64,000 bases of DNA from Balneolaceae bacterium (GTDB lineage Bacteria > Bacteroidota > Rhodothermia > Balneolales > Balneolaceae): assembly GCA_017640665.1 (NCBI GenBank), contig JAEPQE010000003.1, positions 310,001 to 374,000 of the forward strand, in the 5' to 3' direction. Positions within the stretch are counted from its first letter, which is position 1. Each line of letters opens with the position of its first letter. Below the pieces are notes generated by a model. It was not told the origin of the DNA. It ran no database searches and was given only the letters and a program-made list of their open reading frames with translations. Of the stretch, positions 1-64,000 are shown piece by piece. The translations under genes were made by a program, and so were the position numbers.

Positions 1-751
1 CGATATAGGAAGCAATCCAAACACCGAATTGGGTTACAGCAAGAGCAAGAATTCCAAAAAGCTTACCAAGCATTAGCTCAATGGGTTTAATTGAAGATGC
101 AATTACTTCCACAATGCGGCTGGTTTTTTCTTCTATTACGCCGCGCATCAGAAGAGCTCCATATCCAAATACACCAATAAAGATGAGTAAGCCAAGGATA
201 AAGCCAAAGGCAGCACCGAAAACAGCGTTATCTTCCTCTTCACCTTCTTCGGTAAGTTTTACTGATTTGAGCTGAGGTCGGGACTCGAAAATCTCCCGAA
301 CCTCAGGAGAAACCTGGCTTCGGGAAAGGCGCTCTTCCCGAACTACTTCCCTGAGATGATCCTCCACAGATTCAATGAAGCTCAATCCTCCACTACCACC
401 ATACACAAGAGTAGGACTTTCTGAGGTTTCGATAAAAGCATCGCTAAGAACTACATACCCATCGATACCTCCTGATAGTACGTCTGCCCGGATAGAATCG
501 ATTTCCAATTGGCTCACATTTTGGTATCTGATACTATCTATTTCTACCAACCGGCTGTAAAGAACTCCGGTCTCGTCATAGATTCCGACTGTTTTGGTTA
601 CTTCACCATCAGAGATAGTTACAACTACAATAATCGCCATAAAAGCAAGAAAGGCGAGAGGAGTTAGGAGGGTGGATAGGATAAAAGATTTGGTACGAAC
701 TCTTGTAAGGTATTCGCGTTTTAGAACGAGTAAAATTTTATTGAAATCCAC
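1..751 (-). CDS. ABC-2 type exporter permease (NatB-like), 3' part outside window
   Basis: Membrane subunit of an ABC exporter, partnered with the ATPase just upstream. The reading frame is open for 250 codons to the window edge, so the C-terminal part is missing. The start is a GTG at 751, two bases after the ATPase stop codon, which indicates translational coupling. The N-terminus begins MDFNKILLVLKREYLTRVRT, the usual cytoplasmic lead of NatB/YhaP-type permeases. A first membrane helix follows (about residues 22-45), then a roughly 140-residue extracytoplasmic domain, then further helices near the edge, with the conserved IEEKTSRIVEV stretch between them. The family exports sodium, peptides or other ligands; the substrate cannot be told from sequence. 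Confidence 0.85.
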   Translation of the reverse strand, partial: MDFNKILLVLKREYLTRVRTKSFILSTLLTPLAFLAFMAIIVVVTISDGEVTKTVGIYDETGVLYSRLVEIDSIRYQNVSQLEIDSIRADVLSGGIDGYVVLSDAFIETSESPTLVYGGSGGLSFIESVEDHLREVVREERLSRSQVSPEVREIFESRPQLKSVKLTEEGEEEDNAVFGAAFGFILGLLIFIGVFGYGALLMRGVIEEKTSRIVEVIASSIKPIELMLGKLFGILALAVTQFGVWIASYI

Positions 752-753
752 GA

Positions 754-1671
754 TTACGCCTCCACAGTTTTGATGTTATCTTCGCCAACAGTAGAGATAA
801 AAATCTCATTTAGTGAAGGTTGAACCCGTTCAAATCTATGGATTTCAGCATGTTCCATTGCCAACTTTAAAATCTCCTGCATCGACTGTCCGTTTAGTAC
901 CCGAATTTCTGCGAAATTTGTAGATCGATTATTGATTCGTACATCTTCCAGTTTATCCAGAAAAGCTCCGTCTCCTTCGAACTCAAGATTGATCGTGTTT
1001 TTTCCAAAAGACGCTTTCACCTCACGGAGTTTTCCCTGGAGTACTGCTTTTCCTTTATTAAAGAGGCAGATGTCATCGCACATCTGTTCAACCTGTTCCA
1101 TCCTGTGGGTGGAAAACAAGATCGTTTTTCCCTGCTCCTTTAATTCAATAATAACTTCTTTGAGGGTTTCGCTGTTGATGGGATCAAGTCCTGAAAATGG
1201 TTCGTCAAAAATATAAATATCAGGATCATGAGCGATGGTAGCAATAAATTGTATTTTTTGTGACATCCCTTTCGAGAGCTCTCCAAGTTCTTTCTTTTTC
1301 CAGTCAGAGGCTTCAAACCGTTCCAGCCAAAAGTCAATGGATTTTTTAGCGGCAGACGTTTTCATTCCCTTTAACTGGGTGAGATAAAGAAGTTGTTCAC
1401 CAACTTTCATCTTCTTGTACAGCCCGCGTTCTTCCGGCATGTACCCAATCATTTTTTGAGTGAACGGGCTTGCGACATGTCCATTAATATTGATTTGCCC
1501 CGTATCTGGCGCAAGTATGTTATTGATCATTCGGATGGTAGTGGTTTTACCAGCTCCATTTGGACCCAAAAGCCCAAAAATCCGTCCTTTTTCAACTTCA
1601 AAACTTACATCATTAACCGCGGTATTCGTGCCAAACGTCTTCGTTACGTTCTCTACATTGATGATGACCAT
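754..1671 (-). CDS. ABC transporter ATP-binding protein (NatA-like)
   Basis: Energising subunit of the exporter whose permease follows. The 305 residues contain a Walker A GPNGAGKTT (residues 36-44), an ABC signature LSKGMSQK (132-139), a Walker B IYIFDEP (152-158) and a switch histidine in FSTHRMEQ. A C-terminal extension of about 80 residues is typical of the NatA/YhaQ/CcmA-like drug and sodium exporter group (DUF4162-like tail). It is the first gene of a two-gene operon divergent from glgA, with 140 bp between the starts. The exported substrate is unknown. Confidence 0.9.
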   Translation of the reverse strand: MVIINVENVTKTFGTNTAVNDVSFEVEKGRIFGLLGPNGAGKTTTIRMINNILAPDTGQININGHVASPFTQKMIGYMPEERGLYKKMKVGEQLLYLTQLKGMKTSAAKKSIDFWLERFEASDWKKKELGELSKGMSQKIQFIATIAHDPDIYIFDEPFSGLDPINSETLKEVIIELKEQGKTILFSTHRMEQVEQMCDDICLFNKGKAVLQGKLREVKASFGKNTINLEFEGDGAFLDKLEDVRINNRSTNFAEIRVLNGQSMQEILKLAMEHAEIHRFERVQPSLNEIFISTVGEDNIKTVEA

Positions 1672-1811
1672 ATTACCCTGTTAGATTATTATTAAAGGAA
1701 GATAAAATTTTCTGTAAACTCATTTAAAGTTTTGCAACAAGCTTAAACTTTTCTTATTTGTTGTGATAATATCGGAGTTATTACAAAATCGGTTAAAATT
1801 TTTCTACGTAG

Positions 1812-3257
1812 ATGCATATTACTCATTTAAGTGCAGAATGTTACCCGGCTGCTAAGGCCGGAGGGCTTGGAGATGTAGTCGGGGCTTTGCCAAAATATTT
1901 GAATAAACTGGGTGAAACCTGTGAAGTTATTATGCCCAAATACAAAACGAACTGGCTTGAGTCTCAGGAGTTTGATGAGGTTTGGGAAAGCAATGCCAGA
2001 CTGGGAGTCGAGTATTTCGGTTTTAAGATTTTAAGGGTAAAAGATGACCCACTGGGATTCCCTTTGTTTGTGGTTAATGTGCCCGGTAGACTTGATCGCC
2101 CGGGAGTTTATATTGATCCATGGTCAGGTCATGCATATTGGGATGAATTCGAGCGTTTTTTGAGCTTTCAGATTGGGGCACTGGAATGGCTTGTTCACCG
2201 GGATGCTTCTCCGGATATCATTCATTGCCATGATCATCACACCGGGCTTATTCCGTTTATGGTTTCGAACTGTTTCAGATATCAATCACTTGCTCAAATC
2301 CCCTCGGTAATTACGGTGCATAACGCTGAATATCATGGACAATATGACCTGGAACGTCATACTATGCTTCCTGATTTTGATCTTTCTAAACTTGGTCTGC
2401 TGGATTGGGATGGACGGTTAAATTCTCTTGGATCTGCTTTAAAATGTGCCTGGAAGATATCCACTGTTTCTCAGAGCTACATGGATGAATTGAGCACGAA
2501 TAGCAATGGGTTAGAGTTGCTATTCGCTCAGGAAAAGGATAAATCTATTGGAATTGTAAATGGCATAGATGCCGAAGTATGGGACCCCGCTACCGATCCT
2601 TTATTAGATCTGAATTATACCAAACGTGGAGTGAAAGGGGGAAAGCGAAAGAATAAAGAGAAAATCTGTAAACAATTTGGCTTAAATCCGGATGTCCCAA
2701 CCGTCGCTTTTATTGGTAGACTGGTTCGTGAGAAAGGAGCCGATTTGTTGCCTGATTTAATTTCCTCGTTTATGCATGGGGAAAGAGAAGTGAATTTTGT
2801 ACTTCTTGGAACCGGCGATCCCGGACTTCACGAAATCTTTGCCAGGATGGAAAGCGATCATGTCGGGTATTTTGATGCTACACTGGAATACAACGAAAAA
2901 CTGGCACACGAGATTTATGCGGGTGCGGATTTCATTCTAATGCCTTCTCGGGTAGAACCTTGTGGTCTCAACCAAATGTATTCTATGCGCTATGGAACGG
3001 TACCAATTGTACGTGCAGTTGGAGGACTAAAAGATACCGTAATTGATTTAGAAGAAGAGAGTGGATATGGGATTCAATTTCATGAATTTAATCTTCATGA
3101 GGCCGAAGGTGCGATAAATCGGGCAATAGATTTATTTGCTGATGAAAAGAAGCATGCAGAGGTGATAAGAAAAATCATAAATCTCGATTTCTCCTGGGAT
3201 AAATCGGCAAAAGAGTATATTAACATGTATAACCAACTAAAACTACAGAGTACATAA
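1812..3257 (+). CDS. glgA: Glycogen synthase (ADP-glucose, GT5)
   Basis: Transfers glucose from ADP-glucose to the growing alpha-1,4-glucan. The 481 residues match the usual GlgA length. The N-terminal ADP-glucose-binding motif KAGGLGDV begins at K15, and the C-terminal catalytic motif reads PSRVEPCGLNQMYSMRYGT, with the expected E and CGL residues of GT5 enzymes. Its TAA stop overlaps the ATG of glgC by one base, so synthesis of the sugar donor and the polymerase are translationally coupled. The protein is cytoplasmic with no signal peptide. Confidence 0.95.
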   Translation: MHITHLSAECYPAAKAGGLGDVVGALPKYLNKLGETCEVIMPKYKTNWLESQEFDEVWESNARLGVEYFGFKILRVKDDPLGFPLFVVNVPGRLDRPGVYIDPWSGHAYWDEFERFLSFQIGALEWLVHRDASPDIIHCHDHHTGLIPFMVSNCFRYQSLAQIPSVITVHNAEYHGQYDLERHTMLPDFDLSKLGLLDWDGRLNSLGSALKCAWKISTVSQSYMDELSTNSNGLELLFAQEKDKSIGIVNGIDAEVWDPATDPLLDLNYTKRGVKGGKRKNKEKICKQFGLNPDVPTVAFIGRLVREKGADLLPDLISSFMHGEREVNFVLLGTGDPGLHEIFARMESDHVGYFDATLEYNEKLAHEIYAGADFILMPSRVEPCGLNQMYSMRYGTVPIVRAVGGLKDTVIDLEEESGYGIQFHEFNLHEAEGAINRAIDLFADEKKHAEVIRKIINLDFSWDKSAKEYINMYNQLKLQST

Positions 3258-4528
3258 TGAAGGATTCAGTCATATCAATTATACTTGGAGGAGGAAGGGG
3301 AACAAGATTATTCCCGTTAACAGATCATAGATCTAAGCCGGCTGTTCCTGTTGGTGGTAAATACCGCCTCGTTGATATCCCGATTTCGAATTGTATGAAC
3401 TCGGATATCAGGAGGATATATGTGCTCACTCAGTTTAATTCTGCTTCTCTGAATCGACATATTAAAAACACGTATAATTTTGATGTATTCAGTAACGGCT
3501 TTGTAGATATACTGGCTGCTGAACAAACAGCAGATAATACTCAATGGTTTCAGGGTACGGCCGATGCCGTTCGTCAGTCTATCCATCACATGGAGAATCA
3601 TGATTATGAATACGTATTGATTCTTTCAGGAGACCAACTATATCAGATGGATTATCGAAAGATGTTAGTGAGGCATCAGGAGAATGAGTCTGACCTAACG
3701 GTAGCAACTATTCCGGTAATTGCGGAGGATGCTACTGGTTTTGGCATTATGAAAACCAACAAAGAAGGGATGATCGATAGTTTTGTTGAGAAGCCCGATT
3801 TCGATGAGCTTAAAGACTGGAAATCAAATGTTCCTGAACCTTATGCGGCTGAGGGAAAGCATTATCTGGCGTCGATGGGGATTTACATTTTTAATCGCGA
3901 GACACTGATCAGGCTTTTTAAGGAGAATCCTGATGCTACTGACTTTGGGAAAGAAATCATCCCCAAAACATTGAACGAAGGGCTTAGGGTAAGTAGCTAT
4001 GAATTCGGAGGCTACTGGACCGATATAGGAACAATTAAATCATTTTTTGATGCGAATCTAGCTCTAACGGATACTGTACCTGAATTCAATTTGTATGACA
4101 ATGATAATTTTATTTATACCAGACCCCGCTTGTTACCTGCATCAAAAATTATGGGAACAAACATGGAGCATTGTTTAATGGCAGAGGGTTGCCTGGTTGA
4201 AGCCAGCCGGATTGTTCGTTCCGTAATAGGTATTCGTTCAAGGATTGGCAAAGGTACTACTATAGAAAACTCTATAATTATGGGTAATGATTATTTCCAA
4301 AGCCATGAGTTTGTTGGCAATGCATCCTCAGACCGACCAGCTATGGGAATTGGACAAAGAAGCTATATTAGCAATTGTATAGTCGATAAAAACGTTTGTA
4401 TCGGTAACGATGTACGTATAGTTGGTGGTAGTCATATCCCAGATGGAGACCATGAATTTCACTATATGCGAGACGGAATAGCGATCGTTAAAAAAGGAGT
4501 CACTGTTCCTGATGGCACAATCATTTAA
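3257..4528 (+). CDS. glgC: Glucose-1-phosphate adenylyltransferase
   Basis: Makes ADP-glucose from glucose-1-phosphate and ATP, the committed step of glycogen synthesis. The 423 residues carry the N-terminal nucleotidyltransferase motif GGGRGTRLFPLT, then SKPAVPVGGKYRLVDIPISN, and a C-terminal left-handed beta-helix with hexapeptide-like repeats (SRIGKGTTIENS, NCIVDKNVCIGNDV). VEKP marks the sugar-phosphate site. The start codon overlaps the glgA stop. The gene converges on the PQQ dehydrogenase gene with only 12 bp between the stops, where a hairpin lies. Confidence 0.95.
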   Translation: MKDSVISIILGGGRGTRLFPLTDHRSKPAVPVGGKYRLVDIPISNCMNSDIRRIYVLTQFNSASLNRHIKNTYNFDVFSNGFVDILAAEQTADNTQWFQGTADAVRQSIHHMENHDYEYVLILSGDQLYQMDYRKMLVRHQENESDLTVATIPVIAEDATGFGIMKTNKEGMIDSFVEKPDFDELKDWKSNVPEPYAAEGKHYLASMGIYIFNRETLIRLFKENPDATDFGKEIIPKTLNEGLRVSSYEFGGYWTDIGTIKSFFDANLALTDTVPEFNLYDNDNFIYTRPRLLPASKIMGTNMEHCLMAEGCLVEASRIVRSVIGIRSRIGKGTTIENSIIMGNDYFQSHEFVGNASSDRPAMGIGQRSYISNCIVDKNVCIGNDVRIVGGSHIPDGDHEFHYMRDGIAIVKKGVTVPDGTII

Positions 4529-4551
4529 TGCCTGATTATTTCAATCAGGCA
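4529..4551. terminator. Hairpin shared by convergent gene ends
   Basis: A perfect 9-bp inverted repeat (TGCCTGATT / AATCAGGCA, 5-base loop) starts directly after the glgC stop codon and runs over the stop codon of the convergent PQQ dehydrogenase gene. There is no T-run on either side, so it is at best a weak or bidirectional terminator or an mRNA 3'-end stabiliser. Confidence 0.45.
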
Positions 4552-6649
4552 GAGCAAAGGCGACTACCTGTTTTCCATATTCGGTATTCAGTTTTTCTCC
4601 TCCGCAAGCAACGGCGATGTACTGTTTTCCATTTACTTCATATATAGCAGGAGTTGCAAACGCAGGTGCCGGGAGTTTATGCTCTAATAGTAGTTCACCT
4701 GTAAATCGGTTATATGCTCTGAAATATCCGTCTTTTGTACCTGCAATAAAGAGGAGTCCGTTTTCAGTAATAACTGGTCCTCCATAGCTTTCAGTTCCGG
4801 TTTGAGGATGCCCTAAGGTCCGAAGTGAATCGGTTTCCCCAAGAACTACCTGCCAGATAAACTCACCTGAATTCAGATCTATTGCTGTCATCGTACCCCA
4901 GGGAGGTGAGATCCCAGGTAGCCCGTTACTATCCAGGAACTTATTATATCCCATGTGGCGGTATCTGGGTGCAAGCTTATCAAAATCGTCAGGAGTAGAC
5001 ATTCTGGTTTCTTCGTTATTTAAGAAACTAATGATAGCGCTTTTTTCTTCATCTTTAAGATGAGTAAAGCCGGGCATCATCCCTTTACCGGACTCAATCA
5101 AACTACCTAAAGTGGTATTGTCATATTTTTGATCGATGCCTAGCAATGCTGGATAGCCGCTTTGTGGGTTGCCTTCTCTGTTTGCTCCATGACACGCAGC
5201 GCAATTATTCGAATAAGCAAGTTCTCCAAAAGCCTGAGGCTTGAACTCATTTTCAACTTCTTCCATTTGAAGAATCCATGCCATTTCATTTGAATTAACA
5301 TAGATGATTCCTTCATCAGGAACAGCTGCTGCACCGCCCCATTCTGCAGCTCCATCATACCCGGGGAATAATAGCAGCGGTTCAGTTGAAGGTGGGGCAA
5401 AGTCTCTTTTATCAGACCTTCTGAATAGCTCAAGAAGCTCCTCACGGTTAGGTGCGTATGGACTTACATCATCATCGCCCAATTCACTCGATAATCGAGC
5501 AAATGCTTTAGGCTTTACCGGAATAGGTTGAGTTGGCCATGCTTCTTCTCCAATAAGAGTAGAAGGAGGAACAGGAACCTCCTCAATATCAAATAGTGGT
5601 TCCCCGGTGTAACGGTCAAACAAATAGACATATCCTTGCTTTGTGGTTTGGGAGACAGCCTTTATCTTTTTTCCATTATGTGTAACAGTAAGCAAGTTGG
5701 GGGGAGCAGGTAAATCCCGATCAAGTAAGTCATGATGAACCAGTTGATAATGCCAAATTCTCTCTCCGGTTCTGGCATCCAGAGCAAGTAAAGTATTAGC
5801 AAAAAGATTCTCTCCTATTCGATCACCGCCCCAGAAATCGGGAGCTGCTGATCCTGTAGGCACATAAAGGATTCCTTCCTCAGTATCCACAGACATACCT
5901 GCCCAGTTATTAGCGGCACCGACATTGATATTTAAATATGCATCAGGACTCCAGGTTTCGTATCCATATTCTCCAGGAAGTGGGATGTTGTGGAAAGTCC
6001 AAACCAACTCTCCGGTACGAGTATCAAAAGCTCTCAGATAACCTGCTATCGCTGTAGCGCCTTCATCCAAACGCATAGGCATGTAGATCAGGTTCTCAAA
6101 AACAGTGCCCGGAGTATTGGAAACTATAAATTTATCTTTTCCATGTTCTGGTAGCCCGGTATGCAGACTGATTCTGCCATTATCTCCGAACGAGGCGATG
6201 GCTTCACCTGTTAATGCATCAATTGCATAAAGGTGAGGTCCCATAGTATGAAGTATTCTTTTATCGGAGCCATCTTCACTTTCCCAGTATGCTACACCTC
6301 TGCTTGTACTGTGCCAAAGTTTTCTTGGATCACCAAAGCGCCATAATTCCTCACCAGTTTCGGCATTAAGAGCAAAAGCCTGAACGGTTGCAGTTACACC
6401 GTAGAGGATTCCATCTACAACTATTGGATTCATTTGCATCTGACCACTATCTGGCGCTTCATAGGTCCATACTACCTCAAGATCTCTAACATTATCAAAG
6501 TTTATCTGACTGAGTGTCGAATACTGATTTCGTTCCAGGCCTCCAAGGTAATCTTCCCATTTTGTATAGTCCTTTTTTTGAGCATTAGTACAGCTAATTA
6601 AAAAGAAGAGGGTTGTTAGTGGGATAGTAAGTAAATATTTCAAGGGCAT
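4541..6649 (-). CDS. PQQ-dependent dehydrogenase lipoprotein with haem c domain
   Basis: Predicted quinoprotein that oxidises a sugar or alcohol in the envelope and passes electrons to its own cytochrome c. The N-terminus is a lipoprotein signal ending LISC, so the protein is probably membrane-anchored. The body is an eight-bladed quinoprotein beta-propeller with recurrent blade motifs of the type ALDARTGERIWHYQ and INVNAAGAATNWAG-like calcium/PQQ regions. A cytochrome c domain is inserted between the later blades, with a CAACH haem site (C483, C486, H487). The domain order resembles the quinoprotein glucose dehydrogenases annotated in Bacteroidota. No PQQ biosynthesis gene is in the window, so the cofactor may be made elsewhere or scavenged. 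The substrate is not assignable. Confidence 0.85.
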   Translation of the reverse strand: MPLKYLLTIPLTTLFFLISCTNAQKKDYTKWEDYLGGLERNQYSTLSQINFDNVRDLEVVWTYEAPDSGQMQMNPIVVDGILYGVTATVQAFALNAETGEELWRFGDPRKLWHSTSRGVAYWESEDGSDKRILHTMGPHLYAIDALTGEAIASFGDNGRISLHTGLPEHGKDKFIVSNTPGTVFENLIYMPMRLDEGATAIAGYLRAFDTRTGELVWTFHNIPLPGEYGYETWSPDAYLNINVGAANNWAGMSVDTEEGILYVPTGSAAPDFWGGDRIGENLFANTLLALDARTGERIWHYQLVHHDLLDRDLPAPPNLLTVTHNGKKIKAVSQTTKQGYVYLFDRYTGEPLFDIEEVPVPPSTLIGEEAWPTQPIPVKPKAFARLSSELGDDDVSPYAPNREELLELFRRSDKRDFAPPSTEPLLLFPGYDGAAEWGGAAAVPDEGIIYVNSNEMAWILQMEEVENEFKPQAFGELAYSNNCAACHGANREGNPQSGYPALLGIDQKYDNTTLGSLIESGKGMMPGFTHLKDEEKSAIISFLNNEETRMSTPDDFDKLAPRYRHMGYNKFLDSNGLPGISPPWGTMTAIDLNSGEFIWQVVLGETDSLRTLGHPQTGTESYGGPVITENGLLFIAGTKDGYFRAYNRFTGELLLEHKLPAPAFATPAIYEVNGKQYIAVACGGEKLNTEYGKQVVAFALPD

Positions 6650-6691
6650 AGTGTTGGCTTTTTACCCGGTGAATATGTTCTGAAAAATTGA

Positions 6692-6729
6692 ATAAAAAAA
6701 GCCTTCCTCAAATAATTGAAGAAGGCTTA
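6692..6729 (-). terminator. Rho-independent terminator of sucD
   Basis: Read on the minus strand, a 13-bp stem with one mismatch (outer part AAGCCTTC / GAAGGCTT, four-base loop) is followed by seven T. It lies 25 bases after the sucD stop codon, and is a textbook intrinsic terminator. Confidence 0.85.
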
Positions 6730-6753
6730 AAATGTTTGTTTCGGCTATACTGT

Positions 6754-7620
6754 TTAAAGAACTTCTTTAAGAGTGACGCCAATATCGGCAGGGCTTTCCA
6801 CAACGGTGATACCTGCATCAGCAAGTGCTGCTTTTTTGGCCTGAGCAGTTCCCTGACCACCAGAGATGATTGCTCCGGCATGTCCCATTCGTCGTCCTGG
6901 AGGCGCTGTAGAACCAGCTATGAATGCCACTACCGGCTTGTCTACATTATCTTTGATGTAAGCGGCCGCTTCTTCCTCAGCAGACCCGCCAATTTCACCA
7001 ATCAATACAATAGATTCGGTATCCGGATCATCCTGAAATAATTTAACTGCATCAAGGTGGGTGGTTCCGATAACCGGATCCCCACCAATACCAATTGCGG
7101 TGCTTTGACCTAGTCCTACCTTAGTGAGCTGATCGACTGCTTCGTAAGTCAGGGTTCCTGAGCGGGAAATTAATCCCACAGTACCCGGAGAGAAAATATT
7201 ACCGGGCATAATTCCAATTTTCGCTTCACCCGGAGTTATAACGCCCGGACAGTTTGGCCCGATCAATGTAGCTCCATGACTTTTACAAACTTGCTTAGCC
7301 ACAATCATGTCTTTAACCGGTATCCCTTCAGTGATACAAATAATTACCTTTATTCCTGCAAAAGCTGATTCTGTAATGGCATCAGCAGCAAAAGCGGGAG
7401 GTACAAAAATAACAGAGGTATTAGCGCCTTCATTTTCAACTGAATCAGCTACCGTATTGAAAACAGGTCGATCCAGGTGAGTTTGACCACCTTTTCCTGG
7501 AGTAACCCCTCCAACTACATTGGTTCCATATTCTATCATCTGTCCGGCGTGAAAGCTTCCTTCACTTCCGGTAAATCCCTGAACTATAAGGCGGGTATCC
7601 TTTCCAACTAATACGCTCAT
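6754..7620 (-). CDS. sucD: Succinyl-CoA ligase, alpha subunit
   Basis: TCA-cycle enzyme that interconverts succinyl-CoA and succinate with substrate-level phosphorylation. The 288 residues match SucD length. Visible features are the CoA-binding Rossmann start ([20 protein letters not shown]), the [12 protein letters not shown] motif, and the active-site phosphohistidine in [12 protein letters not shown] near the C-terminus. The beta subunit gene sucC is not adjacent, so the two subunits are encoded separately. A strong terminator follows. The gene is divergent from dnaG. Confidence 0.95.
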
Positions 7621-7691
7621 TTTCTATGTTTTAAAATTCTTGATTCAGCGGGCAGGAATATAAGGGCTATGAGGGAAAGTAGCTAAGATGA

Positions 7692-7727
7692 AAAGGCACA
7701 AAGTGATATACTTTTCATTGTGCCTTT
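7692..7727. repeat. Inverted repeat in the dnaG leader
   Basis: A perfect 10-bp inverted repeat, AAAGGCACAA (7692-7701) and TTGTGCCTTT (7718-7727), flanks a 16-base spacer in the sucD-dnaG divergent region and ends 25 bp before the dnaG ATG. It could be an operator or a leader hairpin. No ligand is known. Confidence 0.5.
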
Positions 7728-7752
7728 CTCCCTTAGTGCCTATAATAAAAAC

Positions 7753-9777
7753 ATGATTTCCGACTCAAAAAAAGAAGAAGTTAGAGATGCCGCTGATATT
7801 GTTGAAGTGGTTTCCGACTATGTGAAGCTAAAGCGCTCAGGTAGCGGCTTTACCGGGTTATGTCCGTATCATAATGAGAAAACTCCTTCTTTTCATGTTA
7901 CTCCGAGATTAGGGATTTTCAAATGTTTTGGGTGTGGCGAATCGGGTGATGTTTTTAAGTTTGTGATGGATCAGGATGGGATTGGATTTACAGAAGCGAT
8001 TAAACAATTGGCCGACCGATATGGAGTGTTTATCCCAGAGGAAGAGCAAACGGAAGAACAAGGAGAAGCTCATCAATTAAAAGAAGGGATTTATCATGCA
8101 CTCAAATTTGCCGGAGTTTATTTCTACCGAAATCTGATTGAGAATCCTGATGCGGATAAAGCCAAAGCTTACCTGGAAAAACGTGGTTATCCTATGGAGG
8201 TGATCAAAAACTTTGGTTTGGGTTATGCACCAACGGGAGGAAATGACCTCTGGAAAGCCGCAACAAATGCAGGGATTGATGAGCAATATCTTATTGAAGC
8301 TGATCTAATCAAGCCGAGCCAAAGGGGAGAAGGATTTTATGATACTTTTCGAGGTCGATTGATGTTCCCTATTTTCAGTCCCACTAATAAAGTAATCGCT
8401 TTTGCAGGCAGAGTACTTGGAAACGAGAAGACAGCTAAGTACATCAACTCAGCACAAACTAAAGTGTATAATAAAAGCGAAGTAGTGTACGGGGTTAATT
8501 TCGCTAAGAACGAAATCCGCAAGCATAAAGAAGTGATTTTGGTGGAAGGTTACACCGATGTAATTACCTTGAATCAGCATGGGATTTCGAATGTGGTTGC
8601 AAGTTCGGGAACTGCACTTACTCCCGGTCAGATGAAAATTCTGAATCGTTATGGCGACCGAATTGTAATGATTTATGATGCCGATAATGCGGGTCAAAAC
8701 GCCATGAAACGGGGAATTGATATCGCTTTAGCTGAAGGGATGGAAGTGCAGCTACTTGAACTACCCGATGGAGAAGATCCTGATTCATTTGTTAAGCAAT
8801 TTGGAAAAGAATCGTTTCTTGAATTGAAGAAGGAGGAAGGAAGTGACTTTGTAGACTTCCTGATAATGAAAGCGGAAGAAGAAGGACGGATGGAAAATCC
8901 GGCTCAGCAAAGTAAAGTGATTACAGAAGTACTGGAAGCTATTGCCAGTATTAAAGAATCCATCCAGCGACAGGTTTATGTTCAACATCTTCATCAAAAA
9001 ACACAGAAATACCGCCGAGGGACCGATAGGGAGCTTTTTGAAGAATTGGAACGGGTTTTATCTGACAAAAGAAAAGAGGAACAACGGTCTAAACGAAGAG
9101 AGCAGTTCAGGCAGGAACGAGAAACCATAGACCAAGGACCACCGACCGAAGGTGAATTTTCTGTTGAGAATCAGTTTAAAGGGATTCCTCAAACCGCAAA
9201 CCTCAGACCTCAAACCTCGAAAAAGAAGCCTCACTATGAAAAGGAACTCATTCGCCTGATGATCTCTTATGGCAAAGACATGGTGAAATACATCTGCTCA
9301 TTGACTAACGACCGCTTAATTGAAGATGATGAACTCCGTATGTTTTACAACGATATTGTAGATAGATACAAGGTAGAGAATGAAATTTCTATCGAATATT
9401 ACTCCGGTAAGCCCGATCCTTTTCCAAGGTTGGTTGGAGATGTACTTTTGGAGCAACATACTGCTAGCGAAAGGCACCATGAGAAAGTAGGTATGAAGTA
9501 CGAAAAGGATAAAAACCCATACCGTACGGCTAAAAGTACCATCAAGACTCTGGAGCTTAACTTCTTTAAGCATAAATTGACTGAACTTTCTGAAAAGTAT
9601 AAAAACGCGGATGAGGAAGAGAAGAAGAAAATAATTCAGGTCCAGGCAGACGTTCAGTCGAAGATCACCTTAAGAGAAAAAATGGATTCCGACGATTTCT
9701 ATCCCGATCCCGATGGAACTTCCGAAAATGTAGTGAACGAAAAAGTGTTTGAGTACAAGATGAAAGGTAAAGATTAG
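7753..9777 (+). CDS. dnaG: DNA primase
   Basis: Synthesises RNA primers for DNA replication. The N-terminal CHC2 zinc domain is visible as CPYH...CFGC (about residues 41-65). The catalytic TOPRIM domain follows with ILVEGYTDV and IVMIYDADNAG, and there is a C-terminal region that would contact the helicase. I place the start at the ATG at 7753 (MISDSKKEEVR), which begins at the conserved N-terminal helix of DnaG. An in-frame ATG at 7720 would add 11 residues unlike the family and would lie inside the leader inverted repeat. That gives 674 residues, normal for Bacteroidota primases. Confidence 0.95.
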   Translation: MISDSKKEEVRDAADIVEVVSDYVKLKRSGSGFTGLCPYHNEKTPSFHVTPRLGIFKCFGCGESGDVFKFVMDQDGIGFTEAIKQLADRYGVFIPEEEQTEEQGEAHQLKEGIYHALKFAGVYFYRNLIENPDADKAKAYLEKRGYPMEVIKNFGLGYAPTGGNDLWKAATNAGIDEQYLIEADLIKPSQRGEGFYDTFRGRLMFPIFSPTNKVIAFAGRVLGNEKTAKYINSAQTKVYNKSEVVYGVNFAKNEIRKHKEVILVEGYTDVITLNQHGISNVVASSGTALTPGQMKILNRYGDRIVMIYDADNAGQNAMKRGIDIALAEGMEVQLLELPDGEDPDSFVKQFGKESFLELKKEEGSDFVDFLIMKAEEEGRMENPAQQSKVITEVLEAIASIKESIQRQVYVQHLHQKTQKYRRGTDRELFEELERVLSDKRKEEQRSKRREQFRQERETIDQGPPTEGEFSVENQFKGIPQTANLRPQTSKKKPHYEKELIRLMISYGKDMVKYICSLTNDRLIEDDELRMFYNDIVDRYKVENEISIEYYSGKPDPFPRLVGDVLLEQHTASERHHEKVGMKYEKDKNPYRTAKSTIKTLELNFFKHKLTELSEKYKNADEEEKKKIIQVQADVQSKITLREKMDSDDFYPDPDGTSENVVNEKVFEYKMKGKD

Positions 9778-9781
9778 CTTC

Positions 9782-10984
9782 TTAGTTAATAATTCCTTCT
9801 TCGATAAGAATATTTGCGATAGCATTTGCTTTCCTAAATGATTCTCCTGAGCCTAAGTTAGATAGTACTATAATAGCTACTTCTTGTTCAGGGAAGCGCA
9901 TCAATTGCGAACTAATTCCCCAGTCACCCCCATCCCATGCGAAAATTTTCCAGCCATTAAAATTTCCTTGGTATAACCCAAAAGCTTGATTATGTCTATC
10001 ATGGTTAAATTTTGGAGTGTAATGCATAAGGTCATAAAATTCCTGTCCTCCAAACTGTTTGCTGACCATATTTTTACTCCAAATTAATAAGTCTTCAATA
10101 GTAGTAATGACTCCGCTTCCGCCATAATGAGGTGAGTTTCTGTGATGTTGAATAAATTCTCCTTCTCGTTTCAGCTTTACTCCATAATCGGCATAGCTCT
10201 CTATGTTTTCTTCAGTTCTAAAGTTGTAAGGAATTACCCTGTTTTTTACCACAACGGTTATATCATCATTGATAAACGTATTATCCATTCCCAGAGGAAT
10301 AAATAGGTTTTCCTTGATAAATGCACTGAATGGCTGCTCGCTTATCTTCTCAACTATTTTTGTTAGAAGCATGAAATTTACATTCGAATAGTCCCAACGG
10401 TCACCTGGTTTAAAGAGTAAAGTATCCTGATTTAAGGAGGTATGGATGCATTCATCAATATCAAAGTAATTGAATGTTATCCAGGATAATCCATTTCCTC
10501 GGGGTAAGCGGTAATAATCTATGATTCCGCTAGTATTGTAAATTAAATGTTTAACAAGGATTTCATGTTCATATTTTGCCAGTTCGGGAATAAATTTACT
10601 TGCGGGTGTATCAAGAGATAGTTTCTTATCAAGAATAAGCAATGCAATCGAAGCTGCAGTAAACTGCTTTGAAACCGATGCAATACTAAACTTACTATTT
10701 GGTTCAATATGAACTCCGTAATCAAGATTAGCTATTCCGAATCCTTTTTGATACAAGGTCGAATCACCAATAGATATACCTATCGCATACCCTGGGGTTT
10801 CTAAAGCATCAAAATGCTTAAATAAAGAGTCAATTCTGAATTCAAAGTCTCCGGTTCTTATACTTAAATCGGGTTTAGACTGGGAATACCCAAAAACAGA
10901 AGTTAAAATTAATACTAATAAAGGCAGTAGCACCTTTTTTAGTTTAAGGCATATAGAAAAGAAGCGCGTGTTAAGAAAATGCAA
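9782..10984 (-). CDS. Beta-lactamase-family serine hydrolase, exported
   Basis: The 400-residue protein has a hydrophobic signal segment (about residues 18-34) and then a class C beta-lactamase/penicillin-binding-like domain. The catalytic S-x-x-K motif is SVSK (S103-K106), the second motif is YSN in DRWDYSNVNF, and WDGGDWG occupies the place of the KTG/HxG motif near the C-terminus. Proteins of this kind are usually peptidases, esterases or D-aminopeptidases rather than antibiotic-resistance enzymes; nothing here points to resistance. The gene converges on dnaG with 4 bp between stops. Confidence 0.8.
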   Translation of the reverse strand: MHFLNTRFFSICLKLKKVLLPLLVLILTSVFGYSQSKPDLSIRTGDFEFRIDSLFKHFDALETPGYAIGISIGDSTLYQKGFGIANLDYGVHIEPNSKFSIASVSKQFTAASIALLILDKKLSLDTPASKFIPELAKYEHEILVKHLIYNTSGIIDYYRLPRGNGLSWITFNYFDIDECIHTSLNQDTLLFKPGDRWDYSNVNFMLLTKIVEKISEQPFSAFIKENLFIPLGMDNTFINDDITVVVKNRVIPYNFRTEENIESYADYGVKLKREGEFIQHHRNSPHYGGSGVITTIEDLLIWSKNMVSKQFGGQEFYDLMHYTPKFNHDRHNQAFGLYQGNFNGWKIFAWDGGDWGISSQLMRFPEQEVAIIVLSNLGSGESFRKANAIANILIEEGIIN

Positions 10985-11006
10985 TTGCTTAGGTTAATAG
11001 TATGAG

Positions 11007-11411
11007 CTATTCTTTCTGAAAATTAAACATCCAACGGATTCCATACTTGTCTTCAAGTTGACCGAAAACCGCTCCCCAGAAAGTATCCTGTAATTCCATG
11101 TGAATGGTTCCGCCTTCGGATAGTTTACCCCAGGTTAGGCGCATTTTTGTTTCATTCTCGAAGTTAAGATTTAAATGCACATTATCGCCGGGAGTAATGT
11201 CCTTGTGTGGCGCTCCGTCTGAGAATTGCATACGACCGCCATCAAAAAAGGACAGTGTTGCATGCATTACTTTGTCTTTGTAGCCTTCTTCAACAGGCAT
11301 ATTTGCTTCACCAAATCGTTGCAGATAGGTGATTTCGCCTTTGAATACAGTTTTATAAAAATTGATTGCCTCTTCGCAATTTCCCCGAAAAAATAGATAT
11401 GGTGTAATCAT
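11007..11411 (-). CDS. VOC-family protein (PhnB-like)
   Basis: A small 134-residue protein of the glyoxalase/bleomycin-resistance (vicinal oxygen chelate) fold, PhnB/YjdN branch. It starts MITPYLFFRGNCEEAINFYKT-like, contains the HATLSFFDGGRMQFSD strand and ends with WGAVFGQLEDKYGIRWMFN, all hallmarks of that branch. Most members have unknown substrates. The gene appears to be a stand-alone unit with a short gap to the neighbouring genes. Confidence 0.85.
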   Translation of the reverse strand: MITPYLFFRGNCEEAINFYKTVFKGEITYLQRFGEANMPVEEGYKDKVMHATLSFFDGGRMQFSDGAPHKDITPGDNVHLNLNFENETKMRLTWGKLSEGGTIHMELQDTFWGAVFGQLEDKYGIRWMFNFQKE

Positions 11412-11452
11412 TTGGTGCTTCTTAATGAATAAAGACTATAATAGTTAAAAAA

Positions 11453-12124
11453 CTAAATACGTGTCAAAGCATATACTAAAATGTTAACACCCATTTTTAA
11501 AGCCTTCTCCCGTACTTCACCCGGGTTGTTATGAACCTCAGCATCTGCCCAGCCATCTCCGAGATTAGATTCATAAGTGTAGTAAACCACGAGTTTTCCA
11601 TTTAGGAAGAGTCCAAATCCCTGTGGGTTTTCATTATCGTGCTCATGGATTTTAGGGAGCCCGTTATCAAACTTGTATACCTGGCTGTATATTGGGTGGT
11701 TGAAGGGAAGTTCAAGTAACTCCTCATCTGGGAATACACGAGTCAGTAATTCTTTGATGTGCTCATCCAATCCATAATCATCATCAATATATAAAAAACC
11801 GCCATTTTCCAGGTATGTTCGTAGATTTCGGATTTCGGTATTATTTGCAGTGATGGTACCGTGTCCTGTTAGAAATAGGAAAGGATAAGAGTGTATTTCG
11901 GTACTTCCGAGGGCTACGTCTTTATAATCTGGCTCGATAGAAATTGGAACATTTCGGTTAGTAAATTCAATTAGGTTTTTTAGTGAAGAAGGATCATTAT
12001 ACCAGTCACCTCCGCCTCTGTATTTCACTCTTGCAATCTCGAATGATCCGGATTGTTGAGCAAAAACCGGTGATAAAAAACTGCCGATAACAATAAAGTA
12101 GATTGCTTGCTTAAATATTCCCAT
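11453..12124 (-). CDS. DUF4159 domain protein, exported
   Basis: The 223-residue protein has a signal peptide (MGIFKQAIYFIVIGSFLSPVFAQ) and one DUF4159 domain, recognisable from FEIARVKYRGGGDWYNDPSSL, PFLFLTGHGTI and the GGFLYIDDDYG motif. The fold is thought to be glutamine-amidotransferase-like. The function is unknown; in other Bacteroidota such genes often sit near AAA ATPase/VWA gene sets, which are absent here. It lies 41 bp downstream of the DUF4249 gene and may be the last gene of that receptor operon. Confidence 0.75.
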   Translation of the reverse strand: MGIFKQAIYFIVIGSFLSPVFAQQSGSFEIARVKYRGGGDWYNDPSSLKNLIEFTNRNVPISIEPDYKDVALGSTEIHSYPFLFLTGHGTITANNTEIRNLRTYLENGGFLYIDDDYGLDEHIKELLTRVFPDEELLELPFNHPIYSQVYKFDNGLPKIHEHDNENPQGFGLFLNGKLVVYYTYESNLGDGWADAEVHNNPGEVREKALKMGVNILVYALTRI

Positions 12125-12165
12125 ATCACCAATCTAACAAACCAGGAGCGTAAATAGTATGAATT

Positions 12166-13083
12166 CTAAAAATTTGGATTTCTTTTTATAAAGGTGTCTA
12201 TTGTATCTGATGCCATTGCCCCAAAAATACCGATACCACCTTCTACATTAGTGATTACGTTTTGAATCTCACCGGGTGAAAGGGTAGAGCCTCCGAATTG
12301 AACATCAGCCGACCGGATGAAATCATATAAATTATCATCAACAGTGGTAGCTACAATAAGATTCTCATCGAAGAAAGCAACGGCTAACCAAGGGTATCGA
12401 ACGGTAATGGAGCCATCATTATTAATGGTGAAGTTCCCTGCATTCAATAACCCTGAGGAAGTATTTGAGAACTCAAGAAGGACATCTTCCTTATCCTCAT
12501 CATCTTCAAAATCCAAAAAATCAAGATATAAGGGAGTTAAATTTTCTTCCGTTGGATTAAGCGAAATAGTGTTGAATACATAAATATTTTGCCTACCCGG
12601 ATACGAGCTTTCTGAAAGAGTTACCTCAAGTTGCTCTGATGACTGGTATACCAAAGTATCCTGAACACCTGATATTACATCAAAATCTCCTGGAACAATT
12701 GTAGTTGCACTAATTTGATCGGTACCACCACCACTCGGCACTGTAATTGATAGTTGATAAGTTCTTGCAGGGAGAACAGTATGAGCTACAGAGGGAGTAT
12801 AAATACCCGGAGACTCCATTTGATATGCAAATGTTTGCTCAACTCCGGTTCCATTTGGGGTCAATAGATTGACCTGAACAGTAGCTCCGGCAACTGCCGT
12901 ACTTTCGAAACTATAAAACTCAAAAGCTTCTCCTGTTGTGGAAAGCCGGACTTGTTGTAAGTTTCTTCCTGCTACGATGTAAGACTCAATCACGTATTCT
13001 TCAACGTAATCATCCTGAGGATAGATATCACATCCAATGTAGATTCCGGAAATAAGCAAAAAAAGTAGAATTAGTTGTTTCAT
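12166..13083 (-). CDS. DUF4249 outer-membrane lipoprotein
   Basis: The 305-residue protein carries a lipoprotein signal (LLISGIYIGC) and a DUF4249 beta-sandwich with a VESYIVAGRNLQQVRLSTTG-like opening. DUF4249 genes characteristically sit beside a TonB-dependent receptor in Bacteroidota, as here: the receptor stop is 5 bp upstream. It is presumably a surface partner of that receptor. The ligand is unknown. Confidence 0.8.
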   Translation of the reverse strand: MKQLILLFLLISGIYIGCDIYPQDDYVEEYVIESYIVAGRNLQQVRLSTTGEAFEFYSFESTAVAGATVQVNLLTPNGTGVEQTFAYQMESPGIYTPSVAHTVLPARTYQLSITVPSGGGTDQISATTIVPGDFDVISGVQDTLVYQSSEQLEVTLSESSYPGRQNIYVFNTISLNPTEENLTPLYLDFLDFEDDEDKEDVLLEFSNTSSGLLNAGNFTINNDGSITVRYPWLAVAFFDENLIVATTVDDNLYDFIRSADVQFGGSTLSPGEIQNVITNVEGGIGIFGAMASDTIDTFIKRNPNF

Positions 13084-13088
13084 GATGC

Positions 13089-15359
13089 TTAGAATTTGAC
13101 GGTGTATGAAATAGTTGGAAGTATTGGGAGAAGGTTCACATCATTTCTCTGAACAGGATTTTCTTCAAAATCAAAACTCTGGAACCATACATTTTTACGT
13201 GAATACACATTGATGATCTGGAGTTGTAATTCTGATGCTCCGATTTTAAAGAATCTACCTTTGCGAGAGAAAGAAAGGTCCAGACGATGGTAACTTGGTA
13301 AACGTGAGGCATTTACTTTTCCAACAGTAAAATTGTCTAATGGATCGCCACTCGAAAACGGGTCATCATATCGGGCATATCGACCTAATGCAAGGGTATA
13401 AGCCTGGCCGGTAGCATAAACCCATGCACTGGTTACTTTCCATTTTCGGCTAAGGTCGTAATTCATAATCAGATTCACATCATTTCTACGATCGTATTTA
13501 GGAGGGTAAAATCTGGCCTGATTATCCCCATCTCCGGGAGCTACATTAAATCCAGGAAACTTTCGCCAGGTATACCCAAGGGTATATCCAATAAAGCCAT
13601 TAAACCGACCAACCTGCTTCTCGAACATTACTTCCATTCCATATGCATAACCGGTCCCTATTCGGAATAAATCAGGGTATGCCAAGCCTGCCGGGTCGGG
13701 AAGAAAAGGGTCGAGCTCGAATAGGTCTTCCATGGTCCGGTAATACACTTCAACATCTAATCCATAATTTTCGAAAGGAATTGTTTTAGCACCAAGTACA
13801 AATTGATCTCCGTAGGCCGGGTTAATTCCTTCATCACTGGTCAACCAAATATCAAACCCTGAAAATGCTTCGTTGGTAATAAGTGTAAAAAACTGATTAT
13901 ATCTTCCATAGGCAGCTTGTAGCCGGACACGTTCTGTTAGTTTATGCTCAACAGATAGCCGGGGCTCTATTCTCATATAATCACCATCAGAAAAATAATT
14001 AGCACGTATTCCTCCAATTACCTTCCAGCGATCATTCGGTCGCCAGGTATCCTGCACATAAAAAGAAGTGTACTTTGCCTGTATTCGCGAACTGAAACTG
14101 TCCTGATTATCAAAACGATCCTGTAATTTAAGAGTGAATACTCCCGACCAAATTCCGGTTGAAATCTGATGTTTTTCATTCGGTAAATACTCAAGGTCAG
14201 ACTTTATAGAAAAGTCGTAGATATTATTATCACGGGTAAAAGGGGTTCCACCAAATTCAAATTCAGGGAAATTGAAGTATCGGGATCCTGTTAACACAAA
14301 ATTCGAAAATAGTTTCTCGTTAAAAATGTGAGTCCAGTTACCGCTTATAGTCTGGTTGCCATAGTTGAGTATGAACTCCGCATCTGTAGCGAAAGGAAAT
14401 ACCACTTTATCTGTACCGGTATAAGCGGCCAGAGAAAACTTATTATTTTGCGAGGCATCGAACGTTATTTTACCGTTGAAATCATAGAAATAGAAAAGAG
14501 AAGGGATATTATCAGTGTTTTGTCTTAGGGCTGCTAACAAAGGCTCCAGTGTAGAACGACGAACTGCAAACATATACGAACCCTTTTTATAAGGTCCCTC
14601 AATTGCGGCTCGTGAGGCTAGCATTCCAAGAGTGACCGTACCGGACATTTCTTTACTATTTCCGTCTTTATTATAAATGGAAAGAACAGAACCCAGACGA
14701 CCACCATATTCGGCTGGATACCCACCTTTGTAAAGCCGTACATCTTTGATAGCGTCGGGGTTAAAAGTGGAGAAGAATCCAAAAAAATGACTCGGATTGT
14801 ATACTGTAGTCCTGTCCAGTAATATTAATGTTTGATCAGGGCTTCCACCTCGGATATATAATCCACTTGAGAAATCAGAAGCCGCTTTTACTCCGGGTAG
14901 ATATTGAATAGAACGAAATACATCCGCTTCAAAAATGGCTGGTAGTGCTTTAATTAACTCAGTTTTGACCTGAGCTGTACCAATGGCTTTGAGTTCTTCT
15001 TTTTCGGCCTCAGACTCCACCACAATTTCCTCTCCCTGCACAAAATCAGGAATCAACTCGATATCAATCCTGAGGTTTTCTCCTGCTGCCAGTGTGATTT
15101 CTCTTTGGTATTGCTTGTATCCAATATAAGAGGCCGCCAGAGTATAAGTACCCGCTTGTACATTGGTAATCGTGAAGTACCCCAGGGTATTAGTAGAAGC
15201 TCCCCGATTATTTTCAAGAAATGCCACGTTAGCACTTATAAGAGTTTCTCCGGTTTCAGAGTCTTTTACATATCCGTTAACAGAAGCTGATTGTCTCGCC
15301 TCACTTGACCATGTACCCGCGGCCAATACCACAAAACACATAAATAATTTATTTACCAT
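13089..15359 (-). CDS. TonB-dependent receptor with carboxypeptidase-like N-terminal domain
   Basis: Outer-membrane active transporter of 756 residues. In order: a signal peptide, a CarboxypepD_reg-like domain (about residues 25-105; VNGYVKDSETGETLISANV), a plug domain (about 125-225, with LPGVKAASDFSSGLYIRGGSPDQ) and a C-terminal 22-strand barrel ending in an aromatic (SYTVKF). It is the first gene of an apparent operon with DUF4249 and perhaps DUF4159. No SusD gene follows, so it is not a classical Sus pair. The ligand cannot be inferred. Confidence 0.88.
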   Translation of the reverse strand: MVNKLFMCFVVLAAGTWSSEARQSASVNGYVKDSETGETLISANVAFLENNRGASTNTLGYFTITNVQAGTYTLAASYIGYKQYQREITLAAGENLRIDIELIPDFVQGEEIVVESEAEKEELKAIGTAQVKTELIKALPAIFEADVFRSIQYLPGVKAASDFSSGLYIRGGSPDQTLILLDRTTVYNPSHFFGFFSTFNPDAIKDVRLYKGGYPAEYGGRLGSVLSIYNKDGNSKEMSGTVTLGMLASRAAIEGPYKKGSYMFAVRRSTLEPLLAALRQNTDNIPSLFYFYDFNGKITFDASQNNKFSLAAYTGTDKVVFPFATDAEFILNYGNQTISGNWTHIFNEKLFSNFVLTGSRYFNFPEFEFGGTPFTRDNNIYDFSIKSDLEYLPNEKHQISTGIWSGVFTLKLQDRFDNQDSFSSRIQAKYTSFYVQDTWRPNDRWKVIGGIRANYFSDGDYMRIEPRLSVEHKLTERVRLQAAYGRYNQFFTLITNEAFSGFDIWLTSDEGINPAYGDQFVLGAKTIPFENYGLDVEVYYRTMEDLFELDPFLPDPAGLAYPDLFRIGTGYAYGMEVMFEKQVGRFNGFIGYTLGYTWRKFPGFNVAPGDGDNQARFYPPKYDRRNDVNLIMNYDLSRKWKVTSAWVYATGQAYTLALGRYARYDDPFSSGDPLDNFTVGKVNASRLPSYHRLDLSFSRKGRFFKIGASELQLQIINVYSRKNVWFQSFDFEENPVQRNDVNLLPILPTISYTVKF

Positions 15360-15460
15360 ATTACCTGATGAACTAGAATTTAATTGCCGCCTTACACGAA
15401 GCTAAGCCCTAAAAGTTAGAAACAAATTCACATTTAATGTGAAGAAATTATGTTGGTTGA

Positions 15461-16351
15461 TCAGAGTCCTAAACCCGGTTGTTCTTTGTCTTCGTTCGGT
15501 ATTTTTAAATTTGTTCCCAGTTCTTTGTTAAGAAGCTTAATAAAATGAGCAGAGAGCAGGGGAGACTCCTTTTCAATATTCTGGTGAACAAAGAAATACA
15601 GCTTCTCCAGGCCTTGTTTTTTCCAGGATTTTAGTCTTTCAACCCATTCATCAAGGCGTGGATAATCGCTTTCGTGGTTAGCTCCTACATAGCGTATAAA
15701 AGCGACTGGTGTTGTTAAGCGCATGTGTAGTAAATCACGCCTGCCTGCGGTATCAGTAATGATATTGGCTACATTATTTTCTTCGAACAATTTATAGATT
15801 TGATTTGCGACAGCTTCATGGTTAAACCAGTCAGTGTGACGTAATTCTATTGCTAACGGCAGATCATTTGGCCACACCTCCAGAAACCTGTGAATACGAT
15901 CTAGGTCTTTGGGTTTAAAATCATCCCGCAACTGAAGGAAAATCATTCCCAGCTTTTCATCAAATGACCGAATAGGAAGTGTGTATTCTTCAATTAAAGC
16001 TTCCACTCCTTTTAGTCTTTTATAATGACTGATACTGTTTACTACTTTAGGAAAGAAACGGAATTCATCTCCGGTTTTATTCTTCCAGCCTTCAACCACA
16101 TCTGCTCCAAAAATACGGTAATGGGTAGCGTTCAGCTCAATCGAATTGAATTGCTTTGCATAATACTCGAGCTCGTCTTTAGTTCCTCGGGGATAAAATC
16201 CTTTTAGATCCTTCTTATTCCATTTAGCACATCCAACAAAAGCTTCAAAGTTCTCAGGGTTTCCTAGATTCAGTATTTTTAAGGTATCAGGATGATCTGA
16301 GGGGAGGGTGAAATCTATATTTTCAGGATTTGCGACGCTGCCGAATTTCAT
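15461..16351 (-). CDS. DUF72 domain protein
   Basis: The 296-residue cytoplasmic protein has a DUF72 TIM-barrel-like domain, recognised from FVGCAKWNKKDLKGFYP, FNSIELNATHYR, FRFFPKVVNSISH and LPLAIELRHTDWF. The domain is widespread in bacteria and uncharacterised. It is divergent from ssrA, with an inverted-repeat element between them. Confidence 0.85.
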   Translation of the reverse strand: MKFGSVANPENIDFTLPSDHPDTLKILNLGNPENFEAFVGCAKWNKKDLKGFYPRGTKDELEYYAKQFNSIELNATHYRIFGADVVEGWKNKTGDEFRFFPKVVNSISHYKRLKGVEALIEEYTLPIRSFDEKLGMIFLQLRDDFKPKDLDRIHRFLEVWPNDLPLAIELRHTDWFNHEAVANQIYKLFEENNVANIITDTAGRRDLLHMRLTTPVAFIRYVGANHESDYPRLDEWVERLKSWKKQGLEKLYFFVHQNIEKESPLLSAHFIKLLNKELGTNLKIPNEDKEQPGLGL

Positions 16352-16371
16352 TTTTTTGTTATTGGTTAATC

Positions 16372-16423
16372 GTTATTCGTTAATGGTATGGATTAGTAAT
16401 CCAAATAACCATTAACGAATAAC
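16372..16423. repeat. Compound inverted repeat between DUF72 gene and ssrA
   Basis: A perfect 16-bp inverted repeat (GTTATTCGTTAATGGT at 16372-16387 and its complement at 16408-16423) encloses a smaller palindrome GGATTA-G-TAATCC. The arms are flanked by degenerate copies of the same AT-rich words (GTTATTGGTTAAT upstream, AAATAACGAA downstream). Because it lies between divergent transcripts it is not an ordinary terminator. It resembles dispersed intergenic palindromes of the REP kind. Confidence 0.6.
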
Positions 16424-16488
16424 AAATAACGAAGAGTTCAATAAAGGGAGTTAAAATTCGTATATTAGAGTGTTCTTTGAAAATACTA

Positions 16489-16850
16489 GGGGGTGTACTG
16501 GATTCGACGGGATGAGTAACACCGCAGGTTGCATGTCGAGGATGTCCAATGGTTCTCGTAAAACATCCATTATGGATACAAAATAATTGACAACAATTAT
16601 TCATACCGCTTAGCAGCTTAAACTGCTTCGCCGTTCCTCTGGTTAAGTGCCTGTCATTGCCAGACTGAACGCCATACAAGATAGGATAGCGTAACTCGGT
16701 TTTCTGTCTTAGTTGCGTGAATCTTTACAGAATAGTGAGAAGTCGCTTGGTTGCTGGGCTCGGCTTCTTGCGAAATTTAATCAGCAGCTAAACATGTAGA
16801 TATTTGCAGGTTTACCTTTTCGGACCGGGGTTCGACTCCCCGCACCTCCA
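16489..16850 (+). ncRNA. ssrA: Transfer-messenger RNA (tmRNA)
   Basis: Rescues stalled ribosomes by acting as tRNA-Ala and then as mRNA. The 5' end GGGGGTG pairs with CACCTCC at the 3' end (one G-U). The conserved GGATTCGACGGG lies just inside the 5' end, and the T arm GGTTCGACTCC lies just before the acceptor. The tag frame ends in codons for LAA and a TAA stop at 16619-16621, reading back as DNNYSYRLAA from 16589. The exact resume codon cannot be fixed by eye. Discriminator A is followed by CA rather than CCA, so CCA is probably added after transcription. Confidence 0.95.
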
Positions 16851-16862
16851 CAAATTACATAG

Positions 16863-16896
16863 AGCCAGCCTGAAGAAATTCAGGTTGGCTTTTTTT
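16863..16896 (+). terminator. Rho-independent terminator of ssrA
   Basis: A 12-bp stem with a G-T wobble (AGCCAGCCTGAA / TTCAGGTTGGCT) and a GAAA-type loop is followed by seven T, 12 bases after the tmRNA end. Confidence 0.9.
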
Positions 16897-16955
16897 ATAA
16901 AGATTCTATTTCTACATTTTCCGAGGCTTGGGTAATGGTCAAAAAAAAGATAACA

Positions 16956-17597
16956 ATGAAGAATTTTATTTTACTATTCCTGTTCATTTGCCCAACATTA
17001 GCAATAGCACAACATCCTGTAGAAAATCTTGATGGCAATATTTACCCGGAAGAGTTGGCTAATTATCAAGAAATTGTATTAACGGATAAGTATAGTCTGT
17101 ATAAAAAAATAGATTCGGATTACATATATCTCAGTATTCAATCACAGAAAATATATGTGGCCAGTTTATGTATCGAAAATAAGGATCAGATATCCATATT
17201 ACATGCTTCATCTGCATTAGGTAAAATAGATTACCAAAAAAGAGATAGGGATTGGGCTACCACTGAAGATTTTAATTGGGGGATGAGAGAAGGTGAAATG
17301 GATGAAGAGACTATCCAAAAGAGACTTTATTATTTGGAAGAATTCGGCTGGGTTGCTAATACAATGGATATGGGAGAGGTAGGAAATACAGAATTTATTT
17401 TAGAGCGATCACTTTTTAGCGAACCAAGAATTTCGATTGCTGCTGGTTTGATACCAGCTTCAAATCCTGAATTCATAATTCCCATACCATCAGAAACTGC
17501 AGGTGAATGTGCTTCAAATTCATTGGTTGCAGGAAGCCCTGATGAAGAATACTCATTTGATCCAGATTCTTGGATTAAAATTAACCTCAGTAATTAA
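16956..17597 (+). CDS. Exported protein of unknown function
   Basis: I do not recognise this 213-residue protein. I chose the ATG at 16956 because it gives a clean signal peptide (MKNFILLFLFICPTLAIAQ); an in-frame ATG at 16935 would add MVKKKIT. The mature part is acidic, with no membrane segment, repeat or known motif. A tryptophan- and glutamate-rich middle (RDWATTEDFNWGMREGEMDEE) and a C-terminal EYSFDPDSWIKINLSN are the most distinctive stretches. It stands alone between the ssrA terminator and the polysaccharide locus. Confidence 0.6.
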   Translation: MKNFILLFLFICPTLAIAQHPVENLDGNIYPEELANYQEIVLTDKYSLYKKIDSDYIYLSIQSQKIYVASLCIENKDQISILHASSALGKIDYQKRDRDWATTEDFNWGMREGEMDEETIQKRLYYLEEFGWVANTMDMGEVGNTEFILERSLFSEPRISIAAGLIPASNPEFIIPIPSETAGECASNSLVAGSPDEEYSFDPDSWIKINLSN

Positions 17598-17870
17598 GTT
17601 TTTCCTTACTTAAGTAACCATTGATGGTTCTCAGGATAATTGGAAAAGTATCTACTTTTGCTATCTGTTATAATTGAATTATTCTTGTACAATTTATTCC
17701 TCATTTCTACCCTGTTAATAGGCAGAATAGTATTTGAGTGCTCACTGTACTAATTCAGAAATTAATTTACATATTCGGTGAAAAATTTAATTGCTTATAT
17801 CAAGTATACCTAGCATATTGAGCATGTGCTTTAATAGCGCTTTTTTAGACTATAACGATATATAGGTACT
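17598..17870 (+). promoter_or_regulatory. Leader and promoter region of the rightward carbohydrate operon
   Basis: A 273-bp AT-rich region without an open frame, ahead of the TonB receptor. It contains TATACCTA at 17805-17812, the same word found as a tandem repeat in front of the GntR/LacI hybrid regulator at 40.3 kb, so it may hold a regulator site. No clear terminator, riboswitch or RNA fold was seen. Confidence 0.4.
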
Positions 17871-20708
17871 ATGTACAAATCTCCAAGGTGGAATTTTAAA
17901 CTAATAATACCCGGTATATTTTTGATGCTGGTATCTATTTCACCAATGATAAATGCTCAGGAATCGGGCGGTATAAGAGGTCAGGTAGTTGACTCCACAA
18001 ACAATGAAGCCATATATGGGGTAAACTTATACATTCAGGAATTGGCCAGAGGGGCTGCAACTAATCTTGATGGTAACTTTGAAATCAGGTCTATTCCAAA
18101 TGGCTCTTATCGAATCCGAATTACTTATCTGGGTTATCAAACTAAAAATATTATTGTAGAAGTTGTAAATGGGCAAATAACAGATTTAGGAGAGATTCTT
18201 TTAGCCTCGGATTATTTGATGGGAGAAGAGATTACAGTACTTGCTCAAGCTGCAGGGCAAGCAGCCGCAATAAAGTCCCAGATTGAGTCTAATACGATTG
18301 TGAATGTAGTGTCGAAAGAGCGTTTGTCTGAGTTACCGGATCAAAATGCTGCTGAATCAGTAGCTCGACTTCCGGGTGTTTCTGTTCAAAGGGATGCAGG
18401 AGAAGCTTCAAAAGTAGTAGTTCGGGGCTTATCCCCAAGGTTTAACTCCATCACCGTAAATGGTGTTCGGGTTCCCGGAACTGAAGGTGACCGTTCAGTA
18501 GATTTAAGTCTACTACCTTCAGATGTACTTGATGGAATTGAAGTTTTTAAAGCTCTGACACCTGATAAAGATGCGGATGCCGTGGGGGGGACCGTAAATT
18601 TGTTAGTGAAGAAAGCACCTATAGGGTTTAGAAGTACGGCAAGCTTGGAATCCGGTTATAATGATATTCGGTCGGACTTCGGACAATACAAAGCATCTCT
18701 TAATTCCAGTAACAGATATCTCGATAATAAGTTAGGAATACTTATATCAGGTAGCGTTCAACGAGCCAACAGAGGATCAGAGTTATTTGACTTAGATCCC
18801 GAATTTAACCAGGAAGACTCTACTATTAATAATATTGAGAACCTGAACTTTACAGATAATTTCCAGGTAAGAGATAAGTATGGAGCCAGCGCTAGTCTGG
18901 ATTATGAGATCAATGAAAATCATGAGGTTTATATTTCATCTCTTTTTGGAAGAACCGAAAGAGATGAACAAAGATTCAGAAAGAGATACAGAGTCGGTAA
19001 TACTAGAACAGAATATGATGCAAGAGACCGTGAAAGATATGACCTGTTATACTCGAACATTCTAAACGGAGTACACAAGCTCAATAACTTTACTATAGAT
19101 TGGCAGACTTCGTATTCGTATACACTTTCCAAGCAGACTTATGGGAATTATGCCCGATTCTATGAAGTGGGGGCCTATAATAGTGGACTTGATAATACCA
19201 GCATCGAAAGCATAATTGATAAGGCTCGAAATAACTTAGATGCCACTTATTTTTTATACGGTACTAATGAAACGTTTCGAAATACAGAAGCGGACTTTAC
19301 TGCTTCAACCAATTTTAAATATAACTTTTACTTGAGTGAAACTGTTGCCGGTTATTTAAAAGCAGGAGCCAAAATAAGAGACAAGAATAAAGTTAATGAT
19401 CAGGATGAGGTAAGAACCGATTTTAATGTAATAAGTGAAATTGGACAGGATAATCCGGATTTATTTGATTTATACAACGAGACTCATGTGGCAATAAGTA
19501 ATTTTATAAATACAAACTATGAAATACCGAATATAAACGGTTATTCGGTTCTTTCTCCTGGGCTTGATTTAAACAGATTGAATAATTTTTACTCTACCTA
19601 TTCAGATGCTTACGAAAAAAACGGGTTTATTGACCTCGAAGATTATGAAGCGGGCGAAACTGTGACATCCGCTTATGTAATGGCAGAACTTAATTTTGGT
19701 TCCAGATTTTCTTTTTTACCTGGCATTAGATATGAACATGTAGAAACAAGTTACGACGGAAGGTTTGGGAATCTGGCAGGGAACCTTGGTCAAATTGGAG
19801 CAATTTCTGATACAACCGGAGGGCAGAATTATGGAGAGTTTTTTCCTCAGTTCCATCTGAAAGCAAACATTACAGAGGGGCTTGATATTCGATTGGCCTA
19901 TACACAAAGTCTATCCAGACCTGATTATGATAATTTAGTTCCCTTTGAACGGGTAAACGATTCAGAACAACAAATACAAAGAGGGAACCCGGACCTAAGG
20001 CACTCTAAGGCATTCAATTACGATATTTTCATGTCTTACTATAATAGTCGACTAGGCTACTTTTCGGTAGGGGCTTTTTACAAAGAAATTGAAGATGTGG
20101 ATTACCAACGAACAACCAGACTTACCGAAGGAGAGTTTGCAGGTTACGAGTTAACATCTCCTGTTAATGCAATTGGGAAGTCAACTGTAAGAGGAGTAGA
20201 ATTTGATTTACAAACTGATTTCAGGTTTTTACCAAAACCATTGGATGGTCTTATTCTATCCACAAATATTGCGTTTGTTGAATCTGAGACGTTCTTCCCG
20301 ATTCTATTAATAGGTGAAAGAAGTCCGGAACCCCCATTTAGACCAGTACTAATAGACACGGTTCGAGCTGGTAAACTTCCGGGGCAACCTGATGTTACTG
20401 CTTCATTTACTCTTGGGTATGAGATAGGACACTTTTCAGCAAGAGTGTCATTAGCCTATCAGGAATCTATTTTAGAGGAGCTTGGATCAAATGAACCGGT
20501 AGACCAGTTTTCAAAAGGATTTAGTTTTTGGGATCTCAGGGTGAATCAATCTTTCAGGAAATATCCGAATGTTACCGTTTTTGTTTCTATGAACAACTTC
20601 ACTTCCGAGTCGGAAGAGCAGTTTGTTGGGGGAGGGGATATATCCATTGATACCAGAGATTTCTCGTACGGTCTAACAGCTAGTACCGGTGTTAGAGTAA
20701 AATTTTAG
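17871..20708 (+). CDS. TonB-dependent receptor, carbohydrate type, first gene of the locus
   Basis: Predicted outer-membrane importer of oligosaccharides. The 945 residues comprise a signal peptide, a CarboxypepD_reg-like domain (about 30-115; IRGQVVDSTNNEAIYGVNL), and a plug with LPDQNAAESVARLPGVSVQR and LLPSDVLDGIEVFKALTPD. These plug words are typical of the Xanthomonas/Caulobacter receptor family (TIGR01782) that serves carbohydrate uptake. A large barrel ends GVRVKF. It heads the rightward operon, followed after 45 bp by the T9SS-exported protein. No SusD partner gene is present. Confidence 0.88.
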   Translation: MYKSPRWNFKLIIPGIFLMLVSISPMINAQESGGIRGQVVDSTNNEAIYGVNLYIQELARGAATNLDGNFEIRSIPNGSYRIRITYLGYQTKNIIVEVVNGQITDLGEILLASDYLMGEEITVLAQAAGQAAAIKSQIESNTIVNVVSKERLSELPDQNAAESVARLPGVSVQRDAGEASKVVVRGLSPRFNSITVNGVRVPGTEGDRSVDLSLLPSDVLDGIEVFKALTPDKDADAVGGTVNLLVKKAPIGFRSTASLESGYNDIRSDFGQYKASLNSSNRYLDNKLGILISGSVQRANRGSELFDLDPEFNQEDSTINNIENLNFTDNFQVRDKYGASASLDYEINENHEVYISSLFGRTERDEQRFRKRYRVGNTRTEYDARDRERYDLLYSNILNGVHKLNNFTIDWQTSYSYTLSKQTYGNYARFYEVGAYNSGLDNTSIESIIDKARNNLDATYFLYGTNETFRNTEADFTASTNFKYNFYLSETVAGYLKAGAKIRDKNKVNDQDEVRTDFNVISEIGQDNPDLFDLYNETHVAISNFINTNYEIPNINGYSVLSPGLDLNRLNNFYSTYSDAYEKNGFIDLEDYEAGETVTSAYVMAELNFGSRFSFLPGIRYEHVETSYDGRFGNLAGNLGQIGAISDTTGGQNYGEFFPQFHLKANITEGLDIRLAYTQSLSRPDYDNLVPFERVNDSEQQIQRGNPDLRHSKAFNYDIFMSYYNSRLGYFSVGAFYKEIEDVDYQRTTRLTEGEFAGYELTSPVNAIGKSTVRGVEFDLQTDFRFLPKPLDGLILSTNIAFVESETFFPILLIGERSPEPPFRPVLIDTVRAGKLPGQPDVTASFTLGYEIGHFSARVSLAYQESILEELGSNEPVDQFSKGFSFWDLRVNQSFRKYPNVTVFVSMNNFTSESEEQFVGGGDISIDTRDFSYGLTASTGVRVKF

Positions 20709-20753
20709 ATAAATGCTTAATCGCATAATTAAAACATAAAAAAAGGAGTAATC

Positions 20754-22316
20754 ATGATAAATGATACAAATAGGCTGTTTAAACAGGTTTTTGCATCCAC
20801 TTTAGCCCTCATTATGGTAATGATGGTACAAGTACAAGATGTACAAGCTCAAAGAACAGTAACAGTAGATCAGGGAGTTGGAACACTCAACGAGGCTATC
20901 GTTTCAGATACTACTGAAACAGGAGAAAGAGTTGATTCCAGTACAGTATATGTACTTAGCAGTGGTGGGACTTACCTGCTTGACGGAAGTATCGAGCACA
21001 GAGGATATCACCTGTCCATAGTAGCGGAAGAAGGATGGACTGAGCGTCCAAAACTTATTCCTGCTGTTGATAATGGAGGAGCTTCCAGTCGCCCATTCAG
21101 ACCAAGAGGTGACCTGACCTTAAGAGGGTTATATGTTACTAATGAGGATGAATTAGGAGGTAGAAATACCCGAATTATCAGAGTAAGTGAAAATGATGTA
21201 ACTATTACAATTGACAATTCACATCTTGATAAAGATGGCCAAAGTGCTTTCAGGCTTGATGGTACAGGAATCAGACTTTTCTTGACCAATTCAATTGTAA
21301 GTAATATCGGAACTACAGACAGTCCAGATAATGGTCGTGGCGTAGATGATAGAGGTAATCAGATTGATACACTTTGGTTTGCAAACAACACCTTTTACAA
21401 CTTAACATCACAAATTATTCGTGATGATGGTGGTTTGATTAATTATGCTTATTTCAATCAAAATACAGCAGTTAATATTGGTAAGAATATTGCGGTGGAG
21501 TTTGGCCCGGTAGTTAAAGGCGTAATGAAAGATAATCTCTTTATTAATGCCGCTTTCTATGGCTATAACACCAATGATGATGATGACCCACTCGCAGTAG
21601 TATCTGTTGACTCTCTTACTCAATCTGAAACTGATTCGTTAGGAGCGCAAGCATTTACTGCAAACAACAACAACATCTATTTGTCTGCGTCAATTACCGA
21701 GGCTTATCCTGATACAGTAGAAGCTCCGGTTAATTTCAATGCGACAGTTTCTGCGTTTATTGAAGCGCAAGGAAGTGCTTCGACTTTCCTTAATGAAGAT
21801 GTAACGTTTACGAGCGGTCCTGCTGCTCCAGCTGATGTAGTAACTACATTCTGGACAGATCCTACAAATGAAAATCCTCCTTCTTTCCCAACTCCGGGAG
21901 AGGGTGAATCTTTTGATTTTGGATATGCTGATACATTCGATTCATATACTGGTGGAAGCAATGGTCAACAACTTGGAGCGCTAAGTTGGTTTGGTACATT
22001 AGTAAGCAATGAGGACGATATTTCAATTGAAAGACCAAATACTTTCAAGCTGAATGGTAACTATCCAAACCCATTTAACCCATCAACAAGTATTTCTTTC
22101 GATCTGGCAGAAGCATCTGATGTATCGGTTGAAATATTTAATATGATCGGGCAGAAAGTAATGAGTATACCAGTTCAAAGACTGGCAGCAGGATCGAACC
22201 AAAATCTTAGAGTTGAAGCTGGTTCTTTGACTTCAGGAATTTACATTTACCGAATTACTGCAAAATCAGGAAATACGATTACTTCTAACACTGGAAGAAT
22301 GACACTGATTAAATAG
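20754..22316 (+). CDS. Exported beta-helix protein with T9SS sorting domain (candidate lyase or glycan-binding protein)
   Basis: The 520-residue protein has a signal peptide ending VQDVQAQ, then a right-handed parallel beta-helix-like region (about 35-370) rich in short strand repeats such as LTLRGLYVTNEDE and VTITIDNSHLDKDGQ. This resembles the DUF4957/DUF5123 pectate-lyase-fold proteins. The C-terminal ~85 residues start NYPNPFNPSTSISFDLAEAS and end TGRMTLIK, a Por-type (T9SS) sorting domain, so the protein should be surface-anchored or secreted. A strong ribosome-binding site (AAAGGAG) precedes the ATG and a terminator follows. It could be a chondroitinase-B/alginate-lyase-fold enzyme or only a binding protein; no catalytic residues are assigned. 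Confidence 0.7.
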   Translation: MINDTNRLFKQVFASTLALIMVMMVQVQDVQAQRTVTVDQGVGTLNEAIVSDTTETGERVDSSTVYVLSSGGTYLLDGSIEHRGYHLSIVAEEGWTERPKLIPAVDNGGASSRPFRPRGDLTLRGLYVTNEDELGGRNTRIIRVSENDVTITIDNSHLDKDGQSAFRLDGTGIRLFLTNSIVSNIGTTDSPDNGRGVDDRGNQIDTLWFANNTFYNLTSQIIRDDGGLINYAYFNQNTAVNIGKNIAVEFGPVVKGVMKDNLFINAAFYGYNTNDDDDPLAVVSVDSLTQSETDSLGAQAFTANNNNIYLSASITEAYPDTVEAPVNFNATVSAFIEAQGSASTFLNEDVTFTSGPAAPADVVTTFWTDPTNENPPSFPTPGEGESFDFGYADTFDSYTGGSNGQQLGALSWFGTLVSNEDDISIERPNTFKLNGNYPNPFNPSTSISFDLAEASDVSVEIFNMIGQKVMSIPVQRLAAGSNQNLRVEAGSLTSGIYIYRITAKSGNTITSNTGRMTLIK

Positions 22317-22335
22317 TAGCAAAAAATCATGTATT

Positions 22336-22365
22336 AGCAGGCTTTTGAAAGAGCCTGCTTTTTTT
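22336..22365 (+). terminator. Intrinsic terminator inside the operon
   Basis: An 8-bp GC-rich stem (AGCAGGCT / AGCCTGCT) with an 8-base loop is followed by seven T, 20 bases after the T9SS protein stop. It separates the receptor/T9SS pair from the downstream catabolic genes and may set higher expression of the first two genes by partial read-through. Confidence 0.85.
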
Positions 22366-22393
22366 AACATCCTTCAACTTTTAACCAAGTATT

Positions 22394-24946
22394 GTGCTCC
22401 AGAAAAAACTATCTCTAATAATTGCCTTATTAAGTATTGGCTATTCAACATCTGCATGTGCAAATGTTGATCCCCAACCAATAGAGTTTAAGAGAGTAAC
22501 TTACTTTTTCGATGTTGGAGGTTCAGAATCTGAAATTAAGAAAGATTATTTCCCAGTATTTCCTGAAACTAAGTACAGCAGGGAACTGGGTTATGGCTGG
22601 ACTACCCAAAGCCTGAATCCTTTTTCTCATGAAGAGACTAAAGAATCAAGGGATTCTTTTCTGATCGATGGTGTTATAGCAGAAAGTGTAGGTTTTAGAG
22701 CAGATATTCCGGAAGGAGAGTGGATGCTTACAATCTGGTTTGAAGGAGGACTTGAAGATACAGTCTCAACGAAAATCAGTATACAAAACGAGAGAAAATA
22801 TTTAGACCTCCAGGCATTCAGCCCCCATGCGGAGGCTCGTACAGATATACAAAAGATGTATCGAGTTATCCAACAGAAAGTACAGGTTGGCAACGAAGGA
22901 ATATCGTTCTACCTGGAAGGGGTAAATGATCAAGTAAGGCTTCTGGGAATAGGCGTAGCACCAATTAAGGAGCCCGAGAATAAAGATCAGGAAGAATTAT
23001 TAGCCCTGATTGAAGAAACCGGGAGCTTCAAGAGTAAGCTAAATGTTGAGGCCACCCGAAAAAAATTAGCAGAGTTAAGTACTGACCCAGAAAATATGAG
23101 TTTCGTTTCTCACTGGGATAATCAATTAGGGATTCTGTCGAAAGCCGAAGAGTTTTTTTACTTAAGGGGATGGGGTTGGGCAACAGACTCAACGGATATG
23201 AGCTTATTCGATCATCTTCATCAATCGGTGATGGTATACGATGGAATACTTTCTATGAATGAAGCTGAACAACACCCTTTGTACGAGCGAGCGTTGTGGT
23301 ACAGAGGAAGGCTGTTATATTGGCTTTATTTAGAAAGAGGTGGAATAAATGAAAAGAGAGGAGCGGATAGAGATCTGGCAGAGTTATACAAGCTTTTTAG
23401 TTCAGATGATTTGGTGCGAATGTATAATGGAGAGAAAATAGATCAGGATGATGAATTTGATAAAGTACCAAACAGCGAACTAGCTCCCGAATGGGCTTCT
23501 GTACAATGGGAACTTACGAACCGGTTAAAAGATATCGTTGACTGGTGGGTATATGTACAGCAGGACGAAAACGGAGAATTTGGGGGTAAGTTTGGTGATG
23601 ATGTGGAAATTCTCAGATGGTGGTCACCATTAATTCTTTCGGGAGATAAAACTACATACGAGGGATGGAAAAAACTAGCTGATGGAGTATGGAATAGTTC
23701 AAAAATCAAAAATGGATATGCAAAAAATCCCAGTGATGTTGAACATTCTTCAGAATTTATTTCCGATACCGCGCCTTTAATGGTTTTATATAACGATGAT
23801 CCGGTTTATGCTGACAGGCTTTCGTATTCATCCGATCATTTTCAAAACCTATGGACGGGCTTTAATGAAAATGGACACCGATTTTTTAAATCTGCCTGGT
23901 TTAGTTCCTCAGAAGTTGAGACAGAAGAGCCTAAAAATCGGGATGTATCCTATAATGCAAGAGCAACTAAAGCAGTACGATACTATGCCTGGAAAACCAA
24001 CGATTCTGAAACTAAGAAAGCTCTTATCGAATGGGCTGATGCCTGGTTAAGTGCATCTGAAAGTACTCAAAAAGAAAAACCAAGTGGGATTATTCCACCT
24101 TCGGTTGAGTATCCTACCGGGATAATTAATGGGAGTGAGCCGACCTGGTATAATGCAAACATGTACTGGGATTACTTCAACTGGAACGGAAGTAGTGGAA
24201 TACTTGATCAGCTACTATTTACCTGGACATTTACTGGCGATAATAAATACCTAAATCCTTTAATGATTCATTTAAACCTAGTAAAGGAGTATAAAGATGA
24301 ATTAGAAAATGAAGACAACAGGTTTAAGAAAGGAAGTGAGGCTTGGGTAGCTTACGAACTAGGTAATAGCGATAATTTTTGGAATGTGGTAGAGAACTGG
24401 CGGCTTCTTTCAGATGATAATTCCTATGACGGTTTAATACTTGAACACGGTTCAGATTTAATTAAGTATCGAATTACTAAGAATGAGGATCATCTGGTTG
24501 ATGCAATGATCCCTTATTTGGAGACTGTGAGATACAACAGACCAATGCTTACAAGTGAAGTGGTTCATACAGATAGAGTTTATATAAAAGAACCAAGCGA
24601 AAGAGAAGCAGGAATTTTACAAGGAATGATTACCGGGTTTGGAGCAGATGAAAGTGCTTCACCTTATATCGCTGTTAGTTGGGAGAATGCGGGTAGAGAC
24701 ATTACCTATTTGGTTACTGATAGCGACTCTTCCAGCTTGAAAGTGAAACTATACTCTTTTTCAGATAATGAAGAAGAGCTGACAATGAGGCTTTGGCAAT
24801 TATCTAATGGTAGATATACGATAACCAAAAAAGGGCAGGAAGGAAAAGAAGAACAGGTAATCGATATCTCGAAAAGAGGAGAAAGATTTCCGGTCAAAAT
24901 CCCTTCTCACGAACTACTTGAACTGGAAATAAACCGATTACAATAA
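22394..24946 (+). CDS. Large exported protein of unknown family, candidate polysaccharide lyase/hydrolase
   Basis: I do not recognise a family with certainty. The start is a GTG at 22394, with no clear Shine-Dalgarno. The N-terminus has a signal ending STSAC, a possible lipobox. Residues about 30-195 look like a galactose-binding-type beta-sandwich: a TYFFDVGG opening and GYGWTT, a pattern also seen ahead of rhamnogalacturonan esterases. Residues about 210-750 are helix-rich and tryptophan-rich (DIVDWWVYVQQDENGEFGG, VEILRWWSPLILSGD, WYNANMYWDYFNWNG), suggesting an (alpha/alpha) toroid. A C-terminal beta domain of about 90 residues follows. This domain order is common in uronic-acid polysaccharide lyases, but that is inference. 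Confidence 0.6.
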   Translation: MLQKKLSLIIALLSIGYSTSACANVDPQPIEFKRVTYFFDVGGSESEIKKDYFPVFPETKYSRELGYGWTTQSLNPFSHEETKESRDSFLIDGVIAESVGFRADIPEGEWMLTIWFEGGLEDTVSTKISIQNERKYLDLQAFSPHAEARTDIQKMYRVIQQKVQVGNEGISFYLEGVNDQVRLLGIGVAPIKEPENKDQEELLALIEETGSFKSKLNVEATRKKLAELSTDPENMSFVSHWDNQLGILSKAEEFFYLRGWGWATDSTDMSLFDHLHQSVMVYDGILSMNEAEQHPLYERALWYRGRLLYWLYLERGGINEKRGADRDLAELYKLFSSDDLVRMYNGEKIDQDDEFDKVPNSELAPEWASVQWELTNRLKDIVDWWVYVQQDENGEFGGKFGDDVEILRWWSPLILSGDKTTYEGWKKLADGVWNSSKIKNGYAKNPSDVEHSSEFISDTAPLMVLYNDDPVYADRLSYSSDHFQNLWTGFNENGHRFFKSAWFSSSEVETEEPKNRDVSYNARATKAVRYYAWKTNDSETKKALIEWADAWLSASESTQKEKPSGIIPPSVEYPTGIINGSEPTWYNANMYWDYFNWNGSSGILDQLLFTWTFTGDNKYLNPLMIHLNLVKEYKDELENEDNRFKKGSEAWVAYELGNSDNFWNVVENWRLLSDDNSYDGLILEHGSDLIKYRITKNEDHLVDAMIPYLETVRYNRPMLTSEVVHTDRVYIKEPSEREAGILQGMITGFGADESASPYIAVSWENAGRDITYLVTDSDSSSLKVKLYSFSDNEEELTMRLWQLSNGRYTITKKGQEGKEEQVIDISKRGERFPVKIPSHELLELEINRLQ

Positions 24947-24958
24947 AGGGCTAAAAGT

Positions 24959-26212
24959 ATGAGCAATTCCGAACCTTTGTCCTTCATGAAGAAGGTCCAG
25001 CTATTCGTTCTATCAATTGGACCGGGGCTATTTATAATCGGATATAATATAGGGACAGGAAGTGTTACCTCGATGGCATCGACTGGCGCAGAATATGGAA
25101 TGACGCTCACTTTGCCGTTATTGCTTTCATGCATATTCACTTACATCCTTATTGTTGTATTTGGTAAGTACACGTTGGTTACCGGCGATACGGTTATTTT
25201 TAGCTACAAAAAACATTTTGGGAAATCAGCAGGTCTGTTTGTACTTGTAGCCTTGATCTTCACAGAAGCAGTAGGAAGCGTTGGAGTAATGGCTATTGTA
25301 ACTCAAGTAACACAGGAATGGACTCGCCCCCTTACAGAATCAGGAAATGGTATCGATCCACTTTACTCTACTTTTGGGTACGGGGTGATTCTGTATGCAC
25401 TATTATGGAATGGTAAACAGAACTTTTTTGAAAAGGTGTTAGCAGTTTTTGTTGGAGTGATGGGACTTAGTTTTTTAGTAACCATGTTTATGGTAATCCC
25501 TGAACCAGCTCAGGTTATTTCAGGTGTTTTTTCTGGTATCCCGAATGAAACAGGGGCCTTTCTTCTTGTTGCCAGTATGGTAGGTACTACTATGGGGGCT
25601 GTAATTTATGTAGTCCGATCTGTTTTAATAAAGGGAAAGGGATGGGGTATGGAACAATTACCTCTCGAAAAAAGAGACGCAAAAATTTCAGCTGTGATAA
25701 TGTTTGTTTTAAGCATTTCAGTAATGGCCGCAGCTGCAGGTACTATGTATCAGGAAGGAATCAAAGTTGATAATGCCATTGATATGGTAAAACTACTAGA
25801 GCCATTTGCAGGTCGCTTTGCAATTACAATTTTTGTTGGAGGAATTCTTGCCGCAGGTTTGTCATCACTTTTCCCACATATTATGTTAGCTCCAATGTTG
25901 CTGGCAGACTACAAAGGAGAAAACCCGGATTTTCAATCCAAAACAAACCGATTAATTTCCCTGGGAATTATTCTTCTGAGTTTTACTGTGCCACTTTTCG
26001 GGGGGCGACCTGTATTTATAATGATTCTTTCTCAGGTATTTATTGCAACGGTTACTCCTATTGTAATTCTTCTAATGTTCATTTTGATGAACAAAAAACA
26101 GGTTGTAGGAGAGCATACACTTTCTCCAATAAAAAACCTTCTGGTTGGTCTGATACTCATTTTTTCAATAATTATGGCTGTATTGGGATTGATTGGAATT
26201 TTTTCGCTATAG
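24959..26212 (+). CDS. NRAMP-fold permease lacking the metal-site motifs
   Basis: An inner-membrane protein of 417 residues with about 11 helices. The opening GPGLFIIGYNIGTGS and the spacing of later helices match the NRAMP (SLC11) family. In true NRAMP metal transporters helix 1 reads DPGN; here the aligned positions are I31-G32-T33-G34. Helix 6, which should contain MPH, reads MGAVIYVVRS (about residues 211-220). The residues that coordinate manganese or iron are therefore absent. Its place between sugar enzymes, 12 bp after the previous gene, suggests transport of an organic product, but no substrate can be named. Confidence 0.75.
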   Translation: MSNSEPLSFMKKVQLFVLSIGPGLFIIGYNIGTGSVTSMASTGAEYGMTLTLPLLLSCIFTYILIVVFGKYTLVTGDTVIFSYKKHFGKSAGLFVLVALIFTEAVGSVGVMAIVTQVTQEWTRPLTESGNGIDPLYSTFGYGVILYALLWNGKQNFFEKVLAVFVGVMGLSFLVTMFMVIPEPAQVISGVFSGIPNETGAFLLVASMVGTTMGAVIYVVRSVLIKGKGWGMEQLPLEKRDAKISAVIMFVLSISVMAAAAGTMYQEGIKVDNAIDMVKLLEPFAGRFAITIFVGGILAAGLSSLFPHIMLAPMLLADYKGENPDFQSKTNRLISLGIILLSFTVPLFGGRPVFIMILSQVFIATVTPIVILLMFILMNKKQVVGEHTLSPIKNLLVGLILIFSIIMAVLGLIGIFSL

Positions 26213-26239
26213 CCTAAACAGGAATTTAAGAACAAGCAC

Positions 26240-28096
26240 ATGCTATATCCTCAACAAAACAAATTTCGGTCAGTATTTGATTTATCGGGATACTGGAATA
26301 TTAAACCAGATCCAAAGAATCAAGGGGCACAGGAAAAATGGTTTAATAGTAAACTTACAGGCGATGTGTATTCGATTGCAATCCCAGGTTCATGGAACGA
26401 ACAATTAGAAGAACAGGGATTAAAAAATTATGTTGGAAAAGCATGGCACGAGACTTTTTTTAAAATTCCTGCGGTAATTCAGGATACCAATAAAATATGG
26501 CTGAGAATAGGAGCTGCAGACCATAAAGCGACTGTTTGGCTTAATGGTGAGTTTGTAGGAGAGCACGTTGGTGGTTATATGCCCTTTGAACTTGATTTGA
26601 CAAACTCTTTGGCAAAATCAGGAGAAGAAAACCACTTGATTATCTGTGTTGATAGTGAACTTAGTATGCATACGCTACCACAGGATGTCGACCCAAATTC
26701 TCCAATGTATAATACAAAGGCGTATGAACGCAGACACCTTTTTCCTGCAACCAGATTTGATTTCTTTCCTTATGGAGGTTTGACCCGGTCAGTAAATATT
26801 GTAGCCACACCAAATGATTATATTTCAAATATTACAATCAATTCATCTTTGGAAGGAGATGTTAGTGTAGAAATTGATGCTACATCCATTGATAAAGTAA
26901 GGGTTCAGATTTTTGATGCAGAAGGTCAGGAAGTGTCAAATGGTACAACGGAGCAAGTAAATAAAGTCAATTTAAAAGTAGCTAATGTCCAATTATGGTC
27001 ACCATCTGATCCATATTTATATGAAGCCAGGGTCTCTCTTTTGGATGGAGATCAGGTATTGGATATGTATGATGAAGCGTTCGGAATTAGAGAGATCAAA
27101 GTAGAAGGAGGGGAGATTTTCCTGAATGGAGAAAAACTCTTTTTAAGTGGTTTTGGAAAACATGAAGAATACCCGGTTGTAGGGAGAGGACAGTTTCGGG
27201 CTGGATATATAAAGGATCACGAACTGATGCGTTGGATAGGTGCCAATTCGTACCGAACAAGCCATTATCCCTATGATGAGGAGATGATGCGTTTAGGAGA
27301 CCGACTTGGATTTTTGATTATTAATGAAGTAGCTGCCGTTAGTTTAGGTTTTTGGTCAGATAATCTCAATGAATTGCAGCCTTTAATGAAAAATCACAAG
27401 AAGGCTATTCAGGAGCTCATTAATAGGGATAAAAACCATCCGAGTGTTATCTCCTGGTCGATAACAAACGAACCAAATCTCTGGGCTGAAGAGTTTTATC
27501 AGAATAAAGCGAGTTCACTATACTTTAAAGAGATTTATGATTTCACAAAAACACTGGATGATACCCGGCCAATTATGTCTATCTCTATGGCTGCGTATAA
27601 AGAAGATGATGTGGTATTGGAATCATGTGATATCATTGGAATAAACAGATATTACGGTTGGTATACGAAGCCCGTAGATTTAGAAGAAGCCGCAAAAGAT
27701 TTAAACAGGGAACTGGAAGCCACATTCAACAAGTATGGAAAGCCGATAATGATTACAGAGTTTGGAGCAGATACAGTAGAAGGATTACATGCTACTACAG
27801 CCCAAATGTTTACAGAAGAGTTTCAAACGGCATTCATATTTAAATATCTGGAAGTTATTGAAGACAAGGATTACGTATTCGGAGCACATGTTTGGAACTT
27901 TGCAGACTTTTTAACACCGCAACATTTCCGGCGGGTTGTTCTTAATAAAAAAGGCGTTTTCACCCGAGACAGATTACCAAAAAGTGTTGCCTTTAAACTG
28001 AGAGACCATTGGAATTCATTTTCTAAAATCAATGAATCCCACAGACCAGAGAAACCAAAAACGGGTTTTCTAATCCCAAATATTGAGAAGGAATAA
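26240..28096 (+). CDS. uidA: Beta-glucuronidase, GH2
   Basis: Hydrolyses terminal beta-D-glucuronic acid from imported glycosides. The 618 residues follow the GH2 order: sugar-binding jelly roll (YWNIKPDP, WLNGEFVGEHVGGY), immunoglobulin-like domain, and TIM barrel. The acid/base is E411 in TNEPN and the nucleophile is E507 in ITEFGAD. N569-K570-K571 in LNKKGVFTRDRLPKS matches the N-x-K motif that binds the glucuronate carboxylate in E. coli GUS, which separates glucuronidases from galactosidases. There is no signal peptide, so the enzyme is cytoplasmic and depends on an importer. It ends 4 bp before the next start. Confidence 0.92.
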   Translation: MLYPQQNKFRSVFDLSGYWNIKPDPKNQGAQEKWFNSKLTGDVYSIAIPGSWNEQLEEQGLKNYVGKAWHETFFKIPAVIQDTNKIWLRIGAADHKATVWLNGEFVGEHVGGYMPFELDLTNSLAKSGEENHLIICVDSELSMHTLPQDVDPNSPMYNTKAYERRHLFPATRFDFFPYGGLTRSVNIVATPNDYISNITINSSLEGDVSVEIDATSIDKVRVQIFDAEGQEVSNGTTEQVNKVNLKVANVQLWSPSDPYLYEARVSLLDGDQVLDMYDEAFGIREIKVEGGEIFLNGEKLFLSGFGKHEEYPVVGRGQFRAGYIKDHELMRWIGANSYRTSHYPYDEEMMRLGDRLGFLIINEVAAVSLGFWSDNLNELQPLMKNHKKAIQELINRDKNHPSVISWSITNEPNLWAEEFYQNKASSLYFKEIYDFTKTLDDTRPIMSISMAAYKEDDVVLESCDIIGINRYYGWYTKPVDLEEAAKDLNRELEATFNKYGKPIMITEFGADTVEGLHATTAQMFTEEFQTAFIFKYLEVIEDKDYVFGAHVWNFADFLTPQHFRRVVLNKKGVFTRDRLPKSVAFKLRDHWNSFSKINESHRPEKPKTGFLIPNIEKE

Positions 28097-28100
28097 TTGT

Positions 28101-28898
28101 ATGCGTGAAGAAAGATTAAAGATTTGGCATGTCGGTAACTGGTGTATTCATATTGGTCAAACCTATGTGGAATCACCCTTTGAGGCACCCAGTAAGGATG
28201 TTGAGGTTCTTAATTACGCCAAGCCATTGATTGATGCATTAAGAAAAATCCCCTCCTCGGAAGTAATAACTCAACCTTCATGGGAATTATATAGAATGTC
28301 TCCCGAGGAATTTAGTGATAGACTAAAGTGGGCTGATGTTATCATCTTTGCTGATGTAGAAACTAAATGTTTAATGTTACATCCGGATTTTTTTAACAGG
28401 GCTAAATGGGAAGAGGGATACGTTACCTTTCCAGATCGTTTTGATCTACTAAGGGAATGGGTTGAAGCCGGGGGGCATTTTCATATGAATGGAGGTTGGC
28501 TGAGTTTTTCCGGTGAACTTGGGAAAGGAGGTTGGGGCAGATCTCGATTCAAGAACGTATTACCTGTGGAATGTTTACAACATGATGATTTGATAGAATC
28601 CACCTCAAGCTATAAAGTAAGATGTAATTTACCAGATCACCCTTCAGTAAAAGATGTGAACTGGGCTTCAGTTCCTCCTATTCTTGGCTTTAACGAAACA
28701 AAGATAAGACCTGATGCTAAAGCCATAGTAGAAATAGAAAATATGGGCGAATGGCACCCATTATTGGCAGAGCATTCATACGGGGCTGGAAGAGTAACCT
28801 GCTGGATGACAGGGGCAAGCCCGCATTGGGGAATAAACTTTATGAAGTGGGAAAACTACCAACAATTTTGGGCACAACTATTTAACCCTGTACAATGA
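28101..28898 (+). CDS. Class I glutamine-amidotransferase-like protein (DUF1355/ThuA-like)
   Basis: The 265-residue cytoplasmic protein looks like the GATase1-like family, related in fold to ThuA. Evidence is the KIWHVGNWCIHIGQTYVESP opening, RLKWADVIIFADVET, the REWVEAGGHFHMNGGWLSFSG core and the C-terminal VTCWMTGASPHWGINFMKW. I took the ATG at 28101; a TTG at 28083 lies inside the end of the beta-glucuronidase gene. The usual nucleophilic cysteine of true amidotransferases is not evident in the core, so it may bind or modify a sugar instead. ThuA-like proteins occur in operons for oxidised (keto) sugars. It overlaps the next gene by ATGA. Confidence 0.65.
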   Translation: MREERLKIWHVGNWCIHIGQTYVESPFEAPSKDVEVLNYAKPLIDALRKIPSSEVITQPSWELYRMSPEEFSDRLKWADVIIFADVETKCLMLHPDFFNRAKWEEGYVTFPDRFDLLREWVEAGGHFHMNGGWLSFSGELGKGGWGRSRFKNVLPVECLQHDDLIESTSSYKVRCNLPDHPSVKDVNWASVPPILGFNETKIRPDAKAIVEIENMGEWHPLLAEHSYGAGRVTCWMTGASPHWGINFMKWENYQQFWAQLFNPVQ

Positions 28899-30388
28899 AC
28901 TTTACAGCTATAGATTGGGCTATATTGATCGCTTATTTATCAGTAACGGTATTTATAGGTATCTGGGTAAAGAAATATGTCCAGAATCTTAGTGGATACG
29001 TTGTTGCGGGCAGAAAAATCAAAGTATCGCTTGGCATAGCTACGTTTACTGCAACCGAACTGGGAACAGTAACCTTTGTGTATTTCGGAGAGCTTGGCTA
29101 TGTAACCGGTTTTGCTTGCTTCATCATTGGTATACTGGCTCTTTTTGCATACACCTTCGTTGGTAAAACCGGGTTTATCATTGAAAAGCTCAGGGAGTAT
29201 GGAATGATGACTATCCCGGAGTTTTATGAATTGAGATATAATAAAAAAGTAAGAATACTTGGCGGACTAATACTCTTTATTGGCGGTGTTCTGAATATGG
29301 GCATCTTCCTGAAATTTGATGGAATTTTTCTTTCAGAAGTAATGGGATTTGGTCCTCAGGCACTTGGGTTTATAATGACATTAATGCTTGTAATAGTTAT
29401 GTCTTATACCATTTTGGGCGGAATGTTTTCGGTAGTAATCACTGATTTTATGCAATATGTGGTGCTTTCCTTTGCAATGCTTATAACCACCATAATTGTA
29501 ATTCTTGAAGTAGATTTATCAACAATTTCTGATGCAGTTACTTCAGGCTATGGGGAGGGAGGAGTAAACCCGATTATCAATCCAAGGTTTGGGTGGAGTT
29601 TCATTATTTGGATACTAGTTACAAATATTGCGGCGGCTGCTCTGTGGCAACCGGGTACTTCTAAGGCACTTTCATCCAAAAGCCCGGAAGTTGCCAAAAA
29701 GGTGTTTTGGTTTACAGGGTTAACCTTTGCCGGGCGAGCTATGATTCCTATGTTTTGGGGTGTTGCCGCGTTTGCCTATTTCGGTCCAGGAGAAAATACA
29801 GCAGCAGCAATGCCAATGCTTTTAGGGGAACTACTTCCTGTTGGCCTTCTTGGTCTATTAGTGGCAGGATTATTAGCAGCTTCAATGTCTACCTATAGCT
29901 CTTATGTATTAGCCTGGAGCTCGGTATTAACTTTGGATGTAATTTCAACACTAAGTCCGAATGGATTCAGCGAAGAAAGAAAGATTTGGATTGCACGTTT
30001 TGTGGCGGGTTTAATCGGTCTGTTTTTGCTCGTTTTTGGGTTATGGTATCAAATTCCGGAAACAGCTTTTCAATATATATTCATTACCGGTACAATGTAC
30101 ACAGCAGGTGCCTTAGGTACAGTTTCAGCAGGTTTGTATTGGAAAAAGGCAAATGCTGTTGGCGCTCACTCAGCACTTATTCTAGGGGCTGTTGTCCCAG
30201 CAGGATTTTTGGTTTTGGAGAAGTTTTCAGAACACCTGCCCGGTTGGTTGGCTTTTATAACGGATGTTAACTTTGCAGGGTTTCTGAGTTTCATTTTAGC
30301 AGCACTTGGAATGATTCTTGGATCTTTACTAACACAGAAAAAAAGCCCGGCTAAGGTTATTAATGAAGCGGAGATAAGCTATGAGTAG
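28895..30388 (+). CDS. Sodium:solute symporter (SSS family)
   Basis: A 497-residue inner-membrane symporter of the LeuT-like SSS/SLC5 fold with about 13 helices. Marks are YVVAGRKIKVSLGIATFTATELG in the first helices (the family R/G signature), LTNIAAAALWQPGTSKALSSKSP, and the LLAASMSTYSSYVLAWSSVLTLD helix 8 stretch, where small hydroxyl residues (S, T, S) usually form the sodium-2 site. It starts inside the stop of the previous gene and overlaps a small membrane-protein gene at its end. Probably imports the mono- or disaccharide product. Confidence 0.88.
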   Translation: MNFTAIDWAILIAYLSVTVFIGIWVKKYVQNLSGYVVAGRKIKVSLGIATFTATELGTVTFVYFGELGYVTGFACFIIGILALFAYTFVGKTGFIIEKLREYGMMTIPEFYELRYNKKVRILGGLILFIGGVLNMGIFLKFDGIFLSEVMGFGPQALGFIMTLMLVIVMSYTILGGMFSVVITDFMQYVVLSFAMLITTIIVILEVDLSTISDAVTSGYGEGGVNPIINPRFGWSFIIWILVTNIAAAALWQPGTSKALSSKSPEVAKKVFWFTGLTFAGRAMIPMFWGVAAFAYFGPGENTAAAMPMLLGELLPVGLLGLLVAGLLAASMSTYSSYVLAWSSVLTLDVISTLSPNGFSEERKIWIARFVAGLIGLFLLVFGLWYQIPETAFQYIFITGTMYTAGALGTVSAGLYWKKANAVGAHSALILGAVVPAGFLVLEKFSEHLPGWLAFITDVNFAGFLSFILAALGMILGSLLTQKKSPAKVINEAEISYE

Positions 30389-30527
30389 TGGAGTAATAAT
30401 TTGGATGATTCTTTTCGGAATTTTCGCCGTTATTTTTTTCTCAATAGCTGCAGTGGTTTCGTATAAGGGAATAGGAGATATAAAAGAATTAATGAATGAT
30501 CCGGAGTTGAATAAAGAACATGATTAA
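30381..30527 (+). CDS. 48-residue single-pass membrane protein, symporter partner
   Basis: A short gene that starts 8 bp inside the end of the symporter gene and ends 8 bp inside the next gene. It reads MSSGVIIWMILFGIFAVIFF as one membrane helix, followed by a charged tail ending ELNKEHD. Length, position and one-helix design match the small accessory subunits known beside some sodium:solute symporters. Overlaps with both neighbours argue that it is translated. Confidence 0.75.
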   Translation: MSSGVIIWMILFGIFAVIFFSIAAVVSYKGIGDIKELMNDPELNKEHD

Positions 30528-31419
30528 TTCCAGAATCATAGCGTGTTATTTGTACCCGATTACTAAATACGGGTATCCACCAAAGGCAGAAAATACGATC
30601 AGCTATATTGATGAATTCATTTCGATGGGCTTTCAGTCTATTGAATTGGAAGGGATTCGCGAGGACCATTTACTGAAGGTATTTGAAAACAGGAATAAGA
30701 TTTCAGCCCATTTAGAAGAGAATCAATTAGAAGTACCATACTACTGCACGGTACTTCCCGGATTATCATCACCGGATGAAAAAGTGCGTTCGAAAAATTT
30801 GGAACTCTTTGATAAAGGATGTCAAACAGCTTCGGAGTTTGGTTCTTTAGGTGTTCTGGATAATGCTCCTCTCCCTCCATATCAGTTTCCTGATGATATA
30901 CCTGTTGTAAGACATTATCACGAAAGTACTATTCAAGCAGCAAAATTTCCGGATGATTTAAACTGGAATAACTACTGGAAACAACTAACATCTACATACA
31001 GAGATGCCTGCGACATCGCCGAAAGCTATAATCTTACCTACCAAATGCATCCGGCGCTTGGGGTTCTTTCTTCCACAACAGATGCGTTTCTCTACTTTCA
31101 TGATGCAGTTGGTAGAGATAATCTTCGTTTTAACTTCGATACCGCAAACCAGTTTTTCCTGAAAGATAATCTTCAACTTTCATTGAGAAGACTATCTGAC
31201 TTTATCGACTATATCCATATCTCAGATAACCGAGGATCGCAAGTCGAACATCTTGCGATTGGAGAAGGGGCTATACGTTGGGATGACTTCTTTGAAACTG
31301 TAGACCTGATTGGGTTTGAAGGGCACTTTGGAGTTGATATAGGAGGTGCTGAATCTTCAGTCTCAGACTTAGATTCCGCTTATAAAAAAGCATCAGATTT
31401 TTTAGACAAAAGAATATAA
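30520..31419 (+). CDS. Sugar phosphate isomerase/epimerase-like TIM barrel protein
   Basis: The 299-residue cytoplasmic protein matches the AP-endonuclease-2-like (xylose-isomerase-like) TIM barrel. It has FQSIELEGI at strand 2, then YQMHPALGV, LRFNFDTANQFF, DYIHISDNRG with the metal-ligand D/H region, and a C-terminal GVDIGG. Members are epimerases, isomerases and dehydratases of sugars and inositols (IolE/IolI). The substrate here is presumably a product of the locus. Its start overlaps the small membrane gene. Confidence 0.75.
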   Translation: MINSRIIACYLYPITKYGYPPKAENTISYIDEFISMGFQSIELEGIREDHLLKVFENRNKISAHLEENQLEVPYYCTVLPGLSSPDEKVRSKNLELFDKGCQTASEFGSLGVLDNAPLPPYQFPDDIPVVRHYHESTIQAAKFPDDLNWNNYWKQLTSTYRDACDIAESYNLTYQMHPALGVLSSTTDAFLYFHDAVGRDNLRFNFDTANQFFLKDNLQLSLRRLSDFIDYIHISDNRGSQVEHLAIGEGAIRWDDFFETVDLIGFEGHFGVDIGGAESSVSDLDSAYKKASDFLDKRI

Positions 31420-31426
31420 TAATACC

Positions 31427-34009
31427 ATGAGAGCATTTAAGACCATATTTAAGCTAACCGGATTAATTTTAACTCTAACATTTAATGTCTACTTATTAAT
31501 GGCTCAGGAGACAATAAATATTGTCCCAAATCCACAGGAAGTCATTTTTACTGAAGGGAGTTTTTCCTTAGAGGGAGAAGTAGGTATATCTCTCTATCTA
31601 AAGAACAAGGTTGAGGAAGCTTTTATATTCGAGCAGTTGAAGAATGAATTCAACCAGAGTATTGGATCGGGAATCAATGTTCAGGAAGGTGGTGGAACAA
31701 GAAGAATTATAATTGGAGTTGAAGGAGGTAGCCGGGCTTTTAACCGACTAATCAATCAGTTCGATCTAAAACCCGGTGAAGAGTTAGGTAAAGAAGGATA
31801 TAAACTTTTAGTTACATCCGATCTCATTCTGATATCAGCAAACTCCATTAAAGGAGCATTTTATGGTGCTCAAACACTGAAACAGCTTATCAGAACCGAA
31901 CGTTTTGATTTGGCTATTCCTGCTCTTCAAATTAAAGACTGGCCCGACCTCGAGATAAGGGGCATGATGGATGATATTAGTAGAGGCCCGGTCCCTACAA
32001 AAGAATACATGTATCAACAAATTGAGCGGATGGCTGAAATGAAGGTCAATTTATTAACTTATTATACTCAGGATGTGGTTAAAACAGAAAGCCACCCTGC
32101 ATTTGCACCGCCAGGTGGTGCATTAGATATTCAGGAATGGGCAGAACTTGCCGACTATGCTAAAAAATATCACATTGATTTAGTAGGTAATTTTCAATCG
32201 TTCGGGCATTTTGAAAATATTCTGAAGCATCCGGAATATGCTCACCTGGGTGAAGGCGGGGCACTTTTATCACCTGCTTTTGAAGAGAGTTATCAACTTC
32301 TGGGAGATATCTACAGAGAGATGATTCCTGCTTTTCATTCTGATTATTTCCATATCAATTCAGACGAAACATTTGATCTTGGGACTGGTGCTTCAAAAGC
32401 TATGGTAGATAGTCTTGGAGAGGCGGTTGTTTATTCAAATCATATTAAACGCATATATGAGATTATAACAGGAATGGGTAAGAAAGTGATGATGTGGGGT
32501 GATATTGCTCTTGAACAACCTAAGATTTTAGAATTGCTGCCCAAAGACATCATTCTGGTAACATGGGGATATGATATAATGGACGATTACGCGCCAAGAA
32601 TAATCCCTTTTAAAGAAGCAGGATTTACTCAGCTTGTATCTACAGGGGTGTTAAACTCTTCCAGCACTATTCCCGATTTTAATATTGCGAAAGGTAATAT
32701 TGGCGGGTTTATGGCAGAATCTAAAAAACAAAATGTTTGGGGAATGCTGAATACCGTATGGGATGACGGTGGCTTTGCTTTGTTTTCAAGAGATTGGTAC
32801 GGAGTTACATTTGCTGCAGATCAAAGCTGGAACAGCAATCCGAAAGACCCGACCTACGATACCAGATTTAACAAGGCTGTTTATGGAAGTACTAATAATG
32901 GAATAACAGAAGCTTTATCAAAAATTAATGAACTGGCTGATCTGAAATCAACCGAGAAAATGAATGAAGCAATTCTTTGGGGACCGTTGGTTCCAGAAAA
33001 GGGAGCAGAAGTTCTTACAAACATTTCCGATTGGGCTGAAGTTAAAAAAATAGCCAGGGAAGCAGAGAAACTTCTTGAAAAAGCAGATCCTCTCATATAT
33101 TCACAAGATATAGAATTTATTCAGCATACAATTGATTTGTATGAATACTTGGCAAGCAGCAGACCTGATTTAGTAAAAGCATCAGAATTATATAAACAGG
33201 CTCTGGCCATTCAGAACGAAGACCCGATTAAGTCTAGAAAAATATTGGTAGATATTTATGGGATTGTTACTGAAATCTATGAAGATCTTACTGAACTCAA
33301 GATTCGTAATCAGTTTTTATGGATAAGCGAAAACAGAGTTTATGCTTTAGATAGGGTAGTTTCAAGATATGATCATCAAATAGAATCTTTGAAAGAAGTA
33401 AAGGAGCTTACTCTTAATACAATATTCGATTTTGATAAGGGAATCAAGTTACCTAAGCCCGAAGATGTACGACTAAATATTACTTCTACTGATGGTTGGT
33501 ACTTTCAGGGATGGTTGATGGTAGAGCCTTTTCCAAATGCAAAAGGATTTACTGATCCCGGAGTAGATCATCTGGAAGATATGAACGGAATCGAAGGTAC
33601 CTTTCCTAACGTAACGGAAGAGTTTTATTTCGACGGAATTAAATACCGATGGAGAAGGGTAAACACACCATATTTTGCAAAAGTAGATCTTGATGAAATA
33701 CATGGAGAGAGTAAAAATGTGGTTGGCTATGCATTTGCACATATAGATATAGAAGAAGACCGGGTTGTAAGAGCTACACTAGGCAGCAGCGATGGGGTGG
33801 AAGTATTTTTAAATGGGGAATCGGTACATCAAAATTACACCGAGAGAGATTTTAAGCTGGATGAAGACGAGCTCTATTTACCTTTAAAAGCCGGCAGGAA
33901 CCATTTAATGATTCGCATTACAAATAAAGAAGGTGACTGGGCTTTTAGTTTCCGACTACCTGATTCAGAAATGAGAAGCAGTAAAAACAGATATAAAATC
34001 ATTGAATGA
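31427..34009 (+). CDS. GH20-like beta-N-acetylhexosaminidase, exported
   Basis: Likely releases terminal N-acetylhexosamine in the periplasm. The 860 residues have a signal peptide ending YLLMAQE, a GH20 N-terminal zincin-like domain (about 27-170; NIVPNPQEVIFTEGSFSL, ending IKGAFYGAQTLKQLI), and a catalytic barrel (about 175-480). The barrel opens RGMMDDISRGPVP and includes the acid pair D313-E314 in FHINSDETFDLG, where canonical GH20 has HxGGDE. A helical region and a C-terminal beta-sandwich (about 680-850, VEVFLNGESVH) follow. The altered motif marks a divergent branch, so sugar specificity is open. It overlaps the next gene by ATGA. Confidence 0.82.
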   Translation: MRAFKTIFKLTGLILTLTFNVYLLMAQETINIVPNPQEVIFTEGSFSLEGEVGISLYLKNKVEEAFIFEQLKNEFNQSIGSGINVQEGGGTRRIIIGVEGGSRAFNRLINQFDLKPGEELGKEGYKLLVTSDLILISANSIKGAFYGAQTLKQLIRTERFDLAIPALQIKDWPDLEIRGMMDDISRGPVPTKEYMYQQIERMAEMKVNLLTYYTQDVVKTESHPAFAPPGGALDIQEWAELADYAKKYHIDLVGNFQSFGHFENILKHPEYAHLGEGGALLSPAFEESYQLLGDIYREMIPAFHSDYFHINSDETFDLGTGASKAMVDSLGEAVVYSNHIKRIYEIITGMGKKVMMWGDIALEQPKILELLPKDIILVTWGYDIMDDYAPRIIPFKEAGFTQLVSTGVLNSSSTIPDFNIAKGNIGGFMAESKKQNVWGMLNTVWDDGGFALFSRDWYGVTFAADQSWNSNPKDPTYDTRFNKAVYGSTNNGITEALSKINELADLKSTEKMNEAILWGPLVPEKGAEVLTNISDWAEVKKIAREAEKLLEKADPLIYSQDIEFIQHTIDLYEYLASSRPDLVKASELYKQALAIQNEDPIKSRKILVDIYGIVTEIYEDLTELKIRNQFLWISENRVYALDRVVSRYDHQIESLKEVKELTLNTIFDFDKGIKLPKPEDVRLNITSTDGWYFQGWLMVEPFPNAKGFTDPGVDHLEDMNGIEGTFPNVTEEFYFDGIKYRWRRVNTPYFAKVDLDEIHGESKNVVGYAFAHIDIEEDRVVRATLGSSDGVEVFLNGESVHQNYTERDFKLDEDELYLPLKAGRNHLMIRITNKEGDWAFSFRLPDSEMRSSKNRYKIIE

Positions 34010-34770
34010 TGCTACCGATTTTAACTCATAAAGTAGATATGTTGAGCGTTTCTGTTTTCAAAAATAGAAAAGAGCTAGGGATGTCTGCTGCTCATTATGT
34101 TAGAGAAAAGATTCTGGAAGTTCTTGCACAGAAAAATGAAGTAAGAATAATCTTTGCAGCGGCTGCATCACAAAGAGAGTTCCTATCTGAGCTATTGAAC
34201 TTTAATGATATTCCCTGGGAGAAGGTAACGGCATTTCAAATGGATGAATACCATACACTTCCAAAATCTGCCCCCCAACGATTTGGAAACTTTCTACATT
34301 CGGTATTCTACCGATTTAAGACATTCAAAAATGTTCATTATATGAACGATAATCTGAAGGAATATGAATCACTGATAACAAACGCACCCATAGATATTGT
34401 TTGTCTCGGAATTGGAGAAAATGGACATCTAGCATTTAATGACCCTCCGGTAGCAGACTTTCAGGATCCAAAGGTCATAAAAGAAGTCGAATTAGATGCG
34501 ACTTGCAGACAGCAGCAGGTGAATGATGGAGAGTTTGAGAGTATTGAAAAAGTGCCCGAAAAGGCAGTCACTCTTACAATTCCTGCACTTATGAAAGGGA
34601 GTTTTTTGTCGGTAGTTGTTCCAGGAGCTGCAAAAGCGGAAGCAGTTAAAGATACCTTATTTGGAGAAATCAGTACAACATGTCCTGCAAGCCTGTTACG
34701 AACACATCCCAACGCAGAATTATTTCTTGACCCTGAATCATCAAAACTAATAGTTGATAAAATAGCATGA
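34006..34770 (+). CDS. NagB-like sugar-phosphate deaminase/isomerase
   Basis: The 254-residue cytoplasmic protein belongs to the glucosamine-6-phosphate deaminase/6-phosphogluconolactonase fold. It keeps FQMDEYHTL (the DEY that opens the sugar ring) and GIGENGHLAFNDPP. In E. coli NagB the last motif supplies D141, H143 and E148; the aligned residues here are N139, H141 and D146. Both acids are therefore changed. It may deaminate a different amino sugar phosphate or only isomerise. It lies between the hexosaminidase and the oxygenase genes with 4-bp overlaps on both sides. Confidence 0.78.
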   Translation: MMLPILTHKVDMLSVSVFKNRKELGMSAAHYVREKILEVLAQKNEVRIIFAAAASQREFLSELLNFNDIPWEKVTAFQMDEYHTLPKSAPQRFGNFLHSVFYRFKTFKNVHYMNDNLKEYESLITNAPIDIVCLGIGENGHLAFNDPPVADFQDPKVIKEVELDATCRQQQVNDGEFESIEKVPEKAVTLTIPALMKGSFLSVVVPGAAKAEAVKDTLFGEISTTCPASLLRTHPNAELFLDPESSKLIVDKIA

Positions 34771-35594
34771 ATAACGTAGACGAAATTTTGGATAAACCTT
34801 ATAGACTATCTGAAGAGGATATTAACTACTACAAGAAGAATGGATTCATAAAATTAAAACAAGTTCTGGATGAAGAAACTTTAAGCTATTTCAATAATGA
34901 GATTACAAAAGTTGTTCATGAAAAAAATCCATTGCTAAAAAAGTCAATGGAGGAGCGATCTACATTCGAAAAGGCATTTATACAAATTGGTAACCTGTTT
35001 AGAACCAATGAAACCATCAAAAAACTTGTATTAAGCAAAAGGTTGGGGAAGATAGCAGCTGATCTTATGCAAGTTGATGGAGTTCGTTTGTATCATGACC
35101 AGGCTTTGTATAAAGAACCCACTGGCAAAACTAAAAACATTACGCCATGGCATGCCGATCAATATTACTGGCCACTTGATACACAAAATACAATAACTGC
35201 CTGGATTCCTCTTCAAAAAACGACTAAGGATATGGGACCATTAGCATTCAGTAAAAAAAGCCACAATCACGACTTTGGCCGCAATCTGGAAATAAGTGAT
35301 GAAAGTGAAGAAAAGATTCAAAAAGCTTTAGCGGATGCAAAACTGGAGTTGGTTGATTCAGGATTTGATACAGGAGAGATCAGCTTTCACGGAGGTTGGA
35401 CTTTTCACCGGGCAGGTGCAAATACCTCTGATAAAGTGCGAGCTGTTATGACCATTATTTATATGGAAGATGGTGTAAGAGTAAGTGAGTTTACTAATTC
35501 TTCCCATCCTAATGACAGGGATGCATGGCTTCCCGGCTTAAACCCCGGAGACATCGCTATAACAGAAATTAATCCGTTGATTTTTAAACGATAA
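34767..35594 (+). CDS. PhyH-family Fe(II)/2-oxoglutarate oxygenase
   Basis: A 275-residue cytoplasmic protein of the phytanoyl-CoA dioxygenase family. The iron facial triad is visible as H129-x-D131 in TPWHADQYYW and H214 in TFHRAGANTSDKVR, with the downstream arginine that holds 2-oxoglutarate. Bacterial PhyH enzymes hydroxylate many small molecules. Its strict overlap (ATGA) with the NagB-like gene suggests it acts on, or removes a substituent from, the same sugar. That link is inference from position only. Confidence 0.82.
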   Translation: MNNVDEILDKPYRLSEEDINYYKKNGFIKLKQVLDEETLSYFNNEITKVVHEKNPLLKKSMEERSTFEKAFIQIGNLFRTNETIKKLVLSKRLGKIAADLMQVDGVRLYHDQALYKEPTGKTKNITPWHADQYYWPLDTQNTITAWIPLQKTTKDMGPLAFSKKSHNHDFGRNLEISDESEEKIQKALADAKLELVDSGFDTGEISFHGGWTFHRAGANTSDKVRAVMTIIYMEDGVRVSEFTNSSHPNDRDAWLPGLNPGDIAITEINPLIFKR

Positions 35595-35623
35595 TTGACT
35601 TAAACAGTTAAATATACAGTACC

Positions 35624-37417
35624 ATGAATACCGAGCAGAACAGGTTAACATTTATTCTAATCACTTTTTTTTTAGTTCAGGCCTGTACTAATGTAACACA
35701 GCAACAGATGTCTCCGGAAGAATATGCCAATTACGTGGGAGACCTTATAGTTGAAAATACAGATTTCAGATTTGAGCCTGCTTTGCAGGAATTTGAACAA
35801 GATGGACTTTATTTGATTGATTTTCCTGTGAACGAAATGGGCACATATTATGCGCGATCTTTAGTAGAAATTGAGGGAGTTGACGAGGTTGATTACACGG
35901 CTCTATTTGCTGTGAGTCATCAAGCTGGCTCGATTGAAATTGAATTTAACGGTTCTACTATTTATTCAAATTCAACCAGACAGGATGGGCATTTGAAATA
36001 TATCGATTATGGATTATTTGAGTATCAGGAAAAGGTACCAATGAATTTAGAGGATGGAGAATACCCACTGGTAATCAGATTTACTCCAGAGGTAGCAGGA
36101 GAAGACCGTATATATTTTAGCTTTATAAGATCGGACAATTCATTAGGATACGAGCCTGCAAGCTTAAAATCGCCCTCAGATGAAGAAGAACTTCAGCATT
36201 ATGGTTACTGGTGGGTTGGGCCTGTTTCTTCAGATGTTGATAAGCAGGAATTAATGAACACTGATTTGTCGGCTTCGGAGCTAATTGAAAGGAAGTATGA
36301 GTCAACTAATGGAGAGACAGTGAGATGGGATATTCCAAAACTTCATTTAGTGAAAAGCTTACCAGGATGGTTAACCTATCAAAACTGGCATTATTCCGGT
36401 GGTACTTTCCTCGATGCAATGAGGAATGTTTCCGATTACTTTGAAGGAACTGATTACAGTTCCTATATCAAGGACCATCAAACTTTTTTGAAAGAGAATA
36501 TTCAGGAAATAGGTCAAATGAGGGAGGATTATGGATTAATTGAAAGCCCTTTTGGTCACTATTTCAGGTTTTCATTACTGGATGATATGGGCATGCAAAC
36601 GGTGCCTTATGTAAACAGTTTAATTGAAACTGGAGCCGATAACATAGATGAAGACTCTTTTGAGTATGATCTCGCTATGCGGGTTACAGATCACATTTTG
36701 AATGATGCATCGCGTATGGATGACGGCACTTTTGCGCGTTTTACTCCGGATACGATGTCTGTATGGGCTGATGATTTATTTATGAGCAGTATTGTTCTTT
36801 TGAAAATGTATGAACTGACAGGAGAAGACAGATACTTAGATGAAGTTGTAAATCAGGTTATTCAGTTTGATAATTACCTACTAGACGAGCCATCTAATCT
36901 ATACTGGCATGGGTACTTTTCATGGGTTGATGAAAACTCTTCTTCGAAATGGTCCAGAGCAAATGGATGGACAATAATGGCTAAAGTAGAGCTTTTGAAA
37001 GTTATGCCTGAAGATCACCCCAAGCGCAATGAAATAATGGATATTTTTATCCGCCATTGCGAAGGTTTATTAGCCGTTCAATCAGAAGAAGGAAGATGGC
37101 ACCAGGTTTTGGATGATCCGTCAACCTATTTAGAAACATCAGGTACTGCGATGTTTGTTAGAGGTTTTGCAGAGGGAGTGAATCAAGGTTGGCTCGAAAG
37201 GGGGAAATATACTGAAGCAATTAATACCGGTTGGGCTTCTTTAACCCAACAAATCGATGAAGAAGGAAATATAATTGGTATTGTCAGGGGGACCCCGATA
37301 CTGTTCTCAGATGAAGAATATGATAACTGGGGAACCAGAATCAACGATCCCCGTGGATTAGGAGCTTTACTCTATGCAGCTATCGCTGTCGATGAATTTC
37401 AAAATCGGAGCAACTAA
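35624..37417 (+). CDS. Unsaturated uronyl hydrolase-like lipoprotein (GH105/GH88)
   Basis: Predicted to remove the 4,5-unsaturated uronic acid left by a lyase. The 597 residues begin with a lipoprotein signal (LVQAC). Residues about 40-180 form a beta-sandwich with IEIEFNGSTIYSNS. The catalytic (alpha/alpha)6 barrel follows, with VWADDLFMSSIVLL (D383, D384), YWHGYFSW, SKWSRANGW and YLETSGTAMF, all in the order seen in GH105. The N-terminal domain is not standard for GH105. A 29-bp gap precedes the gene, and the symporter starts 3 bp after it. Confidence 0.85.
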   Translation: MNTEQNRLTFILITFFLVQACTNVTQQQMSPEEYANYVGDLIVENTDFRFEPALQEFEQDGLYLIDFPVNEMGTYYARSLVEIEGVDEVDYTALFAVSHQAGSIEIEFNGSTIYSNSTRQDGHLKYIDYGLFEYQEKVPMNLEDGEYPLVIRFTPEVAGEDRIYFSFIRSDNSLGYEPASLKSPSDEEELQHYGYWWVGPVSSDVDKQELMNTDLSASELIERKYESTNGETVRWDIPKLHLVKSLPGWLTYQNWHYSGGTFLDAMRNVSDYFEGTDYSSYIKDHQTFLKENIQEIGQMREDYGLIESPFGHYFRFSLLDDMGMQTVPYVNSLIETGADNIDEDSFEYDLAMRVTDHILNDASRMDDGTFARFTPDTMSVWADDLFMSSIVLLKMYELTGEDRYLDEVVNQVIQFDNYLLDEPSNLYWHGYFSWVDENSSSKWSRANGWTIMAKVELLKVMPEDHPKRNEIMDIFIRHCEGLLAVQSEEGRWHQVLDDPSTYLETSGTAMFVRGFAEGVNQGWLERGKYTEAINTGWASLTQQIDEEGNIIGIVRGTPILFSDEEYDNWGTRINDPRGLGALLYAAIAVDEFQNRSN

Positions 37418-37419
37418 TC

Positions 37420-39129
37420 ATGTCTTTCTTAGGAATCCACTTACTCGACTGGTTTATACTGGGAATTTATATATCAGTGATAACGGCTATAGGCTTGTAT
37501 TCCAATAAGGCAGTTAAATCTACCGGCGACTACTTTATGGGAGGGAGGCGGTTTGGGAAACTGCTAATGATTGCACAAGCTTTTGGAGCAGGAACCAGGG
37601 CTGACCAGGCAGTGGCTGTAATCGGTGCATCTTCCCAGATTGGACTAGCTGGTATTTGGTATCAATGGTTGTATTTGTTCTCTACTCCATTTTATTGGTT
37701 AATTGCCCCAATTTATCGCCGCCTAAGATATATAACGATCGGCGATTTTTTTGAGAAAAGATATGGAACAAGCATGGGGGCGGCCTATGCAGTTGTAGGA
37801 CTTTTATGGTTTGCAGCAAATATCGGAGTTGTTCTAAAAGGAACGGGTGTAACGATCGAAGCCATTACAGGAGGTCAGATTTCAACGGAAATGGCCGTGT
37901 TTGGAATGGTTGCCTTCTTTGTTCTTTATGGACTTTTAGGGGGTTTAGTAGCTGCAGCTAGTACACAACTTATACAAGGCTTTTTTATCCTTTTACTATC
38001 ATTCATGCTGATTCCTTTTGCGCTAAATGAGGCAGGGGGAATTACTCAGGTACGAGAGTTTTTGCCAGACGACTGGTTCAGTCTTGTGGCTAACCAGGAA
38101 GTGACTCTGTTTTTTATAATAATGGCAATATTAAATGGTATGGTGGGAGTTGTTGTACAACCTCATCACATGGCTATAAACGGATCAGGGAAAACAGAAA
38201 TTAACTGCCGAAGTGGATGGACCTACGGAACATTCATAAAGCGTTTTGCTACTTTAGGATGGGCGTTTAGTGGTATTTTTATTGCAGTGGTTTTCCCATC
38301 ACTTATTGAAGCCGATGCTTCAGAAAGAGAACAAGCTTTTGGATTGGCAATTTCCAACCTTCTTCCGTCAGGCTTTATTGGGTTGATGATAGCTGCACTG
38401 GTGGCAGCTGTTGTAGCTGCGTGTAATAACTTTATGGTTAATGGATCTGCGCTGTTTACCAGAAATTTCTACAAGAGGTTTTTGAACCAAAAAGCTGATC
38501 AGCAGCATTACTTAACTATTGCTCGTATCAGTTCTTTCTTTGTGGTTGCTATAGGGGTTGGTATAGCTCTTTACATACCTTCTGTTGTTGAAGGTTTATT
38601 TTTGATTTGGAAGATTATGGCGTTCTTAGGAATTGCTTTCTGGATGGCGGTTTTCTGGAAAAAAGCGAACAGGTATGGCGCGTGGTCATCTATGATTATT
38701 ACTGCAGTTCTTGCATTTACAACCGATTTTTACGGTTGGAGTTTCCCTGAACAAGTGGCTCTGTATTTACCGATTGGATTTGCAACAATGATTACAGTTA
38801 GCTTTTTTACTAAATCAGAAGATGAAGAACGACTTAATATTTTTTACTCATTGCTAAACACGCCGGTTGGTCATGAGAACCGTTTAGAAAAAGCCGGGAT
38901 TTCAATTTCAGATGATGAATTACCAGCATCAGGAAGTGAGAAAGTAGAACTCTTAGATAATAAAATTGCGCTGGAAAATGGGGAAGGGTTAATCCTCGTA
39001 GATCTTCTGAAATTGAGAAAGAAGTTTAGCTACAAAAACTATAAAGTAGACCTTAAGGGATTTGGAATTTCCTGGGTAATAGTAATTGGTTATCTACTAC
39101 TTGCTTTTGGAATAAGCCAGCTTATCTAG
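37420..39129 (+). CDS. Sodium:solute symporter (SSS family), second of the locus
   Basis: The 569-residue inner-membrane symporter has about 13 helices. SSS features are GDYFMGGRRFGKLLMIAQAFGAGTRADQ, IGDFFEKRYG and VAAVVAACNNFMVNGSALFTRNFY, the last covering the sodium-site helix. A cytoplasmic insert of about 90 residues lies near the C-terminus before the final helix. It is the last gene of the rightward arm and ends 8 bp from the convergent regulator gene. Probably takes up the unsaturated or saturated uronate released by the neighbouring hydrolase. Confidence 0.85.
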   Translation: MSFLGIHLLDWFILGIYISVITAIGLYSNKAVKSTGDYFMGGRRFGKLLMIAQAFGAGTRADQAVAVIGASSQIGLAGIWYQWLYLFSTPFYWLIAPIYRRLRYITIGDFFEKRYGTSMGAAYAVVGLLWFAANIGVVLKGTGVTIEAITGGQISTEMAVFGMVAFFVLYGLLGGLVAAASTQLIQGFFILLLSFMLIPFALNEAGGITQVREFLPDDWFSLVANQEVTLFFIIMAILNGMVGVVVQPHHMAINGSGKTEINCRSGWTYGTFIKRFATLGWAFSGIFIAVVFPSLIEADASEREQAFGLAISNLLPSGFIGLMIAALVAAVVAACNNFMVNGSALFTRNFYKRFLNQKADQQHYLTIARISSFFVVAIGVGIALYIPSVVEGLFLIWKIMAFLGIAFWMAVFWKKANRYGAWSSMIITAVLAFTTDFYGWSFPEQVALYLPIGFATMITVSFFTKSEDEERLNIFYSLLNTPVGHENRLEKAGISISDDELPASGSEKVELLDNKIALENGEGLILVDLLKLRKKFSYKNYKVDLKGFGISWVIVIGYLLLAFGISQLI

Positions 39130-39137
39130 CAATTGAT

Positions 39138-40274
39138 TTATAGAATCTCGGTACTTCGAACAGGGACATGTTCCTGAAGTTTAGCACCACAAGACTCCCT
39201 TATAACCAGTTTTGGTTTAAGAATAGTACGGTACTCGGGTTTTCTTCCTTCAATAAGATCAATCAGTTTATTAATGGCAGAAGCTCCGATTCCTTCAATC
39301 GGTTGGTGAACAGTTGATAGAGGAACACTGGAATATTCTGCTTGCTCAATATCATCAAAACCAATAATTGATAAGTCTTCCGGTACACGATATCCTAATT
39401 CCAAAATGCGTCTTATAAAGCCAATTGCAGATAGGTCATTATAGGTGAAAAAAGCTGTAGGTTTGTCAGGCATTTGATCGAATAAGTCGCCCAGTTTATA
39501 TCCAGCTTCAAACCCCCCGGGATAAGTGTCAGAACCAAGTCGGAGCAAGTAATCATTTTTAAAAGTAAGATTTGCTTCTTCTAACCCCTTTTTTAGCCCC
39601 TGAAGTCGTACATCTCCCAATAAGTTATTTTTGGGACTATTTATATAGCCTATTTCAGTGTGTCCGAGGCTAATAAGATGTTTAGCAGCAAGATATCCGC
39701 CATATTCGTGATCGGCACCAACATAGTAAATGTCTTCATCTGCAACATAAGAAACCATTACATACGGGTAGTTTTCTTTTTGTAGTTGTCTAACCAGCTC
39801 CGGGGCATGAGGCTCTTTATTCAGGCTTGCAAGAATAAGCCCTTTTACTCCAAGTTTTTTGAAATTTTTGATCTGTGCATCTTCCTTTTTTATCTGCCTG
39901 GAACTGTTTGATAGGAGAACATTATATTTTTCTGTGTATGCAGTTTCTTCAATGGTTTGAGTGATGAGCGAGAAGAAGGGATTTTTTAAATCCTTTAAAA
40001 CAAGTCCAATAGAATCCTGAGTAGTAACATTTTCTGAAGTTTGTCTTTTAGCTACGAATGTCCCTTTTCCTACTCTGCTAAATAAATACCCTTCATCAAT
40101 AAGGCTGGATAAGGCACTTTTAATTGTTATCAGACTTACATCGTACTCTTGGGCAAGCTCTTTATGAGATTTTAATTGCTGCCCTAAAACAAGTTCACTG
40201 TTATCAATTTTCTTCTTGATGTCCTTTATAATCTGAATGTATAAAGGAGTAGAGTCCTGAAAGTCTATAGCCAT
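39138..40274 (-). CDS. GntR/LacI hybrid transcription regulator (AraR-type)
   Basis: The 378 residues combine an N-terminal GntR winged helix (about 1-75; TPLYIQIIKDIKKKI, VSLITIKSALSSLIDEGYL) with a C-terminal LacI-type periplasmic-binding-fold sensor (about 85-370; AFFTYNDLSAIGFIRRI, LSIIGFDDIEQAEY). This architecture is that of AraR, which represses sugar genes until the sugar binds. The promoter holds a 10-bp inverted repeat starting 4 bp ahead of the ATG, consistent with autoregulation. It is the last gene of the leftward arm. Confidence 0.9.
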   Translation of the reverse strand: MAIDFQDSTPLYIQIIKDIKKKIDNSELVLGQQLKSHKELAQEYDVSLITIKSALSSLIDEGYLFSRVGKGTFVAKRQTSENVTTQDSIGLVLKDLKNPFFSLITQTIEETAYTEKYNVLLSNSSRQIKKEDAQIKNFKKLGVKGLILASLNKEPHAPELVRQLQKENYPYVMVSYVADEDIYYVGADHEYGGYLAAKHLISLGHTEIGYINSPKNNLLGDVRLQGLKKGLEEANLTFKNDYLLRLGSDTYPGGFEAGYKLGDLFDQMPDKPTAFFTYNDLSAIGFIRRILELGYRVPEDLSIIGFDDIEQAEYSSVPLSTVHQPIEGIGASAINKLIDLIEGRKPEYRTILKPKLVIRESCGAKLQEHVPVRSTEIL

Positions 40275-40277
40275 CTG

Positions 40278-40331
40278 TTAGTATAAATTAATTCTATACC
40301 TAATATACCTAATAAACCTGCTTTATACTAA
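40278..40331. promoter_or_regulatory. Candidate operator region of the GntR/LacI hybrid regulator
   Basis: TTAGTATAAA (40278-40287) and its exact complement TTTATACTAA (40322-40331) flank a perfect tandem repeat of TATACCTAA (40295-40303 and 40304-40312). The region directly precedes the regulator gene on the minus strand. Spaced inverted and direct repeats in this place fit binding by a dimeric GntR-type regulator. Confidence 0.55.
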
Positions 40332-40373
40332 TGCTAAAGCTTTGATGATTAATGTGTTTAAAATCAGAATGAT

Positions 40374-41606
40374 TTAGTTAGAAACTATTGAAATATCAAT
40401 TTCATTAAACAACTGATTTTCCTCTGAGGTTAATAAACTTTCAAATTTTTGTTCATCATTAATTATGGAGTTTTGGGGCTCAAGTCCCCATGCAGCTAGT
40501 AGGTAATATTCGAAAGCACCGTCTGCATTTGTCATATGGATTAAATCAGTAGCTTCATTACTTGAATCATAAACCGGGTTAAATGAGTTATTAACCAATA
40601 TTGCTTTTCCTAGCAGATCATCAAAATAGGAGTGATTACCCCAACTATAAACTGTCAAAGCTTGTTCAGTTTCCTTTGTATTCACTCCGGGAGGGGTAGG
40701 ATGCTTTACTAGACCTGTAGTTAGGTTTTTTAAAAGCTCTTCAGAAGTGGTTTCGATAGAAAGTTTGGTATATCTGTGGTGAGCGAGAATTTCTAAATTC
40801 ATAATAAGATCCACACTTTTATCAGGTAAACTCCAACCCATGTATGTAGTTTTCATGATGCTACGAAGCGGACCATCAGTTACAATCTCAATAAACTTCT
40901 CCTCTACATTATCAATTGTCCTCAGACCAGTATCTGTTAACACAGCGGGGGAACCCATTCCCAATGACGAGCCTACGGAGAGTATATCCGCTCCCCAATC
41001 TCCAATTTCGTGATAATCTCCGGATACATGATTGAGAACAAGCTCATTTGTAGTTTTTCCAAAAATATCAAATCTGGTTCTGTCATCTATATAATATCGA
41101 TACCCCACTAAGTTCGACTCCCACGCCGGACCTTCCAGAAAAACCAACCCGTTGTCTTGTTTTAGATCAGCTGGAATTGAGTAGAAGTCTACTTCCTCGA
41201 AATCATCACCTACTTGCATTGATTCCGGATCAGGAGTTTCACGTACTTTTAGTACAGCATCAGTTAGCTTTTCAAATTCAGGCTTATTTTCAACCTCAGA
41301 TATAACAATCGTTTTTGATTCGTTCGCATCAAAATCTATTTGGAAGAAAAGACTCTCTGATTTACCGTCTTTGTTTAAATCATCTAACTGGTAGGGGATA
41401 GACTCAGTTAATCCTTTTAATATTATTTCAAAATTGATGTTATCTACATCGAAGGAAAGTTTTTCAGTGTCAATCTCAATTCCTTTTTTTGTAAGTGAGA
41501 CTGGATTATTGTTAGTCAGAGTTATTTCAGATAGTGTAGGTTCTTTTGAACAACTAATGAATAGTAGAGGTAAGAGAATAAGTGGTAGAATAGAATACCT
41601 TTTCAT
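40374..41606 (-). CDS. DUF4861 lipoprotein
   Basis: The 410-residue protein has a lipoprotein signal (LLLPLLFISCSKEP) and a DUF4861-type body with NGLVFLEGPAWESNLVGYRYY and WGADILSVGSSLGMGSPAV. DUF4861 proteins occur in uronate-polysaccharide loci of Bacteroidota; their activity is not established to my knowledge. I start it at the ATG at 41606, which begins the signal peptide; the frame is open 24 codons further upstream, but that would overlap the previous gene. Probably a periplasmic or outer-membrane enzyme or binding protein. Confidence 0.75.
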   Translation of the reverse strand: MKRYSILPLILLPLLFISCSKEPTLSEITLTNNNPVSLTKKGIEIDTEKLSFDVDNINFEIILKGLTESIPYQLDDLNKDGKSESLFFQIDFDANESKTIVISEVENKPEFEKLTDAVLKVRETPDPESMQVGDDFEEVDFYSIPADLKQDNGLVFLEGPAWESNLVGYRYYIDDRTRFDIFGKTTNELVLNHVSGDYHEIGDWGADILSVGSSLGMGSPAVLTDTGLRTIDNVEEKFIEIVTDGPLRSIMKTTYMGWSLPDKSVDLIMNLEILAHHRYTKLSIETTSEELLKNLTTGLVKHPTPPGVNTKETEQALTVYSWGNHSYFDDLLGKAILVNNSFNPVYDSSNEATDLIHMTNADGAFEYYLLAAWGLEPQNSIINDEQKFESLLTSEENQLFNEIDISIVSN

Positions 41607-41631
41607 AATGCGGATAATTAGTACTGAATTA

Positions 41632-43548
41632 TTAAAATTTATATCGGACAAAGGCTTCAATTGCTTCATATTCGGCAAGCCCTAGTTCATCATACAATGT
41701 GGCTGTTTGTTTATTTCGATCTTCCACTCTTTGCCAGAATTCACGTTTATCGGTGCCTGGGAAAAGAGGGCGATCTTTTTGAGATTGATGCTTAAATATT
41801 GCACTTCTTTTTTTATCCTTTTCTTCGGGGCTTAATGGGACAGCCATTTCTATATCACCGATATCCCATTCCTGCCAGGCTCCTCTATATAACCAAAGCC
41901 AACAGTCATCCATCCACTTCAGATCCTTAATATTATCAATTGCTTTTAAAATTGAATTCAGACATACTCTGTGAGTTCCATGAGGGTCGGAGAGGTCGCC
42001 TGCGGCATATATTTGATGTGGTTGAATTTCCTTGATGATATCTTCGACTATTCGGACATCCTCTTCTCCTAAAGGTTTTTTCCTGATTTTTCCGGTTTCG
42101 TAAAAAGGAAGATCAAGAAAATGAATTTGTTCATCCGGAAGCCCGATGTACCTCGAAGCTGCTTTTGCTTCACTTCGCCGAATAAGTCCTTTTATTTCCT
42201 TAACAAGGTCTGAATCAGGTTCTGAAGCTTCCTTTTGGATAAGAAAATTACTAGCCTGATCGTATACCCTTTTTGTTTCCTCACTTTTGATACTAAAAAG
42301 TGAATTAAATTCACTAACAAAATCAGCAAAACGCAATGCGTCGTCATCAAAAACAGCAATATTGCCAGAAGTTTGATAAGCAACATGAACCTCATGACCT
42401 TGATCAACCAACCGGATGAATGTTCCCCCCATTGAAATTACATCATCATCAGGGTGGGGGCTAAAAATCAATACTCTTTTTGGGAATGGAGCTTTGCGTT
42501 CGGGTCTTCTTTCATCATTTGTATTTGGTTTTCCTCCAGGCCATCCGGTAATTGTATTTTGTATTTCATTAAAAACTTTAATATTAATCGAATAAGCTAA
42601 TCCGAAATCAATTAAAATATCATTCATACCATGTTCACTATAATCCTGATCGGTTAGTTTAAGAATAGACTTACCCAGTTCCAGACTTAGCCAAACTACA
42701 GCCTTTTTTATCAGCGCATCTGTCCAACTAATCGGACCAACCAGCCATGGGGTTTTTATTCTTGTCAATTTTGCAGCCGCGGCTTTATCAACAATTACTT
42801 GAGCGTTTTCATGTTTTTGAAGATAGGTAGCAGGAACCTGATGAGTAATTGATCCTTCAACAGTTTCTTTGATGATATCTGCTTTGCCTTCTCCCCAAGC
42901 CATTAGTAACAGTTTTTTAGCATTCAAAATGGTGCCAACTCCCATAGTGATGGCTTGTTTTGGGACATTTTCAACCCCAAAAAAACTACTGGCTGCATCC
43001 AACATTGTTACACTATCTAATGCGATCAGCCTGGTTTTAGAGCTAAGAGAGGAGCCAGGTTCGTTGAATCCAATATGACCAGTGCGCCCAATCCCAAGAA
43101 TCTGAATATCTAATCCACCTAGTTCTTCAATTTTATTCTCATAGCTGTTACAAAATTCAATTATCTCTGACCTGTCTAAGGTGCCGTCCGGTATGAAAAT
43201 ATGTTCTTTTGGTACATTTACATGATTGAAGAAGTACTCATCCATGTAACGAACATAGCTTTGCAGAGAAGTAGGTTGCATTGGATAATATTCATCCAGA
43301 TTAAAGCAATATACATTACTGAAATCCAGCCCATCATTCTTGTGTTTGTCTACTAGAACGTCGTAAACATTAGTAGGAGTAGCTCCCGTAGCAAGCCCCA
43401 AAACTGTATGTTTTCCTAAAGCATTATTTTTAATTATTTCATCAGAAATAATATTCGCCACACTCAAAGATGCTTCTGATGCTTGTTTAAATATTTGTAC
43501 GGGAAGCTTTTCAAACTCTTTATGATTTGTGTTGATAATCCTTTCCAT
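41632..43548 (-). CDS. nagB: NagB-LmbE fusion: glucosamine-6-phosphate deaminase-like plus PIG-L deacetylase
   Basis: A 638-residue two-domain cytoplasmic protein. Residues about 1-265 are NagB-like, with LDEY (D85-E86) and GIGRTGHIGFNEPGS (H158, E163); the usual aspartate before the histidine is T156. Residues about 350-625 are a LmbE/PIG-L zinc deacetylase with HPDDD (365-369) and a later DPHGTHR. The pair could deacetylate N-acetylglucosamine-phosphate and deaminate it to fructose-6-phosphate. Similar fusions are widespread in Bacteroidota. It follows the TRAP genes after 69 bp. Confidence 0.85.
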   Translation of the reverse strand: MERIINTNHKEFEKLPVQIFKQASEASLSVANIISDEIIKNNALGKHTVLGLATGATPTNVYDVLVDKHKNDGLDFSNVYCFNLDEYYPMQPTSLQSYVRYMDEYFFNHVNVPKEHIFIPDGTLDRSEIIEFCNSYENKIEELGGLDIQILGIGRTGHIGFNEPGSSLSSKTRLIALDSVTMLDAASSFFGVENVPKQAITMGVGTILNAKKLLLMAWGEGKADIIKETVEGSITHQVPATYLQKHENAQVIVDKAAAAKLTRIKTPWLVGPISWTDALIKKAVVWLSLELGKSILKLTDQDYSEHGMNDILIDFGLAYSINIKVFNEIQNTITGWPGGKPNTNDERRPERKAPFPKRVLIFSPHPDDDVISMGGTFIRLVDQGHEVHVAYQTSGNIAVFDDDALRFADFVSEFNSLFSIKSEETKRVYDQASNFLIQKEASEPDSDLVKEIKGLIRRSEAKAASRYIGLPDEQIHFLDLPFYETGKIRKKPLGEEDVRIVEDIIKEIQPHQIYAAGDLSDPHGTHRVCLNSILKAIDNIKDLKWMDDCWLWLYRGAWQEWDIGDIEMAVPLSPEEKDKKRSAIFKHQSQKDRPLFPGTDKREFWQRVEDRNKQTATLYDELGLAEYEAIEAFVRYKF

Positions 43549-43617
43549 GAATAATTATTCCGGGTATGCTAATTAAGGGTGTGCTTTATAAAGTTCATAA
43601 TCAGTTAAGCTTTTTTA

Positions 43618-44913
43618 CTAGAAGCCAAAAATTCCGGGCAGCCACATACTTATTTGTGGGAAAAAAGTAATCAGCATTAATGCTACAATCATTGCCACAA
43701 AAAGTGGAAGTAGTGGTTTTACAACTTTCGAAATTGTAGTTTGTGCTATTCCCACTCCTACAAAAAGAACCGAACCAACAGGCGGTGTACACAAGCCAAT
43801 ACTCAGGTTCAAAATCATGATAATTCCAAAATGAATGGGATCTATTCCCATTTCCATTACAATTGGTAAGAATATTGGCGTAAAGATTAACACAGCAGGA
43901 GTCATATCCATAAATGTACCAACTCCAAGGAGGATCAGGTTAATCATAAGTAGAATAATGATCGGGTTGTCACTTAATGCGAGCAAAGAAGCAGATACCG
44001 TTTGGGGAATTTCTTCAAAAGACATTACCCAACTCATGGCTATAGATGTAGCAATAAGTAACATTACAATGGAAGTAGTAGAGACTGAGTCGAGAAAGAT
44101 TTTTGGAAGCTCTTTTACCTTCAATTCTTTATAAAAGAAGCCCAAAGCTAACGTATAAACAACGGCAATTGCTGATGCTTCAGTAGCTGTGAAAATTCCG
44201 GCGATTATCCCTCCAATTACAATTATAAGTAAAAAGAGGGCAGGAATAGCATCTATAAAACTTCTGAATAATTCGGGAAACCTGGTCTTTTCGCCTACAG
44301 GGAAGTTTTTCTTTTTTGCCCAGATTGCAGCTACAACCATAAGCATCAAACCGGTTAAAATCCCGGGTAAATATCCTGCTATGAAGAGCGCTGCGATTGA
44401 CACACCTCCACTCGCGAGGGAATAAACGATCAGAATATTCGATGGCGGAATTAATAAGCCGGTTGTTGAAGAAGTTATATTTACTGCAGCCCCGAACTCT
44501 TTAGAGTATCCTTCTTTTTCCATTCTGGGGCCAAGTATTGAACCTATTGCGGATGCAGCCGCAACTGAGGATCCCGCAATTGCACCAAATAACATAGCTG
44601 CAACTACATTTACATGAGCTAATCCTCCAGGTAGCGAGCCCATCATATTTTTAGCAAGCCGGATAAGTCTGTGGGCCAAGCCACCCTTATTAATTAGTTG
44701 CCCGGCTAATACAAAGAAGGGGATCGCCAACAGTGTAAAACTATCCAATCCTGTAGCCATTCGTTGCGCAAAGGTTGTGAATGCAGGAATAGAATCGATG
44801 CTAACCAATAAGGTTACAATTCCTGATAAGCCAATACTCCATGCGATCGGGACCCCAATACCGAGAAAGATTACAAAGCTTGTTATTAAAATCAGCACTT
44901 CTGTTACTTCCAT
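43618..44913 (-). CDS. dctM: TRAP transporter large membrane subunit (DctM)
   Basis: The 431 residues form about 12 membrane helices typical of DctM, the ion-coupled translocating subunit of TRAP transporters. Recognisable parts are the VLAGQLINKGGLAHRLIRLAK stretch, GAIAGSSVAAASAIGSILGPRM, and the C-terminal GLCTPPVGSVLFVG. It starts 2 bp after the small subunit gene. The context makes a uronate (glucuronate or similar) the likely substrate. Confidence 0.93.
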   Translation of the reverse strand: MEVTEVLILITSFVIFLGIGVPIAWSIGLSGIVTLLVSIDSIPAFTTFAQRMATGLDSFTLLAIPFFVLAGQLINKGGLAHRLIRLAKNMMGSLPGGLAHVNVVAAMLFGAIAGSSVAAASAIGSILGPRMEKEGYSKEFGAAVNITSSTTGLLIPPSNILIVYSLASGGVSIAALFIAGYLPGILTGLMLMVVAAIWAKKKNFPVGEKTRFPELFRSFIDAIPALFLLIIVIGGIIAGIFTATEASAIAVVYTLALGFFYKELKVKELPKIFLDSVSTTSIVMLLIATSIAMSWVMSFEEIPQTVSASLLALSDNPIIILLMINLILLGVGTFMDMTPAVLIFTPIFLPIVMEMGIDPIHFGIIMILNLSIGLCTPPVGSVLFVGVGIAQTTISKVVKPLLPLFVAMIVALMLITFFPQISMWLPGIFGF

Positions 44914-44915
44914 AA

Positions 44916-45407
44916 CTAAACTTGGTTTGAGGTTTCTGTTACTTCTTCGCTATTTCGAACTAACGAAATGATATCTCTGGCTTTATAAGAGATGATGAGC
45001 AATCCACTGACTGGAACAATTATGTACACATAGGCCAGAGGTATTTGCATGGCAGCAGATGTTTGCCCCAAAGTGTAGGTTATATAAACTAACCTTACCC
45101 CCCCTAACACAAATGTACAAAGAACGAAAACCAGGATAAGTGTATGTATTGTAATCTGAAGCCTGGACTTAGACTTTCCTTTGAGCTTTGCAGGGAGTAA
45201 ATCTATTGCCAAGTGCATACCTTTACCTGAGGCATAAGCACCACCCAATAGGCCAATCCAGATTAAGAGGTATCTAGCCAATTCATCAGTAAACGAACTT
45301 GGAGAGGAGAGCACATATCGGCTAATTACCTGCCAGCACACGCTGAAAAGCATTAAAGCCATCAAGAATGCCAGAAAATATTCCAGAAATTTGGTCAGTT
45401 TATTCAT
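44916..45407 (-). CDS. dctQ: TRAP transporter small membrane subunit (DctQ)
   Basis: The 163 residues form four membrane helices, with FTDELARYLLIWIGLLGGAYA, the DctQ signature, and a periplasmic RxHLAIDLL-like segment (GKGMHLAIDLLP). It partners with DctM and overlaps the end of the dctP gene by 8 bp. Confidence 0.92.
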   Translation of the reverse strand: MNKLTKFLEYFLAFLMALMLFSVCWQVISRYVLSSPSSFTDELARYLLIWIGLLGGAYASGKGMHLAIDLLPAKLKGKSKSRLQITIHTLILVFVLCTFVLGGVRLVYITYTLGQTSAAMQIPLAYVYIIVPVSGLLIISYKARDIISLVRNSEEVTETSNQV

Positions 45408-46392
45408 TACCAGCCTCTCTTATGCGTTGTATTAATTGATAAAAATCAGGTTCAGAAGTTTTGAACTGATCATAAATTGGAGCAGTCATTTCCATGAAGG
45501 GTTCTTTATCAGGATAAAACACCTCAACACCTGAGGCTTCAACTTCCGCTAGCGATTCTTTTTCAGATTCAGCCCAAACCTGAAACTGATAACGAGCTGA
45601 AGAATCTGCTGCACTTTGAATCCATTGCTGTTCCTGAGGAGTTAATTTTTGCCATTGAAGCGTACTTATTAAAAGTAAGTCAGGAATCATCAGGTGTTCA
45701 TCCAGACTATAGTATTTGGCTACTTCATAATGCCTTGAAGAAAAGTAAGAGGGGGGATTGTTTTCTGCTCCGTCTACTACACCTTGTTGAAGAGCTGTAT
45801 ACAGCTCTCCAAAAGAAATAGGGGTAGGGGAGCCACTCAGACTCCGAACCATACTCATCGACATTTGGCTTTCCATAACCCTGATCTTAAGTCCGTCCAG
45901 ATCATCGGGTGTTAGAATGGGTTTATCTTTAGTATAAAAACTTCTTTTTCCTGCATCATAATAGGTTAATCCTCTTAACCAATATTCTTCACCTGCCAGT
46001 AATAACTCCTTCCCGATCTCACCTTGTAGTACCGTTCTAACATGCTCATCATCTCTGAATAAGTAGGGAAGACTGTAGACCCTGAATTCCGGGACAAAAT
46101 TTTCGATTGCGGCGGTAGAAACCTTGGTCATACCAATACTTCCGATTTGAAGTAGTTCGAGGGCTTCTCGCTCCGTTCCTAATTGTTGGTTTGGAAAGAC
46201 CTTTATTTCAAGCTTTCCCTCAGAGTATTCTTCAGTCAATTCTGCCATTCTCATAATACCTAAGTGAACGGGATGAGAGGTATTCAGAGAGTGAGCCAAT
46301 CTGATTGTTTTGGTATCTGAAGAACCTGTGCAACTCAGTAAAAAAGTACTGAACAATAATAACAGGATAAATTTTGAAAGATAATTTAGCAT
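45400..46392 (-). CDS. dctP: TRAP transporter solute-binding protein (DctP), lipoprotein form
   Basis: The 330-residue binding protein delivers substrate to DctQM. The signal ends LLSC, so it is probably lipid-anchored, while classical DctP proteins are free in the periplasm. It carries RLAHSLNTSHPVHLG, GLKIRVMESQMSMSMVRSLSG with the arginine that binds the substrate carboxylate, and LQQGVVDGAENNPPSY. These words are those of the uronate and C4-dicarboxylate TRAP clade. With the neighbouring uronate genes, a uronic acid is the best guess. Confidence 0.9.
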   Translation of the reverse strand: MLNYLSKFILLLLFSTFLLSCTGSSDTKTIRLAHSLNTSHPVHLGIMRMAELTEEYSEGKLEIKVFPNQQLGTEREALELLQIGSIGMTKVSTAAIENFVPEFRVYSLPYLFRDDEHVRTVLQGEIGKELLLAGEEYWLRGLTYYDAGKRSFYTKDKPILTPDDLDGLKIRVMESQMSMSMVRSLSGSPTPISFGELYTALQQGVVDGAENNPPSYFSSRHYEVAKYYSLDEHLMIPDLLLISTLQWQKLTPQEQQWIQSAADSSARYQFQVWAESEKESLAEVEASGVEVFYPDKEPFMEMTAPIYDQFKTSEPDFYQLIQRIREAGNE

Positions 46393-46395
46393 GAA

Positions 46396-47064
46396 CTATC
46401 TGGTTAATGATTTGATCAGATCAACTGTAGTGCGAACATGGTTTTCAAGAGCTTCATAATTCTGAGTTGCAAGAAACTCTCTGGTTATAAGTTGCGAACC
46501 CATACCAACACATGTTACACCCGCTTTAAACCAGGCTTCCAGGTTTTCCTTTTCAGCAGTCACACCACCTGTGGGCATAACACTTGTCCATGGGCAAGGT
46601 CCTTTTATCGCTTTAACAAAATCAGGTCCGAGAGTACTTCCCGGAAAAAGTTTTACAATTTCTGCTCCTAATTCTTCCGCTTTTGAAATTTCAGTTAAAG
46701 TACCACAGCCCGGAGACCATAATACTTTACGACGGTTACAGACAATTGCGATATCCTCCCTTAAAACGGGAGTGACTACAAAATTTGCTCCAAGACTCAT
46801 ATATAGAGAAGCAGAGGCAGCGTCCGTAACCGATCCAACTCCTAAAATCATTTCGGGCATTTCCGCAGCGGCATATTTAACCAATTCTCCAAAAACCTCA
46901 TGAGCAAAATCGCCTCTGTTTGTGAATTCCAGAAGACGAGCCCCTCCATTGTAACAGGCCTTAAGTACCTTCTTGCTAACATCAATATCTGTATGAAAAA
47001 AAAGAGGGACTAATCCAGTTTCTTCCATTACTGAAACAACTTTTATACGGGAAAATCTTGCCAT
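46396..47064 (-). CDS. eda: KDPG/KHG aldolase
   Basis: Cleaves 2-keto-3-deoxy-6-phosphogluconate to pyruvate and glyceraldehyde-3-phosphate. The 222-residue class I aldolase has the catalytic glutamate in ARLLEFTNRG, the Schiff-base lysine in AEIVKLFPGS and the phosphate-binding MPTGGV. It acts after KdgK, encoded two genes upstream. Family length and motifs are normal. Confidence 0.93.
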   Translation of the reverse strand: MARFSRIKVVSVMEETGLVPLFFHTDIDVSKKVLKACYNGGARLLEFTNRGDFAHEVFGELVKYAAAEMPEMILGVGSVTDAASASLYMSLGANFVVTPVLREDIAIVCNRRKVLWSPGCGTLTEISKAEELGAEIVKLFPGSTLGPDFVKAIKGPCPWTSVMPTGGVTAEKENLEAWFKAGVTCVGMGSQLITREFLATQNYEALENHVRTTVDLIKSLTR

Positions 47065-47078
47065 AAATAAATCTGATT

Positions 47079-48248
47079 TTATGAGTATTTAAATCTTAAT
47101 CCTTGTTCCAATCCTTTCAATTCACTTAATCCTTTGAGTCTGCCAAAACATGAATATCCGGGATAGTGATTTTTATGTATATCTGCTAACATTTTGTGAC
47201 CGTGATCTGGTCTCATGGGAACTCTATAATTCGAAGAGAGCTTGTCACTTTTGATAATAGCATTCATCACTTTAGCAATATCTGAGTTTCCCTGAAGATG
47301 CTCAGCTTCAAAGAAACTTCCATCGGGTTCTCTTTGAATACTTCTGAAGTGAAGAAAGTGAATCCTATCCGCATATTTATCTACCATTTCAACCAAGTCA
47401 TTTTCAGGTCTAACTGCAAATGATCCAGTACAAAGAGTAAGCCCATTATTTCTGGAAGGGATACTATTCATTAGCCTGTCTACATCTTTGTTAGTGCTCA
47501 CTATTCTTGGTAAACCCAGTACGGAATAGGGCGGATCATCCGGATGAATGCACATAAGTATGTCTTTTTCTTCAGCTACAGGAATTATTTCATTCAGGAA
47601 GTATTCGAGATTTTCATGTAGTTTAATAGCATCAATATCCTTGTACTCCTCCAGAATCTCACGAACTCCTTCCAGAGTCAATCCAGATTTCCCGCCAGGA
47701 ATACCAGCTATTAAATTATCAGTGAGTTCGTTAATGTCTTGATTGGTAAGAGTATTAAAATAAGTTTCTGCTTTTTGGATCTGAACTTCTGTATAGTCTT
47801 TCTGTGCACCGTCTCTTTTAAGAATAAATATTTCAAAAGCAGCAAATTTGGTTGCATCAAAACGAAGTGCATAGGTGCCATTCTCAAGCCTATAATTTAA
47901 ATCCGTTCTGGTCCAGTCAAGCACCGGCATAAAATTATAACAAACTGTGTAAACCCCACATTCTGCAAGATTAATAAGTGTCTGCTTATAATTTTGAATG
48001 TATTGTTTATAATCGCCAGTTCGTTTCTTAATGTCTTCGTGAACGGGTACACTTTCAACCACAGACCATTTCAGACCAGCATCTTCGATCATGGTTTTTC
48101 TTTTTTTGATGGCATCTAAGGACCACACTTCTCCATAGGGAATTTCATGAAGAGCATTTACAATTCCAGTAGCACCACATTGGCTTATATCCGACAATCT
48201 GATTTCATCCTGCGGTCCATACCAGCGCCATGTGTATTCAAACCTCAT
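47079..48248 (-). CDS. uxuA: Mannonate dehydratase
   Basis: Converts D-mannonate to 2-keto-3-deoxygluconate in the glucuronate branch. The 389 residues match UxuA length and contain MRFEYTWRWYGPQDEIRLSD-like opening, GIVNALHEIPYGEVW, LMCIHPDDPPYSVLGLPRIVS, and MRPDHGHKML, with the metal-binding cysteine, histidine and aspartate residues of the family. It overlaps the end of kdgK by 4 bp. Confidence 0.95.
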   Translation of the reverse strand: MRFEYTWRWYGPQDEIRLSDISQCGATGIVNALHEIPYGEVWSLDAIKKRKTMIEDAGLKWSVVESVPVHEDIKKRTGDYKQYIQNYKQTLINLAECGVYTVCYNFMPVLDWTRTDLNYRLENGTYALRFDATKFAAFEIFILKRDGAQKDYTEVQIQKAETYFNTLTNQDINELTDNLIAGIPGGKSGLTLEGVREILEEYKDIDAIKLHENLEYFLNEIIPVAEEKDILMCIHPDDPPYSVLGLPRIVSTNKDVDRLMNSIPSRNNGLTLCTGSFAVRPENDLVEMVDKYADRIHFLHFRSIQREPDGSFFEAEHLQGNSDIAKVMNAIIKSDKLSSNYRVPMRPDHGHKMLADIHKNHYPGYSCFGRLKGLSELKGLEQGLRFKYS

Positions 48249-49282
48249 CTGGAAACTCTCCCTGAGGCATCGCCCATCATTAGTTTTTCTACTTCATTAA
48301 CAGTAACAAGGTTAGCATCACCATAAATGGTGTGTTTTAAGCATGATGCTGCAACGGCAAAATCGAGAGCTTTTTGGTCGTTATTTTCATAAGAAAGCAG
48401 ACCATAAATGAGCCCCCCCATGAAAGAATCTCCACCGCCTACCCGGTCTACAATATGAGTGATTTGATAAGTTCTTGATTTGAGAAATTCATCTCCGTTA
48501 TATAAAACGCCGGCCCAGGAATTATGAGAAGCGCTGATCGAACCTCTGAGTGTGGTGATTATTTTCTTAGCTCGGGGAAATCGTTCTTTTAATTTTTTGC
48601 AAACAGAAAGATAAGCTTGTGCATCCATAGTATCTCCCTGGGTTATATCTACAGAATCAGGATGTATGTGGAAGTGTTTTTCTGCATCTTCTTCATTACC
48701 AAGTATTACATCACATCCTTCTACAAGTGCAGGCATTACTTCATCAGGCCTTTTCCCATATTTCCAGAGTTTTGCGCGATAATTCAAGTCGGTGGAAACT
48801 GTAAGACCCAAATCATTAGCAGCTTTAATTGCCTCCAGGCAAACATCTGCTGCTCCCTGAGAAAGGGCAGGGGTTATTCCGGTCCAGTGAAACCAATCAG
48901 CCCCCTCAAAAACTCTATGCCAATCAATCATTCCTTTTTCAATGGTTGAAATCGCTGAGTGAGCCCGGTCATAAACTACTTTGCTTCCACGGCTTACTGC
49001 TCCGGTTTCAAGGAAATAGATTCCCAATCGCTCTCCACCTCTTATAATATGGTTCGTTCCAACATTTCTTTTCCGCATTTCCATTAGTGCACATTCGCCT
49101 ATATCATTATTTGGGAGTCTGGTTACGAATTCTGTTGCAATACCATAATTAGCTAATGACACCGCTACATTAGATTCTCCTCCTCCATAAACAACGTCGA
49201 ATGAGTTAGCTTGAGAAAATCTTAAAAATTCAGGAGGGGAAAGCCGAAGCATAATCTCTCCGAATGTGACTACTTTTTTCAT
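48245..49282 (-). CDS. kdgK: 2-keto-3-deoxygluconate kinase
   Basis: Phosphorylates KDG to KDPG. The 345-residue PfkB-family sugar kinase has the N-terminal FGEIMLRLSPP, VYGGGESNVAVSLANYG and the C-terminal catalytic DRVGGGDSFMGGLIYG, in which the aspartate is the base. Length and neighbours identify KdgK within the family. It lies 2 bp after the regulator gene. Confidence 0.93.
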   Translation of the reverse strand: MKKVVTFGEIMLRLSPPEFLRFSQANSFDVVYGGGESNVAVSLANYGIATEFVTRLPNNDIGECALMEMRKRNVGTNHIIRGGERLGIYFLETGAVSRGSKVVYDRAHSAISTIEKGMIDWHRVFEGADWFHWTGITPALSQGAADVCLEAIKAANDLGLTVSTDLNYRAKLWKYGKRPDEVMPALVEGCDVILGNEEDAEKHFHIHPDSVDITQGDTMDAQAYLSVCKKLKERFPRAKKIITTLRGSISASHNSWAGVLYNGDEFLKSRTYQITHIVDRVGGGDSFMGGLIYGLLSYENNDQKALDFAVAASCLKHTIYGDANLVTVNEVEKLMMGDASGRVSR

Positions 49283-49284
49283 GG

Positions 49285-50331
49285 TTAGTTTTTAATAAAA
49301 TTCTGTTTTGAATGTTCTTTTCGTAAAGAAGAATTTCTGACTATCAATTCAGGAGTTAAAACCTTACGAGAAGGAGTATAAGATTCTTTTTTATTCATCC
49401 TTTCCAGAAAGGTATTAGCAATAAAATGCCCCATCTTTTTACTCTTTTGATCGATTGTGGAAAGTGATGGGTCTACTAAATTCGTGAATGACTCATTACT
49501 GAAACCAACAACAGCTATATCTTGTGGGATTTTAATCCCGGATTTTTTTAGAACCTGTATTGCTCCAATAGCTGCGTAGTCGCTAGAGGAAAAAATTCCA
49601 TCAGGTAGTTTACTAAGCTTATTTAGTTTTTCTCCTATTCTAATTCCCGCTTCCAGCTTTAGATCGCTCTGGTATATATTTTCCTGAAGCACAGGAAATC
49701 CATGCTTCCTCAAAGCATCCTCATAACCTCTTTTACGATCCTTATAAATGCTTACGTTATCTGGACCCGTTAAATGGACTATGTTGCGACACCCTTGTTC
49801 AATTAGATGCTCGGTGGCATCAAACCCACCTTTATAATCATCAATCACCACTGCATCTACATCAAAGTGATTTTGCATCCTGTCGAAAAGAATAAGAGGG
49901 ACATTATGGTTTAAAATTTCTTCATAATGCCTGAAGTCAACTGTTTCTTTAGCATACGAGGCAAAAATTCCATCTACTTGTGCTTTAAGTAGAGTTTTTA
50001 TGTTTGTTTTCTCTTTTTCATGAGAATCCTCCGACTGGCAGATAATTACATTGTAATCCGAATCATTCAAGATTTCCTCAATTCCCCGAACTATAGAGCC
50101 AAAAAAATTACGGTCTACAGTGGGAATCATTACACCAACAAGGTTACTTTTACCATTTCTTAATGCCGCAGCAATACTATTTGGCTGGTAGTTCATCTGT
50201 CGTGCAGTTTTCACAACCAGTTTTTTTGTTGAATCGCTTATTCTTGGATTATCCTGCAGCGCACGGGATACCGTCGAAGCCGTTATATCTAGCTTCTTTG
50301 CTATGTCGTGTATGGTAGTTTTCTTATTCAT
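49285..50331 (-). CDS. LacI-family regulator of the uronate genes
   Basis: The 348 residues have an N-terminal helix-turn-helix (TIHDIAKKLDITASTVSRALQ) and a periplasmic-binding-fold sensor with GIFSSSDYAAIGAIQVLKKSG and DIAVVGFSNE. I start at the ATG at 50331 (MNKKTTIHDIAK); the frame is open further upstream but the LacI fold begins here. The start overlaps the kduD end by 8 bp. Its position among KDG-forming genes points to a KdgR-like role with KDG or a precursor as inducer. Two LacI-type palindromes lie in the kduI-uxuB divergent region. Confidence 0.9.
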   Translation of the reverse strand: MNKKTTIHDIAKKLDITASTVSRALQDNPRISDSTKKLVVKTARQMNYQPNSIAAALRNGKSNLVGVMIPTVDRNFFGSIVRGIEEILNDSDYNVIICQSEDSHEKEKTNIKTLLKAQVDGIFASYAKETVDFRHYEEILNHNVPLILFDRMQNHFDVDAVVIDDYKGGFDATEHLIEQGCRNIVHLTGPDNVSIYKDRKRGYEDALRKHGFPVLQENIYQSDLKLEAGIRIGEKLNKLSKLPDGIFSSSDYAAIGAIQVLKKSGIKIPQDIAVVGFSNESFTNLVDPSLSTIDQKSKKMGHFIANTFLERMNKKESYTPSRKVLTPELIVRNSSLRKEHSKQNFIKN

Positions 50332-51109
50332 TTGAAGGTTTGCCAATCGTAGCAAGAATACCTCCATCTACATACACCACTTGACCGTTCACAAAATTAC
50401 TGGCATTTGATGCCAGGAAAACAGCCGTTCCGGCGAGGTCAGATGGATCACCCCAACGTCCGGCAGGTGTTCTTTGAATTATAAAATCATTAAATGGATG
50501 GCCGTCTATCCGAATTGGTTCTGTTTGGGAAGTAGCAAAGTAACCAGGTCCAATGCCGTTTGTCTGAATGTTGTATCGAGCCCACTCGGTAGCCATGTTT
50601 TTCGTAAGCATTTTTAATCCACCCTTAGCGGCAGCATACGCTCCCACAGTATCACGCCCTAGTTCCGTCATCATCGAGCAAATATTGATGATTTTGCCTT
50701 CACCTCGGGGGATCATGTGTTGTACAACGTGCTTAGCCATAATGAACGGACCTACCAAATCAACATCAATTACCCTTCTGTAGTCTTCAACGGGCATATC
50801 CTTGAGAGGTATTCGTTTAATAATCCCAGCATTGTTTACTAATATATCTATAGGACCAATTTCTTTTTCAATCTTATCAACGTATTCTTTAGCCTTTGAG
50901 TCATCTGTAACATCAAAAAGAAAGCCCTGCACTTTAAACCCTCTGGCTCGGTATTCTTTAAGAGCGAGTTCCATTTTTTCAGGAGTAGTACCGTTTATGA
51001 TCAGTTCGGCTCCAGCTTCAGCTAATCCAACAGCCATTGCCATTCCTAAGCCATGAGTAGCACCAGTTACAAACGCTCTTTTACCTGTTAAATCAAATAG
51101 TTTACTCAT
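50324..51109 (-). CDS. kduD: 2-deoxy-D-gluconate 3-dehydrogenase (KduD)
   Basis: Reduces 2,5-diketo-3-deoxygluconate to 2-keto-3-deoxygluconate using NAD(P)H. The 261-residue short-chain dehydrogenase has TGATHGLGMAMA for nucleotide binding, NNAGI, and the YAAAK catalytic pair in GAYAAAKGGLKML; QTNGIGPGYFATSQTEP is typical of KduD. It follows kduI after 5 bp. Confidence 0.93.
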   Translation of the reverse strand: MSKLFDLTGKRAFVTGATHGLGMAMAVGLAEAGAELIINGTTPEKMELALKEYRARGFKVQGFLFDVTDDSKAKEYVDKIEKEIGPIDILVNNAGIIKRIPLKDMPVEDYRRVIDVDLVGPFIMAKHVVQHMIPRGEGKIINICSMMTELGRDTVGAYAAAKGGLKMLTKNMATEWARYNIQTNGIGPGYFATSQTEPIRIDGHPFNDFIIQRTPAGRWGDPSDLAGTAVFLASNASNFVNGQVVYVDGGILATIGKPSNE

Positions 51110-51114
51110 GGTAA

Positions 51115-51954
51115 TTATCTCATTTCAGTTACATCAAAAGTATCCATATCCCCATAGTCAAGATTTTCTCCTGCCATGCCCCAAATGAATGTATAGTTAC
51201 TAGTACCTGAGCCACAATGAATTGACCAGGGTGGAGAAAGAACAGCCTGATTGTTTTTAAGCCAAATATGCCGCGTATGTTGTGGTTCTCCTAAAAAGTG
51301 ACAGACAATTTGATCTTCAGGAACTTCAAAATAAAAATAAGCTTCCATTCTTCGGTCATGAACATGGGCAGGCATTGTATTCCAAACACTTCCTGTTTTG
51401 AGTTGAGTCATACCCATTTGTACCTGGCACGTTTCAACAATGCTATTAACAATTAGTTTTCTGATTACCCTATGGTTGGCTGTTTCTAAAGAGCCAAGTT
51501 CAACTACTTCAGCGTCGCTTTGAGATATTTTTTTTGTCGGAAAGCTTTTATGGGCCGGAGCTGAATTCAAATAAAAAAGAGGTTGTTCATTTCCTGATTT
51601 GAGGAAATATACTCCTTCTGCACCTCTGCCTATGTAAAGAGCTTCTTTGTGTTCGAGAGTGTATTCTGTTTCTCCTACTTTAACAATACCGGTTCCCCCT
51701 ACGTTGATAATTCCGATCTCTCTTCTTTCAAGAAAATAATTCGCTTTTAAGGGGTCTATGGTTTCAAGTTTAAGTGGCGAAGAAGAGGGCTTTGCTCCAC
51801 CTACAATAAATCTATCATAGTGTGTATAATATAAGTTGACGGTATTATCAGAGAACAAAGAATCCAGTAAGAAATCACTCCTCAATTTTTCGGTATCGTA
51901 AGTTCTGAAGTCTTCGGGGTGGCAGGCGTACTTAGTTTTATATTTAACTGACAT
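51115..51954 (-). CDS. kduI: 5-keto-4-deoxyuronate isomerase (KduI)
   Basis: Isomerises 4-deoxy-5-hexosulose uronate, the spontaneously formed product of unsaturated uronates, to 2,5-diketo-3-deoxygluconate. The 279-residue cupin keeps the zinc-ligand stretch MPAHVHDRRMEAYFYFE and the later PPWSIHCGSGTSNY. Its presence implies that the locus produces unsaturated uronates by a lyase. It is the first gene of the leftward operon. Confidence 0.95.
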   Translation of the reverse strand: MSVKYKTKYACHPEDFRTYDTEKLRSDFLLDSLFSDNTVNLYYTHYDRFIVGGAKPSSSPLKLETIDPLKANYFLERREIGIINVGGTGIVKVGETEYTLEHKEALYIGRGAEGVYFLKSGNEQPLFYLNSAPAHKSFPTKKISQSDAEVVELGSLETANHRVIRKLIVNSIVETCQVQMGMTQLKTGSVWNTMPAHVHDRRMEAYFYFEVPEDQIVCHFLGEPQHTRHIWLKNNQAVLSPPWSIHCGSGTSNYTFIWGMAGENLDYGDMDTFDVTEMR

Positions 51955-51973
51955 AAATTTTTTCTATACTTGA

Positions 51974-51989
51974 TGTAATCGATTGCACA
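51974..51989. promoter_or_regulatory. Candidate LacI-family operator, kduI side
   Basis: TGTAATCGATTGCACA is an imperfect palindrome centred on CG (AATCGATT core, matching G..C and T..A pairs outside), the usual form of a LacI-family operator. It lies 20 bp ahead of the kduI start. Confidence 0.65.
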
Positions 51990-52103
51990 AATATACAATT
52001 TTGAGATTTTATTCCTAAGAAGTTTTCAAAAATAATTATACTATTAATCTTTATACTTAGTCTATATGCTAAAAAGTATTTGGTCTATTGAATTTTAGCT
52101 TGG

Positions 52104-52119
52104 TACAAACGATTGCATA
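52104..52119. promoter_or_regulatory. Candidate LacI-family operator, uxuB side
   Basis: TACAAACGATTGCATA shares AAnCGATTGCA with the site 130 bp to the left and has the same CG centre. It lies 26 bp ahead of the uxuB start, so the two sites could control both divergent transcripts, possibly by looping. Confidence 0.62.
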
Positions 52120-52144
52120 AATTGGTCACTAATTTTAAAAATTG

Positions 52145-52927
52145 ATGAATTATATTGAAAACCTGTTTTCGTTAAGTGGAAAAGTAGCTTTGGTAATTGG
52201 AGGTAGCGGAGTATTAGGGAGTGAGATAGCTTTGAGCCTTGCAAAAGCAGGGGCTAAAGTTGGAGTTTTTTACAGCGGTAATAAAAAAGGAGCGCAAGAT
52301 TGCGTTAATTCGATAGAAAAAATTGGGGGTAAAGCTGCTATTTTTAAAGCTGACGCCAGGAGTGAAAACGAGATTGGATCAAGTATTGATGAAGTCATTA
52401 AGTTATGGGGAGAAATACATATTTTGGTAAATGCTCCTGGTGTAAATTCTACTACTCCTGTTATGGATATAACAGAAGAAGAATGGGATAAGATTATTGA
52501 CATAAACCTTAAAGGAGCATTTTGGGCTTGTCGTGTTGTTGCAAGTAAAATGATAAAACAAAACATAAAGGGAAGTATCATTAATATCTCTTCTGCTTCA
52601 TCTGAAATTCCACTTTCTAAAGTGTTCACATATAGTATTTCTAAATCCGGGATGAATAATATGACCCGCTTTTTAGCCAGAGAATGGGCTCAGCATTCTA
52701 TTCGGGTAAATGCCTTAATTCCGGGATTTTTTCCAGCTGAACAAAACCGAAAGATCTTAACTAACGAAAGGACAGAATCTGTTTTTAATCACACTCCTTT
52801 GAAGAGATTTGGTGAGCCCAGTGAGTTATCAGGCGCAGTAATTTGGCTGGCCTCTAATCATGCGTCATCTTTTGTAACGGGCTCTTTGGTTACTGTGGAT
52901 GGTGGGTTTACAGCAATGTCAATTTGA
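52145..52927 (+). CDS. uxuB: SDR-type fructuronate reductase (mannonate oxidoreductase)
   Basis: Predicted to reduce D-fructuronate to D-mannonate, linking UxaC to UxuA. The 260-residue short-chain dehydrogenase has GGSGVLGSEIA, the YSISK catalytic pair and VNALIPGFFPAEQNR, as in the SDR-type UxuB of Bacillus, not the long-chain UxuB of E. coli. I start at the ATG at 52145; a TTG in frame lies one codon earlier. The assignment rests on family plus its position ahead of uxaC; another sugar-acid substrate is possible. Confidence 0.8.
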   Translation: MNYIENLFSLSGKVALVIGGSGVLGSEIALSLAKAGAKVGVFYSGNKKGAQDCVNSIEKIGGKAAIFKADARSENEIGSSIDEVIKLWGEIHILVNAPGVNSTTPVMDITEEEWDKIIDINLKGAFWACRVVASKMIKQNIKGSIINISSASSEIPLSKVFTYSISKSGMNNMTRFLAREWAQHSIRVNALIPGFFPAEQNRKILTNERTESVFNHTPLKRFGEPSELSGAVIWLASNHASSFVTGSLVTVDGGFTAMSI

Positions 52928-52954
52928 TCTATTATCTTTCTAAGTAACTCAAAT

Positions 52955-54370
52955 ATGTCAAGTAAGCCATTTATCGACGAGAACTTTCTGCTTCAGAATA
53001 AAACTGCACAAAAATTATATCATAATTGTGCAAAGGATTTGCCCATTATTGACTATCACTGTCACCTTCCCGCCAAAGAGATAGCTGAGGACATCAACTT
53101 TAAAAATTTAACTCATATCTGGCTGGCTGGAGATCACTACAAGTGGAGGGCTTTACGTACTTGTGGAGAACACGAAAGATTAATTACCGGAGAAGCTCCT
53201 GATAAAGAAAAGTTTCTTGCCTGGGCCAGAACGGTGCCCAAAACTTTAAAAAATCCATTGTTTCACTGGACACATTTGGAACTTAGGAATCCGTTTGGGA
53301 TAACGGATCGTTTATTGAATGAGGAAAATGCCGAATCTATCTGGGAAGAATGTAATGAAATGCTTCAACAGCCGGAATTTTCTGCCAGAGGGATACTGAA
53401 AAAGAATGAGGTTAAAGTTGTTGGTACTAGCGACGATCCGACTGATTCTTTGGAACACCATGCAAAATTGAAGACCCAAGAAATGGGAGTTAAAGTGGTT
53501 CCTACATTTAGACCAGATAGTGGTATGGAAATTGAGCAAAGCGAAAAGTTTGTAGACTGGGTAAAGAAACTGGAACAAGCAAGTGATACAGATATTACAA
53601 CTTTTCAGGATTTTCTTGCAGCCCTCAAACAACGCCATGACGTTTTTAATGAACTTGGATGCAGGGCATCTGATCATGGTATTGAATATCCTCACTCAGA
53701 ATCGTTCTCTGAAAATCAGGTGTCAGGTATATTTAGCAAGGTGATGAGAAAACAAATGATCGATAAAGAGGATGCAGAGATCTTTAAATCGGCTTTTTTG
53801 TATTACTGTGGAGTAATGGATAGAGAAAAAGATTGGGTTATGCAGCTTCATATAGGTCCGATCCGGAATAATAATTTCCGAATGATGAAGAAAGCAGGAA
53901 AGGATGCCGGGTTTGATTCAATTGGTGATGCGCCAATGGGCAAATCGCTTTCGAAATTATTAAATCGACTGGATTCGGACGATAATCTTCCTAAAACTAT
54001 TTTATATAATAGTAATCCCAAAGACAATGAACTCTTCTCTACAATGATTGGAAATTTCCAGGACGGTTCTGTTCCCGGGAAAGTACAACATGGTCCCCCT
54101 TGGTGGTTTTTAGATCAGAAAGACGGAATGGAACGCCATATCGAATCTCTATCCAGTATGAGTATACTTTATGAGTTTGTAGGAATGACGACGGATTCCA
54201 GAAGTTTTCTTTCGTACTCAAGGCATGATTATTTTCGCCGAATACTTTGCAATATTCTAGGGACTGAGGTGGAGGAGGGGCTACTTCCGTCTGATCTGGA
54301 TTTACTGAATAGCTACATCACCAAAATTTGTTTTACCAATGCCAATGCCTTTTTTAGATTTGAGGTTTAG
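52955..54370 (+). CDS. uxaC: Glucuronate isomerase
   Basis: Isomerises D-glucuronate (or galacturonate) to fructuronate (or tagaturonate). The 471-residue amidohydrolase-fold enzyme has the metal ligands in DYHCHLPAKEIAED, WLAGDHYKWRALRTCG, LHIGPIRNNN and the C-terminal SFLSYSRHDYFRR. Length is normal. It lies 27 bp after uxuB and would process the glucuronate freed by the beta-glucuronidase. Confidence 0.95.
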   Translation: MSSKPFIDENFLLQNKTAQKLYHNCAKDLPIIDYHCHLPAKEIAEDINFKNLTHIWLAGDHYKWRALRTCGEHERLITGEAPDKEKFLAWARTVPKTLKNPLFHWTHLELRNPFGITDRLLNEENAESIWEECNEMLQQPEFSARGILKKNEVKVVGTSDDPTDSLEHHAKLKTQEMGVKVVPTFRPDSGMEIEQSEKFVDWVKKLEQASDTDITTFQDFLAALKQRHDVFNELGCRASDHGIEYPHSESFSENQVSGIFSKVMRKQMIDKEDAEIFKSAFLYYCGVMDREKDWVMQLHIGPIRNNNFRMMKKAGKDAGFDSIGDAPMGKSLSKLLNRLDSDDNLPKTILYNSNPKDNELFSTMIGNFQDGSVPGKVQHGPPWWFLDQKDGMERHIESLSSMSILYEFVGMTTDSRSFLSYSRHDYFRRILCNILGTEVEEGLLPSDLDLLNSYITKICFTNANAFFRFEV

Positions 54371-54509
54371 CCTGTAGATTATACCATTAGAGTTTTTACA
54401 CCTTTTTTCGAGGCCTTTTCTTGTCATTAATCGTCATATCTGTATAATTAAATCGGTCATCTTTATATCAGGATACTTTCGGGTTTTCTAAGACACAAAG
54501 GGATATACA

Positions 54510-56897
54510 ATGTTTAAAAATTACCTTCTTACCTCATGGCGGAATCTCGCCAAATATAAAGGCTATACTGCTGTTAACCTTATTGGCTTAATGCTGGGTA
54601 TTTCTGCCTTTATTATTCTCGGTTTATATGTATGGGAAGATTTGAGTTTCAATAGATTCAACTCGAATTATGACAGGATTGCCCGGGTTGTAACTATTGA
54701 TAAAGCGCGTGGAGTTTCGTCGCAGAGGGTGGGGGTTTCCTATCCGGCGCTTGCAACTGCTTTAAAGGATAATATTCCCGAGATTATTGAAACTACACGG
54801 ATTATGGGACAGGGCACCAATCCTGTGAAGGTAGAAAACGAGTTCTACGATGTTAACGGGCGTTATGCTACCGAAAATGCTTTTTTCAAGATATTTGATT
54901 TCGAGCTTATAGAAGGGACTCATGAGGATGTACTTACTCAACCTCAAACAGTTGTTCTAACCAGAGAATTTGCTGAGAAAGTTTTTGGGAGAACATCGGT
55001 GTTAGGAGAATCAATTGAAGATCAACAAGGCACTCTGTATGAAATAGTAGGAGTTGTTGAAAATGTACCTCCAAGCTCGCATTTCCAGTTCGACATTTTA
55101 CAGGCATTAGTGCCGAGTCCGGATCAGCAAGGATTTGCACAGTTCCTTCAATCCTGGAATTCTATAAGTGTACAAACGTATGTGTTATTTGACCAACCCA
55201 GAGATGTAGAGCCTTATGCGGACAGGTTACGTGAAATCGCAATGGATAACGGGGGCTATGAAATGTTTTTCCCCACTTTACAAGCACTTAAAGATGTACA
55301 CTTGAATTCATCAGATGTACTTTTTGAAATTAATAACCGGAAAAGCGACATGAGCAATGTTTTTATCATGTCAGCTATTGGGTTATTAGTATTAATCCTG
55401 GCATGCTTTAATTATGTGAACCTTGTTACAGCACGTTCCTCATCCCGGGCAAAAGAAATTGGAATTCGAAAAGTGGCTGGTGGCGTTCGGGGTCAACTAA
55501 TTGTTCAGCATCTGACGGAATCAATATTTCAAGTAGTTTTAGCCTACCTTGTATCCATAGTTATTGTTTATTTCTCCGTTCCTTTTTTCAATGATACCTA
55601 CTCAAGGTATGCCGAAGTAAGTTGGCTAGTCGATCCTACATTCATCATCTCATCTGTAACAGGTATCTTTATAATAGGTTTTCTTTCGGGTTTGTATCCG
55701 TCATTAGTTCTATCCTCGTTTACCCCATCGGCTGTATTAAAAGGCAGCTTTCGTGCTGGTTCAAAAGGATCTATGCTCAGGCATTCTCTGGTGGTATTAC
55801 AGTTTATGATTTCCGTGGCTTTATTGGCAGGAACTCTGGTAGTTTATCAACAAATGGAGTTCATCTTTAATGCAGATTTAGGATATGAACGTGAACAGAT
55901 ACTTACTTTAAATACGGGGCAGGTTAGTAATCCAAATGTATCAGTTACATTATTTGAGGAACTGTCTAAAGTGCCGGGAGTAATTTCTGTTGGCGCTGCA
56001 TCTTCACAGATTGGATCAGGCTATGGTCGTTCAGGTGTTAATCCTGAGGGTATTTCTACGGATGAAAATATAATCAGCAGTGTTACAAACATTAATGAGA
56101 ACTACATCCCAACCATGGGCATTGAAATGGCAGAAGGGAGGGATTTTTCGGAAGCTTTTTCAGATTCGGGAAGATCTGTTATAGTAAACGAAGCTTTCAT
56201 AAATATGCTGGATTGGGAAGAAGGGGTTGGTAAAACACTTACCTTTGGGGCAACTGGGAATAATCCCACCACCCTGGAAATTGTTGGAGTTGCTTCAGAC
56301 TTCCATTTTGCAACCGTAAAGCACGAAGTTGAACCTCTTATTATGTTTTATGCACGCTCCCTTCCTATTGTTTCTGTAAAAATTGCGTCCGAAAGTATGC
56401 CCTCAACAATTGCGGGTTTAGAAGAAACATGGGATAAACTCATTACAAGCACACCATTCGCTTATACTTTTTTAGATGATTCCTTTGCTCAGCAATATAA
56501 TACAGAGCAAACTCTCGCTAGAATTATTCGTCATTTTTCAATTTTGGCAATTTCTATAGCGGCAGTAGGGCTTTTTATATTGTCCGTATTTACCGTTCAG
56601 CAACGACGAAAAGAGATTGGAATTCGAAAAGTACTGGGCTCAACAACTCAGGGAATCAGTTTACTTTTGGGGAAAGATTTTCTGAAATGGATTTTAATTT
56701 CAAATGTAATTGGGTTACCCATAGCCTGGTTTTTGCTCGGGGAATGGCTTTCAAACTTTAGGTACAGAATAGATTTAGGCTTTACTCCCTTTTTACTTGC
56801 TCTTGTTATTTCAATGGTTATTGCCGCATTAACTATTAGTATCCAATCATTTAGAGCTGCAACAGAAAATCCGGTTAAGAGTTTGAGAAGTGAATAA
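54510..56897 (+). CDS. FtsX/MacB-type ABC permease
   Basis: The 795-residue inner-membrane protein is a two-module permease of the MacB/FtsX type common in Bacteroidota. It opens FKNYLLTSWRNLAKYKGYTA. A first MacB periplasmic-core domain and a three-helix FtsX domain follow, with SSRAKEIGIRKVAGG, then a second core domain and a second FtsX domain with QRRKEIGIRKVLGS. No ATPase gene is next to it. The substrate is unknown; such proteins export peptides or lipoproteins or transmit mechanical force. Confidence 0.87.
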   Translation: MFKNYLLTSWRNLAKYKGYTAVNLIGLMLGISAFIILGLYVWEDLSFNRFNSNYDRIARVVTIDKARGVSSQRVGVSYPALATALKDNIPEIIETTRIMGQGTNPVKVENEFYDVNGRYATENAFFKIFDFELIEGTHEDVLTQPQTVVLTREFAEKVFGRTSVLGESIEDQQGTLYEIVGVVENVPPSSHFQFDILQALVPSPDQQGFAQFLQSWNSISVQTYVLFDQPRDVEPYADRLREIAMDNGGYEMFFPTLQALKDVHLNSSDVLFEINNRKSDMSNVFIMSAIGLLVLILACFNYVNLVTARSSSRAKEIGIRKVAGGVRGQLIVQHLTESIFQVVLAYLVSIVIVYFSVPFFNDTYSRYAEVSWLVDPTFIISSVTGIFIIGFLSGLYPSLVLSSFTPSAVLKGSFRAGSKGSMLRHSLVVLQFMISVALLAGTLVVYQQMEFIFNADLGYEREQILTLNTGQVSNPNVSVTLFEELSKVPGVISVGAASSQIGSGYGRSGVNPEGISTDENIISSVTNINENYIPTMGIEMAEGRDFSEAFSDSGRSVIVNEAFINMLDWEEGVGKTLTFGATGNNPTTLEIVGVASDFHFATVKHEVEPLIMFYARSLPIVSVKIASESMPSTIAGLEETWDKLITSTPFAYTFLDDSFAQQYNTEQTLARIIRHFSILAISIAAVGLFILSVFTVQQRRKEIGIRKVLGSTTQGISLLLGKDFLKWILISNVIGLPIAWFLLGEWLSNFRYRIDLGFTPFLLALVISMVIAALTISIQSFRAATENPVKSLRSE

Positions 56898-57030
56898 CTC
56901 AATTTAATTTCTTAAAATAAACGTGAAGGAATACTGGGCTTATTGTTTTATTTATAAGATAATTTAACCACATTAGTTCTTACACTTTGTTACAATAGGT
57001 CGATATATAAAATATTGTCGATTGGGTTCT

Positions 57031-60000
57031 ATGCTTAAAGCTTTAAGGTTTACGCTTTTCTTAATTTTTGTCGGGGTTCAAAGTTTGATTGGGCAGGAAA
57101 TGTCCATTCGGTTTGAACAGATTACTACTCAGGATGGGCTTTCTCAAAGTACGGTAAATGCGATACTTCAGGATAGTCGGGGTTTTTTATGGTTTGCCAC
57201 CGAGGATGGGTTAAATAGATATGATGGTTATGAATTTAAAATATACCGGAATGATCCTTACGAGTTATTCTCTATCTCAAGCAACCAGATTTCAAGTATT
57301 ATAGAGGATAAAAATGGTGCAATATGGGTAGGAACAAAGGGAGGGGGGCTTAACAGACTAGATAGAGAACAGGATCGGTTTATGCGTTTTATGCATGATG
57401 TCGACGATTCGAAATCTATTAGCCATAATTATATAAATACTCTATTTGAAGATGAAGCAGGAGTAATTCTTGTTGGGACGCAAAGTGGGTTGAATATTTT
57501 GAATCCGGAGACTCATGAGTTTAGTGTGTACTCTCAAATGGATAATAATGCTGCATTGAGAGAAGCTCGAATAACTACGATTTATAAGGATAGCAACGAT
57601 TTTATCTGGATCGGAACAGCACAAAAAGGGTTATTCAGATTTGATCGGTTAAACGGGGAAATTAAACATTTTGAAAAAGGCAATGATAACTCGTCTCAGA
57701 TTTCGGATAATTGGATAGTTACTCTATATGAAGATGAACAAAGGGTGCTTTGGGTAGGTACTCAATCAGGCGGTTTGCTTAGGTATGATTCTGAGGTGCA
57801 GTCATTTACAAGCTTTACTTCAGTAAATTCATCGAACTCAAGTATTAGTAACAATTGGGTACTTTCTTTATATGAAGACTCTCGTGGTACCTTTTGGGTA
57901 GGCACCCTTAATGGCCTCAACATTCTGGATAGAGAAACCGGATTGTTTACTAGTTTTATGGATTTAAACTACCCGATAAATCTAAGTAACAATTCTATTT
58001 CAGCACTTTATGAAGATCGTTCAGGAGTCTTTTGGGTTGGAACCAGGAATGGAGCTTTGAATAAGTTTATCCGTTCCTCATCAGAAAGTTTTACCGTTTA
58101 TCAGAATGATCCCGCTAATTCTAATAGTCTTTCCAATAACAATATATGGGCAATAGCTGAAGACGACGATTCAAATGTATGGATTGGGACACAGGGTGGA
58201 GGTGTAAATAAGCTAAATCCTCAAACAAATATTTTCGAGAAATATAGAAGCGATCCTGAAGATGAAACCTCTTTAACGAACGATTTTGTTAATTCAATCA
58301 TCAAAGATAGTAAGGGCAATATCTGGATAGGTACTATTGATGGGTTAAACCGATATAATAAAGCCACGAATGATTTCACGCACTTTAAAAATGATCCCGA
58401 TGATGAGCAAACAATAAGCGGGGATATAGTTACAACTATTCTTGAAGACAGCAGAGGAATAATCTGGATTGGTACGTTAAATAATGGGCTCAATGCTTAT
58501 GATCCTGCAACAAGTGAGTTCCGAAGGTTTCAAAACGTTGAAAATGATCCTAACTCCATCAGCCACAACAAAATATGGTCAATGTTTGAAGATCGTAGAG
58601 GAGTTTTTTGGGTTGGAACTCATGGATTTGGTTTAAACAGATATGACCGGGCCCGAAGTAATTTTACAAGGTTCGCGAACAACCCTGATGATGAGTCGAG
58701 TCTGAGCGACAATTTTGTAAATGTAATCACTCAGGATACCGAAGGTAATCTTTGGGTAGGTACTATTAACGGATTGAATAAGTTCAACGAAAATAACCAG
58801 ACCTTTACCCGGTACACTACTAACGACGGGCTTCCCAATAATGTGATTTACGGTATAATAGAAGATTATCGTGGACATCTTTGGCTGAGTACAAATAATG
58901 GTATTGCAGATTTTGATCCCGAAACAATTTCTATAAGAGTTTATGATCGTGGAGATGGTCTTCCAAGCAACGAGTATAGATTCGGGGCTTATCATAAAGG
59001 GAAGGATGGAGCGCTCTACTTTGGAGGTATTAATGGGATGGTTGTTTTCAAGCCGGATAGCATTAGGGATAACCCATACATTCCTCCGGTTGTAGTAACA
59101 GATTTTCAGATTTTTAACGAAGATGTAATCATTTCAGCAACCGAATCGCCCCTCAAAAAATCAATTATTGAAACCGAGGAGATCGTTCTTACGTGGAGAG
59201 AGAATGTAATTTCCTTTGAGTTTGCCGCGCTTCATTTTGCTGCACCTGAGCAGAACCAATACCAATATAAGATGGAAGGCTTTGACGATGAATGGCAAGA
59301 GGTAGGAAACCGGCGGTTTGTATCTTATACCAACCTACCGGAAGGTTTTAATTATGTATTCCGAGTAAAAGCCTCAAATAAAGATGGTATCTGGAATAAT
59401 GAAGGAACTGCGATTCGCTTGAAAATACTTCCCCCGCCATGGAAAACCTGGTGGGCATATAGCATTTACTCTTTTTTGGGAGCCGGAATGTTAATCGGAT
59501 TCATCAATTTCAGGATTGCTAAAGAGCGAAAAAAGAAAGAGCAGGTAGAGCAGTATAATGAAGAGCTCGAAGCATTAGTTAAAGAACGTACGATCCTTCT
59601 CGAAAATGAGAAAGAGAAAAGTGATGCTCTTCTCTACAACATGCTTCCAAAAGAAATTGCTGATGAAATTAAAGATAAAGGGTCGGCAGCGCCAAGAAGA
59701 TATGAAGAGGTAAGTGTACTATTTACCGATTTTGAGAACTTCACTTCTACAGCAGCTACCATGTCTGCTAAGAAACTGGTTACTGAAATCAATGAAATTT
59801 TTGAGGCCTTCGATAATATTATGGAGGATTACGGGCTTGAGAAGATTAAGACTATCGGGGATGCTTATATGGCGGTTTCAGGTCTGCCAAGCGAAAAAGA
59901 AGATCATGCTGCTATATGCGTGAAAGCAGCTAAAGAGATGCAGAATTATATTAGTGAGAGAAACCAAAATGCAGCGGTTAAATGGAGAATGAGAATCGGG

Positions 60001-60258
60001 ATTCACAGCGGGAGCATAATCGCCGGAATTGTAGGAAAGAAAAAATTCACTTATGATATCTGGGGATCTACAGTAATTCTTGCAAGCAGGATGGAAGAAG
60101 TGGGTGAAATAGGAAAAGTGAACATATCGGCCACAACCTGCGATTATGTTCAGGATTATTTTAACTGCGAATATAGAGGTAAAGTAAGCGTTGAAGGGCA
60201 GGGAGAGATGGATATGTACTTTGTGGGGGAAGAAATCAAACCAGTAATCCCTTCTTAG
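57031..60258 (+). CDS. Propeller sensor fused to class III adenylate cyclase-like domain
   Basis: A 1075-residue membrane sensor. In order: signal peptide; two-component-regulator beta-propellers with about 14 blades of the WVGT..GGLNR type (about 30-680); a Y_Y_Y domain (about 700-795); one membrane helix (about 805-825); a coiled coil; and a class III cyclase (about 890-1055). The cyclase keeps metal-binding D900 and D944 and the ATP-type K940 and D1009. The transition-state asparagine position is I1016; the arginine R1020 is present. No kinase domain is present. I start at ATG 57031; a TTG three codons earlier is less likely. Confidence 0.85.
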   Translation: MLKALRFTLFLIFVGVQSLIGQEMSIRFEQITTQDGLSQSTVNAILQDSRGFLWFATEDGLNRYDGYEFKIYRNDPYELFSISSNQISSIIEDKNGAIWVGTKGGGLNRLDREQDRFMRFMHDVDDSKSISHNYINTLFEDEAGVILVGTQSGLNILNPETHEFSVYSQMDNNAALREARITTIYKDSNDFIWIGTAQKGLFRFDRLNGEIKHFEKGNDNSSQISDNWIVTLYEDEQRVLWVGTQSGGLLRYDSEVQSFTSFTSVNSSNSSISNNWVLSLYEDSRGTFWVGTLNGLNILDRETGLFTSFMDLNYPINLSNNSISALYEDRSGVFWVGTRNGALNKFIRSSSESFTVYQNDPANSNSLSNNNIWAIAEDDDSNVWIGTQGGGVNKLNPQTNIFEKYRSDPEDETSLTNDFVNSIIKDSKGNIWIGTIDGLNRYNKATNDFTHFKNDPDDEQTISGDIVTTILEDSRGIIWIGTLNNGLNAYDPATSEFRRFQNVENDPNSISHNKIWSMFEDRRGVFWVGTHGFGLNRYDRARSNFTRFANNPDDESSLSDNFVNVITQDTEGNLWVGTINGLNKFNENNQTFTRYTTNDGLPNNVIYGIIEDYRGHLWLSTNNGIADFDPETISIRVYDRGDGLPSNEYRFGAYHKGKDGALYFGGINGMVVFKPDSIRDNPYIPPVVVTDFQIFNEDVIISATESPLKKSIIETEEIVLTWRENVISFEFAALHFAAPEQNQYQYKMEGFDDEWQEVGNRRFVSYTNLPEGFNYVFRVKASNKDGIWNNEGTAIRLKILPPPWKTWWAYSIYSFLGAGMLIGFINFRIAKERKKKEQVEQYNEELEALVKERTILLENEKEKSDALLYNMLPKEIADEIKDKGSAAPRRYEEVSVLFTDFENFTSTAATMSAKKLVTEINEIFEAFDNIMEDYGLEKIKTIGDAYMAVSGLPSEKEDHAAICVKAAKEMQNYISERNQNAAVKWRMRIGIHSGSIIAGIVGKKKFTYDIWGSTVILASRMEEVGEIGKVNISATTCDYVQDYFNCEYRGKVSVEGQGEMDMYFVGEEIKPVIPS

Positions 60259-62909
60259 AAGTAATACCCCACATTGAACGATGGTTGTATGCCAAGATCA
60301 AAAACATTGGTTCTGGCCGAAGCTTGGATATTCCTGTTCCTGGTTTCCACTGTAATCTGTTTTACCTCTGTGTACCAAGGATTTTTTCTATCTAATATAT
60401 TATAGATTGAAAAAGAAGCTTTCAACTTGCCCGATTTCAGTAAATCAGAATAACTCAAGGTAGCATCAACTCTGGAATAGGCAGGTAAACGGGGACTTTC
60501 CTCCTGTTGTTGCAGGTTTAGCCGGTTTGGAGCTCCACTACCGTACATCCAGGAAATAAAAAAGTCAAAGTGTCTCGATAATGCCAATTCTGAAACGAAA
60601 GAAAACTGATGTCGTCGGTCCCATTCAGCATAAAAATATTCCCCATCATTAATTTGTTCATTTTTTAATTGAATGGAAGAAAGGGCATAGGATGAATTTA
60701 AGGTGAGAGCGCCGAACTTATTTTTGACTAAAAACTCTACTCCTTTTCCAAGACCGCTATTTTCAAAAAACCAAGGAACTTCATCATTTCTGAATGTAGT
60801 TGATACCAGGCCGGTATTTAATTCATGGAAACGAAGGTTTTCATAGTTTTTTAGATAGCCTTCTACCTGCAGGTAGGTGTTTTCAAAATACCTGAGTTTT
60901 AGTTCAGCGGAGTAGTAGTTAACAGCTGAAGGGGGTTGATCTTCATTTGTGAGAATCCAGAAATCGGAGCTGTTGATGTTGTAAAATTGAAGCCTGTTCA
61001 GGAACTGATAATTTCGGCTAAATCCAGCACCGAATGAAACGATACGGTCCGTAAAAAATTCAGCTTTGATACGCGGAGACCATCTCAAGTACCTGCCATT
61101 ACTGAAATAATGAATTCGATTTCCAAAGTTCAGATTCAGATTCTGAAAGGAGGTTATATCCACTTGATGGAATACATCCACAAGCTGGCTGGTTCTTCTG
61201 CTCAAAAATGAACTTCGAATGATACTTCGTTCAATGTATTCTACATCCAGATTGCTGTAGCTTAGCCCATATTCCATAGAATACCCATCGAAAGAAGAAA
61301 AGAAGGACTGTTTAACAGAAAAGTCTTGAAGTGAATTCTCAAGAGTCAGTTCAGCTATAATACTGGAATCAGGAGCATTTCGATTCCCATTATTGTTGTT
61401 GTTTTGCCTTCTTGTGGGGTATTCGAAGTCTCCTTTTGAATATTTGCTTCCATAGTCACTAAAGCCAAGGTTGGTTACAGAATAGGTGTTGGGAGTTAAC
61501 TTAGCATTGTAATTAACGGAGATTGTATTTGTCTGCCATTCATTAGTTGTTTCGTACAATTGAATTACATCAGTTTGATCTCTGAGATATTGTTGGGAAG
61601 CATCATCATAGCCTATATATCCACTGACTGATAATTGATTACCATTCTTGGTTTCGAAATGGATCTTACTGTGCAGGTCATAAAACCGGGCATCGGTATT
61701 TTGAACCTCGATGTCATTTAAAGTGATTTCTTCAATAAGCCTTCCAGGGATTTCCCGATTGAAGAAAATATCAGCAGGACGATTTACATCTAGTCCGTAT
61801 TCAATCAGTTTTTGGTTATTCATCCAATTAATTTCATCCATCAAAGAAATTCTTCCGGAAACCAACCAACTTGATGTTCCTTTAGCGAGTGGACCTTCGA
61901 GAGTTGCTTTGGTTGCGGTGTTGCTTATACCAACAGATCCCTGAACTTTATTGAGCGATCCTGTTCTTGTAATCAGAGAAAGAGTACCTCCCAGGGGAGC
62001 CTGAAATTGAGCAGGAGTCACATCATAATAAAAGCCGCTGGTTTTAAGCACATCGGGGTTCATCGCATCAAGCAAACCAAATAAATGACTTTGGTGATAA
62101 ACGGTTTGCCCATCAAGCAATACTTGAAATCCATCTGAAGCACTTCCCCGGATATTGATTCCATCATTAACCGCAGAGCTTAATGAAACAGATGGAAGTA
62201 TCTGGAGCGACCGAACGGCATTAGTTTCTCCAAGGGGACTAAAAGCTCCGACCTTAATCATACCCGAAAGTACCGTATCGGAAGCGTTATAGAAATTCAC
62301 TCCTTTAATCAGGATTTCCTTGCCACTGAAAGGCTCAGGTTCAAGACGAATAGAGACATCCTTCCAAACCTGATCATTCTGGAAAGAAAGTGCAAAAATT
62401 TGCGGCTTATACCCCACAAAAGAAACTAAAAAAGAAAGCTTTTTAGAATCCGTATTTGTAGTGATGGTAAATGTGCCGGATGGAGTACTTGAAATACCAA
62501 AAAGCTCCCCTTGATCTCTCCAGGAAATTGTAGAATATGGGAGGCGTTCGCCGGTATTTGCATCAAGAACATACCCGGTAATCAAAATCCGTTGAGACTC
62601 CTGTTGTTCAGAGGTGGCATAAACCAACGCCTGGAATCTCTCAGAATCTACTTTAAGCCCGATATTCTGCTCTCTGAGGCTCCCCATGAGCTTTTCCAGT
62701 ACAGAGTTCTGATTTGCAGTTAAAGTGATTTTGATGTCCGATATTAATGCTTCACGGTAGAGAAAGCGGTAGGGAGTCTGTTTCTCAATATCAGAAATCA
62801 CCGAAAGAAGAGGTTCATTGGAATAGGTGAAATTCTGAGCCTTGGTCTCAGACTGAAAAATGAACAGAATCGCGAACAAAACACAGAGTATGCGAATCGG
62901 TATTCTCAT
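60255..62909 (-). CDS. TonB-dependent receptor with STN signalling domain
   Basis: An 884-residue outer-membrane receptor. After the signal peptide it has a secretin/TonB N-terminal (STN) domain (about 30-95; SVISDIEKQTPYRFLYREA), a carboxypeptidase-like domain (about 110-200), a plug with INIRGSASDGFQVLLDGQTV, and the barrel. The STN domain transmits ligand binding to a FecR antisigma factor, whose gene is just upstream. Its stop overlaps that of the cyclase gene by 4 bp, end to end. The ligand is unknown. Confidence 0.88.
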   Translation of the reverse strand: MRIPIRILCVLFAILFIFQSETKAQNFTYSNEPLLSVISDIEKQTPYRFLYREALISDIKITLTANQNSVLEKLMGSLREQNIGLKVDSERFQALVYATSEQQESQRILITGYVLDANTGERLPYSTISWRDQGELFGISSTPSGTFTITTNTDSKKLSFLVSFVGYKPQIFALSFQNDQVWKDVSIRLEPEPFSGKEILIKGVNFYNASDTVLSGMIKVGAFSPLGETNAVRSLQILPSVSLSSAVNDGINIRGSASDGFQVLLDGQTVYHQSHLFGLLDAMNPDVLKTSGFYYDVTPAQFQAPLGGTLSLITRTGSLNKVQGSVGISNTATKATLEGPLAKGTSSWLVSGRISLMDEINWMNNQKLIEYGLDVNRPADIFFNREIPGRLIEEITLNDIEVQNTDARFYDLHSKIHFETKNGNQLSVSGYIGYDDASQQYLRDQTDVIQLYETTNEWQTNTISVNYNAKLTPNTYSVTNLGFSDYGSKYSKGDFEYPTRRQNNNNNGNRNAPDSSIIAELTLENSLQDFSVKQSFFSSFDGYSMEYGLSYSNLDVEYIERSIIRSSFLSRRTSQLVDVFHQVDITSFQNLNLNFGNRIHYFSNGRYLRWSPRIKAEFFTDRIVSFGAGFSRNYQFLNRLQFYNINSSDFWILTNEDQPPSAVNYYSAELKLRYFENTYLQVEGYLKNYENLRFHELNTGLVSTTFRNDEVPWFFENSGLGKGVEFLVKNKFGALTLNSSYALSSIQLKNEQINDGEYFYAEWDRRHQFSFVSELALSRHFDFFISWMYGSGAPNRLNLQQQEESPRLPAYSRVDATLSYSDLLKSGKLKASFSIYNILDRKNPWYTEVKQITVETRNRNIQASARTNVFDLGIQPSFNVGYYF

Positions 62910-62915
62910 AGGCTG

Positions 62916-63875
62916 TTAATCCAAACTGATGAAGGTATATTCATTCGGTGAAAGCTCGCGGAAAGTGCCGCCCAATACAAGTCCGAGGTCTTCCAGTGTT
63001 TGGGAAGCTGAATCCAGCCGAAGAGTTCCGTCAAGGGTACTGGTATCATCAAGTTGGTTTATGTTGATAGTAATGTTAAAGTGCTGTCCGATTTCCGCAA
63101 CCACATCTTCGGGATTACTTGCGTTAAACACAATGGTATTAGAAAGCCAGTCGGTATATTCCTCTGCCGTTGCATTTACCGGGTCAGTGATGGTTCCTCC
63201 AAGAAGTTCAGAACGTTGTCCCGGTTGCAGTATCACTGAATTCTGAGAAGAAGATTCAAAGCGGACACTTCCTTCTTCAAGATAAACCTGTGTTAAACTT
63301 CCCCAACTGCTAACATTAAATCGGGTGCCCAGTACGGTTACTAATCCATCTCCGGCCTGAACGCTAAAGGGGCGGTTCACATCTGAGGTCACATCAAAAA
63401 AAGCTTCTCCATTAATGGAGTAACTACGTTCTGAATCGTTTGAAGAAAGTTCATAAAGTTCTGAGTAGGGGCGAAGGGTAACCTCAGTTCCATCTTCCAA
63501 AGTAACTGTTTGGATGATAGAATCACTTTGAGCTACCAATTCGGGAGTTGGACTAAGCGAAATCCAATAAAAACCAATAAAAGCAGCGATTAACAGCACA
63601 GCAGCAGCAGCCCAGGTATAGGCAATTGGGCGTTGATACATGGGGAGAACATTCGCTTTGTGCTTGGTTTGGAATTCGATTGCATTCCAAATTGATGCGG
63701 AATCAGGAGTGTTGGTTTCATAGCTAGTCAGTTCTCTGGTTTTAAAATCCACCAACTTGTCAATCAACTCATCCTTTAGTTCTGTTAAATCGTTCTTCGA
63801 AGCCAGAACTTTTCCAATGCTTTGAGCAAGCATGAGATCGCGGTCGTTATCAGGGAGGTTATGTTCGGTTGCCAT
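62916..63875 (-). CDS. FecR-type antisigma factor
   Basis: The 319-residue inner-membrane regulator has an N-terminal cytoplasmic part, one membrane helix (about residues 85-105; AAAAVLLIAAFIGFYWISL) and a periplasmic FecR domain with EDGTEVTLRPYSEL and SINGEAFFDVTSDVNRPFSV, then a DUF4974-like C-terminal domain. It would pass the signal of the downstream STN receptor to an ECF sigma factor. That gene is expected upstream and is not in the window. Confidence 0.9.
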   Translation of the reverse strand: MATEHNLPDNDRDLMLAQSIGKVLASKNDLTELKDELIDKLVDFKTRELTSYETNTPDSASIWNAIEFQTKHKANVLPMYQRPIAYTWAAAAVLLIAAFIGFYWISLSPTPELVAQSDSIIQTVTLEDGTEVTLRPYSELYELSSNDSERSYSINGEAFFDVTSDVNRPFSVQAGDGLVTVLGTRFNVSSWGSLTQVYLEEGSVRFESSSQNSVILQPGQRSELLGGTITDPVNATAEEYTDWLSNTIVFNASNPEDVVAEIGQHFNITININQLDDTSTLDGTLRLDSASQTLEDLGLVLGGTFRELSPNEYTFISLD

Positions 63876-63891
63876 GATGGTGGATAATAGG

Positions 63892-63922
63892 AAAAGCAGG
63901 TTACTGGGCGCAACCTGCTTTT
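63892..63922. terminator. Hairpin ahead of the FecR gene
   Basis: A perfect 11-bp inverted repeat, AAAAGCAGGTT and AACCTGCTTTT, with a 9-base loop. It lies 17 bp before the FecR start. The A and T ends give four T in either direction, so it may be a weak bidirectional terminator or attenuator between the unseen upstream gene and FecR. Confidence 0.6.
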
Positions 63923-64000
63923 CGGTGGGTTTTGATCATCTGTCAGGTCGTTCCCGCTTGTCACCATCAACTAATGAGAAGCGAATTACTCGTGGGAGTT

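Follow-up and report, generated by a model that had tools for sequence, protein, structure and literature searches.

A clade of Nramp-fold permeases without the metal site, encoded among sugar-acid and amino-sugar genes of Bacteroidota

The window, a stretch of 64,000 nucleotides from a Balneolaceae bacterium, carries a permease gene whose product, judged from its sequence, is a member of a large and previously unassigned Nramp branch without any metal-binding residue, here called the GTGS clade. The observation is more general than the preliminary description of this DNA saw, as it holds clade-wide and is not a one-off. Since the metal residues are lost and the genes around are those of sugar-acid and amino-sugar use, sugars, not metals, are most likely carried, and the branch probably transports sugar acids and amino sugars, importing them. 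The best explanation overall, which we consider quite probable, is an Nramp-fold clade with a rebuilt site that imports the monosaccharide of its operon.

Gene call, fold and operon of the permease

The open reading frame at 24959-26212 is real, and its strand (+) and length (417 aa; protein label P0001) were confirmed. The upstream gene ends at 24946, which leaves the 12-bp gap given in the preliminary description, and the gene does lie inside a carbohydrate operon, as was also said there. The protein matches Pfam PF01566 (Nramp) over profile positions 1-356 of 357 (168.7 bits vs a cut-off of 29.8, E 2.5e-49), and this whole-profile match above the curated cut-off places it in the Nramp superfamily by sequence. 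It misses the NCBIfam cut-off for MntH (NF001923; 60.9 bits vs 430) and narrowly passes that of NF037982, ‘Nramp family divalent metal transporter’ (59.5 vs 50), which is why such proteins are automatically annotated as metal transporters.

The AF2 model used here was built from 46 relatives (pLDDT 88.2, pTM 0.87), an earlier model from 8 sequences with an unbroken TM1 (pLDDT 78) having been dropped for it. It has the Nramp-type LeuT fold with broken TM1 and TM6, and its top PDB matches are all Nramps. DraNramp is the best solved match (6c3i, Z 48.7, rmsd 2.2 over 379 residues; 8e60, TM 0.84/0.89), EleNRMT (Z 47.9), BfraNramp (Z 44.2) and a YcsG model (Z 43.7) match as well, and APC amino-acid transporters rank after the Nramps (Z 27-30). 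The helix breaks of the model, at residues 31-32 in TM1 (between 30 and 33) and 212-213 in TM6, coincide exactly with the two substituted motifs described below. With the PF01566 match and a model that agrees with solved Nramps, the earlier claim of an Nramp-fold permease holds, and the protein is a bona fide member of that fold.

The permease gene is part of a single run of + strand genes (17871-39129). The genes of this run and those flanking it are:

17871-20708, +: SusC-like TonB-dependent receptor, first gene of the operon and found upstream in relatives too (Pfam TonB_dep_Rec, Plug, CarbopepD_reg_2)
20754-22316, +: secreted protein with Por secretion tail (Pfam PF18962)
22394-24946, +: conserved protein of 850 aa, immediately upstream of the permease (in 9/17 loci of the permease's group)
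26240-28096, +: GH2 beta-glucuronidase (NCBIfam PRK10150, 613.8 bits vs a cut-off of 544)
28083-28898, +: GATase1-like protein (Pfam PF07090)
28895-30388, +: sodium:solute symporter (SSS) family transporter (Pfam PF00474)
30520-31419, +: xylose-isomerase-like TIM-barrel sugar isomerase/epimerase (Pfam PF01261; in 16/17 loci)
31427-34009, +: GH20-like beta-N-acetylhexosaminidase (Pfam GH20b, GH20; PDB hexosaminidases; in 14/17 loci)
34006-34770, +: NagB-like protein, glucosamine-6-phosphate isomerase/deaminase family (Pfam PF01182; NagB model 114 bits, below the curated cut-off)
34767-35594, +: PhyH-family dioxygenase (Pfam PF05721)
35624-37417, +: GH88/GH105-like unsaturated uronyl hydrolase (Pfam PF07470; PDB matches to GH105/GH88)
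37420-39129, +: second SSS-family transporter (Pfam PF00474)
39138-40274, -: GntR-type regulator with sugar-binding domain (Pfam GntR, Peripla_BP_3)
43618-51954, -: uronate catabolism operon (TRAP DctM/DctQ/DctP, KDPG aldolase, UxuA, KDG kinase-like, LacI, KduD-like SDR, KduI)
52955-54370, +: UxaC glucuronate isomerase (Pfam PF02614, 666.9 bits)

As uronate and hexosamine genes occur together at this locus, the polymer degraded there would contain uronate and N-acetylhexosamine. The operon block is common to seven Balneolaceae loci (the window and six others), and in two of the six, otherwise syntenic, the GATase1-like/SSS pair (28083-30388) is missing and the permease is kept. These two loci (L025 and L028) have a second GH2 gene upstream instead. 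The 850-aa protein has no match in Pfam, NCBIfam or PDB sequences; kept in 9 of 17 related polysaccharide loci, it is a candidate for a new polysaccharide-active enzyme.

The metal site and the extent of the GTGS clade

The features of the permease on which the argument turns are:

24959-26212, +: Nramp-related permease of the GTGS clade (ORF call, Pfam, AF2, DraNramp match)
25052-25063, +: TM1 break, G32-T33-G34-S35, where metal-transporting Nramps have DPGN (alignments, model)
25265-25267, +: E103 in TM3 (Glu/Gln pattern across groups)
25586-25603, +: TM6 break, T210-V215 (TTMGAV), with G213-A214-V215 at the MPH position (alignments, model)
25616-25618, +: R220, clade-invariant, at the second TM6 His of canonical Nramps (alignment, 143/143)

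Loss of the metal ligands was confirmed by phmmer and profile alignments to solved Nramps and by a MAFFT multiple alignment. The alignment with BfraNramp is gapless and sets GFIDPGNW against YNIGTGSV, so that D-P-G-N corresponds to G32-T33-G34-S35; the preliminary description had placed DPGN at I31-G32-T33-G34, a register off by one. Its statement that the metal ligands are gone, the helix 6 MPH included, is borne out by the alignments, in which M-P-H falls on G213-A214-V215. Thus the permease has neither the DPGN of TM1 nor the MPH of TM6 that mark canonical Nramp/SLC11 proteins, and in the alignments to solved Nramps all the Asp, Asn, Met and His ligands have disappeared. At the position of the Nramp site motif, which is written DxxN-AxxM (PMC8806188), it has GxxS-TxxG; this also differs from the NRMT motif DxxG-TxxA/T, as the TM1 Asp is missing. 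The TM3 Glu of Nramps (E116 in BfraNramp, E134 in DraNramp) is replaced by Val110 in the multiple alignment, and the second TM6 His of canonical Nramps aligns to R220. In its motifs and in its lack of the TM3 Glu the permease fits the definition of Nramp-related proteins (no DPGN, no MPH, no TM3/TM9 proton-pathway residues), which form a paraphyletic set without metal motifs, nearly all uncharacterised (2026 preprint, PMC12873925).

Metal ligands kept intact at shifted positions, which the preliminary description had named as evidence against its reading, were looked for, and no Asp, Glu or His was found at residues 31-35 or 210-215 in any of 143 clade members. Met212 lies one residue upstream of the ligand position and is not conserved, with Val, Cys or Leu in its place in 43 members. 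A shifted intact site was rejected on these grounds.

Relatives were gathered by searching whole genomes with an alignment and were found at 36-84% identity. A gap in score surrounds the clade: complete members reach at least 347 bits, and any other Nramp found reaches at most 165 bits. In the tree, the 24 rows used from it form one clade with support 100/99, and both tree and motif place it outside the PxpT, NRMT and canonical clades. Sampling covered one phylum plus E. coli; at E ≤ 1e-70, members occur in 16/92 genomes of the window's family, in 51/299 and 74/248 genomes of two other families and in 19/394 genomes of a phylum-wide sample. Residues G32, T33, G34, S35, T210, T211 and R220 are invariant in the 143 aligned members, and none of the 17 outgroup Nramp-family rows of the alignment has Arg at the R220 position.

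The window genome (G000; L001, L003) encodes three Nramp-family proteins above the cut-off, none of them with DPGN, and one of the three genes adjoins pxpABC (5-oxoprolinase). The E. coli member (L094 4995-6275; L038), with 38% identity, lies between dnaB and qorA in 546/5426 complete genomes; its operon also encodes a LacI regulator, a CoA transferase, an enoyl-CoA hydratase and an FAD oxidoreductase. A search for further clade members on plasmids gave the E. coli gene only. CP054241.1 (L038), an 834-kb ‘E. coli plasmid’ in which two overlapping frames make up the Nramp-like gene, has the core chromosomal genes dnaB, alr, tyrB and dusA and is possibly part of a chromosome.

Gene neighbourhoods and probable cargo

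At least one of 16 sugar-catabolism marker genes, among them alginate lyases, KDG kinase, KDPG aldolase, KdgF, UxuA/UxaC, NagA/NagB, GH20 and GH2, was found at 112/143 clade loci vs 1/14 control Nramp-related loci, a small set drawn partly from other taxa. About 31 of the 143 loci have no marker, in part because contigs are short. Among 148 immediate operon neighbours scanned with Pfam were alginate lyase (23), KDPG aldolase (15), NagA-like amidohydrolase (14), glucosamine-isomerase family (14), TIM-barrel sugar isomerase (12) and SDR (10); none of the 25 commonest families is one of metal homeostasis. Moreover, 30 genomes contain 52 KDPG aldolase genes between them, and one of these is no more than 2 kb away from the permease gene in 10/30 (vs 0.06 expected) and no more than 25 kb away in 18/30 (vs 0.6 expected). 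Together with the control loci, this distance test rules out chance proximity to sugar genes.

Loci could be typed as sugar acid (70), amino sugar (22) or GAG-like (17), and type switches only 3 times on the tree vs a shuffled mean of 36 (minimum 31), a contrast which is inflated by relatedness and for which the shuffle is no strict null because tree labels are inherited together; yet the association recurs in distant families. The preliminary description had called for phylogeny to be compared with gene neighbourhoods, and the single clade (100/99), the markers at 112/143 loci and the three type changes speak in its favour. Its further idea of an SLC11 branch moving organic compounds such as uronates or amino sugars gains from the motif invariant in 143 members, from the tree-linked sugar loci and from the precedent of PxpT discussed below; the assignment to SLC11 proper fails, as strict usage (Cellier, PMC10606218) makes such proteins outgroups of SLC11.

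In the mechanism that we propose, the permease would be an inner-membrane secondary transporter of the Nramp (LeuT) fold, from a distinct Nramp-related clade, in which the central metal site DxxN-AxxM has apparently been rebuilt as a small-residue site GxxS-TxxG/A/S with an invariant TM6b Arg. Transport would most likely proceed by rocking-bundle alternating access, as is usual for the LeuT/Nramp fold. The cargo would be a monosaccharide that the operon's polysaccharide-degrading enzymes set free in the periplasm, and we infer that it moves inward. Subgroups of the clade are apparently specialised, either for sugar acids (alginate monouronate, aldonates, hexuronates) or for amino sugars. It seems fairly likely that the clade as a whole is a substrate-specialised one for sugar acids and amino sugars in Bacteroidota, with an unrecognised alginate-monouronate importer in marine alginate degraders among its members, and that through a GTGS/Arg site an ion-transport scaffold was converted to, or else kept from, one for organic solutes.

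For the window member two cargoes may be considered: an N-acetylhexosamine from the GH20 enzyme, which would pass to the NagB-like protein and the TIM-barrel isomerase, or an (unsaturated) uronate from the beta-glucuronidase and the GH88 enzyme. In its group of 17 loci the TIM-barrel isomerase is the most constant neighbour (16), followed by GH20 (14) and the NagB-like gene, with GH2 and GH88 less frequent. Position 103 in TM3 is Glu in 17/17 members of this group and in 21/22 of the amino-sugar group, and Gln in 60/70 of the sugar-acid group. Hence the TIM-barrel/GH20/NagB-like linkage and Glu103 lean to N-acetylhexosamine, which is slightly favoured as the probable cargo, with uronate possible. 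R220 is a candidate substrate-binding residue and E103 a possible specificity residue.

Other transporters, where present, weigh against this reading. The window already has two SSS symporters and a TRAP system which might bring in the sugars. An MFS transporter is also present in 19/48 alginate-type loci, so that sugar uptake does not depend on the permease in every case. Among 44 alginate-type loci with full flanks, 25 showed no MFS, SSS or TRAP gene nearby with the seeds used, and there the permease may therefore be the sole inner-membrane importer.

Alternative readings and related systems

Among the alternatives, a permease that is still a Mn2+/Mg2+ transporter survives best. Main-chain and Ser/Thr oxygens would then hold the metal, or a hydrated ion would pass, and cofactors would be fed to the operon enzymes, which may indeed require divalent metals. 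Motif-less relatives outside the GTGS clade offer precedents. EleNRMT, a Mg2+ carrier without the canonical motif, transports Mg2+ and Mn2+, and EcoDMT with its site changed to NRMT residues still transported Mn2+ (PMC8806188). MntG (PMC10448178) and MumT of A. baumannii (PMC5050338), also without the motif, are reported to increase cellular Mn. However, EleNRMT retains the TM1 Asp (DAGG; PMC8806188), whereas the GTGS clade has no acidic residue at either break (143/143), and the invariant Arg would be unfavourable beside a cation. A shared metal substrate would also not predict that the type of neighbour varies by subclade, or that the 25 most frequent neighbour families lack those of metal homeostasis. 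We consider continued metal transport unlikely.

The permease shares with canonical Nramp/MntH/SLC11 proteins (DraNramp, BfraNramp, ScaDMT, DMT1) the Pfam family, the fold and topology (Z 44-49 for DraNramp and BfraNramp) and the TM1/TM6 breaks, but it differs in GTGS for DPGN, GAV for MPH, Arg for the second TM6 His and Val110 for the TM3 Glu, at ∼20% identity. EleNRMT is alike in fold (Z 47.9), in the TM6-site Thr (TxxA vs TxxG in the permease) and in having a non-Nramp motif, and unlike in the TM1 Asp and in its Mg2+ and Mn2+ transport.

A second alternative is an organic-anion permease for a downstream carboxylic acid or amide, or an exporter. PxpT of C. glutamicum, an Nramp-related protein, is required for growth on 5-oxoproline and was complemented in trans (PMC13274462); its homologue in B. 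subtilis, YcsG, was renamed MntG since its overexpression raises Mn (PMC10448178), and MntG falls in the G-motif 3 group (PMC12873925). Thus the PxpT genetics support an organic substrate, and the MntG and MumT data claim a metal role in the same and in another branch. PxpT/YcsG resembles the window protein in being Nramp-related, in having Gly for the TM1 Asp and in its catabolic operon, and has genetic evidence for 5-oxoproline. It differs in belonging to another clade with 21-25% identity, in the GPGT/VPY motifs, TM6 His and adjacent pxpABC of the pxp-linked homologues, and in a disputed substrate (Mn vs 5-oxoproline); the window operon has no pxp genes, and the GTGS clade is separate (100/99). 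Other Nramp-related groups adjoin pxpABC, hydantoinase/oxoprolinase, or CoA transferase and thiolase genes, and the E. coli clade member lies beside CoA transferase, enoyl-CoA hydratase and FAD oxidoreductase genes. The commonest neighbours within the clade are, however, the first steps of sugar release and sugar-acid use (lyases, KdgF, KDG kinase, KDPG aldolase), and a downstream acid as cargo is in our view quite improbable.

It is hardly credible that the protein moves no substrate, whether as a transceptor or sensor or as a decayed transporter which linkage has preserved: many of these operons do have other transporters, but nearly all members keep open frames at 36-84% identity with strictly conserved pocket and helix-break residues, and AF2 gives a confident full-length transporter model.

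The reading that we prefer, import of operon monosaccharides, has to be set against current annotation. In databases such proteins go under the name of divalent metal transporters, and the label has reached the literature for at least one alginate locus. In open-licence papers we found no published functional claim linking Nramp to alginate, uronate or sugar transport, and the sole mention found there of Nramp in an alginate locus labels the gene a metal transporter (PMC6431674). This gene is from Alteromonas sp. 76-1, in whose alginolytic systems it is shown as Nramp, metal-ion transporter (Fig. S3 legend); compared by setting alone, it resembles the alginate subclade (alginate lyases, KdgF, DEH reductase) and differs in being interpreted as a metal transporter. 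If sugar import is true, the clade would supply candidate genes for the missing uptake of alginate, galactonate, hexuronate and hexosamine in marine Bacteroidota. The Nramp fold would then have been, or have become, an organic-solute carrier several times, like the rest of the APC superfamily, and the interchange of metal site and sugar site on one scaffold would become directly testable. The finding is also relevant to the dispute over what MntG/PxpT and MumT carry.

Four loci with NRMT-like (DAGG) genes (L089, L090, L091 and L092) have no sugar markers; in each of them the gene is directly preceded by one for a similar-looking protein of 404-433 aa, a possible conserved partner of the Mg-type branch. 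At another locus (L037, 8312-11762), an Nramp-related gene of a different type (GPGS motif) has DHDPS-like and epimerase-like genes as neighbours and KduI-, KduD- and UxuA-like genes in the vicinity, a setting which suggests further organic-substrate Nramp branches.
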